Origin: Breoghania sp. L-A4
GTDB taxonomy: Bacteria > Pseudomonadota > Alphaproteobacteria > Rhizobiales > Stappiaceae
DNA length: 64,000 nt
Assembly: GCF_003432385.1 (NCBI RefSeq)
Contig: NZ_CP031841.1
Location: 4,706,501-4,770,500, forward strand
Reading direction: 5' to 3'
Below, piece after piece: positions 1-64,000 of this stretch; position 1 is the first letter of the stretch; every line of letters starts with the position of its first letter. Under the pieces are notes generated by a model, which saw nothing but the letters and a program-made list of their open reading frames with translations, was not told where the DNA came from and made no database searches. The position numbers were made by a program, and so were the translations under genes.

Positions 1-255
1 CATCTGACCACAACGGTCAACGGCCAGCTGCGCCAGGACGACACGACGGAAAACCTGATCTTTCCGTTTGCCGACCTGCTCGTCTATGTCAGCTCCTTCA
101 TGACCCTGAAGCCAGGCGACATGATCCTCACCGGCACGCCGACCGGCGCCGGCGCCCGCTTCGATCCGCCGATCTGGCTGAAGCCGGGCGATGTGGTCGA
201 GATCACCGTGCCGGAGATCGGCGTGCTGAAGAACGGCGTCGTCGACGAGACCTGA
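1..255 (+). CDS. Fumarylacetoacetate hydrolase family protein, C-terminal part (5' end outside window)
   Basis: Frame 1 is open from the window edge to TGA at 253-255 and gives the last 84 residues. The segment has the C-terminal FAH-fold signature: a GDMILTGTPTGAG stretch followed by LKPGDVVEITVPEIGVLKN, the end of the catalytic barrel in FAH / 2-hydroxyhepta-2,4-diene-1,7-dioate isomerase / acylpyruvase enzymes. These are cytosolic metal-dependent C-C hydrolases or isomerases of aromatic and keto-acid catabolism. The metal-binding residues lie upstream of the window, so the exact substrate cannot be told. Confidence 0.85.
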   Translation, partial: HLTTTVNGQLRQDDTTENLIFPFADLLVYVSSFMTLKPGDMILTGTPTGAGARFDPPIWLKPGDVVEITVPEIGVLKNGVVDET

Positions 256-444
256 GCGGAGCCCCGGACGCGGCGCGTCACCGCCGGAATTGGCGGTTTT
301 GTGGCGATTGCCACAGGGCGCTGCCGTGTCCGCGTTCTAAAATCGGTCCAGTCGAGACGTCATTTTCACAACCATGTTTCTTCACGGCGCGGTCCGTGAT
401 GTCCATCGCCATGCCGCGCCCGCATTTCATTGGGGAGCACGACA

Positions 445-978
445 ATGGCCAGAACAACGATCAATCAGACAGCGCGCGGCGCCACAAGCTCAGAGATGAC
501 GACGCTTCAGGTCATGATCCTGAGCGGCATCGGCGGCGCGGCGATTTCCCTGGGCTCTTTTCCCGATCTCCTGAAAGGCGACGTCGCGTTCTTTGTCGCG
601 GCTGATTCCGTGCAATTGCTCGGCTTCGCCATCCGGATCATCGGCGGTGCGCTGCTCGGCGCCTTCTGGGGCTATCTGCATTGCCCGGAATCCAAGCCGA
701 TCAAGGCGTTCCAGCTCGGCCTGATCGCGCCGGCCGCCATCGCCAGCATGGTCTTTTCCAACATCGACGCGACTGACGGCAAGACCACGCAGCCCGCGCC
801 TCCGGCAATCGAGGAAAGCGCCGTCCACGGCGATCTTCGGCTGGATGCCCGGCCGGGCCTGTTCTCGCTGATCGGCTCGGCGCACGCGGACGGGCTGTCG
901 GACACGGTCATCCTTCGGCCGGACTCGCCCCAGGACAGCTTCCTCGACCGGCTGATCAAGGGCATCGTCGGCAAATAA
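445..978 (+). CDS. Hypothetical membrane protein
   Basis: A 177-residue protein that I do not recognise. ATG 445 is preferred over an in-frame TTG at 430 because a GGGGAG ribosome site at 432-437 lies 7 bases upstream of it. The first 100 residues hold three hydrophobic stretches (about 20-38, 55-78, 90-106), the middle one glycine-rich (GFAIRIIGGALLGAFWGYLH). The C-terminal 70 residues are polar, Pro/Ala/Asp-rich and probably flexible. It looks like a small inner-membrane protein. It stands alone between the FAH gene and a convergent peptidase gene. Confidence 0.6.
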   Translation: MARTTINQTARGATSSEMTTLQVMILSGIGGAAISLGSFPDLLKGDVAFFVAADSVQLLGFAIRIIGGALLGAFWGYLHCPESKPIKAFQLGLIAPAAIASMVFSNIDATDGKTTQPAPPAIEESAVHGDLRLDARPGLFSLIGSAHADGLSDTVILRPDSPQDSFLDRLIKGIVGK

Positions 979-996
979 TCCCGGCGAAGACGCCGG

Positions 997-1893
997 TCAG
1001 AGCTGCGCGCTGAAGGTGTCGCAGGCGGCGGGCTCGCCGCTCTCCAGCCCGCGGCGGAACCAGGCCGCGCGCTGCTGGGAGGTTCCGTGGTTGAAGCTTT
1101 CAGGCTCCACGTAGCCCTGGCTGCGGCGCTGCAGGGCGTCGTCGCCGATCTGGCGCGCCGCGTTCAGCGCCTCGGCGATGTCGCCCTCCTCCAGCAGTCC
1201 CTTCTTGTCGGTGTGCCCCGCCCAGATGCCGGCGAAGCAATCCGCCTGAAGTTCGACCCGCACGGACATGCGGTTGGCCTCGACCGCGCTGAGGCTCCGG
1301 CGCGCCTCGTGGAAGCGCGGCAGCACGCCGATCAGGTTCTGAACATGGTGGCCGACCTCATGCGCCAGCACGTAAGCCTGGGCGAAATCGCCGCCGGCGT
1401 TCAACCCGCGCTCGAGCTGGTCGTAGAACGTCAGGTCGATGTAGACCTTGCTGTCGGCCGGGCAATAGAACGGCCCCGTTGAGGATGACGCGAGCCCGCA
1501 GCCCGAGCGCACCTGGCCGGAAAACAGCACCAGAACCGGCTCCACGTAGCGCTCGCCGTCCTTGCCGAACAGCGCGTGCCAGACGTCCTCGGTCTCGGCC
1601 AGCACGGTGGACACGAAGCGCTTCGCCTCGTCGTTGCGCGCCGGCGTCTGCCGCGCGCCCGAGGATGTTTGCGGCGCGCCGTCGCCAAAGAGAACCGCCG
1701 GATCGATGCCCAGCGCCGTCATGCCGGCATAAAGCGCCACCAGCACGAGAATGCCGCCCAGCCCGAGCCCGCGGGCGCCGCGCCGGCTTCCCCGCCCGAT
1801 CGGCAGCCGGAACCCCGCGCCGCGGCTTCGGGATCCGCTCTGGCCGCGCACATCCTGCACGTTGCCGCTTTGCCGCCTGCCCTTCCAGCGCAT
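997..1893 (-). CDS. ypfJ: YpfJ-family neutral zinc metallopeptidase
   Basis: A 298-residue protein, family-typical in length. An Arg/Gly-rich N-terminus (1-42) precedes one membrane segment (about 43-63), so the catalytic part probably faces the periplasm. The zinc-binding HEVGHH motif is at 178-183, with the downstream ELQADCFAGIWA segment supplying the expected third ligand region. The GCG...YCPAD region at about 131-148 is also typical of the family (PF04228). The natural substrate of these peptidases is unknown. The gene converges on the preceding membrane-protein gene with an 18-base gap. Confidence 0.85.
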   Translation of the reverse strand: MRWKGRRQSGNVQDVRGQSGSRSRGAGFRLPIGRGSRRGARGLGLGGILVLVALYAGMTALGIDPAVLFGDGAPQTSSGARQTPARNDEAKRFVSTVLAETEDVWHALFGKDGERYVEPVLVLFSGQVRSGCGLASSSTGPFYCPADSKVYIDLTFYDQLERGLNAGGDFAQAYVLAHEVGHHVQNLIGVLPRFHEARRSLSAVEANRMSVRVELQADCFAGIWAGHTDKKGLLEEGDIAEALNAARQIGDDALQRRSQGYVEPESFNHGTSQQRAAWFRRGLESGEPAACDTFSAQL

Positions 1894-2119
1894 GATGCCG
1901 TCTCCCGCCTTGCCGCCCGCCCCATGGGCGTTGTCCCAGACTAGAATAGATTCACCGTGGCCGGATACCGGATTTGCGAGCCGCGCACACGATGACGGCC
2001 GCAGGCGGCATCGCGGTTCGAAGCATCTCCCGTCCGCGCCGCGACACCGCGCGCCGTTCCCATGTCAACGGCGCGGTGGTATCGAGAGACCGGATGCTTC
2101 GCACTCAGCCAGGACAACC

Positions 2120-2521
2120 ATGACCGACGCATTGAATTCACCCGGCGGGATTTCCGTGGCCTCGACGCTCAGTGCCGTATGCGCCGGGCTCGCGGGCGCT
2201 GCGGGCGTGGCGCTGTCGGCCGCCGCCGCGCACGTGGACGCCTCGGACTTCGTCCGCGCCGCGGCCGGCATGTGCCTCGCGCACGCGCCGCTGCTGCTCG
2301 TGCTGTCGCTGCCCGGCGCGCGGGCCCGGCTTCGCTGGCCCGCGATTCCCGCGGCGATGACCGTCCTGGGGTTGCTGCTGTTCGCCGGCGACATGGTGCG
2401 CCGCGCCTTTTTCGACGCCAGCCTGTTCGCCAAAGCCGCGCCCACCGGCGGCATGCTGATGATCGGCGCCTGGCTCACCGTTGCCGCACTCGCGGCATTT
2501 GCCGCCATGCGGCGTCGCTGA
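2120..2521 (+). CDS. DUF423 family small membrane protein
   Basis: A 133-residue, very hydrophobic protein with four predicted membrane segments. An AGLAGAAGVALSAAAAH segment, a central Leu-rich helix and a C-terminal PTGGMLMIGAWLTVAALAA segment give the layout of the DUF423/YgdD family (about 120-135 residues). Function is unknown. ATG 2120 follows AGGACAACC, a moderate ribosome site. It lies 172 bases upstream of the 5'-nucleotidase gene on the same strand. Confidence 0.65.
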   Translation: MTDALNSPGGISVASTLSAVCAGLAGAAGVALSAAAAHVDASDFVRAAAGMCLAHAPLLLVLSLPGARARLRWPAIPAAMTVLGLLLFAGDMVRRAFFDASLFAKAAPTGGMLMIGAWLTVAALAAFAAMRRR

Positions 2522-2693
2522 TCCGCTCGCTCGCTGGCTGAACGACAGTCTGGATTCACCGGTTCCCGCCGCGCGCCTGCGCAAGGAAACAGTTGCGCGG
2601 CGGCGCAATCGGCAGCACCGTATACCCTTGGAATTCTCTCAAGACATATCCGGAACAGCCGGATTTGCTCTTGCCGGACAAAGGGGCGCGACC

Positions 2694-4319
2694 ATGAAGA
2701 CAGTACTGACCCATATCGCGGCCATCCCGCTTGCCGCCATTCTCGGCACGGCCGGGATCAGCGCTCCGGCGCTGGCCGATTTCTCCATGACCATCCTGCA
2801 CACCAATGATTTCCATTCGCGCATCGAGCCGATCAACAAGTACGATTCCACCTGCGGATCCAAGGACCTGGAAGAAGGGAAATGTTTTGGCGGATCGGCG
2901 CGCTTCGTCACCAAGGTCAAGGAGCGCCGCGAGGCGATCGAGGCGGCTGGCGGCAATGTCGCGCTGTTCGACGGCGGCGACCAGTTCCAGGGCTCGCTGT
3001 TCTACACCTACTACAAGGGCAAGGCCGCGGCCGAGATGATGAACCTCATCGGCTACGACGCCATGACGGTGGGCAACCATGAGTTCGACGACGGACCCGA
3101 GGTGCTTTCCGGCTTCATCGACGCCGTCGACTTCCCGATTCTGCTCGCCAACGCCGATACGAGCGGCGAGATGGCTCTGAAAGACAAGCTCAAGGGCGTC
3201 ACCATCATCGAGAAGGGCGGCGAGAAGATCGGGCTGATCGGGCTGACGCCGGAGGACACGGATGAATTGTCGTCGCCGGGCAAGAACATCCGGTTTCTCG
3301 ACGCCATCGCCACCCTGAAGGGCGCGGTGCAGGGGCTGGAGGCCTCCGGCGTCAACAAGATCATCGCGCTGTCGCACTCCGGCTACGGCCGCGACCTGCA
3401 GCTCGCCGCCGCCGTCCCCGGCATCGACGTGATCGTCGGCGGGCACTCCAACACGCTGCTGTCCAACACCTCCGACCGCGCCGCCGGTCCCTATCCGACC
3501 ATGGTCGAGGCCCCGGACGGCGGCAAGACCGCCGTCGTTCAGGCCTATGCCTATGGCAAGCTGCTGGGCGAACTCAATGTGATCTGGGATGATGACGGCA
3601 AGGTTGTCTCCGCCGAGGGCGAGCCCATCGTCATGGACGCGGCGGTCGCCGAGGACGAGGACACCAAGGCGCGCATCGCGGCAATGGCGGAGCCGCTGGA
3701 CGAGATCCGCAACACGGTGATCGGCGCAACGGCCGCCCCCATCGACGGATCGCGCGACACCTGCCGGGCGCGCGAATGCGAGATGGGCGATCTCGTCGCC
3801 GACGCCATGCTCGACCGGGTCAAGGATCAGGGCATGCAGATCGCCATCCAGAACGGCGGCGGGTTGCGCGCCTCGATCGACGCGGGCGAGGTCACAATGG
3901 GCGAGGTTCTCTCGGTGCTGCCGTTCCAGAACACGCTGGCCACCTTCCGGCTGAAGGGCTCCGACGTGATCGCGGCGCTGGAGAACGGCCTGTCGCAGGT
4001 CGAGGAAGGCGGCGGACGCTTCCCGCAGGTCGCCGGAATCCGCTTCAGCTGGTCGCGCGCCAAACCCGCCGGCGAGCGCATCACCGCCATCGAGGTGATG
4101 GGCGCGGACGGCTACGAACCGCTCGATCCCAGCGCGCTCTACGGCGTGGTCTCCAACAACTTCATGCGCGGCGGCGGCGACGGCTATTCCGTCTTCGAGA
4201 CCGAAGCCACGGACGCCTACGACTACGGCCCCGGACTGGAACAGGTGGTCGCGGACTACATCCAGGCAACCGGCGGCTACGTGCCCAAGACCGACGGCCG
4301 CATCACCGAAGCGGACTGA
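2694..4319 (+). CDS. Secreted 5'-nucleotidase / UshA-type metallophosphatase
   Basis: A 541-residue periplasmic enzyme that should release phosphate from nucleotides. ATG 2694 follows an AAGGGG ribosome site and opens a signal peptide with likely cleavage after ALA (about residue 28). The calcineurin-like metal motifs follow in order: LHTNDFH (Asp39, His41), DGGDQ (Asp96), GNHEFD (about 128-132), SHSGYG and GGHSN. The C-terminal 5'-nucleotidase domain has NGGGLRASIDAGEVT and a nucleotide-binding NNFMRGGGDGYSVF segment. The gene appears monocistronic and is followed by a palindromic repeat. Confidence 0.9.
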   Translation: MKTVLTHIAAIPLAAILGTAGISAPALADFSMTILHTNDFHSRIEPINKYDSTCGSKDLEEGKCFGGSARFVTKVKERREAIEAAGGNVALFDGGDQFQGSLFYTYYKGKAAAEMMNLIGYDAMTVGNHEFDDGPEVLSGFIDAVDFPILLANADTSGEMALKDKLKGVTIIEKGGEKIGLIGLTPEDTDELSSPGKNIRFLDAIATLKGAVQGLEASGVNKIIALSHSGYGRDLQLAAAVPGIDVIVGGHSNTLLSNTSDRAAGPYPTMVEAPDGGKTAVVQAYAYGKLLGELNVIWDDDGKVVSAEGEPIVMDAAVAEDEDTKARIAAMAEPLDEIRNTVIGATAAPIDGSRDTCRARECEMGDLVADAMLDRVKDQGMQIAIQNGGGLRASIDAGEVTMGEVLSVLPFQNTLATFRLKGSDVIAALENGLSQVEEGGGRFPQVAGIRFSWSRAKPAGERITAIEVMGADGYEPLDPSALYGVVSNNFMRGGGDGYSVFETEATDAYDYGPGLEQVVADYIQATGGYVPKTDGRITEAD

Positions 4320-4416
4320 TCGTAGGCTCGCTGATCGCAGGCCATTGCGCGAAAACGAAAGGGCGCGCCGATCGCGGCGCGCCCCGGACTTCTGGCAGTG
4401 CCGGAAATCCCTCCTT

Positions 4417-4492
4417 CGTCATGGTCGGGCTTGTCCCGACCATCCATAAGTCCTTGAAATCATGGATCCTCGGCACAAGGCCGAGGATGACG
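4417..4492. repeat. Palindromic intergenic element B (two hairpins), copy 1
   Basis: Two adjacent hairpins: GGTCGGGCTTGTCCCGACC near 4422-4440 and ATCCTCGGCACAAGGCCGAGGAT near 4465-4487, separated by about 25 bases. The outer ends (CGTCAT / ATGACG) are also complementary. The right hairpin recurs in inverted orientation at 49245-49274. It lies between the 5'-nucleotidase and AsmA genes, which converge here, so it may also serve as a bidirectional terminator. Mobile palindromes of this type are common in Hyphomicrobiales. Confidence 0.75.
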
Positions 4493-4517
4493 ATTGAGGG
4501 CATGAGGGGGAAAGGCG

Positions 4518-7500
4518 CTACTTCTTCTTGCCGAATCCGAAGATGCCCGAGGGCAGGTTGAACCCGTCCTCCAGCGCCTTGAGCACGGCGTCGGTGTCGG
4601 CCTCCCCGTCGATGACCTTCTGAACATCGATGGCGCCGCCGTTGGTCACCTGCTTGAGCGCCTCGCTGGCCGCCTTGCCAGGATCGTCCTTGAGCGCCGA
4701 AAGCAGCCCGCCGCCGATCTCGCGCAATTGCTTGTAGGCGGCGTCGGGATTTTCGAGAATTCCGGCGATATCGGGGTAGATCTTCGGCTTGTCCCAAGGG
4801 CCACGGATAATCACCGGAACGCCCAGGCCCGCCAGTTCGGCGTCACCCGCGCCCTGGCCTTTCAACGAGGCGACCACCTTCGGCTCCACGCGCCAGTCGA
4901 GATATTTCCTCGGCATGTCGGTGGTGCCGCTGCCGGAGATCCGCACCAGCGGGCCGACCATCTTCAGGTCCGTGTTGCGCGCGACGCCCTTGTCGATGGC
5001 GAAACTGCCCGAAAGCTCGCTGAAATCGGTCTTCTCCGCCGTCGCCGACTGCCAGCCGAGCAGGGTCTGCACCGACAGCCCGCGCATCATCTGCGGAATA
5101 TTGATGCCGCGGATGGCGCCGTCTGTGAACGACGTGCGGGCCGAGCCGCTGAGCGCGCCGACCAGCTCCGCCTGGCTGCGGCCGCTCGCCGCCACGTCGA
5201 GATCGATCGCAGCGGTGCCCTCGATCCAGTCGAAGCCGGCCGCGTCGCGCAGCAGCGGATGCGCCGACAGGCCGCCGAGGCTTGCGACGGCAGCCACGCG
5301 CGGCACCTCCGCCTGCCCATCGAGCAGCACCCGGCCGGTGGCCGTGCCGCCGTAAAGCGCCAGTTCCTTGAGATCCGCGTTGAGCACCCCGCCTTTCAGC
5401 CCGACGGTCAGGCGGCTCGCGCCAATCGTCAGCTTGTCCCAGGTGATACCCTTGGTGGTGATGTCGAGATCCGCATCCGCCGCCTTCAGTCCGGCGAAAT
5501 CGATCGGCTCCGTGCTCCAACCGGCTGCCGCCGCGACAGGGGCGGCAGCGGCGGCATTGCCACCCTGCCCTGACGTCGCGCCGTCTGCCCGAGATAGGGG
5601 TCGAGCGCGATCTGCTCGAGCGCGAACGACGCCTTGATCACCGGCACGGCGCCGGAAAGCTGGATGCTGCCTTCGCCCCGTCCCGAGGTGCCGTCGAGAC
5701 TGACATCGGTCTCCTCAAAACTCAGCCCGTCCGGCGTGGCGTTGAAGCGTCCGGACACCGAGAACGGTCCGAGCCCGCCGCCAGGCCCCAGCGGCCGTCC
5801 GACCCAGGCGAGCAACCCGCGCAGATCGGGCGTCCTGACCGACACCCGGCCATCGAACGCGCCGTCGGGCGCCGCCGTCCCCGTGACTCCGGCGCTCAGC
5901 CGATTGCCGCTCAGGGACGCCTGCACCGGCATTGGCTTGCCGGCCAGCATGGCGGCGGGGGACGCCGTGGCGCTGAGCGCGAACCGCTCGCCGCGCCAGT
6001 CCAGTCCGCCGGACGCCTTGACCGGCTGATCGAGGCCGGCGATCGCCACCTCCACATCGATGTTGTCGAGACGATCGGCGGCGGCGTCCAGCGCCTCCGC
6101 GAGGCCGAGACCCGCATAGGAACCGCCATCCAGCCTGACCGTGCCCTGCACTTCCATATTCGCCAGTAGCGCCTCGCTGGTCGCACCCTCGCTGGCATAG
6201 GAGAGGTGGCTCGTCAGCGTGCCGGTCAGCGCTTCGGACCGCCCCGCGAAGGCCATCAGCTGCGCCAGATCCACCATGTCGCCCGCGCGGTGCCCGAGAC
6301 AAGAGCCCGGCCGTCACGCTGGTGCGCGTTGAGCGCGAAGCCGCCGCTGCCGCCGAAGGCGCGAAGCTCGGCCAGCGTCACCGCCAGCAAGCCGTCCTGC
6401 AGCACCGCGGAGAGATCCGCGTCGCGCACCTCGACGCCGGCGCCCTTGAGCACGCCGACCGTCAAGCCGATGTCCGCGTCGAGCGCGCCAAGCCCGGAGA
6501 GATCCAGCGGCGCGGAATCCGCTCTCGCGGCGGCCGTCGCGGGCGCAGACTTCGCCGCCGCCTCCGGCGCGCCATCCGCCGCAACCGCAGATTCACCCGA
6601 TGGCGCTGGCGGCGCGCGGAACTGGTCAAGATCGATCTGGGCGATCGCGAAGTCGCCCTTCACCACGGGCTTCTGGCCGGCGATGTCGGCCTGCAGCGCG
6701 CCGGTAAGCACCGTCTCGCCGATCGCCGCGGAAATATCGCTCACCCGGGCGCTGGCAGGATTGAGATCGCCGCTCGCCTTGATGGCGAAGGCGTCGAGTC
6801 CCGCCACGTCGCCGACCGGAATGTGTAGCGCGGCTAGAAGATCACCCAGCGACGCCCGTCCGCGTCAAGCGCGAAGCTTCCGCCAAGCGGCGCGCTGCCG
6901 AAAGTGCCCGCGAGCCGGGCCGTGGCCAAGTCGTTGGACACCGTCAGCCGCATGTCGCTCGGCTCGCCCATCGCCAGCGCCAGCGGCTTCGCCACATCGG
7001 CGGCCAGCGTCAGCGGCACGCCGCGCCAGTCGAGCGAGCCTTCCAGCGTCGCGGTATCCTCGAGTGACGGGACCGCCAGCGTCACATTGACCGAATTCAC
7101 CTCGTGCCGGACGCCCGTGCGCAGGTCGCTCCAGGCCAGCGCCCCGTCCTTCAGCGTCAGCGCGTCAAGCCGCACGCGACGCAGAATCGCCGCCGCGCCG
7201 GCGCCCTCAGCGTCTTGCGGCGCATCGGCGGCCGTCACCACCTCGCCCTGCGCGTCGCCATCCGCGCCGGCGATGATGCCGGCCAGCGGATCGGCGCCGG
7301 TCATCTCATGCGGCAGCACCCGGCGCGGCGCCCAGCTGGTGCGGCCCCATTTGTCGACCTCCAGCAGGATACGCGGCTCCACCAGCGTGATGCCGGTGAT
7401 CCGCGCCTGCCCGCCGATCAGCGCCGACAGCGCCAGCGAGAAATCGATCTGCCGGATCTTGACGAATTCGATGCCGTCGGCGCCCGCCTCGCCCGACAGG

Positions 7501-7706
7501 CCCACATCGCGCGCCGAAAGATTGAAGCCCGGCAGCAGGCTCAGCCCGACCGGTCCGTCGATGCGCAGCCGCCAGCCCGTCGCGGCTTCGACCTGGGCGA
7601 CGATTTCTCTCTTGATGGTCTCTTTGGGCAGGAAAAACGGGACGATCAGCCCGGCCGCCACGACGGCAAACAAAAGGGCGCCGAAACCGACGAGCAAACG
7701 TTTCAC
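4518..7706 (-). CDS. AsmA family protein (reads as four pieces; three apparent -1 frameshifts)
   Basis: Together the four frames encode one continuous AsmA-type protein of about 1063 residues: N-terminal membrane anchor (VGFGALLFAVVAAGLIVPFFL), an AsmA N-domain with LRIDGPVGLSLLPGF, and a C-terminal AsmA_2 region ending in GFGKKK. AsmA-like proteins span the periplasm and are linked to lipid transport and outer-membrane homeostasis. The frame breaks near 6845-6847, 6282-6284 and 5563-5565, each beside a CCC run (GGG on the coding strand). One extra G at each point joins the pieces without loss, for example ...SGTARGDMVDLAQL... at the second site. I favour sequence error over a true pseudogene. 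Confidence 0.8.
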
Positions 7707-8087
7707 GCGGACCTCCCGCCGGAGCGCCGCCCGCGAGAACCGACATGGTCTCGCGACAAGCCGCGTCCGGATTCACACTCGCGGCGCACGCTCCCGATGA
7801 AAAACGTCTCCGTTCGCCCGCAGGAAGATGCGCCTGGCCGTGCCGAAATCGAATCGGAGCGAATCACCAAACGGGGAGATTCATCCCGATATCCGTCCCT
7901 GCATGACAAGAATTCGCACGCGGATCAATCCATCGCACGGGTCACGCAAATGTACTGACCCGTCCGGTTCCAAGCGAACTCCGCCGCCACGCGGTCATCC
8001 AGCACGTGGATTTTAGGCAAAAGCATGACCATACGGAGGCGGCGGCAGCCGCTTCCACGCGCCCGGCGCCGGCGTTACACCGCCGGT
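7707..8087. other. Intergenic region between AsmA gene and urtE
   Basis: No supported gene in about 380 bases. Short open frames here have no recognisable content or ribosome site. The AsmA promoter must lie at the left end. The right end holds a hairpin just after urtE (see 8069-8086). Confidence 0.5.
8069..8086 (-). terminator. Hairpin just downstream of urtE
   Basis: A perfect 6-bp dyad CCGGCG-N6-CGCCGG starts one base after the urtE stop codon. There is no T-run after it on the minus strand, so it is a GC-rich hairpin that could protect the mRNA end or assist Rho-dependent termination rather than a classical intrinsic terminator. Confidence 0.45.
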
Positions 8088-8783
8088 CTAAACGGTCAGG
8101 TGCCGGCGGACTTCCGTCTCCACCATGCTCTCGCGCGTGCCGGCGACGACGATCTCGCCGCGGTCCATCACCGCGAAATCGTCGGCCAGATCCCGGGCGA
8201 ACTCGAAATATTGCTCGACCAGCAGGATCGCCATGGTGCCCTGGTCGCGCAGCCATTCGATGGCCCGGCCGATGTCCTTGATGATCGACGGCTGAATGCC
8301 CTCGGTCGGCTCGTCGAGCACCAGGAGGCGCGGACGGGTGACCAGCGCGCGGGCGATCGCCAGTTGCTGCTGCTGGCCGCCCGACAGATCGCCGCCGCGC
8401 CGCTTGAGCATGTCCTTGAGCACCGGAAACAGCTCGAACACGTCCTCGGGAACCGAGCGGTCGCCGTGTTTCAGCGGCGCGTAGCCTGTCTCCAGGTTCT
8501 CCTTGACGCTGAGCAGCGGGAAGATCTCGCGCCCCTGCGGCACATAGGCGATGCCCTGGCGGGCGCGGGCATGCGGCGTCAGCCCGGAGATGTCGGCGCC
8601 GTCCCATTCGATCCGCCCCTTGGAGATCGCATGCTGTCCGGCGATGGCGCGCAGCGTCGAGGTCTTGCCCACGCCGTTGCGGCCCATCAGGCAGGTGACC
8701 TTGCCGGCTTCCGCCTTCAGCGACACGCCCCAGAGCGCCTGCGCAGCGCCGTAGTGAAGATCGATGTTGTCGATGGTCAGCAT
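8088..8783 (-). CDS. urtE: Urea ABC transporter ATP-binding subunit UrtE
   Basis: A 231-residue LivF-like ATPase, last gene of the urtABCDE operon. It powers high-affinity urea import with UrtD. Walker A is GRNGVGKTS, the signature is LSGGQQQQLAIAR, and Walker B with the following loop is RLLVLDEPTEGIQPS; the switch His region is VEQYFEFA. The start MLTIDNIDLHYG is the usual UrtE N-terminus, so the upstream in-frame extension is excluded. A palindromic repeat separates it from urtD. Confidence 0.93.
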   Translation of the reverse strand: MLTIDNIDLHYGAAQALWGVSLKAEAGKVTCLMGRNGVGKTSTLRAIAGQHAISKGRIEWDGADISGLTPHARARQGIAYVPQGREIFPLLSVKENLETGYAPLKHGDRSVPEDVFELFPVLKDMLKRRGGDLSGGQQQQLAIARALVTRPRLLVLDEPTEGIQPSIIKDIGRAIEWLRDQGTMAILLVEQYFEFARDLADDFAVMDRGEIVVAGTRESMVETEVRRHLTV

Positions 8784-8812
8784 GGTGGTTGCCTGTGTTT
8801 GCTTTTCCGATC

Positions 8813-8957
8813 CGTCCCGGATCTGCGCAGCGGCATTCCATGCCGCGGCGCGTCCGGGATGACGCATCTTGAACTCGTCGCCCTAAGATCGCGCCATCTC
8901 TCGATTGTCATCCCGGACGCATTGCAGCACGCAGTGATGCGATGCAGATCCGGGACG
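8813..8957. repeat. Palindromic element with 14-bp perfect terminal repeats, inside the urt operon
   Basis: CGTCCCGGATCTGC at 8813-8826 is an exact inverted copy of GCAGATCCGGGACG at 8944-8957. Sub-terminal GTCCGGGATGAC and GTCATCCCGGAC segments form a further dyad. The 145-base element fills nearly all of the urtD-urtE gap, where tight spacing would be expected. It carries no gene. Confidence 0.75.
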
Positions 8958-8980
8958 ATAAGCGCGAGCGATCCCGCCAT

Positions 8981-9763
<783 letters not shown>

Positions 9764-9767
9764 GGGT

Positions 9768-10967
9768 TCACTCCGCTGCCTGGCCGCTGAGATTACCGCG
9801 CGCCGCGGCCGACTGCGGCGGGGCGCCGGGCCCCTCGCCGCGTCCCGATTCCGCGTTCGCGGAGATCCTGCGCTGGCGCAACGCCGTCCAGCCCTGGTTC
9901 ACGGTGCCGACGATGCCCTTGGGCAGGAACAGCGTCACGGCGATGAACAGCCCGCCCAGCGCGAACAGCCAGATCTCGGGCAGCGCGCCGGTGAACCAGG
10001 TCTTGGCGAAATTCACCAGCACCGCGCCGATGATCGGACCCACCAGCGTGCCGCGGCCGCCGACTGCCACCCAGATCACCGCCTCGATGGAGTTGGCCGG
10101 GGCGAATTCGCTCGGGTTGATGATGCCCACCTGCGGCACATAGAGCGCGCCGGCCACGCCCGCCATCATGGCGGAGACCACCCAGACGAACAGCTTGTAG
10201 TGCTCCACCCGGTAGCCGAGGAAGCGGGTGCGGCTTTCCGCGTCGCGCACGCCGACCAGCACCTTGCCGAGCTTGGAGCGGGTGATCGCGCAGGCGATCA
10301 TGAAGCCGAGGATCACCGCGATGACGGAGGCCGCGAACAGCCCGGCGCGCGTGCCATCCGCCTGCACCGAGTAGCCGAGGATATCCTTGAAGTCGGTCAG
10401 GCCGTTGTTGCCGCCAAAGCCCATGTCGTTGCGGAAGAAGGCCAGCAGCAGCGCGTAGGTCATCGCCTGGGTGATGATCGACAGATAGACGCCGGTCACC
10501 CGCGAGCGGAAGGCGAACCAGCCGAAGGCGAAGGCCAGCAGCGCCGGAACGAAGAGCACCATGACGGCGGCGAAGGGGAACATGTCGAAGCCGTACCAGT
10601 ACCAAGGCAGTTCCTTCCAGTTGAGGAACACCATGAAGTCCGGCAGGTCCGCGTTGCCGTAGACGCCGCGGGTGCCGATCTGGCGCATCAGATACATGCC
10701 CATGGCGTAGCCGCCGAGCGAGAAGAACGCCCCGTGGCCGAGCGAGAGGATGCCGCAATAGCCCCACACCAGGTCCACCGAGAGCGCCAGCAGCGCATAC
10801 GTCATGTACTTGCCGACGAGGCTCACCGCATAGGTCGGCACATGCAGCGGATGGTCGACCGGCAGCAGCAGATTGGCGGCGGGAACCGCCACCGCGATGG
10901 CCGCGAGGATGGCGATGACGATCAGCGCCTTGCCGTCCAGCGCGCGCAGGATGAACGAGGTGATCAT
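9768..10967 (-). CDS. urtC: Urea ABC transporter permease UrtC
   Basis: A 399-residue LivM-type permease. The ATG at 10967 overlaps the urtB stop codon as ATGA. Multiple membrane segments span the protein. The BPD_transp_2 hallmark GGRGTLVGPIIGAVLVN lies near residue 318, and WGYCGILSLGHGAFFSLGGYAMGMYL near residue 78 matches UrtC. The C-terminal 50 residues are polar and cytosolic. It partners UrtB to form the urea channel in the inner membrane. Confidence 0.93.
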   Translation of the reverse strand: MITSFILRALDGKALIVIAILAAIAVAVPAANLLLPVDHPLHVPTYAVSLVGKYMTYALLALSVDLVWGYCGILSLGHGAFFSLGGYAMGMYLMRQIGTRGVYGNADLPDFMVFLNWKELPWYWYGFDMFPFAAVMVLFVPALLAFAFGWFAFRSRVTGVYLSIITQAMTYALLLAFFRNDMGFGGNNGLTDFKDILGYSVQADGTRAGLFAASVIAVILGFMIACAITRSKLGKVLVGVRDAESRTRFLGYRVEHYKLFVWVVSAMMAGVAGALYVPQVGIINPSEFAPANSIEAVIWVAVGGRGTLVGPIIGAVLVNFAKTWFTGALPEIWLFALGGLFIAVTLFLPKGIVGTVNQGWTALRQRRISANAESGRGEGPGAPPQSAAARGNLSGQAAE

Positions 10968-12585
10968 GATTCCACCGCCCGGCCCTTGAGCGCGAACAAG
11001 CCGCGCGGGCGCTTCTGGATAAACAGGATGATGAACACCAGCACGAGGATCTTGCCCAGCACCGCGCCCGCGTAGGGCTCGAGGAACTTGTTGACCACGC
11101 CCAGCGTCATGGCGCCCACCAGCGTGCCCCAGAGGTTTCCGACGCCGCCGAAGACCACCACCATGAAGCTGTCGATGATGTAGCCCTGGCCGAGGTTGGG
11201 CGAGACGTTGTCGATCTGCGACAGCGCCACACCGGCGATGCCGGCGATGCCGGAACCCAGTCCGAAGGTCATGGCGTCGACCCACGGCGTGCGGATGCCC
11301 ATGGAACTGGCCATCGCCCGGTTCTGGGTGACGGCGCGCATGTAGAGCCCGAACTGCGTACGCTTGAGTACGCCGATCAGGGCCACGAAGACGGCCAGCG
11401 CGAAGAACAGGATCCACATGCGGTTGTAGGTCACCAGCATGTTGCCGACCTCGAACGCCCCGGACATCCACGAGGGGTTGCCGACTTCCTGGTTGGTCGG
11501 CCCGAAGATCGAGCGCACGGCCTGCTGCAGCACCAGCGAGATGCCCCAGGTGGCCAGCAGCGTCTCCAGCGGCCGGCCGTAGAGAAAGCGGATGATGCCG
11601 CGCTCGATCGCCACGCCGATGCCGCCGGCGACAAGGAAGGCCAAAGGCAGGGCGATGAACAGCGAATAGTCGAACAGCCCCGGCATGGTGGTGCGGATCA
11701 GCTCCTGCACCACGAAGGTGGTGTAGGCGCCGATCATCACCATCTCGCCGTGCGCCATGTTGATGACGCCCATGACGCCGAAGGTGATGGCCAGACCGAT
11801 GGCGGCGAGCAGCAACACCGAGCCGAGCGACAGCCCGTACCAGATATTCTGCGCCATCTCCCACTTGGCGAGATTGCGGTCGATCACCGCCGCCGCCTTT
11901 CGCGCGGCCTCGGCGACAGCGGCGCTGCCGGAGACCTCGGCCCCGTTCAGCGCGGAGCGCGCGTCACGGTCGGCGCGCTGCGCCAGCACGGCGATCGCGG
12001 CGATCTTATCAATGTCCGGCGCATCAGAATTCACGATGGCCGCGGCGCGGGCCTCGGTGAAGAGTTTTGTCAGCGCGGGGTCGGTCTCCCCGCCAGCGCC
12101 TTGTCGAGCGCGGCGATCGCTTCCGGATCGGCGGACTTGAACACCGCCTCCGCCGCCTCGCGGCGCACGGCCGGGTCGGGGCTCATCAGCGTCAGCGCGC
12201 CGAGCGAGGCGCTGATCAGCCGGCGCAGCTTGTTGTTGACCTTGATCTTCTTCATCGCCCGCGAGCCTTCCTCGCCGGCGGCTTCCCCGGTAATCGGGTC
12301 GAACAGCAGATAATCCCGGCCCTTTTCCTCCACGCGGAAGACCTGATTGTCGGATTTGCGGAAATACAGGGCGCCGTCGGACAGGGCTTGCAGCACGGGC
12401 GCCGCGGCGGGATCGCCGGCCTCCGCCATGGCTTCGACAGCGGCGGTGGTGTTCTTGAAGCCGCCGTCGGCCAGCGCGGCGATGTGATCGCTCAGGGTTT
12501 GCGCGCTCGCCCCGAATCCCGGGATGCCGCTCAGCATGCCGGCCATCAGGATCGCTGCGGCGAGCCTTTGAAGGAGAAATCTCAT
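10964..12585 (-). CDS. urtB: Urea ABC transporter permease UrtB (one apparent -1 frameshift)
   Basis: The reconstructed protein is about 540 residues: signal peptide (MRFLLQRLAAAILMAGMLSG...), a periplasmic N-terminal domain of about 200 residues peculiar to UrtB, and a LivH-type permease domain (AITFGVMGVINMAHGEM; SQIDNVSPNLGQGYIIDSF; GVGNLWGTLVGAMTLG). The reading frame breaks near 12088-12091 in a CCCC run. One more G on the coding strand turns ...ALAGRPTPR-stop into ...ALAGETDPALTKLF..., which continues into the permease. The gene overlaps urtC by 4 bases. A truncated UrtB would leave the operon useless, so a sequence error is the simpler reading. Confidence 0.88.
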
Positions 12586-12627
12586 GTCCCGGCCCTGGTT
12601 CGTCGAATGGAGAATTTGATGGCGGTT

Positions 12628-12672
12628 CGGCGGGATCCGCAGCGGTGCAAGACACCCTCGCGAATCCCGCCG
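12628..12672 (-). other. Intercistronic hairpin between urtA and urtB
   Basis: A perfect 9-bp dyad CGGCGGGAT / ATCCCGCCG encloses 27 bases and lies in the urtA-urtB gap. There is no T-run. Such hairpins after the solute-binding-protein gene often stabilise the upstream mRNA segment so that more binding protein than permease is made. Similar hairpins follow the binding-protein genes at 57.0 and 62.7 kb. Confidence 0.5.
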
Positions 12673-12710
12673 TCCCTCTTTTCAGAGATCAAGCGTCAGA
12701 GGTTTGAGCC

Positions 12711-14030
12711 TTACGAGCCCTTGCCGCCGCACTTGCCGGACTTGACGTTGAAGTTGCCGCAGGACATCGGCGCGCGCCAATCGGAGATCAGGTCGGCGGA
12801 GTCCGGCAGGTAGTCGGACCATGCGTCGCCCGGAACCAGGCCCGAGGTCTCGAACACGGTCTCGAACTGGCCGTCTTCCTGGATCTCGCCGATCAGCACC
12901 GGCTTGGTGATGTGGTGGTTCGGCATCATGGCGGAGTAGCCGCCGGTCAGGTTCGGCACGGAAACGCCCACGAGGCTGTCGATGACCGCGTCCGGATCCG
13001 TGGTGCCCGCCGCTTCCACGGCCTTCACCCACATGTTGAAGCCGATGTAGTGGGCTTCCATCGGATCGTTGGTGACGCGCTTGTCGTCCTTGGTGTAGGC
13101 GTGCCAGGCGTCGATGAACGCGGCGTTGGCGTCGGTGTCGGCGGACTGGAAGTAGTTCCAGGCGGCCAGGTGGCCGACGAGCGGCGTCGTGTCGAGGCCG
13201 GCGAGCTCTTCCTCACCCACGGAGAAGGCCACGACCGGGATGTCCTCGGCCTTGATGCCCGCGTTGCCCAGTTCCTTGTAGAACGGCACGTTGGCGTCGC
13301 CGTTGATGGTGGAGACCACGGCGGTCTTCTTGCCGGCGGAGCCGAAGTTCTTGATGTCGGAGACGATCGTCTGCCAATCGGAATGACCGAACGGCGTGTA
13401 GTTGATCATGATGTCTTCGGCGGCGACGCCCTTGGCCTTCAGATAGGCTTCCAGGATCTTGTTCGTCGTGCGCGGATAGACATAGTCGGTACCGGCCAGG
13501 ACCCAACGCTCGACGCCTTCTTCCTTCATCAGGTAGTCGACGGCCGGAATGGCCTGCTGGTTGGGGGCGGCGCCTGTGTAGAACACGTTGCGCTGGGACT
13601 CTTCACCTTCGTACTGGACGGGATAGAAGAGGATCGAGTTCAGCTCCTCGAACACCGGCAGCACGGACTTGCGCGACACCGAGGTCCAGCAGCCGAACAC
13701 CGCGTCCACACCGTTGACGGAAATCAGCTCGCGGGCCTTTTCCGCGAACAGCGGCCAGTCGGAGGCCGGGTCGACGACGACCGCTTCGAGCTGCTTGCCG
13801 AGAAGGCCGCCCTTCTTGTTCTGCTCGTCGATGAGCATCAGCATGGCGTCCTTCAGAGTGGTCTCCGAAATCGCCATGGTGCCCGAGAGCGAGTGCAGGA
13901 TGCCGACCTTGATGGTCTCGGCCGCCGAAGCGATGCCGCTCAGCGAGGTCGTCATCATGCCGGCGATCGCGGCGGCGCCCACGGCGCGCCGCACGTATTT
14001 CATGGTCGAAGCTGCAACCAGTGTTGCCAT
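12711..14030 (-). CDS. urtA: Urea ABC transporter substrate-binding protein UrtA
   Basis: A 439-residue periplasmic urea receptor. The chosen ATG at 14030 follows an AGGGGGA ribosome site 8 bases upstream. A signal peptide ends near residue 36 (GIASA-A). The mature protein begins ETIKVGILHSLSGTMAISE, the UrtA/FmdD start, with the hallmark GCWTSVSRKSVLPVFEELN and FYPVQYEGEES segments. First gene of urtABCDE, transcribed away from the sensor gene at 14347, with which it shares a 316-base control region. Confidence 0.95.
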   Translation of the reverse strand: MATLVAASTMKYVRRAVGAAAIAGMMTTSLSGIASAAETIKVGILHSLSGTMAISETTLKDAMLMLIDEQNKKGGLLGKQLEAVVVDPASDWPLFAEKARELISVNGVDAVFGCWTSVSRKSVLPVFEELNSILFYPVQYEGEESQRNVFYTGAAPNQQAIPAVDYLMKEEGVERWVLAGTDYVYPRTTNKILEAYLKAKGVAAEDIMINYTPFGHSDWQTIVSDIKNFGSAGKKTAVVSTINGDANVPFYKELGNAGIKAEDIPVVAFSVGEEELAGLDTTPLVGHLAAWNYFQSADTDANAAFIDAWHAYTKDDKRVTNDPMEAHYIGFNMWVKAVEAAGTTDPDAVIDSLVGVSVPNLTGGYSAMMPNHHITKPVLIGEIQEDGQFETVFETSGLVPGDAWSDYLPDSADLISDWRAPMSCGNFNVKSGKCGGKGS

Positions 14031-14043
14031 AACAGCAGTCCCC

Positions 14044-14069
14044 CTGTGATCGGTCTCTGTGATCGGTCT
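14044..14069 (-). repeat. Tandem 13-base direct repeat in the urtA leader
   Basis: The 13-mer CTGTGATCGGTCT occurs twice head-to-tail (14044-14056 and 14057-14069), immediately 5' of the urtA ribosome site. It could be a slippage product or a repeated protein- or RNA-binding site; nothing in the sequence decides. Confidence 0.6.
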
Positions 14070-14137
14070 GCGGCCGGCCCTTGGGAGCGGACCGGTCCAT
14101 CGGAGGCAATGGTCAGCCGATATTGTGCGGTGCCATA

Positions 14138-14153
14138 TACGTCGATTGACGTA
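14138..14153. promoter_or_regulatory. Perfect inverted repeat TACGTC-N4-GACGTA, candidate response-regulator operator
   Basis: The 16-base dyad TACGTCGATTGACGTA lies 108-123 bases upstream of the urtA start. On the urtA strand it is followed 12 bases later by ACAATAT, a possible -10, so the dyad would sit over the -35 region. LuxR/NarL/FixJ-type regulators bind TAC...GTA dyads, and a LuxR-type regulator is encoded in the divergent operon. The link is inference. Confidence 0.5.
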
Positions 14154-14222
14154 GGCGGCTGCGCCATTCGTGCAGATTTTACCCCCCGGCCCCGGGCATT
14201 GCCGCGCCACTGGACAAAAAGG

Positions 14223-14238
14223 CGGCACGAACCCTGCA
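14223..14238 (+). promoter_or_regulatory. Sigma54-like promoter for the sensor kinase gene
   Basis: CGGCACGAACCCTGCA carries GG and GC separated by exactly 10 bases, the sigma54 -24/-12 spacing, with CACG and CTGCA flanks close to the consensus. It points at the gene starting at 14347, leaving a leader of about 100 bases. It would put the sensor under general nitrogen control. Confidence 0.5.
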
Positions 14239-14346
14239 AAGCAGCAGAAACCGGCGAGAAGGACGCGTCCAGTATCGGGCGGCCTTCCGGGGTTCCTCGC
14301 GAGACTTGGACCAAAGCGGGAAATGTTGTGCTGAATTATTCGGCAG

Positions 14347-17300
14347 ATGAGTAAAAAGAAGTCACATCGCATGACGGCACGGCAACGCATTCTTCCAATC
14401 CGGCGAAACTACAACCAATGGGTCGCCAATCAGACGCTGGAAGACTACGCGCTGCGGTTTACGGCCAAGAAGGCGCGGCGCTTTTCCTCTTCCCGCATCG
14501 CCCAGACCGCCATCGGCGCCATCTCCTTTCTCGCGCTGGAAGCCATCGGCGGCGCCATCACGCTCTCCTACGGCACGGTCAACGCCTTCTGGGCGATCGT
14601 CGTGGTGAGTCTCGTCATCCTCGGCGTCGGCATTCCGATCGCCCGCTACGCCATGCGCTACGGCGTCGACATCGATCTGCTGACCCGCGGCGCGGGCTTC
14701 GGCTACATCGGCTCCACGGTCACCTCGCTGATCTATGCCTCCTTCACCTTCATCCTCTTCGCCATCGAGGCCTCGATCATGTCGAGCGCGCTGGAGTTCG
14801 CCCTCGGCGTGCCGCTGTGGATCGGCTACATCATCTCGGCCGTGGCCGTCATCCCGCTGGTCACCCACGGCGTGACGCTGATCAGCCGCTTCCAGCTCAT
14901 CACCCAGCCGGTCTGGATCGTCCTCAACATCCTGCCCTTCCTTTTCATCGCCTTCATGGACTGGGAGAAATTCGACCTGTGGCGGAATTTCGCCGGTCTG
15001 GGTGCGACAGGCCCGGACGCCGGCGGCGTGGATCTCCTGAAATTCGGCGCGGCCTCGGCCGTCATCCTGGCGCTGATGGCGCAGATCGGCGAGCAGGTCG
15101 ATTTCCTGCGCTTCCTTCCCGCGCAAGACGCATCCAGGAAACGCCACCGGCTGGCGCTGTTTCTCGCCGGCCCCGGCTGGGTGGTGCTGGGTGCGCCGAA
15201 GATGCTGGCCGGTTCCTTCCTCGCGGTGCTGGCGCTGTCGGCCGGCATCCCGGCCGAGCACGCCGCCGAGCCCTCGCGCATGTACGCGGTCGCCTTCGGT
15301 TACATGCTGCCGTGGGAGAGCGCGGTTCTGCTGCTGATGGCCTGTTTCGTGGTGGTCTCGCAGCTCAAGATCAACGTGATGAACGCCTATGCGGGCTCGC
15401 TGGCGTGGTCGAACTTCTTCTCCCGCCTCACCCACAGCCACCCGGGCCGCGTGGTGTGGCTGCTGTTCAACGTCGCCATCGCGCTGGCGCTGATGGAACT
15501 GGGCATCTACCGCGTGCTGGAAGAGACGCTGGGGGTGTTTTCCATCGTCGCCATGGCCTGGCTGTCGGCGATCTCGGCCGATCTCTTCATCAACAAGCCT
15601 TTGGGGCTCTCGCCGCCGGGCATCGAGTTCAAGCGCGCCCATCTCTACGACATCAACCCGGTGGGCACCGGATCCATGGTGCTGGCGGCCGGCGTCGCGC
15701 TGGTCGCTCACTACGGCCACCTGGGCGCGGAAGCCGCGGCGCTCTCCACCTTTCTCGCCATGATCGTCGCCTTCATCGCGGCCCCGGCCATCGCGATCAC
15801 CACCCGCGGCAAATACTATCTGGCGCGCAAGCCCCGTCGCCACTGGCAATCGAAGAGCGAGATCAGCTGCTCGATCTGCGAAAATCCCTTCGAGCCCGAG
15901 GACATGGCCTATTGCCCCGCCTACCAGGCGCCGATCTGCTCGCTGTGCTGCTCGCTCGACGCGCGCTGCCACGACCTGTGCAAGCCCAACGCGCGCATCA
16001 GCAACCAGATTGCCACCGTCGGCGACAGGCTGTTGCCGCAGTGGGCCTTCACCCGGCTGCAGACCCGCCTCGGCCGCTACACGATGACCGCGATGCTGGC
16101 GATCGCCGCCATCGGACTGATCCTGGCGGTGATCTACAGCCAGGCGGTCGCGGGTCACCCGGGCGACACGGAGATCGTCGCCACGACCGTGACGCTGATC
16201 TTCTTCGTCTTCACCATCCTCGCCGGCATCGCCACCTGGTTCCTGGTGCTGGCCCATGACACGCGGCACGTGGCGGAGGAGGAATCGGCGCGCCAGAACA
16301 CGCTGCTTTTGAAGGAGATCGACGCGCACCAGAAGACCGACGCGGCGCTCCAGCGCGCCAAGGAAGTGGCCGAGGCCGCCAATCTCGCCAAGAGCCGCTA
16401 TGTGGTGGGGCTTTCCCACGAGCTGCGCACGCCGCTCAACGCGGTCCTGGGCTACGCGCAGGTTCTGGAGCGCGACGAGAGCATTCCGCCGGCGCGCCAC
16501 GCCTCCATCCGCGTGATCCGCCGTTCCGCCGAACATCTGTCCGGGCTGATCGACGGGCTGCTGGACATCTCCCGCATCGAGGCGGGCCGCCTGCGCGTCT
16601 ATTCCAACGAAATCAACGTGCATGATTTCCTCGCCCAGATCGTCGACATGTTCCGCCTGCAGGCCCAGGCCAAGGGGCTGAAGTTTTCCTACGAGCGCGC
16701 CGACAACCTCCCCGCCTTCGTGCGCACCGACGAGAAGCGCCTGCGCCAGATCCTGGTCAACCTGCTGTCCAACGCCATCAAGTTCACCGAACAGGGATCC
16801 ATCGGACTGACGGTCGGCTACCGCTCGCAGGTGGCGCAGTTCATCGTCACCGACACGGGACGCGGCATCTCGGAGAAAAGCCTCACGCAGATCTTCGAGC
16901 CCTTCGCCCGCGGCGACGAGGAGGAACACAAGCGCGTGCCCGGCCTCGGCCTCGGCCTGACGATCACCCGGCTGCTGGCCGAAACGCTGGGTGGCGACAT
17001 CAAGGTGACCAGCGAACCGGGCCAAGGCAGCCGCTTCGAGGTGCGGCTGATGCTGGCCAGCGTGACGGATCCGAAACCCGTCCCGGTGCCCGACCGCACG
17101 ATCACCGGCTACGAAGGCCCGCGCCGGACGCTGGTCGTGGTCGACGACAACGCCGATCATCGCGGCCTGATGGCCGAGATCCTCGAGCCTCTGGGCTTCA
17201 CGCTGTTCTACGCCCCGGACGCCCAAAGCTGCCTCACCCTGGTGAAGGAGCTTGACGGCGACGTCGCGCCGGATCTGTTCCTGGTCGACATCTCGATGCC

Positions 17301-17751
17301 CGGCATGAGCGGCTGGGATCTGGTTTCCGCCTTGCGCGAGCAGGGCCGCACGGCGCCGATCATCATGCTGTCGGCCAACATCGGCGACGGCTCCTCGGGG
17401 CTCGTCGCCGAGGACCGGCACGACGATACGCTGGCCAAGCCCTTCGATGTGGCGCAGCTGCTCGACAAGCTGCAACGGCACCTCAAGCTGCACTGGACGC
17501 AGGCGCAGGATCCCCCCGCCGCGCCCCGCGCACATGGCAAGGCCGGGTTGAGAAACCCCGGCGCGCAGCATATACGGGAGCTGCTGAACCTGGGGGAAAT
17601 CGGCTATGTGCGCGGCATCGAGGCCAAGCTCGCCGAACTCGCGGAGGAACCGGACAACGGTCCCTTCGTCGCGGAGTTGCGCACCCACATCCAGGCGTTC
17701 GATTTCACCCGCTACGTCGACGTTCTCGAAGGGATAGGCGACGATGAGTAG
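14347..17751 (+). CDS. Permease-like hybrid sensor: NCS1-type domain, Cys cluster, histidine kinase and receiver
   Basis: A 1134-residue inner-membrane sensor. Residues about 30-490 form a 12-helix domain like NCS1 purine/cytosine permeases (IGGAITLSYGTVNAFWAI; GAGFGYIGSTVTSLIYASF). Residues 508-545 hold eight cysteines (CSIC, YCP, ICSLCC, RCHDLC), likely a zinc site. Two more helices (about 578-640), a coiled coil, then HisKA with phospho-His691 in SHELRTPLN and HATPase (NLLSNAIKF; DTGRGIS; GLGLGLT) follow. A receiver domain carries Asp981 in LVDISMPGMSG. The stop overlaps the regulator gene (ATGAGTAG). Position beside urtABCDE suggests that it senses urea or a related N-compound; whether it still transports is unknown. 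Confidence 0.9.
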   Translation: MSKKKSHRMTARQRILPIRRNYNQWVANQTLEDYALRFTAKKARRFSSSRIAQTAIGAISFLALEAIGGAITLSYGTVNAFWAIVVVSLVILGVGIPIARYAMRYGVDIDLLTRGAGFGYIGSTVTSLIYASFTFILFAIEASIMSSALEFALGVPLWIGYIISAVAVIPLVTHGVTLISRFQLITQPVWIVLNILPFLFIAFMDWEKFDLWRNFAGLGATGPDAGGVDLLKFGAASAVILALMAQIGEQVDFLRFLPAQDASRKRHRLALFLAGPGWVVLGAPKMLAGSFLAVLALSAGIPAEHAAEPSRMYAVAFGYMLPWESAVLLLMACFVVVSQLKINVMNAYAGSLAWSNFFSRLTHSHPGRVVWLLFNVAIALALMELGIYRVLEETLGVFSIVAMAWLSAISADLFINKPLGLSPPGIEFKRAHLYDINPVGTGSMVLAAGVALVAHYGHLGAEAAALSTFLAMIVAFIAAPAIAITTRGKYYLARKPRRHWQSKSEISCSICENPFEPEDMAYCPAYQAPICSLCCSLDARCHDLCKPNARISNQIATVGDRLLPQWAFTRLQTRLGRYTMTAMLAIAAIGLILAVIYSQAVAGHPGDTEIVATTVTLIFFVFTILAGIATWFLVLAHDTRHVAEEESARQNTLLLKEIDAHQKTDAALQRAKEVAEAANLAKSRYVVGLSHELRTPLNAVLGYAQVLERDESIPPARHASIRVIRRSAEHLSGLIDGLLDISRIEAGRLRVYSNEINVHDFLAQIVDMFRLQAQAKGLKFSYERADNLPAFVRTDEKRLRQILVNLLSNAIKFTEQGSIGLTVGYRSQVAQFIVTDTGRGISEKSLTQIFEPFARGDEEEHKRVPGLGLGLTITRLLAETLGGDIKVTSEPGQGSRFEVRLMLASVTDPKPVPVPDRTITGYEGPRRTLVVVDDNADHRGLMAEILEPLGFTLFYAPDAQSCLTLVKELDGDVAPDLFLVDISMPGMSGWDLVSALREQGRTAPIIMLSANIGDGSSGLVAEDRHDDTLAKPFDVAQLLDKLQRHLKLHWTQAQDPPAAPRAHGKAGLRNPGAQHIRELLNLGEIGYVRGIEAKLAELAEEPDNGPFVAELRTHIQAFDFTRYVDVLEGIGDDE

Positions 17752-18672
17752 TCCCGGTCCCACCGCGCGCCGCGACGTCGTCCTGGCGGTGGACGATTCG
17801 CCCGAGGCGCTGGGCTTTCTCACCGACGCGCTGGAGGCCGCCGGCGTCACCGTTCTGGTGGCGACCAGCGGCGAGGCGGCGCTCAACATCGCCGAACGCG
17901 TGACCCGGACATGGTGCTGATGGACGCGGTGATGCCGCGCATGGACGGGTTTGAGACCTGCAAGCGTATCAAGGCCAACAGCGCGCTTCAGCATGTGCCG
18001 GTGATCTTCATGACGGGGCTCACGGAAACCGAGCATGTGGTGCATGCGCTTGAATCCGGCGGTGTCGACTATCTGACCAAACCCATCGACATCGACGAAC
18101 TGCAGGCCCGCATCCGCGTGCATCTGGCCAACGCCCGCTCCGCCCAGAGCGCGCGCATTGCGCTGGACGCGGCCGGGCGGCACCTTCTGGCGATCGCCAG
18201 CAGCGGCGCGGTCCACTGGTCGACGCCGCAGACCCAGCAGATGCTGAAGACAATGACCGGGCGCGACGACGCCATCGACGACATCGGTCTCGATCTCGCG
18301 GACTGGCGGGCGGAAGACATCGCCACCCCGGCCGGCCAGACGGCCTCGTTCTCCATCGAGATCGCGCCGCGGACCCGGCTGCAGATGCACTATCTCGGCG
18401 CCATCGGCGCGGACGAATACCTGTTTCGGTTGACCACCGCGGACCATCCCAACCAGGACGAGATCCTGCGCCAGCATTTCTCCCTCACCAACCGCGAGGC
18501 GGAGGTGCTTCTGTGGATCGCCAAGGGCAAGTCCAACCGCGATATCGGGGAAATTCTGGGCCTGTCCCCACGTACCGTGAACAAGCACCTGGAGCAGATC
18601 TACACCAAGCTCGGCGTGGAGAACCGCGCCTCCGCCGCCGTCCGCGCCGCCCATGTGCTGCATGAGCTGTGA
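17744..18672 (+). CDS. LuxR/NarL-type response regulator (one apparent -1 frameshift)
   Basis: The reconstructed protein has about 309 residues: receiver domain (VLAVDDSPEALGFL; phospho-Asp in MVLMDAVMPRMDG; Lys in DYLTKPIDIDEL), a middle linker of about 100 residues, and a C-terminal LuxR-type HTH (FSLTNREAEVLLWIAKGKS; NRDIGEILGLSPRTVNKHL). The frame is lost near 17904-17906 in a CCC run; one more C changes ...ERVTRTWC-stop to ...ERVTPDMVLMDAV. ATG 17744 overlaps the stop of the sensor gene, so the two are translationally coupled. It likely controls urtABCDE. Confidence 0.87.
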
Positions 18673-18761
18673 GGGGGCGATGACGTGTCCAGCCTCTCGC
18701 CGTCATACCCCGGCGAAGTCCGGGCAATGACGTGCTGAGGGTTGACCATGTAACGTCGACC

Positions 18762-18942
18762 ACCCCCGATTGTCATCCCGAGCGAGCGAAGCGAGACCCG
18801 GGACCCAGTAGCCGACAGCGCCCGCGATCAATCCGCGGTCATCGCCACAGCATCGCGGTGAACCCTCAGCGAGAGCCGAAGGGCCGTCGATCACTGGGTC
18901 CCGGCTTTCCGCTTCGCTGCAGCCGGGGTGACAATCGGGGGT
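18762..18942. repeat. MITE-like element with 14-bp perfect terminal inverted repeats
   Basis: ACCCCCGATTGTCA (18762-18775) and TGACAATCGGGGGT (18929-18942) are exact inverted copies. Inside, GGGACCCAGT and ACTGGGTCCC form a second dyad. The 181-base element encodes nothing and shows no obvious target duplication. Confidence 0.75.
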
Positions 18943-19027
18943 AGCGCGGAAGATGTGCTCAAACGGCGCATTTGCCTGCCAGGCTGCATGCCAATCCCCC
19001 GCCACTGTCATCAACACTGTCCCCGGT

Positions 19028-19154
19028 GTCGTCCTCGGGAGGCCGAAAGGCCTGCCCGGGGATCCAGTACTCCGTGTGGCGGACGGCGGTGCACAGTCTG
19101 TCAGACCTGTGGTTACTGGATTCCCGACCCGGGCTTCGCCCTCTCGGGAATGAC
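19028..19154. repeat. Palindromic intergenic element
   Basis: Two hairpin-forming arms (GTCCTCGGGAGGCCGAAAGGCCTGCCCGG-like at the left, CCCGACCCGGGCTTCGCCCTCTCGGG-like at the right) are joined by about 50 bases and bounded by complementary CCAGTAC / GTTACTGG inner edges. The left arm resembles part of 49088-49160. No coding content; this and the preceding element fill most of the 544-base gap 18673-19216. Confidence 0.65.
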
Positions 19155-19216
19155 ACCGCAGCGTGTGGCGCGGTCCCAATCAGCGGTGCCGTAGCAAGAA
19201 ACCTGTTCTCGCCTCC

Positions 19217-20326
19217 TCAGACCCGAACCATGTGGTTGTCCCACTTGGCCCCCTCGCGCAGGGCCACGCGGCGCGGCGCGCCGGCGGCGTTGGGACGGTC
19301 GACCAGCAGCTCGCCCCCACCGTCGGAAATCAGAAATCCGCGCTCGCCTTCCGGCGCCAGCCCGCAGCAGTCGGCAACGCGTGAGCGCCCGAGAATCCGC
19401 CCCGTGGCGGCTTCCCAGTAGACAACCTGCCCGCCGCGCGGGCTCGACGTGCCGATCACCTCGCCGGTGCCATTGGCCATCACCGAGCCGACATAGTTGT
19501 TGAAGCCCGAGAGAATGTCGTCGGGCGCCTCGAACAGCGCCGGCTCCTTGCCCCACTGGCAGCGGCCCACGAGCTGCGGCCGGTCGGTCTTCGCACCCTG
19601 ATACTGGCAGCCGAACCACACCGCGCCCGCGCCGTCGATCGCCATGTGCCGGATCGACGACAGGCGGCTGTCCGCGCCCAACCGGTGGTTGGCGAGAATG
19701 TCGCCGGTCTCGCGGTCGATCAGCGCCAGCGTCGGCTGCATGGTCGGCAGGTTCAGCACCGTGCGGCCATAGTCGGGATGGGTTTCCATGCCGCCGTTGG
19801 CCACCACCAGAGTGCGACCATCGGGCGCCAGCAGCACCTCGTGCGGACCGACGCCGCCGGAGGAGAAGTCGCCGATCCGCTTGAAGCCGGCATCCACGTC
19901 GTAGATGCCGATGAAGCCCAGGCCGTTCTCGAAATCGTTCTCGGTGGCGTAGAGCAGCCGTCCGTCGGGCGAGAAGACGCCGTGACCGTAGAAGTGGCGC
20001 CCCTCGGGCGCATGGAAGAACTGCGGCTCCCGGCGGCCGTGCACATCGAAGGCGGCGGCGAAGGTGCCGGGACGCCGGGCGAAGGCCACACAGCGGCCGG
20101 TCGCCTCATGCAGCGTCACGTCGTGGCCCCGGTCGGGCAGCGCCACCGTGGTGATGTCGCGGCCGTCCTGGGTGAACACGGCGACCACGTGGCGGCCGTC
20201 GGCCTCCTTGCGCGCGGCAATGAACAGCGAATCGCGCGTTTCCATCGCGGCCAGGCCGCACGGGTCGAGACCGGCAAGCAGCGCGGCCCCCGCGCCGGCG
20301 AGCAGTGCGCGTCTCTCAATCTCCAT
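19217..20326 (-). CDS. DUF1513 domain-containing protein (Tat-exported, beta-propeller-like)
   Basis: A 369-residue protein of the DUF1513 family (COG3490). The start MEIERRALLAGAGAALLAG is a twin-arginine-type signal. The body has propeller-like repeats (HGVFSPDGRLLYATEND; GVGPHEVLLAPDGRTLVVANGG; SSIRHMAIDGAGAVWFGCQYQG). Its start overlaps the end of the upstream imelysin gene by 11 bases. It is the last gene of a four-gene set whose families are numbered consecutively as COG3487-3490. Role unknown, probably periplasmic and linked to iron handling. Confidence 0.85.
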   Translation of the reverse strand: MEIERRALLAGAGAALLAGLDPCGLAAMETRDSLFIAARKEADGRHVVAVFTQDGRDITTVALPDRGHDVTLHEATGRCVAFARRPGTFAAAFDVHGRREPQFFHAPEGRHFYGHGVFSPDGRLLYATENDFENGLGFIGIYDVDAGFKRIGDFSSGGVGPHEVLLAPDGRTLVVANGGMETHPDYGRTVLNLPTMQPTLALIDRETGDILANHRLGADSRLSSIRHMAIDGAGAVWFGCQYQGAKTDRPQLVGRCQWGKEPALFEAPDDILSGFNNYVGSVMANGTGEVIGTSSPRGGQVVYWEAATGRILGRSRVADCCGLAPEGERGFLISDGGGELLVDRPNAAGAPRRVALREGAKWDNHMVRV

Positions 20327-21404
20327 CGAGCGAATTGAACCCCATGATCGTGAACAGCGCGGCCGCCAGATCTTCGCCCACGGTTTGCCGCAGGCCGCCA
20401 AGCACCAGATTGACATAGGCCAGCTTGCCGTAGACGCCGGGATCCTTCGCCGTCTTCGTCAGCGGCTCCGGCACGGATCTGAGCACGCGCGCGGCATTGG
20501 CGAGCTCGAAGGGAATGCTGTTGGCAAGCCAGGAACTTTCTTCGCCCAGAACGCCTTCCAGCGCCATGCTGACGACGAAGTTCCGCAGTCCCGAGGCGCC
20601 CGCCGCGCACATCGCCATGGTGTTGCCCGAGCGGCGGAACGGCGCGCGCTTCGGCTTCACCTTGTCGATGCTGTCGCCGATCACCGGCAACAACTTCTGG
20701 TCGCGGATGATCTGCAGGCCGGTGGTGATGCTGCCGAGGATCTCGGCGGCGGATTCCTGATGCGAGCGGTAGACGGGATTGTCCGGCCCCGGCTCGAGCA
20801 GCAGCGCCCCGTAATTGTCGGGCCCCGTCCATCCGGCGACCAGTTCCGCGCCGATGACCGCGACGTTCTCGGCGATCACGCGGGCATAGGCGCAGCGGAA
20901 CCGGCCGTCCTCGCCACCCGCCAGCAGCGCCGTGCGCGCACCGTCAAACAGCACGGCCTCGAGCGCCGACAGACCCTGCACCGCGACGCTCTTGCCCTGC
21001 AGGCTGTCGAGCGTCAGCACGCTGGCGTCGTGGTCCCGGACGATCGCCTCCGCCTGACGCCGGCCGGTGGACTTGCGGTCCGGCCAGAACACCAGCCGCT
21101 CAAGCCGGTGATCCTCCAGCAAGGGGCCGAAACGCAGAAACTCGATGCGCGAATACCCCTCCAGCGCCGCACGATAGGCGGCCCCCACAGCCTCGTGCCC
21201 TTGAAGGCTGGGGCTTTCGCAAAACCCGTCGATCTCACTGCGCAGCACGGTCCCCGCGCGCTCGAAATCAGTGAAGGCGGGACGGATGTAACCGTCCACC
21301 GCATGGGCGACCACATGCGCCTGAACGGCGGCCGGATCCGCGCGCGCAGGGCCCGCCGCAAGCAGCAGCGGGATCATGGCGAGAGAGGACAGCCAGCGTT
21401 TCAT
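20316..21404 (-). CDS. Imelysin family periplasmic protein (COG3489 type)
   Basis: A 362-residue protein with signal peptide MKRWLSSLAMIPLLLAAGPARA and an imelysin (PF09375) domain. The start is chosen for the signal peptide; it lies 2 bases downstream of the oxidoreductase stop codon. Imelysins resemble the EfeO/M75 fold and bind or sense metal. The canonical GxHxxE motif is not obvious here (compare the copy at 23171), which may point to a changed function; LEAVLFDG occupies the corresponding region. Confidence 0.8.
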   Translation of the reverse strand: MKRWLSSLAMIPLLLAAGPARADPAAVQAHVVAHAVDGYIRPAFTDFERAGTVLRSEIDGFCESPSLQGHEAVGAAYRAALEGYSRIEFLRFGPLLEDHRLERLVFWPDRKSTGRRQAEAIVRDHDASVLTLDSLQGKSVAVQGLSALEAVLFDGARTALLAGGEDGRFRCAYARVIAENVAVIGAELVAGWTGPDNYGALLLEPGPDNPVYRSHQESAAEILGSITTGLQIIRDQKLLPVIGDSIDKVKPKRAPFRRSGNTMAMCAAGASGLRNFVVSMALEGVLGEESSWLANSIPFELANAARVLRSVPEPLTKTAKDPGVYGKLAYVNLVLGGLRQTVGEDLAAALFTIMGFNSLDGD

Positions 21405-21406
21405 GG

Positions 21407-22945
21407 TCACAGGGACTCCAGAAAGCGGATCAGTGCCGCGCGCTCGCCGCGCGACATCGCGGCAACCGTGTCGCGGGCGGATTGCGCCTCGCCGCCATGC
21501 CACAGGATGGCTTCCAGCAAGTTGCGCGCGCGCCCGTCGTGCAGGAACTGGGTGTGGCCGCTGACCGTCTCGGTCAGACCGATGCCCCACAGCGGCGACG
21601 TCCGCCACTCGCTGCCCGAGGCGTCGCCCACGGGCCGCCCATCGGCCAGGCCCTCGCCCATGTCGTGCAGCAGAAGGTCGCTGTAGGGCCAGATGAGCTG
21701 GAACGCCTGTTCCTTCTGCGGCGCGTCCTTGCGTGTCACGTATTTCGGAACATGGCAGGAGGCGCAGCCCGCGGCATAGAACTGCCGCTTGCCCTCGAGC
21801 ACCTGCGGATCCTTCACGTGCCGCCGCCTGGGCACCGCCAGATTACGCGCGTAGAAGGTCACCAGTTCCATGATCGGGTCCGGCGCTTCCACATCACCGA
21901 GCCGCGCCTGCACGCCCGACGGCATGGCCCGGCATTGCGCCTGCGCCTCGGTACAATCGCCCCAGGAGGCGGGCGCCTGCGGCGAGGAAATGCCGATATC
22001 GCCGTTGAACGCGCCGCTCGATTGCGCGGCGATGTCCGGCTGCGACGCCTTCCAGCCGAAACGGCCGAGCACGATCTCGCCGGTGGCCGAATCGCGCACC
22101 ATGGAGGGTCGGCCGGAGATCCCGTCGCCATCCGCGTCCTCCGGATCGGCATGAGCGAGAATGTCGCCCGCATGGATCTGCTCGATCAGCCCCAGCCCGA
22201 TCATCGGCGGCGCCACGCGCGGCGAGACCATCGCGTCCTCCGCCATCGGCCCGTTGGCGAGCCCGGTGACGCGGTAGCTGGGCTTGCGCAGCGAAACGGT
22301 TTCGCCCCCCGCCAGGGTCACGGGGATCTCGGTGTAGTCGATTTCCATGTGCCCTTCCGGCTCGAGGCCGGGCACCGCGAACTCCTGCAACTGACCGCCG
22401 TAGGTCGGCTCGGGAATGCGCAGCAGGCGCTTGTCGGCAAGCAGCCGGCGCTCTTCCTCGGTGCGCGGCGGCACCGACAGCCGCAGGAACATCGACGAGG
22501 CGGTCTCGCCCGGCGCCGGCGGCGCGCCGCGGCCATCCTTCAGGTGGCAGCGCTGGCAGGAACGCGCATTGAACAGCGGTCCGAGTCCATCGGACGCCTG
22601 CGTGGAGGACGGCGCGGACACCCACAGCTTGCGAAACAGCCCGTTGCCGAGCTTGAAGTCGCGTTCCTGCTCGAAGCTGAGATTGCCGAGAGACTGCGAG
22701 AAGATGTCGCGATTGATGCGTTTGCGCGTGGTGGCCGCGCCCGCCTGCATGATCTCGAAGGGCTCGGGCTTGGAAAAATCGTCCGTCGGCCGGATGACGG
22801 CGGCGACCCTGGCGCGCGTCTCGGCGTCGAGATCAGCGCGATGGGCGAGCGGACCCTCGGCCGCCGCGGCGGCGATGCAGAAGAGACCGGCCGTGACGGC
22901 GATCGTGACGGCCGCACGGGCGGCGATGGGAGACGGGAAATGCAT
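21407..22945 (-). CDS. Di-heme oxidoreductase family protein (DHOR / DUF1111)
   Basis: A 512-residue secreted cytochrome. A signal peptide occupies about residues 1-29. Two heme c motifs are visible: CQRCH (130-134) and CASCH (394-398), with the family's NARSCQRCH and GCASCHVPKY contexts and a C-terminal LLHDMGEGLADGRP...GWR-type segment ending in FLHDGRARNLLEAILWHGGEA. DHOR proteins (PF06537, COG3488) lie next to imelysin genes in many marine and rhizobial genomes and are thought to do periplasmic redox chemistry, perhaps on iron. Confidence 0.88.
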   Translation of the reverse strand: MHFPSPIAARAAVTIAVTAGLFCIAAAAAEGPLAHRADLDAETRARVAAVIRPTDDFSKPEPFEIMQAGAATTRKRINRDIFSQSLGNLSFEQERDFKLGNGLFRKLWVSAPSSTQASDGLGPLFNARSCQRCHLKDGRGAPPAPGETASSMFLRLSVPPRTEEERRLLADKRLLRIPEPTYGGQLQEFAVPGLEPEGHMEIDYTEIPVTLAGGETVSLRKPSYRVTGLANGPMAEDAMVSPRVAPPMIGLGLIEQIHAGDILAHADPEDADGDGISGRPSMVRDSATGEIVLGRFGWKASQPDIAAQSSGAFNGDIGISSPQAPASWGDCTEAQAQCRAMPSGVQARLGDVEAPDPIMELVTFYARNLAVPRRRHVKDPQVLEGKRQFYAAGCASCHVPKYVTRKDAPQKEQAFQLIWPYSDLLLHDMGEGLADGRPVGDASGSEWRTSPLWGIGLTETVSGHTQFLHDGRARNLLEAILWHGGEAQSARDTVAAMSRGERAALIRFLESL

Positions 22946-23170
22946 GAGGGCTCTGTCCTTGCAGATCGGCTGGCTGAGAAGAATAGCGGACCGTACTGAA
23001 TTCCTAGCCGAGCACCGTAGAGCGCCGTTCTGCCCCTCTCGAACGGCCATTACAATCGGCTGTGGAACTTTTTTGCCGGGATCCGGCGCGCCATCGTGTC
23101 GCGGCGCGCCGGGAATGTCAGCGGGGACAGGCGCGGTGTCGGTTCGCGCCTGTCCGTGATCGCTCGCGGC

Positions 23171-24433
23171 TTACTGGAAGACCGAACCGGGGTTGTCGAG
23201 GCTGTCGGAGCCTTCGAATGCCACGGCGTCGAGCTTCAGCACCGCCACCGCCCGCTCGATCGACTTGGTCTGCTCGACCAGTCCGTCGATGGCGGCCTGC
23301 ACCACCGCATTGCCCGCGTCGTTGCCTTCGCCGATCATCTGGTCGTAGGCCTCGCCTTCCTCGGCGCGGGTCTTCATCGCGGACATGGCTTGCATGGTCG
23401 CGTCAAGCTTGGCGCTGAGCTCGGCGGCGACATCCGCATCGGCCGCGGCAACCAGATCCTTGATGCCTTCGCCTTCGACGACAGAGCCGTCCACGCGGGT
23501 GTACTTGCCCTGGTAGACGTTCCGGATGCCCAGCGCGTCGTAGTAGTGCGAGTTGTGGGTGTTGTCGGAGAAGCAGTCATGCTCTTCCTCGGGATCGTGC
23601 AGCAGCAGGCCGAGCTTCATGCGCTCGCCGGCCAACTCGCCATAGGACAGCGATCCCATGCCCGTGAGGATCGTGGCCAGCGCGGCCGTCTCGCCGCCCT
23701 CGCTCAGCGCGGTGCGCGCGGCGCCGTCGGGCTGCCAGTTGGCGACCATCTCTTCCAGATCCGCGATCAGCAGCTTGGAGGCCGAGCTCAGATACTGGAC
23801 GCGGCGATCGCAGTTGCCGCCGGTGCAGTTGGCCGGATCGAAATCCGTCGCCGGGCGGGTGCCCGCGCCCGCGCCCGTGCCGTTGAGGTCCTGGCCCCAC
23901 AGCAGGAACTCGATGGCGTGGTAACCCGACGCCACGTTGGATTCCACTTCGCCCGCTTCCTGCAGCGTGCCGGAAATCAGCTCGGGCGTGATCGTGGTGG
24001 TGTCGACCGTCTCGCCGCCGATGGTCAGCGACGTGTTGGCGATGACGTTGGCCACATAGAGATCGTTCTCGTCGGATTCACTGCCGTAGGAGGCATCCAC
24101 ATAGTCGATCAGGCCCTCGTCGAGCGGCCATGCGTTCACGCGGCCTTCCCAGTCGTCGACGATGGCGTTGCCGAAGCGGTAGACCTCGGTCTGCTGGTAG
24201 GGCACGCGGGCCGCGAGCCAGGCGTCACGGGCGGCCTTCAACGCCGCCTCGCTCGGATCGGCCGCCAGCGCCGCGATCGCGGCGTCAAGCGCCTTCGCGG
24301 TGGACAGCGAATCCTCATAGCCCGCCTGGGCGATGTCACCGTAGGTGTCGAGCACTTCAGCCGGGCCGGCCAGCGCGCTGGTCGCCAGCAGGCCGCACAC
24401 GGCGCCGATTGCGATTGCATTCAAGGATTTCAT
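23171..24433 (-). CDS. Imelysin family iron-regulated protein (IrpA-like)
   Basis: A 420-residue periplasmic protein with signal peptide MKSLNAIAIGAVCGLLATSALA. The imelysin motif GYHAIEFLLWGQDL (GxHxxE) is intact. A Cys pair region (ANCTGGNCDRR) and ERMKLGLLLHDPEEEHDCFSDNTH match IrpA/COG3487 proteins such as iron-regulated protein A of cyanobacteria. It is the first gene of the imelysin-DHOR-imelysin-DUF1513 run; 225 bases separate it from the DHOR gene, so a second promoter is possible. The likely role is iron binding or uptake at the envelope. Confidence 0.88.
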   Translation of the reverse strand: MKSLNAIAIGAVCGLLATSALAGPAEVLDTYGDIAQAGYEDSLSTAKALDAAIAALAADPSEAALKAARDAWLAARVPYQQTEVYRFGNAIVDDWEGRVNAWPLDEGLIDYVDASYGSESDENDLYVANVIANTSLTIGGETVDTTTITPELISGTLQEAGEVESNVASGYHAIEFLLWGQDLNGTGAGAGTRPATDFDPANCTGGNCDRRVQYLSSASKLLIADLEEMVANWQPDGAARTALSEGGETAALATILTGMGSLSYGELAGERMKLGLLLHDPEEEHDCFSDNTHNSHYYDALGIRNVYQGKYTRVDGSVVEGEGIKDLVAAADADVAAELSAKLDATMQAMSAMKTRAEEGEAYDQMIGEGNDAGNAVVQAAIDGLVEQTKSIERAVAVLKLDAVAFEGSDSLDNPGSVFQ

Positions 24434-24513
24434 CCTCAGGTCTCCCATGGGTGATTGTGTTCGGCGCCGCTTGCGACCGGCGCCTTGCGAACAGAAGCTT
24501 CAAAAATGCCCAA

Positions 24514-24532
24514 GGGCCGGAAAATCCGGCCC
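24514..24532 (-). terminator. Hairpin downstream of the Cys-rich protein gene
   Basis: GGGCCGG-N5-CCGGCCC forms a 7-bp stem about 70 bases past the stop of the gene at 24606. On the minus strand it is followed within 10 bases by ATTTTTG. It is a plausible weak intrinsic terminator separating that gene from the imelysin gene. Confidence 0.5.
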
Positions 24533-24605
24533 ACCAGGGTCGCTATCGATCCGTTTCCCGGCACGAATGCCGAAACATCGGGCTCGGATCGGTCCCGAAA
24601 CGGGG

Positions 24606-25106
24606 TTAGTGGAACTGTTCGCGCGGCGGCCTCTGCGCGATGTCGTCGATGACCGGACGCGGCACCGCCAGCAGATGCTGCCCGATGCTGTCCAGGACCG
24701 AACCGAATGTCCGCGCCGCCTCGATAGTCTCCAAAATGCCGGCTTCGCCGACAAGTTCGAACGCCGCCGCCTTGAGCGCGTGCTCGTCGCCATGCTGCAC
24801 GCCGGCCAGCATGGACACCGCCATGCATTCGTCGCGGCACAGCCTCTTGCAGCCATAGGGGAACAGGCACACGGACCGGTTGCCGGCGCTGCGGATCGCC
24901 CGCACCCAGCACGACAGCTCGGAAATCGCCATCCGCGCCTCCTTGGGGCCCAGCGCCTTGGCGTAGAGATTCCACGCCAATTCCCAGCATTGGATGTCGC
25001 CGGTGTCATAACCCGCCATCCAGCGGCGGAAGCCTTCGACGACCAGCCGCTCGGGGACACGATCGAGATAGCCGGCGTTGGCGCCGACGGGCAAACGTTC
25101 AGCCAT
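24606..25106 (-). CDS. Hypothetical Cys-rich cytosolic protein
   Basis: A 166-residue protein I do not recognise. ATG 25106 is supported by GGGGAGG 6 bases upstream; the reading frame continues further upstream but without such a site. There is no signal peptide or membrane segment. A short cysteine cluster in the middle (CLFPYGCKRLCRDEC, about residues 79-93) has spacing C-x5-C-x3-C-x3-C and could hold a metal. It is upstream of the iron-associated imelysin cluster on the same strand, with its own hairpin terminator, so an iron or metal link is only suggested. Confidence 0.6.
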   Translation of the reverse strand: MAERLPVGANAGYLDRVPERLVVEGFRRWMAGYDTGDIQCWELAWNLYAKALGPKEARMAISELSCWVRAIRSAGNRSVCLFPYGCKRLCRDECMAVSMLAGVQHGDEHALKAAAFELVGEAGILETIEAARTFGSVLDSIGQHLLAVPRPVIDDIAQRPPREQFH

Positions 25107-25672
25107 GCCGCCCTCCCCGAATCCCGCACCCGATTCCGCCGCCCGCGGCGCAAAAACGCTGCCAGGCTTCGCGCCGTGGCGGCGCGAATCACAAGAATTC
25201 GGGATATGCTGGACAGTATAACCAACAACAGCGGCGCGCTCTGGCGCACCAGCGATACTCACGTCAACAGTCATCTCTGACCCCCAATTGACAAGGTTCA
25301 AGGCCCCGCCATCAAAGGTGGAATGCCGCGTTCGACTGAACAGCGATCGCTTTCATGAAACGCAAAACGCCCGTGGCTGTCAACAAAAACATGAATATCA
25401 AACTCAATTTAGAATGAATAAAAACTAGGAAGTGGAACGTGATCAAAGACAATGATACCGGACACCATCAACAAAGACCGTTATTTTCTTGAGGACGCTT
25501 CAAATGAGAAGAATAAAGTGAATTTCGAAGCGGATAGGACCGCAACGAGAGAATAGAATTCATGCAAAGTTGAAAGACTCGAAATATTATCCAACTTGCC
25601 AGATACTGCGAAGCCGATAGCATGCGCACCGACATCCAGAATGCGCACCCCAGCCAGATTGCGATCCGAAGA
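25107..25672. other. Intergenic region, AT-rich in its centre (25310-25620)
   Basis: A 566-base divergent gap between the Cys-rich gene (minus) and the TerB-like gene (plus). The central 300 bases are clearly lower in GC than the neighbours, with tracts such as ATTTAGAATGAATAAAAAC near 25404. It probably holds both promoters. No gene, repeat or confident operator was seen; an in-frame ATG at 25622 is an alternative start for the next gene. Confidence 0.5.
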
Positions 25673-26134
25673 ATGCTCAAACAGCTCAAGAAGTTTCTCA
25701 AGGACATCACCGTGGGCGGCGACACCGCGCATACATTCGCCGACGACGACCATCGGCTGTGCGCCGCCACCCTGCTGATCCACATCGTCTCCGTCGACGG
25801 CATCGTCGACGATTCCGAGCGCACGCGGCTGCGCACCATTCTCAAGGAGCACTACCAGCTCGACGAGAACGAGACCTCGGAACTGATCGATGAAGCGCGC
25901 AAGCGCGACAAGGAGGCGGTTGATCTTTACGGCTTCACCAGCGTCCTGAAACGCCGGCTGGACATCGACGAGCGGCGCAAGATCGTCGAGATGATGTGGG
26001 AAATCGTCTATGCCGACGGCCAGGTGCACGAATTCGAGGACAACACCGTTTGGCGTGTGACCGAGCTGCTGGGCATCCCCGCGAGCGACCGGCTTGCCCT
26101 GCGCCGCCGCGTCGCCAACCGCACCGAGAGCTAG
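25673..26134 (+). CDS. TerB-family tellurite resistance-like protein
   Basis: A 153-residue all-helical cytosolic protein. The TerB fold signs are LLIHIVSVDGIVDDSERTRL and a second, related IVYADGQVHEFEDNTVWRV, both acidic loop motifs that can bind metal ions. I chose ATG 25673 because homologues usually begin with a Leu/Lys-rich MLKQLKKFLKDI-type helix; an ATG at 25622 would add 17 residues. TerB proteins occur with stress and envelope functions; this one stands alone. Confidence 0.75.
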   Translation: MLKQLKKFLKDITVGGDTAHTFADDDHRLCAATLLIHIVSVDGIVDDSERTRLRTILKEHYQLDENETSELIDEARKRDKEAVDLYGFTSVLKRRLDIDERRKIVEMMWEIVYADGQVHEFEDNTVWRVTELLGIPASDRLALRRRVANRTES

Positions 26135-26318
26135 ACCACCGGCGCCACTGCCGAAGAACGGGGCGAAAGCGCGCGCGCGGAGCACCTGACCGCAATCCAT
26201 GCGCAACCACCCGGGGTTGAGATGACCGGCCGAAGCAGTCTATGATTCCGCTCTGCACAAACGCACGCCGGGCATCGCGACCGGCATCACGCCTGGCAAC
26301 CGGACACCACCGTCGCTC

Positions 26319-27089
26319 ATGACACCGCATCAGTCTCATCCGTCGCCCGCCGCCCGCGATACCGACCGGCAGAAAGTCCTGATTGTCCTGCATCAGGAAA
26401 CCTCGACGCCCGGCCGCGTCGGACAGGCGCTGGTGCGCCGCGGTTTTGACCTCGACATCCGCCGGCCGCGGTTCGGCGATCGTCTGCCGGACACCATGGC
26501 CGGACACGCCGGCGCCGTGGTCTTCGGCGGGCCGCAGAGCGCCAATGACACCGACGCCTACCTCAGGCGCGAGACGGATTGGTTCGACGTGCCGCTGCGC
26601 GAGGCCGCGCCGTGCTTGGGGATCTGCCTGGGCGCGCAGATGCTGGCGCGCAATCTGGGCGCCGCCGTCGCCCCGCATCACGGCAACGAGGTGGAGGTCG
26701 GCTACTATCCGATCGAGCCCACCGAGGCCGGACGCCGCTTCATGCCATGGCCCGAAAAGGTCTACCAGTGGCACCGCGAGGGCTTTGATCTGCCCTCGGG
26801 CGCGGAGTTGCTCGCCAGGGGCGGCACCTATCCCAACCAGGCCTTCCGCGTCGGCCCCGCCGCCTTCGGCATCCAGTTCCACCCAGAACTGACGCTGGCC
26901 ATGATGTACCGCTGGACCACCAAGGGCGCGCCGCGCATGTCGCTGCCCGGCGCGCAGCAGCGGCGCGATCACTTCGCCGGCCGCTCGATCTTCGACGCGG
27001 CGGTGAAAACCTGGCTCAACGATTTTCTCGACCGCTGGATCGGCACGGCGGAGGCCCCGGCCAGCGCCGCGACCATCGCCGCCGAATAG
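26319..27089 (+). CDS. Class I glutamine amidotransferase family protein
   Basis: A 256-residue stand-alone GATase1 domain. The nucleophile is Cys103 in GICLGAQML, the oxyanion-side glycines are in VVFGGPQSAND, and the His/Glu pair is His188 and Glu190 in GIQFHPEL. Such proteins (GMP-synthase-glutaminase-like) hydrolyse glutamine or gamma-glutamyl compounds; with no partner synthase nearby, the substrate is open. The C-terminal 60 residues are extra to the core fold. Confidence 0.85.
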   Translation: MTPHQSHPSPAARDTDRQKVLIVLHQETSTPGRVGQALVRRGFDLDIRRPRFGDRLPDTMAGHAGAVVFGGPQSANDTDAYLRRETDWFDVPLREAAPCLGICLGAQMLARNLGAAVAPHHGNEVEVGYYPIEPTEAGRRFMPWPEKVYQWHREGFDLPSGAELLARGGTYPNQAFRVGPAAFGIQFHPELTLAMMYRWTTKGAPRMSLPGAQQRRDHFAGRSIFDAAVKTWLNDFLDRWIGTAEAPASAATIAAE

Positions 27090-27801
27090 CACCGGCCGGC
27101 GTCCCCGGTCCGCGGCCACTCTCCGCAATCACCGTTTCCACCAGGGCAGGAAAGCGGCGCGCCTTCGCTTCGGTGCAGCCGTCCGCCCGCCTCATGCATC
27201 GACGCGGCGCATCAGTCCGTGCCGAAACGGAACACAATCCTTTCGCCCCGCCGCATAGGCCTGACGCGCGCGCTGCATCCGGCTTCCAGATCTGGTGCCA
27301 CATGACAATCACGCACCAGATGCGGTGAGAACAGACAGGAAACATCGTCCCATCCGCGATTCGTGCACCCGCTGTTCCCGGTTTCGTCGGTTCGTTAGCG
27401 CGGGCTTGTGAAAACAGCTGAGCGCATTAACTGAATCTTTCACCTTGACAGGAATCCCTAGCATTTGGCCGGCATCGGGAAAACTCCGGTAAGATTCTGA
27501 CAGGATTCAGCATTTTGTGCGAACCCTGCCCGGTTCAACCAGATTTCGTAGGGAACAAAGACGGAATCATCCGAAGTCGTCGATTCGGTCTTTCTTTGTT
27601 CGAGAGTCGTTCTATTTCCGCGTCAAACACCTGCGCCTGGACCTCCTTGAGGCTAATGAAAAGACTGCGGACAAGCCCGCCGCGACTGTGCTAGAAGCGG
27701 CGCCAAGATCCAACTTGGCTGCGGCATCCCCCTTGCGACGTCGCGCCGGCGGCATCAGGCCGGCATCCTCAAACCGGCAAGACAGACGTAATTCAAGCCC
27801 C
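27090..27801. other. Intergenic region upstream of the helicase gene
   Basis: About 710 bases without a supported gene. The helicase frame stays open back to 27517, but the extension has no conserved content. A TTGACA hexamer lies at 27445-27450 without a convincing -10 partner. Nothing else was seen. Confidence 0.4.
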
Positions 27802-30958
<3,157 letters not shown>

Positions 30959-30973
30959 GGAAGACGATCCGCC

Positions 30974-31374
30974 GTGCAAGCCGACCGTCTGCGCATCGAC
31001 AAGTGGCTGTGGTTCGCGAGGGTGACGAAATCGCGCACCCTCGCGCAAAAGCTTGCGTCCTCGGGAAAATTGCGGATGAATTCGGAGCGGGTCTCCAGCG
31101 CCAGCCATGCGGTGCGCCCCGGGGACGTGCTGACCATCGCGCTGGAGCGCCGCGTTCTGGTGCTGCGCATCGTGGCCCTCGGCAACCGCCGCGGTCCCGC
31201 CAGCGAGGCGCAGACGCTTTATGAGGATCTCAGTCCGCCGCCACCGCCGCGCACGATCACGCCCGCTCCCGTGGGGCCCGCGAGCCGGGGTCCGGACGCC
31301 CGACGAAGCGCGAAAGGCGGCGCATTCATGCCTTTCTGGAGCCCGATGACGGCTTCGGGGAAAACGAATCCTGA
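30974..31374 (+). CDS. S4-domain RNA-binding protein, Hsp15-like (one apparent -1 frameshift)
   Basis: A GTG start 15 bases after the helicase stop opens an S4 domain: MQADRLRIDKWLWFARVTKS with LRMNSERVSSASHAVRPGDVLTI. Hsp15-type proteins bind stalled 50S-nascent-chain complexes. In the given frame the tail runs on with random composition, but one extra C in the CCC run at 31299-31301 gives a tail PTKRERRRIHAFLEPDDGF ending at TGA 31372-31374, total about 133 residues, normal for the family. The Arg/Lys-rich tail followed by an acidic end is the usual pattern. Confidence 0.85.
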
Positions 31375-31582
31375 CCGGGCGGCGCCACGGGATCCATATA
31401 CTCTCGCGGCGGCCTTCCGGACCGTATCGCGTTCTTGCGGCCCGCCCGCAAACGGGATACCCAATCGGGGACGATGCGCGCCCGGACGGGGAGCCATCCG
31501 CGCGCGGCGCCGACAGGCGCCGGGCGCGCCGGAAGGCAGACCGCGTCAAACCGGTCGCGCTGCGTAAGACAAGAGGATTGCG

Positions 31583-31921
31583 ATGACATACGTCGTCACC
31601 GACAACTGCATCAAGTGCAAGTACATGGACTGCGTCGAGGTCTGCCCTGTGGATTGCTTCTACGAGGGCGACAACATGCTGGTGATTCATCCCGACGAAT
31701 GCATCGATTGCGGGGTCTGCGAACCGGAGTGCCCGGCCGAAGCCATCCTGCCCGACACCGACAACGGGCTCGAGAAGTGGCTGACGGTCAACGCCGAATA
31801 CGCGGTCAAATGGCCCAACATCACGATCAAGCGCGAGGCTCCGCCCGACGCGAAGGAATTTGACGGCGAGACGGGCAAGTTCGAGAAATACTTTTCCCCC
31901 GAGCCCGGCCAGGGCGACTGA
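31583..31921 (+). CDS. fdxA: FdxA-type 7Fe-8S ferredoxin
   Basis: A 112-residue ferredoxin. The N-terminal cluster pattern [19 protein letters not shown] and the second [16 protein letters not shown] provide one 3Fe-4S and one 4Fe-4S cluster as in FdxA. The C-terminal 55 residues ([18 protein letters not shown]) are the extension typical of FdxA. Cytosolic electron carrier. An AGAGGA ribosome site precedes the ATG. The order helicase, S4 protein, fdxA, carD is a known rhizobial arrangement. Confidence 0.95.
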
Positions 31922-32785
31922 GCGGCCTCGCACCGCGCGGGCGCTCTCCGGCTCCCGAAGGCGAACGGAACGGCGAGAATCGGCAACGGCCTCCGCTCAA
32001 CCATCCGCCGGACTGCGCCGCAACGCGAATTTTTCGGCGGCGCAGCATGGCGCCGCCCGTCTCTTTTAAGACCCGGAATCAGCCGGGCCGGCGCCGGGGC
32101 GGACACTGGAACGCGCCCAAAACCTTAGCAGTTCCAAGGATATGGACGGGTCAGCCGGACGCGCGCGCGCGCTGTGAGATGCTGCGGCATTCCGTCACGG
32201 AAGGCAGGGGTGATTAACGAATTTCCGACGGATCCTTTGAAAACCGCCGATTCTGTGTTATATTTGAAAATCAAGTGACACCGTATTGGAATTATTCCCA
32301 CCCGGCGGAGGTAATTGGTCGCTGCCCTCTAAGGTCGCTGTCCTGCTATCGGCAAACCCGTGTCGATATTCCTGTGTCGATGGATCATCATCGATTTTCG
32401 AACACCCGGCTCACAGGCATCGACCCTCCGGTGCCTTGTAACAGGTATCGGCTGGCAAGGTCCAGCCACCAGGGTCGAACGCCGGCCACAAGGGTCGATC
32501 GGATGTGTACCGAACAGGCATATCGCGAAATCGCTGCAAGACAATAGCAGCCGACTGATAACGACGACAGACACAAACCGCGACCAGACCGGCCGGAGAC
32601 GCAACAATCGACCATCCTCAGGCGCGCAACCGTCCGACTCCGATCTTCTGCTGCAAGCAGCGTTGCTTCACGCAAGGACCGGCACGGAGATGGATCCGCC
32701 TGTCACCATCACAGAAGCGCGCCGCAGCGCGCCTCGTCATCGGCCTCCTGGAGAGGCCGGCAACTGCGCAGGAGTAAGCAAGCGT
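31922..32785. other. Long intergenic region upstream of carD
   Basis: About 860 bases with no supported gene. A good sigma70-type promoter lies at 32237-32264 (separate entry), which would give carD a leader of about 515 bases. The leader contains several GTCGA(T) words (near 32362, 32375, 32418, 32474, 32494) but no clear known riboswitch. A small open frame at 32275-32547 has no ribosome site and atypical composition. Confidence 0.5.
32237..32264 (+). promoter_or_regulatory. Sigma70-type promoter candidate for carD
   Basis: TTGAAA (32237-32242) and TATATT (32259-32264) are separated by 16 bases in an AT-rich patch within otherwise GC-rich DNA. Transcription would start near 32271. Confidence 0.45.
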
Positions 32786-33403
32786 ATGGCCACACCCGCA
32801 AAGAAGACCGCGCAGCGTCAGGGTTTCAAGACCGGCGAGCACATTGTCTATCCGGCGCATGGCGTCGGTCAGATCACCGCCATTGAAGATCAGGAAGTCG
32901 CCGGCCACAAGCTCGAATTGCTGGTCATCAACTTCGAAAAAGACAAGATGACCCTTCGCGTTCCGGTCGCCAAGATCGTGTCTGTCGGCATGCGCAAGCT
33001 CGCCGACGCGGACACGGTCAAGAAGTCGCTGGAGACCGTCCGCGGCCGGCCGCGCGTCAAGCGCACCATGTGGAGCCGCCGGGCGCAGGAATATGAAGCC
33101 AAGATCAACTCCGGCGACCTGATTTCCATCGCCGAAGTCGTGCGCGACCTGTACCGCTCCGACACGCAGCCCGAGCAGTCCTACTCCGAGCGCCAGCTCT
33201 ACGAGGCGGCTCTTGACCGCATGGCGCGCGAGATCCAGGCGCTCAACAAGTCGACCGAGACCGAGGCCATCCGCGAGATCGAGCAGAACCTCGCCAAGGC
33301 CCCCAAGCGCGGCGTCGCCAAGGATGCCGAGAGCACCGAGGCCGCCGCCGCTACCGTGGAAACCACGGGCGACAGCGCCGTCTCCCGCGAGGAAGCGGCC
33401 TAA
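32786..33403 (+). CDS. carD: CarD/CdnL family transcription regulator
   Basis: A 205-residue RNA-polymerase-binding regulator. The RNAP-interacting domain is at residues 10-70 (FKTGEHIVYPAHGVGQITAI; LRVPVAKIVSVGMRKL), followed by the helical DNA-binding part (VKRTMWSRRAQEYEAKINSGD; IAEVVRDLYR) and an Ala/Glu-rich disordered tail. CarD/CdnL stabilises open complexes at rRNA and growth genes and is often essential in alphaproteobacteria. ATG 32786 has GGAG 12 bases upstream. A strong intrinsic terminator follows. Confidence 0.94.
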   Translation: MATPAKKTAQRQGFKTGEHIVYPAHGVGQITAIEDQEVAGHKLELLVINFEKDKMTLRVPVAKIVSVGMRKLADADTVKKSLETVRGRPRVKRTMWSRRAQEYEAKINSGDLISIAEVVRDLYRSDTQPEQSYSERQLYEAALDRMAREIQALNKSTETEAIREIEQNLAKAPKRGVAKDAESTEAAAATVETTGDSAVSREEAA

Positions 33404-33441
33404 GCCAACCGGGCCGGCCCACGCACATGACCGCAAATCAA

Positions 33442-33468
33442 GGCCCGGCCACCCGCCGGGCCTTTTTT
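33442..33468 (+). terminator. Intrinsic terminator of carD
   Basis: GGCCCGGC-CACCC-GCCGGGCC gives an 8-bp perfect stem with a 5-base loop, followed by TTTTTT. It lies 39 bases past the carD stop. Confidence 0.9.
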
Positions 33469-33646
33469 GTGCACGCAAACGCGGGAGCGCCTCACACAGT
33501 CTTGAATTGTGCCGCGCGCCCCGCGGGCCTACTGATCAGGGGTGATCGCTTCCCGCAGGTTCGCGCCCGGGACTTCCGAGATCCACTTTGACATCGTCGT
33601 TCCGGCGCATCGGACCTGCTTCGCGGCAAGAGCGGAGAGGAAGCCC

Positions 33647-34504
33647 ATGCGGCAGCCGGTCAGTCCCCGGCGCCAGTTCGTCCGCAAGGCGATGCAGGCG
33701 CCCTATCTCTCACGCGAGGAAGAGCACGCGCTCGCGCTGCGCTGGCGCGAGAACCGCGACACCGCAGCCCTTGAGCGCCTGACGCTGGCCCACATGCGCC
33801 TCGTCATCGCGCTCGCCTCGCGCTTCCGCGGCTTCCGCCTGTCGATGAGCGACATGATCCAGGAGGGCAGCGTCGGGCTGATGGAGGCGGCCGCCCGCTT
33901 CGAGCCCGAACGCGGGGTGCGCTTTTCAACCTACGCAAGCTGGTGGATTCGCGCCTCCATCCAGGACTACGTGCTGCGCAACTGGTCGATCGTGCGCGGC
34001 GGCACCTCGTCGACCCAGAAGGCGCTGTTCTTCAATCTCCGGCGGCTGCGCGCGCGGCTGTCCACCGGCGCGGAACCGCTCTCCGGACCGCAGCTCTATC
34101 GCGAGATCGCGGAAGCCATTGGCGTCAAGCCGGCCGACGTGGAACTGATGAACGCCCGCCTGTCCGGGCCCGACACGTCGCTCAACGCGCCGTTACCCGA
34201 CTCCGAAGGCTCCGGCGCGGACAGGCAGGATTTTCTTGTCTGCGAGAACTCCCTGCCCGATGAAACCGTCGGCGAGACGATCGACCAGGAGCGCCGCCGC
34301 CGCTGGCTGGGCCGGGCCCTGACCGTGCTGAGCGAGAGGGAATTGCGCATCGTGCGCGAACGCCGGCTGAGCGACGACGGCGTGACGCTGGAGACGCTGG
34401 GCCGCGCGCTCGGCATCTCCAAGGAACGCGTCCGCCAGATCGAGGCCCGCGCGCTGCAAAAACTCCGCGCCGCCCTGCAACACGACCAGCCGGCATTCCA
34501 CTAG
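33647..34504 (+). CDS. rpoH: RNA polymerase sigma factor RpoH (sigma32 type, probably RpoH2)
   Basis: A 285-residue sigma factor. ATG 33647 follows GGAGAGGAAG and fits the family N-terminus. Region 2 is present (DMIQEGSVGLMEAAARFEP; GVRFSTYASWWIRASIQDYVLRNWS). The diagnostic RpoH box reads QKALFFNLRRL. Region 4 is TLETLGRALGISKERVRQIEA. It directs heat-shock or oxidative-stress genes. Many Hyphomicrobiales have two rpoH genes and position near carD suggests the second, but assignment to RpoH2 is inference. Confidence 0.88.
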   Translation: MRQPVSPRRQFVRKAMQAPYLSREEEHALALRWRENRDTAALERLTLAHMRLVIALASRFRGFRLSMSDMIQEGSVGLMEAAARFEPERGVRFSTYASWWIRASIQDYVLRNWSIVRGGTSSTQKALFFNLRRLRARLSTGAEPLSGPQLYREIAEAIGVKPADVELMNARLSGPDTSLNAPLPDSEGSGADRQDFLVCENSLPDETVGETIDQERRRRWLGRALTVLSERELRIVRERRLSDDGVTLETLGRALGISKERVRQIEARALQKLRAALQHDQPAFH

Positions 34505-34594
34505 GACATCGGGATGCCGGCCTTGCGTCCGTCGCCGATCCTTCATTCCCCTAGGACGCCGGAAAGCCCTGGCGTCGCCGGCCCCGCGTCTGTC

Positions 34595-34722
34595 GCCGAT
34601 CCTTCGAGACGGCCCTTCGGGCCTCCTCAGGATGACGTTGAACAAGCGGTGAAATCCTAAATATATCAACACGATGACGTCATCCTGAGGAGCCGTCGAA
34701 GACGGCGTCTCGAAGGATCGGC
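34595..34722. repeat. Palindromic intergenic element A, copy 1
   Basis: A 128-base imperfect palindrome: GCCGATCCTTCGAGACG at the left matches CGTCTCGAAGGATCGGC at the right, with inner CCTCAGGATGACG / CATCCTGAGG arms and an AT-rich core (ATATATCAACACGATGAC). A homologous copy lies in inverted orientation at 48881-49003. It occupies most of the gap between rpoH and the M48 protease gene. Confidence 0.85.
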
Positions 34723-34815
34723 CACCCGTTCAGCTACCCATCCGGCCACCCATCCGGCCACCCGTCCGGGCGCCGGTTGAGGAGGGCCCCATCCGTCCCC
34801 GCCGGGCGCTCCCGT

Positions 34816-36333
34816 CTAGTCCACCACCAGCTTCACGGCCATGCCCGGGCGAAGCCGCGTGTTGCTGTCCACGGCATTGAGAACGGTGAACAGCTCCACC
34901 CGCCGCGACGGGTCCACGCCGCTCATCCGCCGCGCCAGATCGTGCACGGTCTCGCCCTCGTTCACCGAAACGATGCGGATCGACAGCGGCTGCAGCCGCG
35001 CCCGCTCCGTCGGGCTCAACTGGCGGAAACTCGCCAGCGTGCGCTCGAACACGTCGGAGAAGCTTGCCGAGGGCTCGCGGCTGGCGACGATGAAGCGATA
35101 GGCCGTCTGGCCCAGCCGCACCACGCCGATGCGGAAGGTCCAGCCTTCCGCGAGCGCGCTGGCGGTGACCGCCGGCAGGCCATTGACGGTGGTGCTGCGG
35201 ATGCTGCGCTCGATCAGCCCGTTGATCCAGCCCGAACGCAGATAGTCCGCCAGATTGTCGTCCTCGGCCAGCTCCGCGCCGTCAAAGCGCAACGCCGCGC
35301 CATTGCCGTTGCTGGCGAGCACCGCCTGCGGCGAGTTTTCCAGAACGAATCCCTTTGGCACGGTGAAACCGATGCCCAGCGCCTTGTGCAGGAAGGACCG
35401 GCCGCGAATGAAGCCCTGCAGCGGATCGTCGCCAAACAGCATGCCGGAGAGATGCGGCAGATAGTCGTCGCGATCGCTGGCGACACCGCCCGGCGCGCCG
35501 ATCTCGCGCGCGGCCTTCACAGCCCGCGCCACCCGGTCGGGCGTCGCGGGATGGGTTGACAGAAAGTCGGGCGCGGTCTGCACGTCGTCGCCCGCGCTGG
35601 CGTAGGCGGCGAACCGCCCCATGCTCTCCAGGAAGCGCGATGCCGCGTAAGGATCGTAGCCCGCGCGCGCCAGCGTGCGCACGCCGATGGCGTCCGCCTG
35701 CAGCTCCTGCACCTGGGTGAAGCGCGCCAGAGAGAGCTGCGACGACAGCACCGCCTCGCGCGCCGCGTCGGGATCGCGCACCACGTTGGAGACCACGCGG
35801 CTGACCAGCGCCGCCGCTTCCTCGCGCTGCTGGCGCGCGTTGGCGTGGCGCGCCGTCACATGCGCCATTTCGTGCGCCAGCACGGCGGCCAGCTCGGAGC
35901 TGTCATTGGCCAGCGCCAGCAGCCCGCGCGTGGCGTAGAGATAGCCGCCGGGCAGCGCGAAGGCGTTGACGGTCGGTGAATTCAGGATGGTGATGCGGTA
36001 TCCCTGCGAGGGATCTTCGGAGGCGGCCACCAGCCGGCCGACGGTGCTGGCGATGACCTCTTCCGCCTGCTTGTTCTTGTAGACGCCGCCGTAGCGCGCG
36101 ACCACGCGCGGATGCTCGCGCGCGCCGATCGCCGCGTCCGGATCCTGGAAGAAGGCGCCCGAACCGCCGTTGACCAGGGAAACCTTGCTGGACGACGTCA
36201 GCTGGCAGCCGGCGAGCGCCGCGAGGCACAGGCCCAATGCCGCCCAGCGCGCAACGCGCCGCGCGCGCGTACGCGCGGCGAACGCGGGCCGTGCCTGATT
36301 CAGTCTTGCGTTGATGACCGCCGTTTCACTCAC
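34816..36333 (-). CDS. M48-family metalloprotease lipoprotein with LysM-like C-terminus
   Basis: A 505-residue protein. The GTG start at 36333 overlaps the stop of the upstream gene (GTGAGTGA) and has GAGGTGG 9 bases upstream; a TTG at 36342 is an alternative. A long signal segment ends in lipobox LAGC (Cys43). The zinc motif HEMAH (His154, Glu155, His158) and ELQADAIG form the M48 site. The C-terminal about 55 residues (SVNEGETVHDLARRM to LRPGMAVKLVVD) look LysM-like. BepA-type periplasmic proteases of this kind act in outer-membrane protein quality control. Confidence 0.87.
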   Translation of the reverse strand: MSETAVINARLNQARPAFAARTRARRVARWAALGLCLAALAGCQLTSSSKVSLVNGGSGAFFQDPDAAIGAREHPRVVARYGGVYKNKQAEEVIASTVGRLVAASEDPSQGYRITILNSPTVNAFALPGGYLYATRGLLALANDSSELAAVLAHEMAHVTARHANARQQREEAAALVSRVVSNVVRDPDAAREAVLSSQLSLARFTQVQELQADAIGVRTLARAGYDPYAASRFLESMGRFAAYASAGDDVQTAPDFLSTHPATPDRVARAVKAAREIGAPGGVASDRDDYLPHLSGMLFGDDPLQGFIRGRSFLHKALGIGFTVPKGFVLENSPQAVLASNGNGAALRFDGAELAEDDNLADYLRSGWINGLIERSIRSTTVNGLPAVTASALAEGWTFRIGVVRLGQTAYRFIVASREPSASFSDVFERTLASFRQLSPTERARLQPLSIRIVSVNEGETVHDLARRMSGVDPSRRVELFTVLNAVDSNTRLRPGMAVKLVVD

Positions 36334-37243
36334 GCCCGTCAACCACCTCGATCTCGCCGGGCCGCCTCACGTCCATGGCCGCGCCGTTCCATTCGCGCAG
36401 CCATCCGCGCACCCTGACCAAATGCCCTTTCAGGCCAACCGGATGCCGCCCCGCCGCCGCGAAGCGCTGCACATCGCTTGCACGCACTGTTACCGTGAAA
36501 TCGGTGCTCCAGTCGCGCCCAAAATTCAAATAATGCGTGGATTTCGTTTCGCCAACCGAGACCACCCGTCCCGCGACGATCCGCCATCCGCCTGCCGCCT
36601 TCGCAAGTGCGGGATCGCCCGCTGACAAGACCCGGTTTTCCGGATGCCGCCACAACCCGCGCCCTGCCTCGCGGGCGCTGCTTTCCAGCGCATACAGCGC
36701 ATCGATGCAGCCGACAGCACCCTCTCCGGGCACCACCAGCGCCTGGCCGCGGGCCACCATCCATCCCGACAGCCACACATCCGCGTGATCGCCATCCGCC
36801 CCGTCCGGCGGCAACCGCACATGCGCCGGCATGCGGCCCCAGCGATCGGGCGTTTTTGAGGCGGGAAAGAGCATCAGCGCCCGCCCGGGCCGCAAATCCA
36901 GGACCGCGGCGGCGCCGCGCTCATCCGCGCCGAGTTCATTACCCCCCGCCCCGGTCGCCACCGGTGCCCGGCTCGCGGGCGCTCCGGGTCCGATATCGGC
37001 CAGGCGTACCGCGCGTCCGTCCGCCAGCCGCAGCACATAGGGATCCTCGAAGCCCGCCAGCCGCGCCGCCTCGCCGTCGCGGCCGCAGACCTCCGGCATG
37101 CCAGACGCCGCTATTTCAGACTCCGCCAGTCCGGACGCAGCACGGGTCGCGTCCAACGAGACGAGCGAAAGCGCCAGCGCCACGACGCCAGCGGCCACAC
37201 GCGGCACCCGGCGCGCATTGAATCTGGACCCGGGTCGGGTCAT
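36326..37243 (-). CDS. Thermonuclease (SNase)-like exported protein
   Basis: A 305-residue protein whose start at 37243 gives a signal peptide (MTRPGSRFNARRVPRVAAGVVALALSL...ATRA). The middle resembles an SNase-fold domain (GFEDPYVLRLADGRAVRLADI; WGRMPAHVRL; ARGQALVVPG; ESSAREAGRGLWRHPENRV) followed by a second OB-like segment (RIVAGRVVSVGETKSTHYLNFG). Catalytic Arg/Glu of true nucleases are not clearly matched, so enzyme activity is uncertain. Its stop overlaps the protease start, so the two are co-translated. Confidence 0.7.
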   Translation of the reverse strand: MTRPGSRFNARRVPRVAAGVVALALSLVSLDATRAASGLAESEIAASGMPEVCGRDGEAARLAGFEDPYVLRLADGRAVRLADIGPGAPASRAPVATGAGGNELGADERGAAAVLDLRPGRALMLFPASKTPDRWGRMPAHVRLPPDGADGDHADVWLSGWMVARGQALVVPGEGAVGCIDALYALESSAREAGRGLWRHPENRVLSAGDPALAKAAGGWRIVAGRVVSVGETKSTHYLNFGRDWSTDFTVTVRASDVQRFAAAGRHPVGLKGHLVRVRGWLREWNGAAMDVRRPGEIEVVDGRE

Positions 37244-37605
37244 GAGCCTGATCACAATGAAAGCAACACCTCGCAGACCGCGCGGGTCCAGCCCGCTCAC
37301 CGTCAACGCCGCATGCACGGCATGGTTCCCCGCGCGACGACCGATATGATCCCGAATAACCGCTCCACTGGTACCGCCGCGCCGCTCGTGCCCGAGGTGG
37401 TAGCCGCGTCAATGGGCGATTCCAAGGCAAGCCCATGCGCTCCCTGCGCGATCGGCTGCGCCGAGCGTCGCGGGATGCGCCGTTAAGGGGGTGCGCGGCG
37501 CGGGCAAACATGATACATGCGCGAAGAAGCGCAGGTTTCCGGTCCCGCGACGACCAGGCACCGCGCGCGCCACGTCCCGGTCCGCGCTGGACCCGGACCC
37601 TTAGG

Positions 37606-37682
37606 GGCCCCGTAGCTCAGCAGGATAGAGCATCAGATTCCTAATCTGAGGGTCGCGCGTTCGAATCGCGCCGGGGTCACCA
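37606..37682 (+). tRNA. tRNA-Arg (anticodon CCU)
   Basis: A complete 77-base cloverleaf: acceptor GGCCCCG pairs with CGGGGTC, D-arm GCTC/GAGC, anticodon stem TCAGA/TCTGA with loop TTCCTAA (anticodon CCT), T-arm GCGCG-TTCGAAT-CGCGC, discriminator A and encoded CCA. A run of seven T follows at 37683-37689, a likely terminator. It reads AGG codons. Confidence 0.96.
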
Positions 37683-37832
37683 TTTTTTTCAATTGTGCAC
37701 GTGAACCGTCTTGGCTTGCGAATGACATGACGCTTTCGATGGGTCTGCGGCTCATGTTGCGATTGTCCAAGTTTGGGCGCTCGGTGTTGTCGTGGATGAG
37801 CCATGGCGTCTCGGAAGCGGGTTGCGGGATTT

Positions 37833-40202
37833 CTACTTGCTCGTGGCCACGAAGACGCCGTCCCAGTTTGCGGGCGGCGGGTTGTCGGCGAAGGCCTTAA
37901 TCCGGGCCTCGTAAAGTTCGGCGAGCGGCGCGATGCCGGGCTGCCGCGCGGCGCGGGCAAGCGCCGCCATCGCCTCGTCCCACTTCTGCGCCCGATAGGC
38001 CGCCAGCGCCGCCTCGAACGCGTCCCTGGCGGAGCGAAATTCCGGGTCCAGCAACAGCGCGCCGTCGCCGGCGAGACAGAACACCCGCTCGGGCTCCAGC
38101 TTGCCCTTCACCCGGATGAGATCGATCTCGATCACCGCGAACTGGTCCAGCACCTGCTGCGCCGTGCCGGATCCCAGAATGATCGGCACGCCATAGGTTT
38201 TCGACTGACCCTCGAGCCGCGAGGCGAGATTGACCGCGTCGCCCAGCACCGAATAGTCGAAGCGGAATTCCGAGCCCATGTTGCCGACCACGCAGGTGCC
38301 GGTGTTGATGCCGATGCCGATGTCGAGCGGCAGGAACGGCGTGCCGGCGGCCTCGGCCTCCGCCTTGCGCTCCACGTTGACGGCCACAAGCCGCGCCATC
38401 ATGTCCAGCGCCGCCTGACAGGCGTGTTTCGCGTGCTGCGCGTCGTCCAGCGGCGCGTTCCAGAACGCCATCACCGCATCGCCCATGTATTTGTCGATGG
38501 TGCCCTTGCGCGCCATGATCGCGTCCGACAGCGGCGTCAGGAACCGGTTCATCAGCGCGGTCAGCCCTTGCGGATCGGACTTGTAGCTCTCGGAGATCGT
38601 TGTGAAGCCGCGCACGTCGGAAAACAGTATGGTCATCGTGCGCGTCTCGCCGCCCAGGCTGAGCTGGCTGGGATCACGCGCGATCTGCTCGACATAGGCC
38701 GGCGCCAGATACTGGCCGAAGGCACTGCGGATCTGCTGGCGCTGCACCTCCTCGCGCCGGTAGTTGACGAACACCAGCAGCAGATAGACCGCAAACCCCG
38801 CCATCAGCGGGTACGCGACGTCGATCAGCACATGCTGCTCGGTGAACATGGCCCAGCTTCCCGCCACCACGCCCGCCGCGGCTCCCATGCCGAGCAGCAG
38901 CACCGGAAGCGCGCCCAGGATCGGCGCAAGAACGATGACCAGCAGCGATGTGACGACCGCGATCACCAGTTCCGCGCCCAGCGCATAGTTTGGCCGGATG
39001 AGATAACTGCGGCCCAGAATGGTCTCCAGGATCTGCGCATGCACCTCCACGCCAGGCATGGCGGCCTCCAGCGGCGTCGCCTTGAGATCCAGCAGTCCCG
39101 TCGCCGAGGTGCCGAGCAGCACCAGGTGGTTGCGGATGCGCGCCGGATCGACGCTGCCGTCAATCACATCGGAGGCCGAGACGTAGCGCGCGGGAAGATG
39201 CGGCGTGTAGCGCACCCACATCCGTCCATGACGGTCCGTCGGCACCTCCACGCCGCCGACGATGACGGAGCGCACCCCGGCGTCGTCCGTTTTCACCGCG
39301 AACGCGTCCTTGCCGGTGGCGACCCGCAGAAGTTCCACGCTGAGCGCGGGTTGCAGCGCGCCGCCGGCCACCGCCACCAGCGCCACGCGGCGCACGATGT
39401 TGTCCGCGTCCGGATTGATGGAGAACAGCCCCTTGCCGCTGGCGGCCTTCTCCAGCACCTCGATGTTGCGCAACACGCCCGGATAGTGGAGCAGGAACGG
39501 TTTCGGATCACGGCCCAGCAGCGCCACCGGCGTCTGCGCCTGGCGCGCGCGCCCGTCGTCGGGCTGCGCCACAGCCGCCGCCTGGCCCAGCACGATCCGC
39601 ATCGTGCGCATGGCCGCAGCCATCGCCTCATCGGTGTTCCCGAGGCCGGACAGCTCGCGCACCGCCTCGGGACTCAGTCCCTCCAGAGACCGGGCAATGC
39701 GATCCGGCGACAGCCGGTCAATTTCCGGGAACACCACGTCGAAGCCCATGGCGACGCCACCGTTGTCGCGGACGTTCTCCAGAAGCGCCGCAACCATCGT
39801 GCGCGGCCACGGCCATTGGCCCAGGCGACGCAAGCTCTTCTCGTCGATGTCGATGATGACCACGGGCAGCGCCGCGGGCTCACGCGGCTTGAACACCTGA
39901 TAAAGATCGAAAGTCTTGAGGCGGACCGTCTGAAGAACCGGCGGATCCCACACCCGGAAGGCGACAAGAACCATCAGGCAGAGCAGCGCGGCCGCCCTGC
40001 CGCCCCCGATGCGCCGGGCCCAGCGGCCCAGCCGCGAAACGCCGCGCCGCCTCGCCCCCTGCGGTCCCCTGGCCACCGGGGTGTTCACCTGCGTGCCTCC
40101 GGAACCGTTCTCCTCCAGCGAGCTCAATCCCGGCGCCCCGTCAGCCGGAGCCACCGCTCCCCGGGCTCCCGCTTCGGTCTCGCGAGAAGCCGTCCGGAAC
40201 AC
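37833..40202 (-). CDS. CHASE2-domain class III adenylate/guanylate cyclase
   Basis: A 789-residue membrane protein with GTG start. One N-terminal helix (about 70-85) precedes a periplasmic CHASE2 domain (about 90-400; IIDIDEKSLRRLGQWPWPR; GFDVVFPE; GTSATGLLDLKATPLEAAMPGVEVHA). Three membrane helices follow, then the catalytic domain (about 500-690) with metal site FSDVRGFTTISE and GTIDKYMGDAVMAFW, and VLGDAVNLASRLEG near the end. It should make cAMP in response to an extracytoplasmic signal. It lies 12 bases downstream of the FecR-type gene on the same strand, so it belongs to the secretion locus operon. Confidence 0.9.
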   Translation of the reverse strand: MFRTASRETEAGARGAVAPADGAPGLSSLEENGSGGTQVNTPVARGPQGARRRGVSRLGRWARRIGGGRAAALLCLMVLVAFRVWDPPVLQTVRLKTFDLYQVFKPREPAALPVVIIDIDEKSLRRLGQWPWPRTMVAALLENVRDNGGVAMGFDVVFPEIDRLSPDRIARSLEGLSPEAVRELSGLGNTDEAMAAAMRTMRIVLGQAAAVAQPDDGRARQAQTPVALLGRDPKPFLLHYPGVLRNIEVLEKAASGKGLFSINPDADNIVRRVALVAVAGGALQPALSVELLRVATGKDAFAVKTDDAGVRSVIVGGVEVPTDRHGRMWVRYTPHLPARYVSASDVIDGSVDPARIRNHLVLLGTSATGLLDLKATPLEAAMPGVEVHAQILETILGRSYLIRPNYALGAELVIAVVTSLLVIVLAPILGALPVLLLGMGAAAGVVAGSWAMFTEQHVLIDVAYPLMAGFAVYLLLVFVNYRREEVQRQQIRSAFGQYLAPAYVEQIARDPSQLSLGGETRTMTILFSDVRGFTTISESYKSDPQGLTALMNRFLTPLSDAIMARKGTIDKYMGDAVMAFWNAPLDDAQHAKHACQAALDMMARLVAVNVERKAEAEAAGTPFLPLDIGIGINTGTCVVGNMGSEFRFDYSVLGDAVNLASRLEGQSKTYGVPIILGSGTAQQVLDQFAVIEIDLIRVKGKLEPERVFCLAGDGALLLDPEFRSARDAFEAALAAYRAQKWDEAMAALARAARQPGIAPLAELYEARIKAFADNPPPANWDGVFVATSK

Positions 40203-40214
40203 CGCATCAGGCGC

Positions 40215-43200
40215 TCACCGGCTGATGATCGGGGCATCGTTGAAGACCATGTCGAGCACCGCGCTTGCCGGTACATTGCAGGCCATGAAACCCGACGTAT
40301 CATGTCCGACAGTCTGCGCACCGTCATCGGAACCATCCGGGGCGCCCACCTGCGTTCCGAAATTGGCGTCCAGCAGCGCCTGCAGGTCAGGTCCGCGCTC
40401 TTCAAGCTGGAACATGCCGGTCAGGCCGGACGTTTCAGCCTCGGCCATCTCCGAGCCAGGCATTTCCAGCCCGAACGTGGTGTTCCCGGGCTCCAGCGCG
40501 GGATCGAGCGAGAACGCGGGCGTTTGCGCGATCGGATCGAACAATGAATCGAAAGCCGGCCCGCTTGCCAGCAGGGCCTCGGCGTGCCCGCCATCCGGCT
40601 CGCCGACGCCATTGGCCACCAGCGACGCGCCACCCCCTGTCCCGCTGCCGTTCAGCGTGATCGTCACCACTTCGGACGTCGTCCCGCCGTTGCCGTCGTC
40701 TAGGGTCAGCGTGTAGCTCTGGGTGAGCGTTTCGCCATCGTCAAGAAAGTCGAGCGCGCCGTCGGAAACCGAGAAGCTCCACTGCACCACAGGGTCGCCG
40801 GAACCTTCCGTGTCGACGGTGGCGCTGAACGCACCGAGATATCCAGTGGCGTTCAGCGGAGCGACCGACACCGTATGGGTGTCACTGGCATCAAGATCGG
40901 TAAAGCCGATCACTCCGTTGACGGAATGGGTGAATTCCTCTGCCACCGGCGTGTCATCCTCGAGCTCGGTGATCACCGCCGACAGGCTGCCGCTGCGGAT
41001 ATTGTCGATATCCAGCGTGCTGCCGACCAGGCCATCGCGGACGTCGAGCGCGGCGAAGCCAACCTTGAAGGTGCCGCTTTCCGTGGCCGTGAAGGAAAAC
41101 GTCTGCCATCCGGTCGTGCTGGTATCGCCGCTGACGTTGCCAAGAAAGGTGACGCCGCTCAATTTCATGGCGAGATCGCCGAAAATGACGGCGCCGAAAT
41201 CGTCATAATCCGTCCCGCCGGTGATGTAATCGTTGGTCGAGAACCGCCAGTCGAACGACACGGTGTCGCCGGCCTCGACCGTGATCATCTTGACCATGGC
41301 CGCACCTGAAACGGCGTCTCCCTCAACCATGCCATCGAACGTCCCGGGGTCGAGACCAAACGCGTCCTCGATCGCAGTATCCGTCGCATTGCCGGCCATC
41401 GACGTGGTCAGCCGGGCGAACTGCCCGCCTTCCGTCGCATCGCCCGTCACGATCGAACCGCTGATCACCGTATCCCAGGCGCCCAAACCGCTCTCGAATC
41501 CTTCCTCGACAACCGCCGCTTTGAATTCGGGAACATGGTTGCCCTCACCCGTGATGGTGATGGTCACCGTGGCCACGTTCGAGACAAGTGCTGTGCTGTC
41601 GATCACCGAATAATCGAACATCACCTGGGCGGTTTCACCCGCGTTCAGATAGTCGAAGGCACCGTTGGTGCTGAACGTGAAGGTGCCGTCGCCGTTGTCG
41701 ACCAGTGTGCCCCCGTCCGGAAGCGTCAGGGAGTTCAACGTCAGGGTGTCGCCGATATCCGGATCAGCGCCGAGGAACGGGGCCGTCACCACGCCGCCCT
41801 CGCTCACCGTGAGTGCGATGTCGAGCGCTTCCGGCGCGTCGGGCTGCGGCGTGATGGAGATCGGCAAGGTGGTCGTGGCCGAGTTCGTGCCGTTGGACAC
41901 GGTAATCGTCAGCCCGCCGCTCTCCGCGTCCTGCGTCGGCGTGTAGATCAGCCCGTTCAGCGCCGCGTTGACCGCCGCCTGAGAGCCGAAGAACGTCATC
42001 GTCTCGTCGCCGGTGCCGTCGCCCTTATAGAAGGTCAGGCCATTGATCTGCGCCAGCGTCACCGTCGACATGGCGGTGATCGTCACCGAAAGCGGCCCGC
42101 TGTTGGCATTGTTGATGGACAGTCCGGTAACGGTGATCTGCTGATCCTCGTTCGTCGTGATCGTGAACTGCGGCAGATTGATCATCACCTTCGCGAAGTC
42201 CACGTCCATCGTCGGGGACGGCCCCAGCATTGGTGGACCGCCCTGCGGACCCGGTCCGTCGCCGCCGTTGAGCAGATCCAGGCCGTTGGACGGAGGCCCC
42301 AGCGGATCGAGCAGCGAGCCTTGATCGCCCAGCGGCGGCGGCGTGCCGTCGTTTGGTCCCGGCGGCGGACCGTCGCCCTGCCCGTCCTGCGGTCCGCTGT
42401 CCGGGCCGTTGTCGGGCCCGTTGTTGTTCTGGTCCTGGTTGTCCTGCCCGCCCTGGCGCGACTGCCGGTAGGCCTCGAAGGCGCGCTCGGTCTCGACCCG
42501 TTCCTGATCCAGTTCCGACTGGGTCTTGGTTTCCTGAAGCGGCGTGGCGCCCACGGAGAGGATGCGTAGCACGAGATCGGTCGTCGAGACACTGCCCAGA
42601 AGCGCGCCGCTGGCGCGGTCGAAGAGCTGATAGGAACCGACGCTGCCATCGGGATCCGGCGACAGCGAAAACCGTGTCGAGCCATCAACCGCCGCGATCT
42701 GCACCACCGGCGTCGTGCCGCGAATGCCCATGGTGGCGACAGGGGTCTCGACCCGCATGTCGCCGGTGGGCGCCACCTGGCCCGTGACGAACACGAAGGT
42801 GCCCTGCACCAGGTTCATCACCATGGAATTGTCCGAACCGCCGGGCGCATAGACCAGCTCGTCGAGCACCATGCGCGCATCGGCCGACAGCGAGAACACC
42901 GTATCGTCGACGAAGGTCAGTGACAGGGCGGAATCGCCGCCCGTCGAAACCACGTCGCCCTGATACACCGGCGTGCCCGGCGACAGCTGGTCGACCACGC
43001 CGTTGACGTGCTGCACGGATGCGGTGCCGTTCACCGTCTCCACCGCGCCGATCCGCTCGCCCAGCGCCTGTCCGGTCTGGCCGAGCTGCGCGTATTGCGC
43101 GGGCGCCAGCGGCCCGGCCAGCGCCGAGACCACGTCGCCGCTCAGCATCGCGCCCTGGGGCGAATAGAGATCCGCGGGATGCGCGGCCGCGAAATAATTG

Positions 43201-43445
43201 GGGATCAGCAGCGGCGGTCCGTCACCATGCGCGATCAGCAGGTCCGGCCCGGAATGCGAAAAGTCGCCGCGAAACAGCGCCGCCGCGTCGGGAACCACGA
43301 TGCGGCCGTCCGCTGACGGCGGACCTCCAACGAGGTCAAACCCGCCGCCATCGGAACGCGCGCCTTCTCCACCGATCCGGCCGCCGCCGGGGAACCCTCC
43401 CGAGGTCGGAAGCGCGCCGCCGCCCTGTGTCACGTCACCAATCAT
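40215..43445 (-). CDS. Large FecR-domain protein with VCBS/cadherin-like repeats, probable type I secretion substrate
   Basis: A 1076-residue acidic protein without a Sec signal. A FecR-like domain lies at about 138-330 (VNGVVDQLSPGTPVYQGD; TFVFVTGQVAPTGDMRVETPVATMGIRGTTP), followed by a Gln/Asn/Gly/Pro low-complexity linker (about 355-430) and beta-sandwich repeats of VCBS/cadherin type (NSLTLPDGGTLVDNGDGTF; GAFDYLNAGETAQVMFDYSV; GALDFLDDGETLTQSYTL). The region 668-830 looks like a carbohydrate-binding-type sandwich. Lack of Sec signal, the repeats and the adjacent TolC/HlyB/HlyD genes suggest type I export as a surface adhesin. Confidence 0.82.
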   Translation of the reverse strand: MIGDVTQGGGALPTSGGFPGGGRIGGEGARSDGGGFDLVGGPPSADGRIVVPDAAALFRGDFSHSGPDLLIAHGDGPPLLIPNYFAAAHPADLYSPQGAMLSGDVVSALAGPLAPAQYAQLGQTGQALGERIGAVETVNGTASVQHVNGVVDQLSPGTPVYQGDVVSTGGDSALSLTFVDDTVFSLSADARMVLDELVYAPGGSDNSMVMNLVQGTFVFVTGQVAPTGDMRVETPVATMGIRGTTPVVQIAAVDGSTRFSLSPDPDGSVGSYQLFDRASGALLGSVSTTDLVLRILSVGATPLQETKTQSELDQERVETERAFEAYRQSRQGGQDNQDQNNNGPDNGPDSGPQDGQGDGPPPGPNDGTPPPLGDQGSLLDPLGPPSNGLDLLNGGDGPGPQGGPPMLGPSPTMDVDFAKVMINLPQFTITTNEDQQITVTGLSINNANSGPLSVTITAMSTVTLAQINGLTFYKGDGTGDETMTFFGSQAAVNAALNGLIYTPTQDAESGGLTITVSNGTNSATTTLPISITPQPDAPEALDIALTVSEGGVVTAPFLGADPDIGDTLTLNSLTLPDGGTLVDNGDGTFTFSTNGAFDYLNAGETAQVMFDYSVIDSTALVSNVATVTITITGEGNHVPEFKAAVVEEGFESGLGAWDTVISGSIVTGDATEGGQFARLTTSMAGNATDTAIEDAFGLDPGTFDGMVEGDAVSGAAMVKMITVEAGDTVSFDWRFSTNDYITGGTDYDDFGAVIFGDLAMKLSGVTFLGNVSGDTSTTGWQTFSFTATESGTFKVGFAALDVRDGLVGSTLDIDNIRSGSLSAVITELEDDTPVAEEFTHSVNGVIGFTDLDASDTHTVSVAPLNATGYLGAFSATVDTEGSGDPVVQWSFSVSDGALDFLDDGETLTQSYTLTLDDGNGGTTSEVVTITLNGSGTGGGASLVANGVGEPDGGHAEALLASGPAFDSLFDPIAQTPAFSLDPALEPGNTTFGLEMPGSEMAEAETSGLTGMFQLEERGPDLQALLDANFGTQVGAPDGSDDGAQTVGHDTSGFMACNVPASAVLDMVFNDAPIISR

Positions 43446-43883
43446 GATCCCGCACCAAAATGCTGCAAATTCGGTATGCCCTGTCCGCCGCCGTCCATCC
43501 GCGGGACGCTCTCCGGGCGGACATCAGCCGGCCCACGGCCGGCATCCGGATTCCGGCATCCGTCAAATAATCGATTTGTCGCACAAAACGGATGATAAGT
43601 TACCCATTTTTTACCAAGATGTCTCGCCCGCAAGATAGTCAAATCGAATTATCGTTACCTGGCGAGGCGGAGAACCAGGCCCGTTCGCCGTTTCCCGGCA
43701 CCTCATGCTAGATGCCCGCCAAGACCGCCTGCGATGACTTTGCGCACACACAGGCGCGGATTAATGCGGGTTGTCGCCGAATTTTCCATTTCCGGATGTT
43801 CCTGTACGGCGGCGGTTCGGATAAGGTGCGATATTGAATTGTTTTATTGAACGATTGCATGGTCGGGCTGTGACTGGGGACGA
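43446..43883. promoter_or_regulatory. Divergent control region of the type I secretion locus
   Basis: A 438-base gap between the FecR-type gene (minus) and the TolC-type gene (plus). It is less GC-rich around 43560-43660, where both promoters probably lie. No clear dyad or sigma54 signal was seen. Confidence 0.45.
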
Positions 43884-45332
43884 ATGATGGATTTCATGCC
43901 AGCGCCTTTTCGCGCGGCGGCGGCGACCGCCGCGACTCATCCGCGGCCGGCGCGGGTCGCGATCCTGCTCGTCATCCCGATCGTCGGCGCCGTTTTCGCG
44001 TCCCCCTTGCCCGCCTTCGCCGCCGGAATGACGCTGCAGGCCGCCGTGGAGCGCGCGGTCACCACCAACCCGCGCATTCTGGAAGCCGCCGCCAACCGCC
44101 GCGCGGTGGATCACGAGCTCGGCGAGGCCTACGGGCTGTATCTGCCCACTCTCGACATCGAGGCCGGCATCGGCCCGCAGTTCGTCGACAATCCCAATTC
44201 GCTCAGCACCGCCAACAACCGCGACTGGCGCCTGAACCGCGACGTCAGCCTTGTCGCGCGGCAGACGCTGTTCGACGGCTTTTCGCGCGCCAACGAGGTC
44301 TACCGCCAGGCCGCGCGCATCGACAGCGCCGCGGCAAGGGTCATCGAGCGTTCCGAACTCGTGGCGCTGGAAGCCGTGGAGACCTTTCTCGACGTGCTGC
44401 GCCACCGCCGCATCCTGGCCGCCGCCGACGGCAACATCCGCAGGCACAACGGGCTCTTGTCGCGCGTGCGCACCCGGGTGGAGGGCGGCTCGTCGACGGA
44501 GGGCGAGTTGCGCCAGGCCGAGGAGCGTCTGGCCGCGACCCAGGCCGTGCGCGCCGACATTCTCAAGGCGCTGGGCACTGCGGAAGCGCGCTTTGAGAAC
44601 GTCATCGGCATGCCGCCCGGCGGCCTGCGCGGCCCCGGCATGCCGCGCGGCATGCCCGCGACCCAGGCCGCGGCGATCCTGACCGCGCGTGCGAGCCACC
44701 CCGCGCTCAACGCCGGCGGCGCCGACGTCGACGCGGCCATGGCGGACCGCGACAAGGCCGGCGCGGCGTTCCTGCCCACGGTGGGCCTGGAAGGCCGGGC
44801 GACGTTTGGCGAGGATCTCGACGGAACGCCGGGACGCAACAACGATCTGTCGGTGCGGCTCACCATGTCGTGGAACATCTTCAACGGCGGCATCGACCGG
44901 CACCGGCAGCTGCGCCAGAACGAGAAGCTGACCGAATCCCAGATGCGGCTGGACCAGCTCCGCCGCAGCGTCGACGAGACGGTGCGCCGCGCCTGGTCGG
45001 ACATCCGCACCAACGATCTGCGCCAGGCCGCGCTCATGCGTCAGTCGCGCGCCGCCAACGCGGTGATCGCCACCTACGACCGGGAATTCGACGCCGGTCT
45101 GCGCGACCTGCTCGATTTGCTCGACGCCCAGAATTCAAACTTCAACGTCCAGGTGCAGCTGATCAGCGCCCAGACCATCGCCGTCTTCTCCCGCTACCGG
45201 CTGTTCGCCGCCACCGGCCACCTGCTCTCCAGCTTCAATGTCGCGCCGCCCGCGGAGGGTACTCCGGGACCGAGGGAGACGCCGTGGTTCGTGGGATCGA
45301 GGCCGCTGATCGAACCCTTGCGCAAATGGTGA
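43884..45332 (+). CDS. TolC-family outer membrane channel protein (type I secretion)
   Basis: A 482-residue outer-membrane efflux/secretion tube. A long signal region ends at PAFA (about residue 46). Two OEP repeats follow, beginning LQAAVERAVTTNPRILEAAANR and continuing LYLPTLDIEAGIGPQ; later ARASHPALNAGGADVDAAMADRDKAGA and GGIDRHRQLRQNEKL. It would form the trans-periplasmic channel for the ABC exporter and adaptor encoded next. ATG 43884 is the first of two adjacent ATGs. Confidence 0.9.
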   Translation: MMDFMPAPFRAAAATAATHPRPARVAILLVIPIVGAVFASPLPAFAAGMTLQAAVERAVTTNPRILEAAANRRAVDHELGEAYGLYLPTLDIEAGIGPQFVDNPNSLSTANNRDWRLNRDVSLVARQTLFDGFSRANEVYRQAARIDSAAARVIERSELVALEAVETFLDVLRHRRILAAADGNIRRHNGLLSRVRTRVEGGSSTEGELRQAEERLAATQAVRADILKALGTAEARFENVIGMPPGGLRGPGMPRGMPATQAAAILTARASHPALNAGGADVDAAMADRDKAGAAFLPTVGLEGRATFGEDLDGTPGRNNDLSVRLTMSWNIFNGGIDRHRQLRQNEKLTESQMRLDQLRRSVDETVRRAWSDIRTNDLRQAALMRQSRAANAVIATYDREFDAGLRDLLDLLDAQNSNFNVQVQLISAQTIAVFSRYRLFAATGHLLSSFNVAPPAEGTPGPRETPWFVGSRPLIEPLRKW

Positions 45333-45344
45333 GGCACGGGACCG

Positions 45345-47531
45345 GTGAATGATCGCTTCGCCGACCCGGCGGAAGCCGCGCCCGCCGCATCTCTCCCCTC
45401 ATCCGGCACCGCCAACGGCCTGCTCGAGGCACTCGTCCACGTGGCGCGCGCCCATGGCCGGCCGGCGAGCGGCCGCGACGTGCTGCGCGGGCTTCCCGCC
45501 GATCCGCAAGGCCTGCCGCTCACCGCGCTCGAGGAGGCAGCCGGCAAGCTCGGCCTGACGATGCAGCTCCGCTCCATGCCGGTGAGCCGGATTCCGCCGG
45601 TGACCCTGCCGGTGATCGTGCACGGCCTGAGTTGCGCGGCAGGGCGCGCCGCGGTTCTCACCCGGCTCGACGCGCGCGCGGGCACCGCCGAGATCATCGT
45701 GCCATCCATCGACGAGACGGCGCGCACCATCGACATCCCGGCGCTGTCGGACGCATCCGGGACACCCGAGAACCCGGTTGTCTTTCTCACCCCCGGCCAG
45801 AGCGGAACCGCCTCCGGCACGCCGGAAGACAGGGGGTCCGGCCACTGGTTCTGGTCCGCGGTGCGCCGGTTGTGGCCCAATTACATGCAGGTTGTCGTCG
45901 CCGCCCTGATCGGCAATCTGCTCGGCCTCGCAAGCCCGCTGTTCATCATGAACGTCTACGACCGGGTGATCCCCAACCTGGCGATCCCCACCCTGTGGGC
46001 GCTGACCGCCGGCGTCGCCATCGCCTTCGGCTTCGATTTCCTGCTCAAGCTCCTGCGCATGCGCATCGTCGAGGAAACCGGCCGCCGGGTCGACATGGCG
46101 GTGGCGGGGCGCATTTTCGATCATCTGATGACCATGAAGCTGGCGGGGCGGCCCGACACCACCGGCGCCACCGCCAACCAGGTGCGCGATTTCGACACGG
46201 TGCGCGACGCGCTCACCTCCTCCTCGGTGATCGCGCTGACCGATCTGATGTTCATCGGCATCTTCCTGTGGGTGATGTGGCTGCTGGTGGGTCCGCTGGT
46301 GGCCGTGCCCGGCGGGGCCGTGCCGCTGGTCATCATCGTCACCGGTCTCATCCAGATCCCGCTTGCCCGCGCCCTGCGCACCAGCCAGGGCGACGTGGCC
46401 CGCCGCCAGTCGCTGCTTGTCGAGACGCTGTCGGCGCTGGAGACCGTCAAGGCGGTGGGCGGCGAAAGCTGGCTGCGCCGCGCCTGGGACCGGGCCGTCG
46501 CCGCCGCCAGCCGCTCCACAGCGCGCGCGCGCGGCTGGGCCAATCTCGCCACCTCCTTCACCGGCCTGGTGCAGCAATCGGTCTCCATCGTCATCGTCGT
46601 CTGGGGCGTGTTTCTCGTGCTCGAGGGCGAGATCAGCGTCGGCGCGCTGATCGCCGCCAACATCCTCGCCGGCCGCGTCCTCGCCCCGCTCGCCAACATC
46701 GCCCAGACGCTGGCGCGGCTGCATCAGGCGCGCGCGGCGCTTCAGGGACTTGAGCAGATCATGGGCGCGGACGCGGAACGCCGCGCTCCGGCAAGCGACA
46801 TCGCGCCCTCTCCGGGCGCCGACGCCCTGCGCTTCGAGACCGTGTCCTTCACCTATCCCCGGGCCGCGGGGCCCGCCTTGAGCGGCATCAGCTTTACCGT
46901 GCGCCCCGGCGAGCGCATCGGCATCATCGGCCCCGTGGGTTCGGGCAAGAGCACGCTGAGCCGGCTGATCGCCGGTCTGTATGAACCCGGTGAAGGCGCC
47001 TATCTGCTCAACGGCGTCGACGCGCGGCAATACTCCACCGCGGCGCTTCGCGGCGAAATCGGCCTGTGCCTGCAGGACGCGGAGCTGTTCACCGGGACCT
47101 TGCGCGACAACATCATCATCGGCAATCCGTTTGCCTCCGACACGGCGATCGAGCGCGCGGTGCGGCTGTCCGGGGTCGCGCGCTTCTCCGCCCAGCATCC
47201 GCTTGGGCTGGCCATGGCGATCGAGGAAGGCGGCCGCAGCCTGTCCGGCGGCCAGCGCCAGGCGGTCTCCATCGCCCGCTGCCTGATCCGCGATCCAAAA
47301 ATCCTGTTTCTCGACGAGCCGTCGGCCGGCATGGATGTTTCCACCGAACAGCGGCTGGTCGCCAGCTTGCGCGAGATCGCCCAGGCCGGCATCGCGCTGA
47401 TGATCGCCACCCATCGCGACGGCCCGCTCGACGTGGTCGACAGGCTGCTGGTGTTCGACCGCGGCCGGCTGGTCATGGACGGCCCCAAGGCGCAGGTGAT
47501 CGAACGGTTGCGCACGGGAGCCGCGCCATGA
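45345..47531 (+). CDS. Type I secretion ABC transporter (LapB/HlyB-like)
   Basis: A 728-residue exporter, GTG start 12 bases after the TolC-type gene. Residues about 25-140 form a C39-like domain that lacks the catalytic Cys, as in HlyB/LapB exporters that do not cleave a leader. Six membrane helices lie at about 180-430. The ATPase domain has Walker A GPVGSGKST (about 529-537), signature LSGGQRQAVSIARC and Walker B ILFLDEPSAGMD. It should export the FecR/VCBS-like protein. Stop overlaps the next start (ATGA). Confidence 0.92.
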   Translation: MNDRFADPAEAAPAASLPSSGTANGLLEALVHVARAHGRPASGRDVLRGLPADPQGLPLTALEEAAGKLGLTMQLRSMPVSRIPPVTLPVIVHGLSCAAGRAAVLTRLDARAGTAEIIVPSIDETARTIDIPALSDASGTPENPVVFLTPGQSGTASGTPEDRGSGHWFWSAVRRLWPNYMQVVVAALIGNLLGLASPLFIMNVYDRVIPNLAIPTLWALTAGVAIAFGFDFLLKLLRMRIVEETGRRVDMAVAGRIFDHLMTMKLAGRPDTTGATANQVRDFDTVRDALTSSSVIALTDLMFIGIFLWVMWLLVGPLVAVPGGAVPLVIIVTGLIQIPLARALRTSQGDVARRQSLLVETLSALETVKAVGGESWLRRAWDRAVAAASRSTARARGWANLATSFTGLVQQSVSIVIVVWGVFLVLEGEISVGALIAANILAGRVLAPLANIAQTLARLHQARAALQGLEQIMGADAERRAPASDIAPSPGADALRFETVSFTYPRAAGPALSGISFTVRPGERIGIIGPVGSGKSTLSRLIAGLYEPGEGAYLLNGVDARQYSTAALRGEIGLCLQDAELFTGTLRDNIIIGNPFASDTAIERAVRLSGVARFSAQHPLGLAMAIEEGGRSLSGGQRQAVSIARCLIRDPKILFLDEPSAGMDVSTEQRLVASLREIAQAGIALMIATHRDGPLDVVDRLLVFDRGRLVMDGPKAQVIERLRTGAAP

Positions 47532-48835
47532 GCCGCCTGGACGAGACATTCGCCAACGACGTGCGCGCCGCGCTGGAGAGCCGGCGCACGGCCGGCGTCT
47601 GGCCGCTGCTCGCGGTCCTGCTTCTGCTGCTTGGCCTGGCCGGCGCCTGGGCGCATTTCGCGCTGATCGAGGAAGTCACCACCGGCGATGGCCGTGTGAT
47701 CCCCTCCAGTCAGATCCAGGTGGTGCAGCCGCTCGAGGGCGGACTGGTCGCGGAAATCAACGTGCACGAGGGCGACATCGTCGAAGCCGGCCAGCCGCTG
47801 GTGCGCATCGACGACACGGGGTTCGCCTCCACGCTCGGCGAGTTGCGGACCCGGCGCGCAGCCCTTGAGGCCCGCGCCCGGCGGCTTGAGGCCGAAGCCT
47901 ACGACCTGCCGCTCGATCTCCCGGCCGGGAACTTGAGCCCCGAGCTGATCGCCGGCGAAACCGCGCTCTTTGAGGCGCGCCGCGCCGCGCTGGAGCAGGA
48001 ACTGGCGGTCAACGACCAGAAGCTGGCCCAGCGGCGGCTTGAAAAGATCGAGATGGAAACCCGGCTGGAGCAGACCACCACCACCGTGGAGCTCCTCAAC
48101 AAGGAACTGGACAAGGCGCGCGACCTGCAGAGCAAGGGGGCGTTCGCGGAGCTCGAACTGTTGCGGCTCGAGCGCCAGGCCCAGACGGAAAAGATGGAGC
48201 TCGCGGTTCTCGAAGCCTCGATCCCGCGCACCTCCGCCGCCATCGCCGAAGCGATGGCGCTGCGCGCCAGCGCCATCGCGGGCTTTCGAGCCAAGGGGCA
48301 TGAGGAACTGAGCCAGACGCGCGGCGATCTGTCGGTCATCGAGGAGACCATCCGCGCCGCCGAGGACAAGGTCCGCCGCACCATCCTGCGCGCGCCCTTG
48401 CGCGGCATCATCAACAAGCTGTCGGTGACCACCATCGGCGCGGTGGTGCGGCCGGGCGAGGCGATCGCCGAGATCGTGCCGCTGGACGACAAGCTGCTGA
48501 TCGAGGCGCGCGTGCGCCCGCAGGACGTGGCCTTCCTGCATCCCGGCCAGGACGCCAGCGTCAAGGTCACCGCCTACGACTACACCGTCTACGGCGATCT
48601 GCCGGGCAAGGTCGAACGCATCAGTCCCGACACGATCACCGACGAGGACGGCAACACGTTCTACCGGGTCATCGTGCGCACCGACAAGACCTACCTGGGG
48701 ACGGAAAGCGAACCGCTGCCGATCATCCCGGGCATGGTGGTCTCCACCGCCATCCTCACGGGCCGGAAATCCGTGCTCGACTACCTGCTGAAACCGATCA
48801 TCAAGGCCCGCTCCGAGGCCCTGCGCGAGCGGTAG
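47528..48835 (+). CDS. HlyD-family type I secretion membrane fusion protein
   Basis: A 435-residue adaptor. A cytosolic N-terminus (about 1-25) is followed by a single helix (PLLAVLLLLLGLAGAWAHF) and the periplasmic HlyD body: lipoyl-like halves (VQPLEGGLVAEINVHEGDIV; LRAPLRGIINKLSVTTIGAVV), long coiled coils between them (about 105-290) and a C-terminal beta domain (YGDLPGKVERISPDTITDEDG). It bridges the ABC exporter and the TolC-type channel. ATG overlaps the exporter stop codon. Confidence 0.92.
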   Translation: MSRLDETFANDVRAALESRRTAGVWPLLAVLLLLLGLAGAWAHFALIEEVTTGDGRVIPSSQIQVVQPLEGGLVAEINVHEGDIVEAGQPLVRIDDTGFASTLGELRTRRAALEARARRLEAEAYDLPLDLPAGNLSPELIAGETALFEARRAALEQELAVNDQKLAQRRLEKIEMETRLEQTTTTVELLNKELDKARDLQSKGAFAELELLRLERQAQTEKMELAVLEASIPRTSAAIAEAMALRASAIAGFRAKGHEELSQTRGDLSVIEETIRAAEDKVRRTILRAPLRGIINKLSVTTIGAVVRPGEAIAEIVPLDDKLLIEARVRPQDVAFLHPGQDASVKVTAYDYTVYGDLPGKVERISPDTITDEDGNTFYRVIVRTDKTYLGTESEPLPIIPGMVVSTAILTGRKSVLDYLLKPIIKARSEALRER

Positions 48836-48880
48836 AATCTGCGGAACGCTTGAGTTCGGGGCCCGGCTGAACAAGCCGCC

Positions 48881-49003
48881 CGATCCTTCGAGACGGCGCT
48901 GGCGCGCCTCCTCAGGATGAGGTCATCGTGTTGATATTTTTGTGAAATCACCACAGGCTCAACGTCATCCTGAGGAGGCCCGAAGGGCCGTCTCGAAGGA
49001 TTG
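48881..49003. repeat. Palindromic intergenic element A, copy 2 (inverted relative to copy 1)
   Basis: CGATCCTTCGAGACGGC and GCCGTCTCGAAGGATTG form the outer arms, CTCAGGATGAGG and GTCATCCTGAGG the inner arms. Its AT-rich core GGTCATCGTGTTGATAT is the reverse complement of the core of 34595-34722, as is the CAACGTCATCCTGAGGA edge. Confidence 0.85.
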
Positions 49004-49244
49004 GCCACTCCACCGATGTCGTCCTCGGCGCACCATTCTCCGTGTCATGCCCGCGACGGCGGGCGTCCAGGTGCCACAGGCCTCACGGCTTGGGCGCGAA
49101 GGCCGTCCACACGGTGTACTGGATCCGCGGACAGGCCTGCGGCCTTGCGAGGATGACACCGTGGGAACCGATGGATGCTCGGCCTTTCTGTAAAGCCCGA
49201 GCATGACGAAAAGCGTTGTTCTTACGCGATAAATCCACCAACCT

Positions 49245-49274
49245 CGTCATCCTCGGCCTTGTGCCGAGGACCCA
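49245..49274. repeat. Half of palindromic element B
   Basis: CGTCATCCTCGGCCTTGTGCCGAGGA repeats, in inverted orientation, the right hairpin of the element at 4417-4492. The second hairpin of the element is absent or decayed. Confidence 0.6.
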
Positions 49275-49375
49275 TTCTTGGCCCAGTTCGCGGTCTGCGG
49301 GACCGTTTCCGGCAACTGGGCAACAGACCCTTGAGGGTGAGGGCCCAGACAGCCGGCACGTTCTGAGTGCGCGCC

Positions 49376-51354
49376 CTACTCCGCCACGACCGCATAGGCG
49401 GGAACGCTGATCGTGAAGACCGCGCCATCCCCGGGCCGCCCCTCGGCGCGCAGGGTCCAGTTGTGCCGGCGCGCCACCACATCGCATATGGCGAGGCCGA
49501 CACCGCTTCCGGGATACTGCGCGCGCCGATGCAGCCGGGTGAAGGGCTTGAGGATCATCTCCGCGTATTCGGCCTCGAATCCGATGCCATTGTCGGCGAT
49601 CCGGATTTCCGCCGGCTGGCCTTGATCCGCGGCGGCATGCACCACGATGCCAACCTCCGGCGTCCGCTCCGGGTGACGATACTTCAGCGCGTTGCCCAAC
49701 AGGTTCCGGAACAACTGGATGATCGCGGTGCGGTCCCCGGTGACCAGCAGGTGCGGCGCATCCACGGTAAACTGCGGCCGCAGCTCCTTGTGCTCGCGCC
49801 GGAGCTCGCTGACGACGCCGTCGATCAGCTCGTGCAGATCGATGGTCTCGCTCTCCAGTTCCTTGTTCGATGCCCGGGAGAAATCCAGCAGATCCGAGAC
49901 CAGCAGGCTGGCGCGCTGCGACGCGTCGGTGAGTACGTGCAGCGAATAGCTGATGTCGGCGCGGTTGTCGTTCGCCACGGCCTGGCTGAGCAAATCGGAG
50001 AAATACCGGATCTTGCGCAACGGCTCCTGGATGTCATGCGAGGCGATCGAGGTGAAATGCTTCAGGCTCTCGTTCGCCCGCTCGAGTTCGCGGTTGCGCC
50101 GTTCAAGCTCGCTGCGCATGCGGTTGCGCTCGCTGACGTCCACCACCGCGCCGAGGACGGTACCATCGGACTGCCGCCGCGCGCTGACCTCCACGTCCAC
50201 GACCTCCCCGCCTTTCGCGATGATCGCGAAAGGCTCATTCGCGATTGCTCCGCCAGGTTGCGACAACCGTTTCGACAGACGGTCGGCGCGGGCCTTGAGG
50301 CTCTCCGGCGCCAGGTCGATGGCGGGCATGCCGCACAATTCCGCGCGCTCGTAATCGAACCGCTCGACAAACAGGTCCGTCACGTCCTTGATGCGCCCGT
50401 CAGGGCCACGGTAGACCAGCATGGCCGGAACGGCGCGGAACAGGGACTGGTAGCCGATTTCGCTGCGCTGTTCGGCGATGCGGGCGTCAACGTCCCATCC
50501 CTTCTGCTTGCGTGCGCGTCCGGCAATCATCCGGCCGGCGATCGTCATCGCCGTCCGTTCGAGGTTGTCGAACGGCCTGCCGCGCCGGTCCCTGTCGTAG
50601 AACACAACCAGCCCGTCGGTCTCGGCGAAGAGCGAGATGCGCGTGGCGATGTAGGCGGCGCAGGGACCCATTGGGGCCACATGCAGCGCGGGACCGTCCG
50701 CGGGACCGGAAACGGCGATCACGCCGGGCGACGCCGCGACCTTCTCGCAAAAGGCGCGATCGAGAAAGGGCGCGGCCGGATCCGGGCCGGATGGCAAAAT
50801 CTTGTTTGTCAGCAGGAAAGGTTCGGGCCGGTGGCGGAGATCATGAACAGCCCCGTGCTCGAGCCCCAGATAGTCGCAGAAGAGATCGAGGACGATGGCG
50901 CACCATTGATCAAGACCAATATCGGCGTCGTCCGCCTGATCGAGAAGCCTTTCGAACAGCCGCGCGAAACGCGCCGACGCCGGGGCCTCGCGCAAAATCG
51001 TATAGAAGCATTCCTGCCCGTCCATTGCCCCGCGATCTCGATGGGCTGGGAGGATGCTTCCGCCACGAACGGGCGGCCCGTCTTGTGCCTGAAGACGTGA
51101 TGCTGGTTGCGTGCGGAATGAATGCGCGTCACGGCGGAGCTCGCCGCGCTCTCCGCCGAAGCCGCCTCCTCCGGGAGAGACGGCTCTTCCGCGGACAGCA
51201 ACTGCGCGACATTTTCGCCAATCAACTCGCCGTGCCCGTATCCCGAAATCCGCTCAAAGGCCCGGTTGGCGGAAACGATACGGCCGGATATCTCTGTAAG
51301 CACAATCGGATCGGGAAACGCGTCAAACAGCGAAATGTAATGTGCAGAGTTCAT
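49376..51354 (-). CDS. PAS/GAF sensor histidine kinase (one apparent -1 frameshift)
   Basis: The reconstructed protein is about 659 residues. It starts with a PAS domain (MNSAHYISLFDAFPDPIVL; AFERISGYGHGELIGENV), then a GAF-like region (about 130-280), a second PAS (FRAVPAMLVYRGPDGRIKD; RQSDGTVLGAVVDVSERNRM), HisKA with His440 in FTSIASHDIQEPLRKI, and HATPase (FRNLLGNALKY; RIADNGIGFE; GSGVGLAICDVV). No membrane segment, so it is cytosolic. The frame breaks at the CCC run 51017-51019; one added G joins IAGQWTG to QECFYTILREAP. No response regulator gene is adjacent. Confidence 0.85.
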
Positions 51355-51443
51355 ACAACCGCCCATTGATCCGGCATGCTTACCGTTACGTCATATGGAA
51401 TTCTAACAGAGCCGGTTGCTGAAACCTGTACGTAAAAATCCTG

Positions 51444-51473
51444 TGTAGGAGTACTACAGTGTAGAATTTACAC
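51444..51473. promoter_or_regulatory. Pair of abutting dyads upstream of the PAS kinase gene
   Basis: TGTAG-N5-CTACA (51444-51458) and GTGTA-N5-TACAC (51459-51473) are both perfect 5-bp inverted repeats with the same 5-base spacer and sit head to tail, 90-119 bases upstream of the kinase start. The spacing puts their centres 15 bases apart. They could be a dimeric regulator's tandem operator; the regulator is unknown. Confidence 0.45.
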
Positions 51474-51545
51474 GCGAATTTCCGGCGGCGCCCTGTGCGG
51501 CGCAGCATCATCCGGCATCACACGCCCAAGACGCGCCGAGACGGC

Positions 51546-52967
51546 TCAGCCGGCGCTGATTCCAGTGCCCCGGTCCTCGCCGCACAGCCTCGTCAACGGG
51601 CCCAGCGAGGCGGCCCGATCGATCGACAGCACGGCGTCGCGGATGACGCCCGCCGCCGCGCGGCCGTGGCTGGGCGTCACCAGCGCGTCGAACTTCGCGC
51701 TCAGCCGCTCTTCCTGCCAGGCCACGTCGCTTGCCGGCACGCCCGCGTTGGCCTCGCCTTCCAGCATGGTGCCGTCGACGAGCCGCACGGAGACCCGCGC
51801 CAGCATGTCGTCGTCGAAATCGCGCGGCTCGACGGTCGTGTTCTCGCGCAGCGCGGCAATCCGGGGATCCGCGGCGACCGCATCGGTATAGAGGCCCAGA
51901 TCGGCGGTGTCCGCGCCGTCGGCCGCCAGCGCCGCCAGATGACGGATGGAGAACTTCACCTCCAGCCCAGTGCGCGGCACGGCGATGTCGCACACCCGCC
52001 TGTGTCCCGGCGCCACATGGATGGTGATCGCGGCCACGTCATCGAAGGCGAAGCGGTGACAGTCCTTCAGCGCGCGCACCGCGTCGATGGTGGAATGGGT
52101 GAGGTAGCACGCCGCGTGATACTTGAAGAGATTGCTCTCAACCGCGAAGGGCGCGTCCGGGTCGGGCCGCACGGCGCGCGCGACGAAACCCGGCGCCTGG
52201 GTCGCGGCGAAGCCCTGCGCGCATTCGATGCCGCGGTCCTCCGCCGTGAAGCCGCGCGCCGCCAGCCGCGCCGCCATCAGCCCGTTCATCGCCGCCTTGC
52301 CCACGTGAAACGGCTTGGTCATGGTGCCGAACATGGACTTGAGCCCGGCAGCCTGCGCCGCCGCCATGCCGAAGGCATGCGCCGTCTGGCCGGTATCCAG
52401 CTTCATCAGCCAGCTTGATGCCGCCGCCGCCCCGAAGGTGCCGAGCGTGCCGGTGGCGTGATAGCCGTTGGCATAGTGCTGACCGCCCACCATCTCGCCC
52501 AGCCGGCACTCCACCTCGTAGCCGATGACGAAGGCGGCCAGCACCTCCGCGCCCGACGCGTCCAGCATCTCGCCCAGCGCCCAGGCGGCGGTCGCCACCG
52601 GCACGGTGGGATGGCCGCGCATCATCCAGTTGACGTCGTCGTAATCGAGCGCGTGCGAGGCCGAGCCGTTGATCAGCCCCGCGTTGTACAGCGACGCCGT
52701 CCGGCCACGGCCGATCACCGTGCACGGTCCGCCGGCCTCCCCGCCCAGGATTTCCTCGCACAGAATATCGACCAGCGGTTCATGCGCGCCGGCCAGCGTC
52801 ACACCGGCCCAGTCGAGCAGGCAGTGCCTGGCCCAGCGCGTGGCTGGCTGCGGAATGTCGTCCGCGGACATGCTGGCGCACCACCGCGCCAGATCGCGCG
52901 TGGGCGCCAGATCGCGCGTGGGCGCCAGATCGCGGGTGACGGGGGCGATGGAGGGGACGGTGTTCAT
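51546..52967 (-). CDS. MmgE/PrpD family protein
   Basis: A 473-residue enzyme of the 2-methylcitrate dehydratase / iminodisuccinate epimerase superfamily. Family landmarks: LLDWAGVTLAGAHEPLVDIL, LINGSASHALDYDDVN, HPTVPVATAAWALGE, GYHATGTLGTFGAAAASSW, KSMFGTMTKPFHVGKAAMNG and HYLTHSTIDA-like FKYHAACYLTHSTIDAV. The N-terminal region carries an RDLAPT hexapeptide repeated from an 18-base triplication. The substrate is not evident; the neighbouring ABC importer may supply it. A terminator separates it from that operon, so it has its own promoter. Confidence 0.88.
   Translation of the reverse strand: MNTVPSIAPVTRDLAPTRDLAPTRDLARWCASMSADDIPQPATRWARHCLLDWAGVTLAGAHEPLVDILCEEILGGEAGGPCTVIGRGRTASLYNAGLINGSASHALDYDDVNWMMRGHPTVPVATAAWALGEMLDASGAEVLAAFVIGYEVECRLGEMVGGQHYANGYHATGTLGTFGAAAASSWLMKLDTGQTAHAFGMAAAQAAGLKSMFGTMTKPFHVGKAAMNGLMAARLAARGFTAEDRGIECAQGFAATQAPGFVARAVRPDPDAPFAVESNLFKYHAACYLTHSTIDAVRALKDCHRFAFDDVAAITIHVAPGHRRVCDIAVPRTGLEVKFSIRHLAALAADGADTADLGLYTDAVAADPRIAALRENTTVEPRDFDDDMLARVSVRLVDGTMLEGEANAGVPASDVAWQEERLSAKFDALVTPSHGRAAAGVIRDAVLSIDRAASLGPLTRLCGEDRGTGISAG
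52884..52936 (-). repeat. 18-base tandem repeat, three units, inside the PrpD-type gene
   Basis: The unit CGCCAGATCGCGCGTGGG occurs about three times in a row (last unit slightly changed). In frame it encodes RDLAPT repeats near the N-terminus, so copy number changes keep the frame. Confidence 0.75.
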
Positions 52968-53070
52968 GGCGTGCTCGCTTGGCAGGGCTCGTCCGAGATC
53001 GGATCTGGCGCGGAGAATAGTCTTCCCGCGCGCGCATTTACAGCCCCCGCGCGCGCAGGCGCTGCCCACG

Positions 53071-53101
53071 AAAAAGGCCGCGCGGGGAACCCGCACGGCC
53101 T
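53071..53101 (-). terminator. Intrinsic terminator of the liv-type operon
   Basis: On the minus strand GGCCGTGCGGG and CCCGCGCGGCC form an 11-bp stem (one G-U) with a 3-base loop followed by TTTTT. It lies 29 bases after the last gene of the ABC transporter operon. Confidence 0.88.
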
Positions 53102-53129
53102 GATCGAAACGGAACGTGTCGCGACGTGT

Positions 53130-53879
53130 CTAAATCGCCAGGTACTCGTGCCGCAGGTCCTCGTTTTCCAGGATGGCCTTCGCGGTGCCGTCGAAAACCA
53201 CCTGGCCGGTGTCGAGAATGATCGCCCGGTCGGCGAGATTGAGCGCCGCCACCGCGTTCTGCTCGACGATGATCGTGGTGATGCCCTGTTCGCGGATCAG
53301 GTGCAGGGTCTTCTCGATCTCGTGCACGATCACCGGCGCCAGCCCCTCGTAAGGCTCGTCCAGCAACAGCAGCTTGATGTCGCGGGCCAGCGCCCGGCCG
53401 ATCGCCAGCATCTGCTGCTCGCCGCCAGAAAGCGTGGTGCCTTCCTGCTTGCGCCGCTCGCCCAGGCGCGGGAACAGCTCGTAGATGCGCTCGAGCGACC
53501 ATCCGATCGGCTTCTCGATCTGCGCCAGCTTGATGTTCTCCTCGACCGTCAGGCCCTGGATGATGCGGCGGTCCTCCGGCACCAGCGCCACGCCGCATTG
53601 CGAGGCCTGATAGGCGCGCATGGAATGCAACGGATTGTGGTCGAGCCAGATCTCGCCGTGATGCAGGGCCGGGCTGTCAAGCCGCGCGATCGCCCGCAAG
53701 GTGGAGGTCTTGCCCGCGCCGTTGCGGCCCAGAAGGGCGAGGATCTCGCCCTCGTGGACGGTCATGCTGACGTTCTGGACGATGTAACTCTCGCCGTAGT
53801 AGGCCTGAATTTCATGCGCCGAGAAATAGGCCGCTGCGTGCGACGCCACGTTCTTGTTTTCGCTCTGTGTATCAAGCAT
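53130..53879 (-). CDS. HAAT-family ABC transporter ATP-binding protein (LivF-like)
   Basis: A 249-residue ATPase. Walker A GRNGAGKTS, signature LSGGEQQMLAIGRAL, Walker B IKLLLLDEPYEGLAP and switch EQNAVAAL. About 20 extra N-terminal residues precede the YFSAHEIQAYYGESYIV core. Its ATG at 53879 overlaps by one base the TGA stop of the LivG-like gene. Last gene of the operon; an intrinsic terminator follows. Confidence 0.9.
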   Translation of the reverse strand: MLDTQSENKNVASHAAAYFSAHEIQAYYGESYIVQNVSMTVHEGEILALLGRNGAGKTSTLRAIARLDSPALHHGEIWLDHNPLHSMRAYQASQCGVALVPEDRRIIQGLTVEENIKLAQIEKPIGWSLERIYELFPRLGERRKQEGTTLSGGEQQMLAIGRALARDIKLLLLDEPYEGLAPVIVHEIEKTLHLIREQGITTIIVEQNAVAALNLADRAIILDTGQVVFDGTAKAILENEDLRHEYLAI

Positions 53880-54634
53880 CAGTGCGCCCCACCCAGATAA
53901 GCTTCCTGCACCTTCGGATTGCCTTTGATGTTCCCCGGAACATCCTCGACGATCGGCGTGCCCTGGGCCAGAACGGTGATGCGCTCGGCCAGCGAGAACA
54001 CGACGTGCATGTCGTGTTCGATGATCGCCATGGTGATGCCGCGCTTGTCCTGGATTTCCTTCAACAGATCGATGGTGTTGTTGGTATCGGCCCGGGCCAT
54101 GCCCGCCGTCGGCTCATCCAGCAGCAGCAGCTTGGGGTCCTGCGCCAGGCACATCGCCATCTCCAGACGCCGCTTGTCGCCGCGTGACAGCGACGAGGCC
54201 GTCTCGCCGCGCTTGTCGATCATGCTGACGTCGATCAGCATCTGCTCGGCCTTGTCGCGGATGTCCTGTTCCTTGGCGAAGGTGGACAGCGCATTCAGCG
54301 AGAACGAGCCGTCGCGCTTGGCGAAACAGGGGATCATCACGTTCTCGAACACCGTCAGTTCCGAAAAGATCTCCGGCGTCTGGAACACCCGGCTGACGCC
54401 CAGCTGGTTGATCTGGTGCGGCTTGCGCCCCAGCAGCGACTGGCCGTCGAAGGTCACCGACCCGGTGTCCGGCAGCAGTCGTCCCACAAGGCAGTTGAGC
54501 AGCGTCGATTTGCCGGCGCCGTTCGGCCCGATGATCGCGTGGATGGTGCCTTCCTGGACGCTCAGGTTCACGTTTGACAACGCCCTGAGGCCGCCAAAGC
54601 TTTTGTTGACGTCAAGGATTTCAAGAATACCCAT
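53879..54634 (-). CDS. HAAT-family ABC transporter ATP-binding protein (LivG-like)
   Basis: A 251-residue ATPase. Walker A GPNGAGKST and Walker B PKLLLLDEPTAGM are normal, and IEHDMHVVF carries the switch His. The signature motif is LSRGDKRRLEMAM instead of LSGGQ: Arg replaces the first Gly and Asp-Lys replaces Gln, as in a sub-group of LivG-like proteins. It pairs with the LivF-like ATPase to drive import of an amino acid, amide or carboxylate. Confidence 0.9.
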   Translation of the reverse strand: MGILEILDVNKSFGGLRALSNVNLSVQEGTIHAIIGPNGAGKSTLLNCLVGRLLPDTGSVTFDGQSLLGRKPHQINQLGVSRVFQTPEIFSELTVFENVMIPCFAKRDGSFSLNALSTFAKEQDIRDKAEQMLIDVSMIDKRGETASSLSRGDKRRLEMAMCLAQDPKLLLLDEPTAGMARADTNNTIDLLKEIQDKRGITMAIIEHDMHVVFSLAERITVLAQGTPIVEDVPGNIKGNPKVQEAYLGGAH

Positions 54635-54646
54635 GAAGTTCGGTTC

Positions 54647-55843
54647 CTATTCAGCGGGCTGGGCAGCGGCGGAGGTGACGTCGGGCTTGCGTTTTCCGCG
54701 CAAGCGTTTCCAGACGCGCGTTCCGCCATCGACGAGGCCGCCAGGCAGGAAGATGACAATGATCATGAACAGCAGCCCCAGCGTCAGCTGCCAGCCCTTG
54801 CCGACGAACGGATGCACGATGGCCACCAGCAGATCCTCGAGGCCATCGGGGAAGACATTGAACCAGCTGTGCAGCACGCTGTCGTTGATCTTCGAGAAGA
54901 TGTTCTCGAAGTACTTGATGAAGCCCGCGCCCACCAGCGGCCCGAGCAACGTGCCGGCGCCTCCCAGGATGGTCATCAGCACCACCTCGCCCGAGGCCGT
55001 CCACTGCATGCGCTCGGCGCCCGCCAGCGGATCCATCGCCGCCAGCAGCCCGCCGGCCAGCCCGGCGTACATGCCTGAGATGACAAAGGCCGCCAGCGTG
55101 TAGGGCCGCGAGTTCACGCCCGTGTAGTTCAGGCGCGTCTGGTTGGTCTTGATGGCCCGCAGCATCAGCCCGAACGGGGACCGGAAGATCCGGATGGAGA
55201 GATAGAAGGCGATCAGCGCGAAGAAGGCGCAGACGTAGTATCCCACACTGAACTGGAAGGCCCATCCGGCGATTTCCAGCGTCGACGAATCGCGCATTTC
55301 CAGACCGAACAGGCTCGTCACCGGAAGGTTACCGTTCGCGGTGGCGGATTCCAGCACGCGCGGATCGCTCAGCGTGATCTGCAGGCCGGTCTCGCCGTTG
55401 GTGATCGGCGTCAGCACCGAATAGGCGAGGCTGAAGCTCATCTGGGCGAAGGCCAGCGTCAGGATGGAGAAGTAGATCCCCGAACGGCGCAGGCTGACGT
55501 AGCCGATGACCAGGGCGAACAGGCCGGCGATCGCCACGGAGAGAACCAGCGCCGGCAGGATGTTCATCGTCAGCAGCTTGAACATCCACACCGCCGCGTA
55601 CGACCCGACGCCGAGAAAGGCGGCGTGGCCGAACGACAGATAGCCGGTGAGGCCGAACAGGATGTTGAAGCCGATCGCGAAGATCCCGTAGATGACGAAG
55701 CGCTGCATCAGGTCGGGATAGCCGGCGTTGAACTGCGCCATCGCCGAGTTTTCCGGGAACGGGTTCATCAGGAACGGCGCCAGCAGCGTCACGACGATGA
55801 CGAACAGGAAGGTGATCGTGTCTCTCTTGTCGAGCTTCAACAT
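54647..55843 (-). CDS. HAAT-family ABC transporter permease (LivM-like)
   Basis: A 398-residue inner-membrane permease with about ten helices. LivM marks: [28 protein letters not shown], a mid-protein cytosolic loop ([23 protein letters not shown]) and [21 protein letters not shown] near residue 290. It forms the translocation path with the LivH-like subunit. Only 12 bases separate it from the LivG-like gene. Confidence 0.9.
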
Positions 55844-55846
55844 CGC

Positions 55847-56893
55847 CTATTCCTCCATCACGCCTTTGCGTCCCATCAAACCGCGCGGGCGGGTCAACAG
55901 AACGACGATGGCAATCAGGTAGATGACGATCTGATCGATCGAAGGCAGATAGAGCGCTTCGAAGAAGTCCTTGACGGTGTTCATTGAGGCGAAACTCTCG
56001 AGTATTCCGAGCAGATACCCTGCGAACACGGCGCCACCGAGCGATCCCATGCCGCCGACGACGACGACGACGAAGGACAGCACCAGGAAATCCATGCCCA
56101 TATGATAGTTCGGTGAGTTGATCGGTGTGTACATGACCCCGGCCAGGCCGGCGACGGCGGCGGCGACGCCGAACATCAGGGTGAAGCGGCGGTCGATGTT
56201 GATGCCCAGAAGCCCGACGGTTTCCCGGTCGGCCATGCCGGCGCGCACGACCATGCCGAATGTCGTGAACTGCAGGAAGGAGAAGACCGCGGCGATGACG
56301 ACGGTCGAGAAGCCGAAGTAGACGAGCCGCCAGTAGGGATAGATGATGGCGTTCGCTTCGAAGCCGATCAACTGGCCGAAATCGAACGAGCCGCGAAACA
56401 CGTCCGGCGCCGGAACCGGGATCGGGTTCGCGCCGTAGAAGGCCTTGATGATCTCCTGCAACACGATCGCCAGCCCGAAGGTCACCAGGATCTGGTCCGC
56501 GTGCGGCCGCTTGTAGAAGTGCCGGATCAGGCCACGCTCCATCGCATAGCCGATCAGCAGCATGATGGGGATGGCGAACACAATGGACAGCGGCACCGAC
56601 CAGTTGATGATGGCCGCGCCGGCGGCTTCACCGAACCACGATTCCAGCAGCGGTGTTTTGACCTGCAGCGGATTTCCGAGAAAATCCTTCCTGGACGGGT
56701 CCAGGGTGATTGTTGAAACGTTGAAGATCTTTTGCAGCGTGACCGCGCAGAAGGCGCCGATCATGAACAGCGCGCCGTGGGCGAAGTTGACCACCCCGAG
56801 CGTGCCGAAGATCAGCGTCAGACCAAGTGCGATGAGCGCATAGGCGCTGCCTTTATCAAGCCCGTTCAGAATCTGCAGAAGTATTGCGTCCAT
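55847..56893 (-). CDS. HAAT-family ABC transporter permease (LivH-like)
   Basis: A 348-residue permease. The N-terminus (QILNGLDKGSAYALIALGLTLIFGTLGVVNFAHGALFMIGAF) is the LivH signature, and VVVVGGMGSLGGAVFAGYLLG lies near residue 280. It is followed after 3 bases by the LivM-like gene. A hairpin separates it from the binding-protein gene upstream. Confidence 0.9.
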   Translation of the reverse strand: MDAILLQILNGLDKGSAYALIALGLTLIFGTLGVVNFAHGALFMIGAFCAVTLQKIFNVSTITLDPSRKDFLGNPLQVKTPLLESWFGEAAGAAIINWSVPLSIVFAIPIMLLIGYAMERGLIRHFYKRPHADQILVTFGLAIVLQEIIKAFYGANPIPVPAPDVFRGSFDFGQLIGFEANAIIYPYWRLVYFGFSTVVIAAVFSFLQFTTFGMVVRAGMADRETVGLLGINIDRRFTLMFGVAAAVAGLAGVMYTPINSPNYHMGMDFLVLSFVVVVVGGMGSLGGAVFAGYLLGILESFASMNTVKDFFEALYLPSIDQIVIYLIAIVVLLTRPRGLMGRKGVMEE

Positions 56894-56956
56894 GGTGCCA
56901 ACCGTTCATTCACGCGAGACGTACAGGGATTGCCGCATCAGCATGTTACGGACAAT

Positions 56957-56989
56957 TGCCGCGCCGGTCGTGTGAACCGGCGCGGCAAG
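56957..56989 (-). other. Perfect 13-bp hairpin between binding-protein and permease genes
   Basis: TTGCCGCGCCGGT and ACCGGCGCGGCAA are exact inverted repeats around a 7-base loop. There is no T-run on the coding strand, so it probably guards the 3' end of the binding-protein message and lowers downstream expression rather than terminating fully. Confidence 0.7.
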
Positions 56990-57011
56990 ATTACATCCGT
57001 CGTACTGCGGA

Positions 57012-58364
57012 TTATGCGCCGGGATTGCACTTGCCGAGTTCGCCGCCGGCGAACATCGGGTGGTCGGGAGCATACTCGACCTGCGCGCGCGGGGTGACTT
57101 CCACGATCTCGAGGGTGTCATACGCGCTCGTCGGGTTCTCGGCGCCCTTCATGACCAGCACGTCCTTGAAGCACTGGTGGTCGGCCGCACGGTAATGCGT
57201 CGGGCCGTTGCCCATGCCGTCGAAATCGAAGCCCTCGAGGGCCTCGGCAACGCCGCAGGGGTTGAAGGTGCCGGCGCGCTCACAGGCATCCGCATACAGC
57301 AGCGTCTGCACGTAGCAGGTGTGCGCCGAGTTGGACGGCGGACGGCCGTACTTCTCGCCGAAGGACTTGACGAAGGCCTGGGTGCCGGCGTCCTGAAGCT
57401 GCCAGTTCCAGTTCATGGAACCATACACGCCGCGCACGTTCTCGCCGGCGCCGGCCGCCATCAGCTCGGAGTAGAGCGGAACGACGATCTCGAACTGCTT
57501 GCCGTTGACCATCTTGTCGCGCAGGCCGAACTGCACCGCGTTGGTCAGCGAGTTGACCATGTTGCCGCCGTAGTGGTTCAGGATCAGCACGTCGGCGCCG
57601 GAGTTGAGCACGGGCGCGATGTAGGACGAGAAGTCGGTCGCCGCCAGCGGCGTCAGCACGTTGTTGACGGTTTCCCAGCCCACGGCCTCGGTCGCCTGCT
57701 GGATCGACTCCTGCTGCGTCCAGCCCCAGGTGTAATCGGCGGTCAGGTGATAGGCGCGGCGGTCGGCGCCATAAGCTTGCTTGAGCACCGGTGCGAGCGC
57801 TGCGCCCGACATGTAGGCGTTGAAGAAGTGACGGAAGCCGTTCGCCTTCTTGTCCTTGCCGGTGGTGTCGTTGGAGTGGGTCAGGCCGGCCATGAAGATC
57901 ACGCCGGATTCCTGGCACAGACCCTGCACGGCCACGGCCACGCCCGAGGACGAGCCGCCGTTGATCATGATGGCGCCGTCTTTTTCGATCATCGACTTCG
58001 CCGACGCGCGCGCCGCGTCAGACTTGGTCTGCGTGTCGCCGGTCACGAAGGTGACCTTCTTGCCGAGGATGCCGTTGCCCTTCAGCGCTTTGGAGCTGAA
58101 GGTGTTCAGCATGCCGCCGTCGCCTTCGCCGTTCAGATGCTGAACGGCCAGTTCCTGCGCGCGCAGCTCGTCCATGCCTTCTTCGGCATAGGGGCCGGTC
58201 TGCGGCACGTTGAAGCCCAGCGTCACGGTCGACTTGCTGGACGGATCATTGGTGTAGGCCCAGGCGCTGCGCGTCAGAATGGTCGGCGTCGCGAGCACAA
58301 GGCCTGACGCCGCCGAGGCCTTGAGCAGGGTACGGCGGTTCATAAGCGTACGATCGATGGTCAT
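57012..58364 (-). CDS. HAAT-family ABC transporter substrate-binding protein (Tat-exported)
   Basis: A 450-residue periplasmic binding protein (peripla_BP_6 type). ATG 58364 has a clear GGGAGGA ribosome site. The twin-arginine signal is NRRTLLKASAASG, with cleavage near AWA. Mature start: TVTLGFNVPQTGPYAEEGMDELRAQELAV; later NGGSSSGVAVAVQGLCQE and FFNAYMSGAALAP. The Cys residues near the C-terminus (ADACERAGTFNPCGVAEA, HQCFKDV) may form disulfides, as in amide/urea receptor relatives. First gene of a five-gene importer operon. Confidence 0.88.
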   Translation of the reverse strand: MTIDRTLMNRRTLLKASAASGLVLATPTILTRSAWAYTNDPSSKSTVTLGFNVPQTGPYAEEGMDELRAQELAVQHLNGEGDGGMLNTFSSKALKGNGILGKKVTFVTGDTQTKSDAARASAKSMIEKDGAIMINGGSSSGVAVAVQGLCQESGVIFMAGLTHSNDTTGKDKKANGFRHFFNAYMSGAALAPVLKQAYGADRRAYHLTADYTWGWTQQESIQQATEAVGWETVNNVLTPLAATDFSSYIAPVLNSGADVLILNHYGGNMVNSLTNAVQFGLRDKMVNGKQFEIVVPLYSELMAAGAGENVRGVYGSMNWNWQLQDAGTQAFVKSFGEKYGRPPSNSAHTCYVQTLLYADACERAGTFNPCGVAEALEGFDFDGMGNGPTHYRAADHQCFKDVLVMKGAENPTSAYDTLEIVEVTPRAQVEYAPDHPMFAGGELGKCNPGA

Positions 58365-58834
58365 TAATTCCTCCCGAAAAGGCATGAAGCCAAAATCCTG
58401 CACCGCGTCCGCGCCGTCCTCCAACAGCGCGTGCCGGTTCGTCGAACCATGGCGCACGAAGTGCATAAATAAAGAAAGTCCCGGCCTCCCCGCAATACGA
58501 CCTTTGGATCGAATGATAAGGCGGTTACTTGATTTCGCGCGTTTTTTCGCCAAAACGGGGCGCGCGACAATGCACAGGCGCGCCCGTTTCGCGCGCGCCT
58601 GCTCGGCAGGAAAAATCCAGACGATGGATCACATCTCGAAACGGCCGGCGTTTATATGAACGAAAGTCGCAACATTTTCGTCGTCACCGGTCTCGTGTTG
58701 CCGCACCGCACCCGATCGCGACATGGGCGCGGGTGCCGGGAAGCGCGAAAAAATGAGCCTGGGCCGGTCGCCGGGTTAACCAGGTTCCTCATAAATTTGT
58801 TGCAATGCACAACAAGCACGAAAATAATCGCCTC
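58365..58834. promoter_or_regulatory. Divergent region between the liv-type operon and nasT
   Basis: A 470-base gap that must hold both promoters. GC-rich dyad GGGCGCGC-N12-GCGCGCCC lies at 58558-58585, and a GCACTTCGTGC dyad near 58460-58470 on the operon side. I looked for paired A-x-x-G hexaloop hairpins like those upstream of nrtA and did not find them here. Confidence 0.45.
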
Positions 58835-59425
58835 ATGTCCCAACGTCCCCTGCGCGTCGCCATCATCGATGACAATCACATTCGCGCGACCATTCTCATG
58901 GATGGCCTGCGCGAGGCGGGGATAACCGACATCACCGTGCTGGAGGAGACGCCCGGTCTTCTCAAACGCATCGTCGACATCGACCCGGACGTCGTGATCA
59001 TCGATCTTGAAAATCCCAGCCGCGACGTGCTGGAGCAGATGTTCCAGGTGTCACGTCTTGTCTCGCGCCCGGTCGCGATGTTCGTCGACCAGTCGGAAAC
59101 CGGCATGATCGAGGCGGCGGTGGATGCCGGCGTCTCCGCCTATGTGGTCGACGGGCTCAAGAAGGAGCGCGTCAAACCCATCGTCGACATGGCGGTGAGC
59201 CGCTTCAACGCCTTTTCCCGGCTGCATCGCGAGTTGCACGAGGCGCGCACGGAATTGTCGGGCCGCAAGGTGATCGACCGCGCCAAGGGCATCTTGATGC
59301 GCCAGCGCGCCATGAGCGAGGAGGAGGCCTACGCCACCTTGCGCCGCGCGGCGATGAACGAAAACCGCAAGATCGCCGAGATCGCCGAAAGCCTGGTGAC
59401 CGCGGCGCGGCTGCTTGGCGAGTGA
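58835..59425 (+). CDS. nasT: NasT-like ANTAR-domain antiterminator / response regulator
   Basis: A 196-residue protein. The N-terminal pseudo-receiver (LRVAIIDDNHIRATILMDGL; DPDVVIIDLENPSRD) is followed by a C-terminal ANTAR domain (about 137-192: SGRKVIDRAKGILMRQRAMSEEEAYATLRRAAMNE). NasT binds dual-hexaloop leader RNA and prevents termination; NasS holds it inactive without nitrate or nitrite. ATG 58835 gives the usual length; an ATG at 58805 would add 10 residues. No strong ribosome site is seen for either. Confidence 0.92.
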   Translation: MSQRPLRVAIIDDNHIRATILMDGLREAGITDITVLEETPGLLKRIVDIDPDVVIIDLENPSRDVLEQMFQVSRLVSRPVAMFVDQSETGMIEAAVDAGVSAYVVDGLKKERVKPIVDMAVSRFNAFSRLHRELHEARTELSGRKVIDRAKGILMRQRAMSEEEAYATLRRAAMNENRKIAEIAESLVTAARLLGE

Positions 59426-59483
59426 GGAAAACGGTGCAGGCAGGGACCATGACAACACCAATCGGCCGACCGGGGAAAAACGC

Positions 59484-60797
59484 ATGATGAGCCAAGCCAG
59501 CCCGTCGCGAGGGGATGCTTCGGACAGCCGCACCGTCGTGTGCGCGGGTTTCATTCCGCTCACCGACTGCGCGCCGCTGGTCGTCGCCGCCCACAAGGGA
59601 TTCGCCGCCGACGAAGGGCTGACGCTGGAACTGCATCGCGAAACCTCCTGGGCGACCATTCGCGACCGGGTGGTCTTCGGTCATTTCGACGTTGCGCAGA
59701 TGCTGGCGCCGATGCCGCTCGCCCGCTCCCTGGGCATCGGCCACATCAAGGTGCCGATGATCGCGCCTTGCGCGCTGTCGCAGGGCGGCAACGCCATCAC
59801 GGTGTCGGCCGATCTGTGGCAGCGGATGGAAGGCGCGGGCGCGCGGCTTGGCGCGGCTCCGGGAACAAACGGCGCGGCGCTGGCGGCGGTGATCAAAGCG
59901 CGTGACCGGAGCGAGCCGCTGGTCTTCGCCATGGTCTATCCGTTCTCCGGCCACAACTACGAATTGCGCTACTGGCTGGCCGCCGCCGGCATTCACCCCG
60001 ACCGCGACGTGCGGCTGATCGTGGTGCCGCCGCCGATGATGGGCGCGGCGCTTGCCGCCGGCCAGATCGACGGCTTCTGCGTCGGCGAGCCCTGGTCGAG
60101 CCTGGCCGTCGACGAGGGATCGGGCCGCATCGCCGCGACCAAGGCCGACATCTGGCGCCAGAGCCCGGAAAAAGTGCTCGGCTGCCGCCGCGACTGGGCG
60201 GACGCCAACGCCGACACGCTGGCCGCGCTCATCCGCGCGCTGCATGCCGCCGCCCGCTGGGCCGACGACCCCGGCAACCGCGACGCGCTCTGCGCCCTGC
60301 TGGCGCATCCCGATCACCTCAACGTGCCCGCCGGCGTCATCGGCCGGGCGCTGACGGGCAGGCTGATCGCGGCGCCCGGAACCGAGCCGCTCGAAATTCC
60401 CGACTTCCTCGCCTTCCACCGCCACGCCGCCAGCTTCCCCTGGCGCAGCCACGCGCTGTGGATCTACAGCCAGATGGTGCGCTGGGGACAGGTGCCCTTC
60501 AGCGCCGAGGGCATGCGCGCGGCGGCGGACACCTATCGGCCCGATCTCTATCGCGCCGCACTGGCCGGCACCGGCGCGGTGATCCCCAACGCCTCGGCCA
60601 AGGTGGAAGGCGCCCTGACCCGCGCCGAGCCGGTGGCGGCGGGCGACAAGACGTTGACGCTCGGTCCCGACGGGTTCTTCGACGAGCGCATTTTCGACCC
60701 CGCCGAGGTGGAGGCCTACATCGCCTCCTTCGCGATTCACACCGAACCGCTCGATGGCGACGCTGTCCGGCCGGCCGATCCCAGCGGCATCAGGTGA
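59484..60797 (+). CDS. nasS: NasS-like cytosolic nitrate/nitrite sensor
   Basis: A 437-residue NrtA/CmpA-fold protein without signal peptide, which marks it as the cytosolic sensor rather than a transporter receptor. [52 protein letters not shown] and GFCVGEPWSSLAV parallel the NrtA protein encoded just downstream. It follows nasT by 58 bases. A GGGGAAA site precedes ATG 59484. By analogy with the Azotobacter/Bradyrhizobium NasST system it binds NasT until nitrate or nitrite is present. Confidence 0.92.
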   Translation: MMSQASPSRGDASDSRTVVCAGFIPLTDCAPLVVAAHKGFAADEGLTLELHRETSWATIRDRVVFGHFDVAQMLAPMPLARSLGIGHIKVPMIAPCALSQGGNAITVSADLWQRMEGAGARLGAAPGTNGAALAAVIKARDRSEPLVFAMVYPFSGHNYELRYWLAAAGIHPDRDVRLIVVPPPMMGAALAAGQIDGFCVGEPWSSLAVDEGSGRIAATKADIWRQSPEKVLGCRRDWADANADTLAALIRALHAAARWADDPGNRDALCALLAHPDHLNVPAGVIGRALTGRLIAAPGTEPLEIPDFLAFHRHAASFPWRSHALWIYSQMVRWGQVPFSAEGMRAAADTYRPDLYRAALAGTGAVIPNASAKVEGALTRAEPVAAGDKTLTLGPDGFFDERIFDPAEVEAYIASFAIHTEPLDGDAVRPADPSGIR

Positions 60798-60963
60798 CGC
60801 CGCCCGCCTGTTCAAATTCAAATCGAAAATCACGCAAATTTCGCGCTACAAACCTGCAATTCGAGTGAAATTTGAAAGCGGTTGTAGCGTCATTCGAGAC
60901 GTCTTTCGAAGTGCGCCCGGACACCGGTCCTGCGCAAGAATTGAGCGCTATGCTCTGTTGCAT

Positions 60964-60980
60964 TGCACAAATGCGATGCA
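60964..60980 (+). promoter_or_regulatory. NtrC-like enhancer site upstream of nrtA
   Basis: TGCACAAATGCGATGCA is a 17-base dyad close to the NtrC consensus (TGCAC-N7-GTGCA spacing). It lies about 115-130 bases upstream of the inferred nrtA transcription start, a usual enhancer distance. Confidence 0.4.
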
Positions 60981-61068
60981 GCCCCGCGCCGCTCCGGCGC
61001 GTTCCAGATCACGGTGAAACTGCCGTAACGTCCTGAATTTTCCCATATTTTTAAAAAGCCGATCGAGT

Positions 61069-61084
61069 TGGCACACTTCCTGAA
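61069..61084 (+). promoter_or_regulatory. Sigma54-like promoter of nrtA operon
   Basis: TGGCACACTTCCTGAA has the -24 TGGCAC element and correct 10-base spacing to a -12 element that reads GA in place of GC. Initiation would fall near 61094, just before the first hexaloop hairpin (61097), which fits a leader-RNA start. The imperfect -12 keeps this tentative. Confidence 0.4.
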
Positions 61085-61096
61085 AGAGAAGCGGCG

Positions 61097-61160
61097 GAAG
61101 GCCAGCGCCGGTCTTCGCGACATTCGGCCCCGCGACGGGTCCTCAGCAACGCCGCTGACC
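61097..61160 (+). ncRNA. ANTAR dual-hexaloop leader RNA (NasT target)
   Basis: Hairpin P1 (61097-61116): stem GAAGGCC/GGTCTTC (one G-U pair), hexaloop AGCGCC. Hairpin P2 (core 61144-61157, extended by GGT/ACC to 61138-61160): stem CAGC/GCTG, hexaloop AACGCC. Both loops have A at position 1 and G at position 4, the ANTAR-binding rule. The 3' arm of P2 is part of the 5' arm of the following terminator, so the two structures exclude each other. Confidence 0.85.
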
Positions 61161-61205
61161 AGAGCACTCCACCTCCCATGGGGTGACTCCGGTCGCGGCT
61201 TTTTT
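61151..61205 (+). terminator. Regulated intrinsic terminator in the nrtA leader
   Basis: 5' arm GCCGC-T-GACC-A-GAG (61151-61164) pairs with CTC-C-GGTCGCGGC (61187-61199) with one bulged T and one A/C mismatch; the inner CACTCC/GGGGTG pairs extend the hairpin. TTTTTT follows (61200-61205). Formation requires opening P2, giving NasT-controlled antitermination of nrtABC. Confidence 0.85.
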
Positions 61206-61257
61206 CGTTTGTGCCCCCCGAAAGTTCCGGGCGGCCCGCATACCAGGAGACGGCTTG

Positions 61258-62688
61258 ATGACATTCGGACGCTTTCCCTCCCCCCTTTCGCCTTTCTTTT
61301 CAAGGCGTTCCGCCATGCGGCTGGCCGCGGGCGCGCTTGCCCTCGGCCTCGGCTCCGGACTGACGGCATCCAGCGCGCTGGCGGATATGCTCGACGTGGA
61401 GAAGGACGAACTGAAGTTCGGCTTCATCAAGCTCACCGACATGGCGCCGCTCGCGATCGCCTACGAGAAGGGCTATTTCGAGGACGAAGGCCTCTATGTG
61501 ACCATCGAGGCGCAGGCCAACTGGAAAGTGCTGCTCGACCGGGTTATCACCGGCGAGCTCGACGGCGCCCACATGCTGGCCGGCCAGCCGCTCGCCGCCA
61601 CCATCGGGTTTGGCACCAAGGCCCACATCATCACCCCCTTCTCCATGGACCTGAACGGCAACGGCATCACCGTTTCCAACGAGGTCTGGGAAATGATGAA
61701 GCCGAATATCCCCGTCGGCGACGACGGCAAGCTGGTGCACCCGATCAAGGCGGATGCGCTCAAGCCCGTGATCGCCAAGTTCAAATCCGAAGGCAAGCCC
61801 TTCAACATGGGCATGGTCTTCCCGGTCTCCACCCACAATTATGAACTGCGCTACTGGCTCGCTTCAGGCGGCATCAACCCCGGCTACTACTCCGCCACCG
61901 ACATCTCCGGCCAGATCCAGGCGGACGCGCTTCTGTCCGTGACGCCGCCGCCGCAGATGCCCGCGACGCTGGAAGCCGGCACCATCCACGGCTATTGCGT
62001 CGGCGAGCCATGGAACCAGCAGGCCGTGTTCAAGGGCATCGGCGTGCCGGTTATCACCGACTACGAGATCTGGAAGAACAACCCCGAGAAGGTCTTCGGC
62101 ATTACCGCCGAGTTCGCGGAAAAATACCCCAACACCACGCTGGCATTGACCAAGGCGCTGATCCGCGCCGCCAAGTGGCTCGACGAGAACGACAACGCCA
62201 ACCGCATGGAGGCGGTCGAGATCCTGTCGAAGTCCGAATACGTGGGCGCGGACCCGGAAGTCATCGCCAACTCGATGACCGGCACCTTCGAATACGAGAA
62301 GGGAGACAAGCGCGAAGTCCCTGATTTCAATGTCTTTTACCGCTACTACGCGACCTATCCCTACTACTCCGACGCGGTCTGGTACCTGAGCCAGATGCGC
62401 CGCTGGGGCCAGATCGCGGAAGCCAAGGACGACGCCTGGTTCAAGGAGGCCGCCGCCAAGGTCTACCGCCCGGACATCTACCTCAAGGCCGCGCGCATGC
62501 TCGTCGACGAGGGCAACGCGGCGGAAGAGGATTTCCCCTGGGACAGCGACGGCTACCGCGAGCCGACGTCGGACTTCATCGACGGCATCCCCTACGACGG
62601 CCGCAAGCCCAACGACTACCTCACGAAACTCCCCATCGGCCTGAAGGGCCAGCAGACGATCGACGGCACCTCCATCGTCGGCGGCTGA
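61258..62688 (+). CDS. nrtA: Nitrate ABC transporter substrate-binding protein NrtA
   Basis: A 476-residue periplasmic nitrate/nitrite receptor. ATG 61258 follows AGGAGA. A twin-arginine-like signal ([18 protein letters not shown]) ends near ALA (about residue 42). NrtA motifs: [77 protein letters not shown]. It is a paralogue of the preceding nasS product. First gene of the operon under leader control. Confidence 0.94.
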
Positions 62689-62713
62689 GGCTCTTGAGCG
62701 ACACGCACGAGCG

Positions 62714-62737
62714 GGGGCGCGGCGAGATCCGCGCCCC
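62714..62737 (+). other. Intercistronic hairpin between nrtA and nrtB
   Basis: GGGGCGCGG-N6-CCGCGCCCC, a perfect 9-bp stem with no T-run after it, follows the binding-protein gene. It matches the layout seen after the other two binding-protein genes of the window. Confidence 0.65.
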
Positions 62738-62785
62738 GATCGGCGCGCCGGCCGCGCCGCACAGACATGAAACGGGACCCATTCG

Positions 62786-63877
62786 ATGACAACAGCGACG
62801 GACTTTGACGGCGACATGGCCGCCCGCGAGATGCAACGCGGCGCCCGCGAACGCTGGTTCGCCCGCATCAACCGCAGCGCGCTCTATCTCAACGTGATCG
62901 GCCTTGGCTGGCTGGTGCCGCTGATGAAGATGGCCGCGGGCGACAACCCCAGGGCGCAGCTCAAGGAACTGTGGCAGCAGCTGGTGATCCCGCTGATCGG
63001 CATCATCGCCTTCATCGCCCTGTGGGCGACGTTCGCGCCGACGGTCAAGACCTCTCTTGGCGCGATCCCCGGCCCCGTCGCCGTATGGGGCGAAACGGTC
63101 AACCTCTATCACGACCACGTGGCGGAGCGCGAAAAGGCCGCTGCCTTCTATGATCGCCAGGAAGCCCGCAACGCCAAGCTGGAAGCATCCGGGAAGGCTG
63201 ATAGCGTCAAGTGGCGCGATTACACCGGCAAGCCGACCTATCTCGATCAGATCATCACCAGCCTGAAAACGGTCGCCGTCGGCTTCATCATCGCGACGAT
63301 CATCGCGGTGCCCGTCGGCATCTTCTGCGGCCTGTCGCGCAGCGTCTCCGGCGCTCTCAACCCGCTGATCCAGATCTTCAAACCCGTCTCGCCGCTGGCC
63401 TGGCTGCCGATCGTCACGATGATCGTTTCCGCCGTCTACGCGGACGTCTCCGACGCCCTGCCCAAGTCGCTGGTGATCTCGGCCGTCACCGTGACGCTGT
63501 GCTCCCTGTGGCCAACGCTCATCAACACCTCGCTCGGGGTCGCCTCGATCGACAAGGACCTGATGAACGTTTCGCGCGTCCTGCAGCTGCCCACCTGGAA
63601 GACCATCACCAAGCTGGTCCTGCCCTCCTCGCTGCCGCTGATCTTCACCGGTCTGCGCCTGTCGCTGGGCGTGGGCTGGATGGTGCTGATCGCGGCCGAA
63701 ATGCTGGCGCAGAACCCGGGGCTTGGAAAGTTCGTCTGGGACGAGTTCCAGAACGGCTCCTCCTCCTCGCTCGCCAAGATCATCGTCGCGGTGCTGACCA
63801 TCGGCATCATCGGGTTCCTTCTCGACCGCCTGATGTACGCGCTGCAGACCGCCTTCACCTACTCGGCGAACAGGTAG
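62786..63877 (+). CDS. nrtB: Nitrate ABC transporter permease NrtB
   Basis: A 363-residue permease. After a polar N-terminus (about 1-30) come helices at about 32-50 and 68-85, a periplasmic loop with charged coiled character (about 95-150), and the BPD_transp_1 domain (about 165-360) with the EAA-like loop DLMNVSRVLQLPTWKTITKLVLPSSLP. GLSRSVSGALNPLIQIFKPVSPLAWLP is typical of NrtB. Start ATG 62786 fits family length. The nrtC ATPase follows after 10 bases. Confidence 0.93.
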   Translation: MTTATDFDGDMAAREMQRGARERWFARINRSALYLNVIGLGWLVPLMKMAAGDNPRAQLKELWQQLVIPLIGIIAFIALWATFAPTVKTSLGAIPGPVAVWGETVNLYHDHVAEREKAAAFYDRQEARNAKLEASGKADSVKWRDYTGKPTYLDQIITSLKTVAVGFIIATIIAVPVGIFCGLSRSVSGALNPLIQIFKPVSPLAWLPIVTMIVSAVYADVSDALPKSLVISAVTVTLCSLWPTLINTSLGVASIDKDLMNVSRVLQLPTWKTITKLVLPSSLPLIFTGLRLSLGVGWMVLIAAEMLAQNPGLGKFVWDEFQNGSSSSLAKIIVAVLTIGIIGFLLDRLMYALQTAFTYSANR

Positions 63878-63887
63878 GGACAGCGCA

Positions 63888-64000
63888 ATGGCATTTCTCG
63901 ATCTCAAGAACGTCTGCAAGAGCTTTGGGAACGGCAATGAGCGCACGGAAGTGCTCAGGAACGTCAACCTGAGCGTCGAGGAAGGCGAGTTCATCGCCAT
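63888..64000 (+). CDS. nrtC: Nitrate ABC transporter ATP-binding protein, N-terminal part (cut by window end)
   Basis: The first 37 codons (MAFLDLKNVCKSFGNGNERTEVLRN..) match the start of NrtC/NrtD-type ATPases; the Walker A motif is beyond the window. The symbol follows the operon order and is not proved by the fragment itself, which could equally be nrtD. Confidence 0.8.
   Translation, partial: MAFLDLKNVCKSFGNGNERTEVLRNVNLSVEEGEFIA

Follow-up and report, generated by a model that had tools for sequence, protein, structure and literature searches.

The window, i.e., the whole stretch of DNA that was analyzed, comprised 64,000 nucleotides of Breoghania sp. L-A4 (NZ_CP031841.1, positions 4,706,501–4,770,500, forward strand), and the coordinates below are those of the window unless another locus is named. 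The plus strand was found to contain a gene encoding a hybrid sensor kinase from nucleotide 14347–17751 (1134 codons, by the ORF list and Pfam). The start codon is perhaps located at 14371, because most relatives contained a Met close to or exactly at codon 9 (14371) and conservation upstream of this codon was slight; the true length of the kinase may therefore be 1126 codons. The protein contained an NCS1-permease-like sensor domain at 14371–15831 (residues ~9–495; by fold and profile, without a Pfam match), followed by an eight-Cys cluster at 15868–15981 (residues 508–545), two long helices predicted by the structure model ahead of the kinase core at 16060–16299 (residues 574–651), the HisKA and HATPase_c domains at 16390–17055 (Pfam, residues 682–747 and 794–903, respectively) and a receiver domain at 17134–17472 (Pfam Response_reg, residues 930–1042), all on the plus strand. 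The phospho-acceptor His691 was present within the sequence HELRTP and the receiver contained Asp981, so that the HisKA histidine, the HATPase_c domain and the receiver aspartate of a hybrid sensor histidine kinase were all found. The Cys residues were located at positions 508, 511, 523, 531, 534, 535, 541, and 545. An earlier note on this DNA had described a 1134-residue permease-like hybrid kinase with eight Cys, His691 and Asp981, and the ORF list, Pfam and the residue positions agree with it. The Pfam scan of the whole kinase gave matches to four families with E ≤1, and neither SLC5 nor STAC was among them; by these matches the protein is not an SLC5/STAC sensor kinase. With NCBIfam, the best 25 of the 147 matches of the whole kinase were all kinase models, and a weaker NCS1 match may lie among the rest.

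The urt genes were found on the minus strand, as the earlier note had it when it called the pair divergent from urtABCDE. They comprised urtA at 12711–14030 (urea ABC transporter binding protein; TIGR03407, PF13433), urtB at 10964–12585 (frame broken near 12090), urtC at 9768–10985, urtD at 8981–9763, and urtE at 8088–8867. UrtA scored 565 bits against TIGR03407 (cut-off 492.75), and urtBCDE follow it. A UrtA paralogue from an amide operon also passed this cut-off, with 556 bits, and TIGR03407 therefore cannot tell a urea UrtA from an amide UrtA. Urease was present in the strain's own genome, so imported urea is usable.

The gene of the LuxR-type response regulator was found in two pieces on the plus strand. 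The first piece, 17744–17920, contained the start of the receiver and its frame ended after 58 codons, whereas the second piece, 17911–18672, contained the rest of the receiver and the LuxR/GerE DNA-binding domain in a different frame. The receiver and the GerE helix-turn-helix are thus both present, split over two frames, and the single overlapping LuxR-type frame of the earlier note is broken in the window; the start frame at 17744 does overlap the stop of the kinase, with the conserved remainder in another frame. An unbalanced one-base change was found near 17903 against 3/3 aligned relatives, which were without a frame change, and a similar unbalanced one-base change was found in urtB near 12090 against both relatives (n = 2) aligned there. 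As the response regulator frame is broken in the window sequence, the system in this strain is either misread or lost. That it is a decaying remnant, with the response regulator and urtB truly broken, is rather unlikely: two unbalanced one-base changes could come from ordinary decay, but the kinase, urtA, urtC, urtD, urtE, and the palindrome described below are all intact, and two isolated changes of one base also resemble assembly errors.

Pfam and PDB sequence searches of the permease part gave nothing meaningful for NCS1. PF02133 (NCS1) did not match the window permease part alone, nor any of 29 members scanned (0/29 at E 1), and fold and profile tests were used in place of sequence searches. 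The ColabFold model of the permease part had a pLDDT of 77.7 and a pTM of 0.77. In the fold search of this model against PDB, the first five chains were CodB or Mhp1 (E 1e-9 to 2e-7), and 7qoa_A had a TM-score of 0.79 when scaled to the length of the target. Members of other LeuT-fold families appeared from E 1e-6 on, and the plant urea transporter DUR3 was found at rank 21 (E 4e-5). The model thus had the NCS1 fold as found in CodB and Mhp1. The profile of the permease part was joined by hhalign, with E 1.4e-38, to a set of three sequences of which only one matched PF02133. By the CodB/Mhp1 fold match and this profile join, the permease-like part is a distant NCS1-type domain; the NCS1-like nature claimed in the earlier note was upheld by fold and profile only, with no match to Pfam PF02133. 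The NCS1 transporters CodB and Mhp1 are the best fold matches of the domain, but they are without a kinase and without a Cys cluster, and the sequence of the window domain lies below Pfam detection.

Kinase matches were found in 17/41 near relatives, and in 133/397 genomes of the order, 27/385 of the class and 61/398 of the phylum, where each count includes a few weak matches, of which some or all are to ordinary permeases. The scan of named genomes gave at least 594 confirmed relatives; among the best 80 of these, all were Alphaproteobacteria by title except one MAG labelled Arenimonas, and the nearest were Stappiaceae. Records of plasmids matched the sensor in 535 of 72,556 cases, of which 342 were Klebsiella, and no relative of the sensor was found in the viral contigs searched. 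The kinase was absent in 17 of the 32 near relatives having UrtA at ≥70% identity; the urt genes can therefore be run without the kinase, which would be an added control and not a need.

The gene neighborhoods were counted in fetched loci, among them most, not all, of the strong class and phylum matches and loci from the best 80 of the at least 594 named-genome relatives, which lean the sample to close kin. Homologues with ≥600 matched residues were called full-length, by which the fragmented copies of G001 fall out, and the repeated loci (L166 = L027, L118 = L063) were left out of the distinct counts. Among 163 distinct full-length loci, the window included, 83 adjoined a true urt operon, followed by 65 with an operon of the UrtA paralogue (amide operon, mostly with the formamidase FmdA), 7 with urease, 3 with FmdA alone and 5 with none of these; one of the last five (L154) ends 771 bases upstream. 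The tie of the pair to urea uptake claimed earlier is thus borne out by the genes adjoining 158/163 distinct full-length homologues (urt, the related amide operon, urease or FmdA) and by a conserved palindrome that tracks urtA, and homologues lying usually away from urt genes, the outcome that would speak against the tie, were not seen. The 172 matching loci, which also hold the repeats, fragments, one ordinary permease (L104) and one free-standing relative (L195), contained a UrtA nearer to that of the window in 86 cases, where FmdA was found in 0/86 within the stretch, and a UrtA nearer to the paralogue type in 67, where FmdA was found in 58 and AmiE in 23. The remaining 19 loci were without UrtA; urease was present in 8 of them (one being L195) and FmdA in 3. 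In 162/164 full-length loci, more often than by chance, the kinase was followed on its own strand by the C-terminal part of the response regulator, the exceptions being L099 and L100, which belong to a shorter variant. On annotated plasmids, the neighbors of the pair were urtABCDE in Rhizobium and Shinella, formamidase and the paralogue operon in Raoultella, and formamidase alone in Methylovirgula.

The Raoultella locus (L193, nucleotide 5909–16246) is located on a conjugative IncFIB plasmid and contains an amide-type sensor beside the urt-paralogue operon and formamidase; its response regulator is missing from the gene table of the plasmid and was found as a 40% match at 15497–16246. The shorter variant (L099, L100, L233, and L234) comprised 885–916 codons, with the same permease-Cys part and a different kinase. 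No receiver was found in L099, the only one of the four scanned, and these loci contained FmdA nearby and no palindrome.

The 16-bp palindrome TACGTCGATTGACGTA was present at 14138–14153 between urtA and the kinase, 108 bp from the start codon of urtA, 194 bp from the first ATG of the kinase, or 218 bp when the possible start at 14371 is taken, and we propose it as the operator of the response regulator. TACGTC-N4-GACGTA was the one block conserved in 12/12 aligned gaps between urtA and the kinase. With ≤2 mismatches allowed, the window contained one site, an exact one, against a shuffle mean of 0.72, so the count in the window alone is no evidence. A scan for sigma-70 promoters and terminators between urtA and the kinase gave none. 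The exact palindrome was found once per genome in 14/14 kinase-bearing relatives tested and in 0/13 tested with urtA and without the kinase, a test that covered neither the fragmented G001 nor four of the 17 kinase-free genomes. Across the order (397 genomes), the exact palindrome was present in 72/128 kinase-bearing vs. 15/269 kinase-free genomes, five genomes with only weak permease matches being counted as kinase-free; the Fisher p of 6e-29 is only nominal, because shared ancestry makes the genomes non-independent. Some of the 56/128 kinase-bearing genomes without an exact site were amide-linked.

A backwards control pattern also matched several dozen of the 397 order genomes, so one chance site per genome is not rare, and the placement of a site therefore tells more than its presence. 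Among the sites listed in kinase-bearing genomes, 53/59 were located ≤8 kb from the kinase, where ~0.2 would be expected. In the 109 loci with a kinase–urtA gap of ≤1 kb, a site (≤2 mismatches of 12) was present before urtA in 43/45 urea-type and 55/64 amide-type loci, the latter being scored against two patterns and so more leniently. In the 38 distinct loci with a gap of >1 kb, 29 had the site ahead of urtA and 3 had it ahead of the kinase, with one locus counted in both groups. By its position, the palindrome stays with its putative target urtA and not with the sensor. Under a stricter half-site rule, a site was located ≤600 bp from a feature start in 66/84 urea-type and 47/65 amide-type loci, and no site was found in 18 loci of each type. 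The variant TACGCA was common in amide-linked loci, and in some of these (L071, L072, L076, L078, L079, and L080) the palindrome was also present before FmdA. The urease-linked loci without UrtA in the stretch contained no site (0/7); three of the seven also showed urtCDE at the edge of the stretch, which places the urtA promoter outside the view. In G1025, a second site was found ~60 bp before an unlinked amiE, and among five distant sites opened in kinase-bearing genomes three adjoined no recognized target.

The exact sites in 15/269 kinase-free genomes could mean that the palindrome is the site of a different transcription factor and that the pair merely travels with the urt genes, which we regard as highly improbable. 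The urtA upstream regions of all 17 kinase-free relatives contained at best a match with 3–6 mismatches of 12, and the sites of eight of the 15 kinase-free genomes were opened and none was beside urtA, another urt gene, FmdA or an amidase; the palindromes in kinase-free genomes were taken as chance. The site also accompanies the pair when the two are unlinked: G1044 had no site in 16 kb around the pair, but urtA on another contig has one ~240 bp upstream. The sensor recurs in many Proteobacteria, accompanied by what appears to be a DNA target site of its own.

When 123 thinned permease parts were placed in a tree, the label 'urt-linked' had to change 7 times, where shuffled labels gave a mean of 41, and the urea-linked groups were scattered at several places among the amide-linked ones. 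The number and direction of the switches between amide and urea operons are unsure, as the tree is quick and midpoint-rooted, with some long branches meeting. No residue column of the alignment strictly separated urea-linked from amide-linked sensors. As the two kinds intermix and lack a strictly discriminating column, the ligand cannot be read from the sequence, and it is the linked genes that point to urea or short amides. Position 407 was tried as a discriminator of the two kinds and rejected: it was Gly in 51/54 amide-side rows and a non-Gly residue in most urea-linked clades, but Gly also in one urea-linked clade, which leaves it a lead only.

The earlier note had also proposed purine-like ligands, which the neighborhoods did not favor, as the other linked genes found were those of formamidase, aliphatic amidase and urease. 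The ligand might be a classical NCS1 substrate (cytosine, a purine, hydantoin or allantoin) whose presence would signal organic nitrogen from which urea can arise; among solved folds, the closest belong to CodB, which transports cytosine, and Mhp1, which transports hydantoin, and the breakdown of purines and allantoin can yield urea. The linked enzymes among those tested, however, were the three just named, and the sequence is far from ordinary NCS1, so that we hold such a ligand to be very unlikely; urea or amides are more likely than purines. It is also unlikely, to a lesser degree, that the pair controls the urt genes while the permease-like domain either transports a substrate or has a structural role, with the Cys cluster letting the kinase respond to nitrogen status, ion flux, a metal or redox. 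All eight Cys were conserved in 122/122 thinned kinase rows, 113/495 positions of the permease part were kept in ≥98% of these 122 rows, as a working transporter could also show, the sensors were not split by the linked operon, and free-standing relatives exist. The linked genes, however, serve urea and amides and are not general nitrogen genes, and each of the 14 relatives tested had a single copy of the palindrome in its genome, which does not resemble a regulon for nitrogen in general.

We consider it probable that the kinase and the response regulator form a two-component system dedicated to urea and similar short amides, with the NCS1-like domain as the receptor. The sensor very probably controls the adjoining genes for the import of urea or small amides. 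Computation gave the anatomy, the fold, the association with urt, amide and urease genes, the linkage of the palindrome to its target and its co-occurrence with the kinase; the simplest course of the signal would be as follows. The permease-like domain would act as the membrane receptor and bind the ligand (urea in the window; urea, formamide or acetamide in amide-linked relatives), which would shift its conformation. The eight-Cys cluster, in a role that we infer, and the two helices would pass this change to HisKA. The phosphate would then move from His691, probably through Asp981, to the LuxR-type response regulator, in this presumed order. The regulator would bind TACGTC-N4-GACGTA before urtA and most likely activate urtABCDE, where activation rather than repression is our guess. 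The step from the response regulator through the palindrome to urtA is the best supported one, judged only from genome comparisons. Where the genes adjoin, the same palindrome may also set the expression of the pair itself.

Transporter-type membrane domains fused to a histidine kinase are known from the SLC5/STAC sensor kinases CbrA, CrbS, and RpuS (PMC13022988; PMC5715377; PMC9100948). Of these, CrbS is likewise a hybrid kinase, and the gene of a pyruvate symporter is regulated by RpuS/R. The window protein shares the fusion of such a domain to the kinase with these proteins, whereas its domain is NCS1-like, without SLC5 or STAC in the Pfam matches; it also differs from them in the eight-Cys cluster between the permease part and the kinase and in the urea/amide gene targets. 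Ks-Amt5 is a single anammox protein in which an ammonium transporter is fused to a histidine kinase (PMC5764959). The likeness is a transporter fold for a nitrogen compound recruited as the sensor of a kinase, whereas Ks-Amt5 has the Amt fold and ammonium as the ligand and the window system has the NCS1-like fold with a response regulator and a conserved palindrome. In Pseudomonas, a paper on an amide operon places amiE, fmdA, fmdB, and urtABCDE together and suggests formamide uptake by the transporter (PMC13209695). This gene set of acetamidase/formamidase operons with urt-like transporters is that of our amide-linked sensor loci; the text of the paper mentions neither a histidine kinase nor a response regulator, whereas the sensor pair is present in the loci studied here (PMC13209695). 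A review on the diversity of sensor kinases names the Amt case, and NCS1, SLC5, symporter and urea are absent from its text; NCS1, nucleobase and urea are absent from the text of a paper on links between transporters and receptors. No earlier description of an NCS1-like urea/amide sensor system was found in the full-text literature, in which most subscription journals are outside coverage.

If the proposal is true, NCS1 joins the few transporter folds known as sensors of kinases, and urea and short amides, which are important nitrogen sources in the environment, gain a candidate receptor in this domain. It would also offer a natural series in which one type of sensor moved repeatedly between operons for amides and for urea. 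The 16-bp target site would open the proposal to direct tests in common soil and marine bacteria. A wider reading, which we put forward tentatively and would not yet favor, is a family of true transceptors for urea and short amides. Here an NCS1-type transporter would sense its substrate on binding or transporting it, and its signal would reach the hybrid kinase through a metal-binding eight-Cys cluster, located where CbrA has STAC; the regulon would be nearly single-site, and the family would have grown from free-standing NCS1-like permeases with a four-Cys tail and have passed more than once from the one kind of operon, amide or urea, to the other.

A free-standing relative of 535 residues without a kinase was found on an Acinetobacter plasmid (L195, 9950–11557), where it contains four of the eight Cys, is located beside urease genes and is a candidate urea permease. 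In G895 and G935, a more distant free-standing permease with a four-Cys tail was present beside a UrtA-like protein. The free-standing NCS1-like permeases of L230 (7000–8472) and L231 (7250–8722), with a four-Cys tail and adjoining UrtA-like binding proteins, are possible ancestors of the sensor architecture. In the window itself, genes for DUF1513, imelysin, a di-haem oxidoreductase and imelysin were found in a row at 19217–24448, which are perhaps iron-related and lie outside this system.
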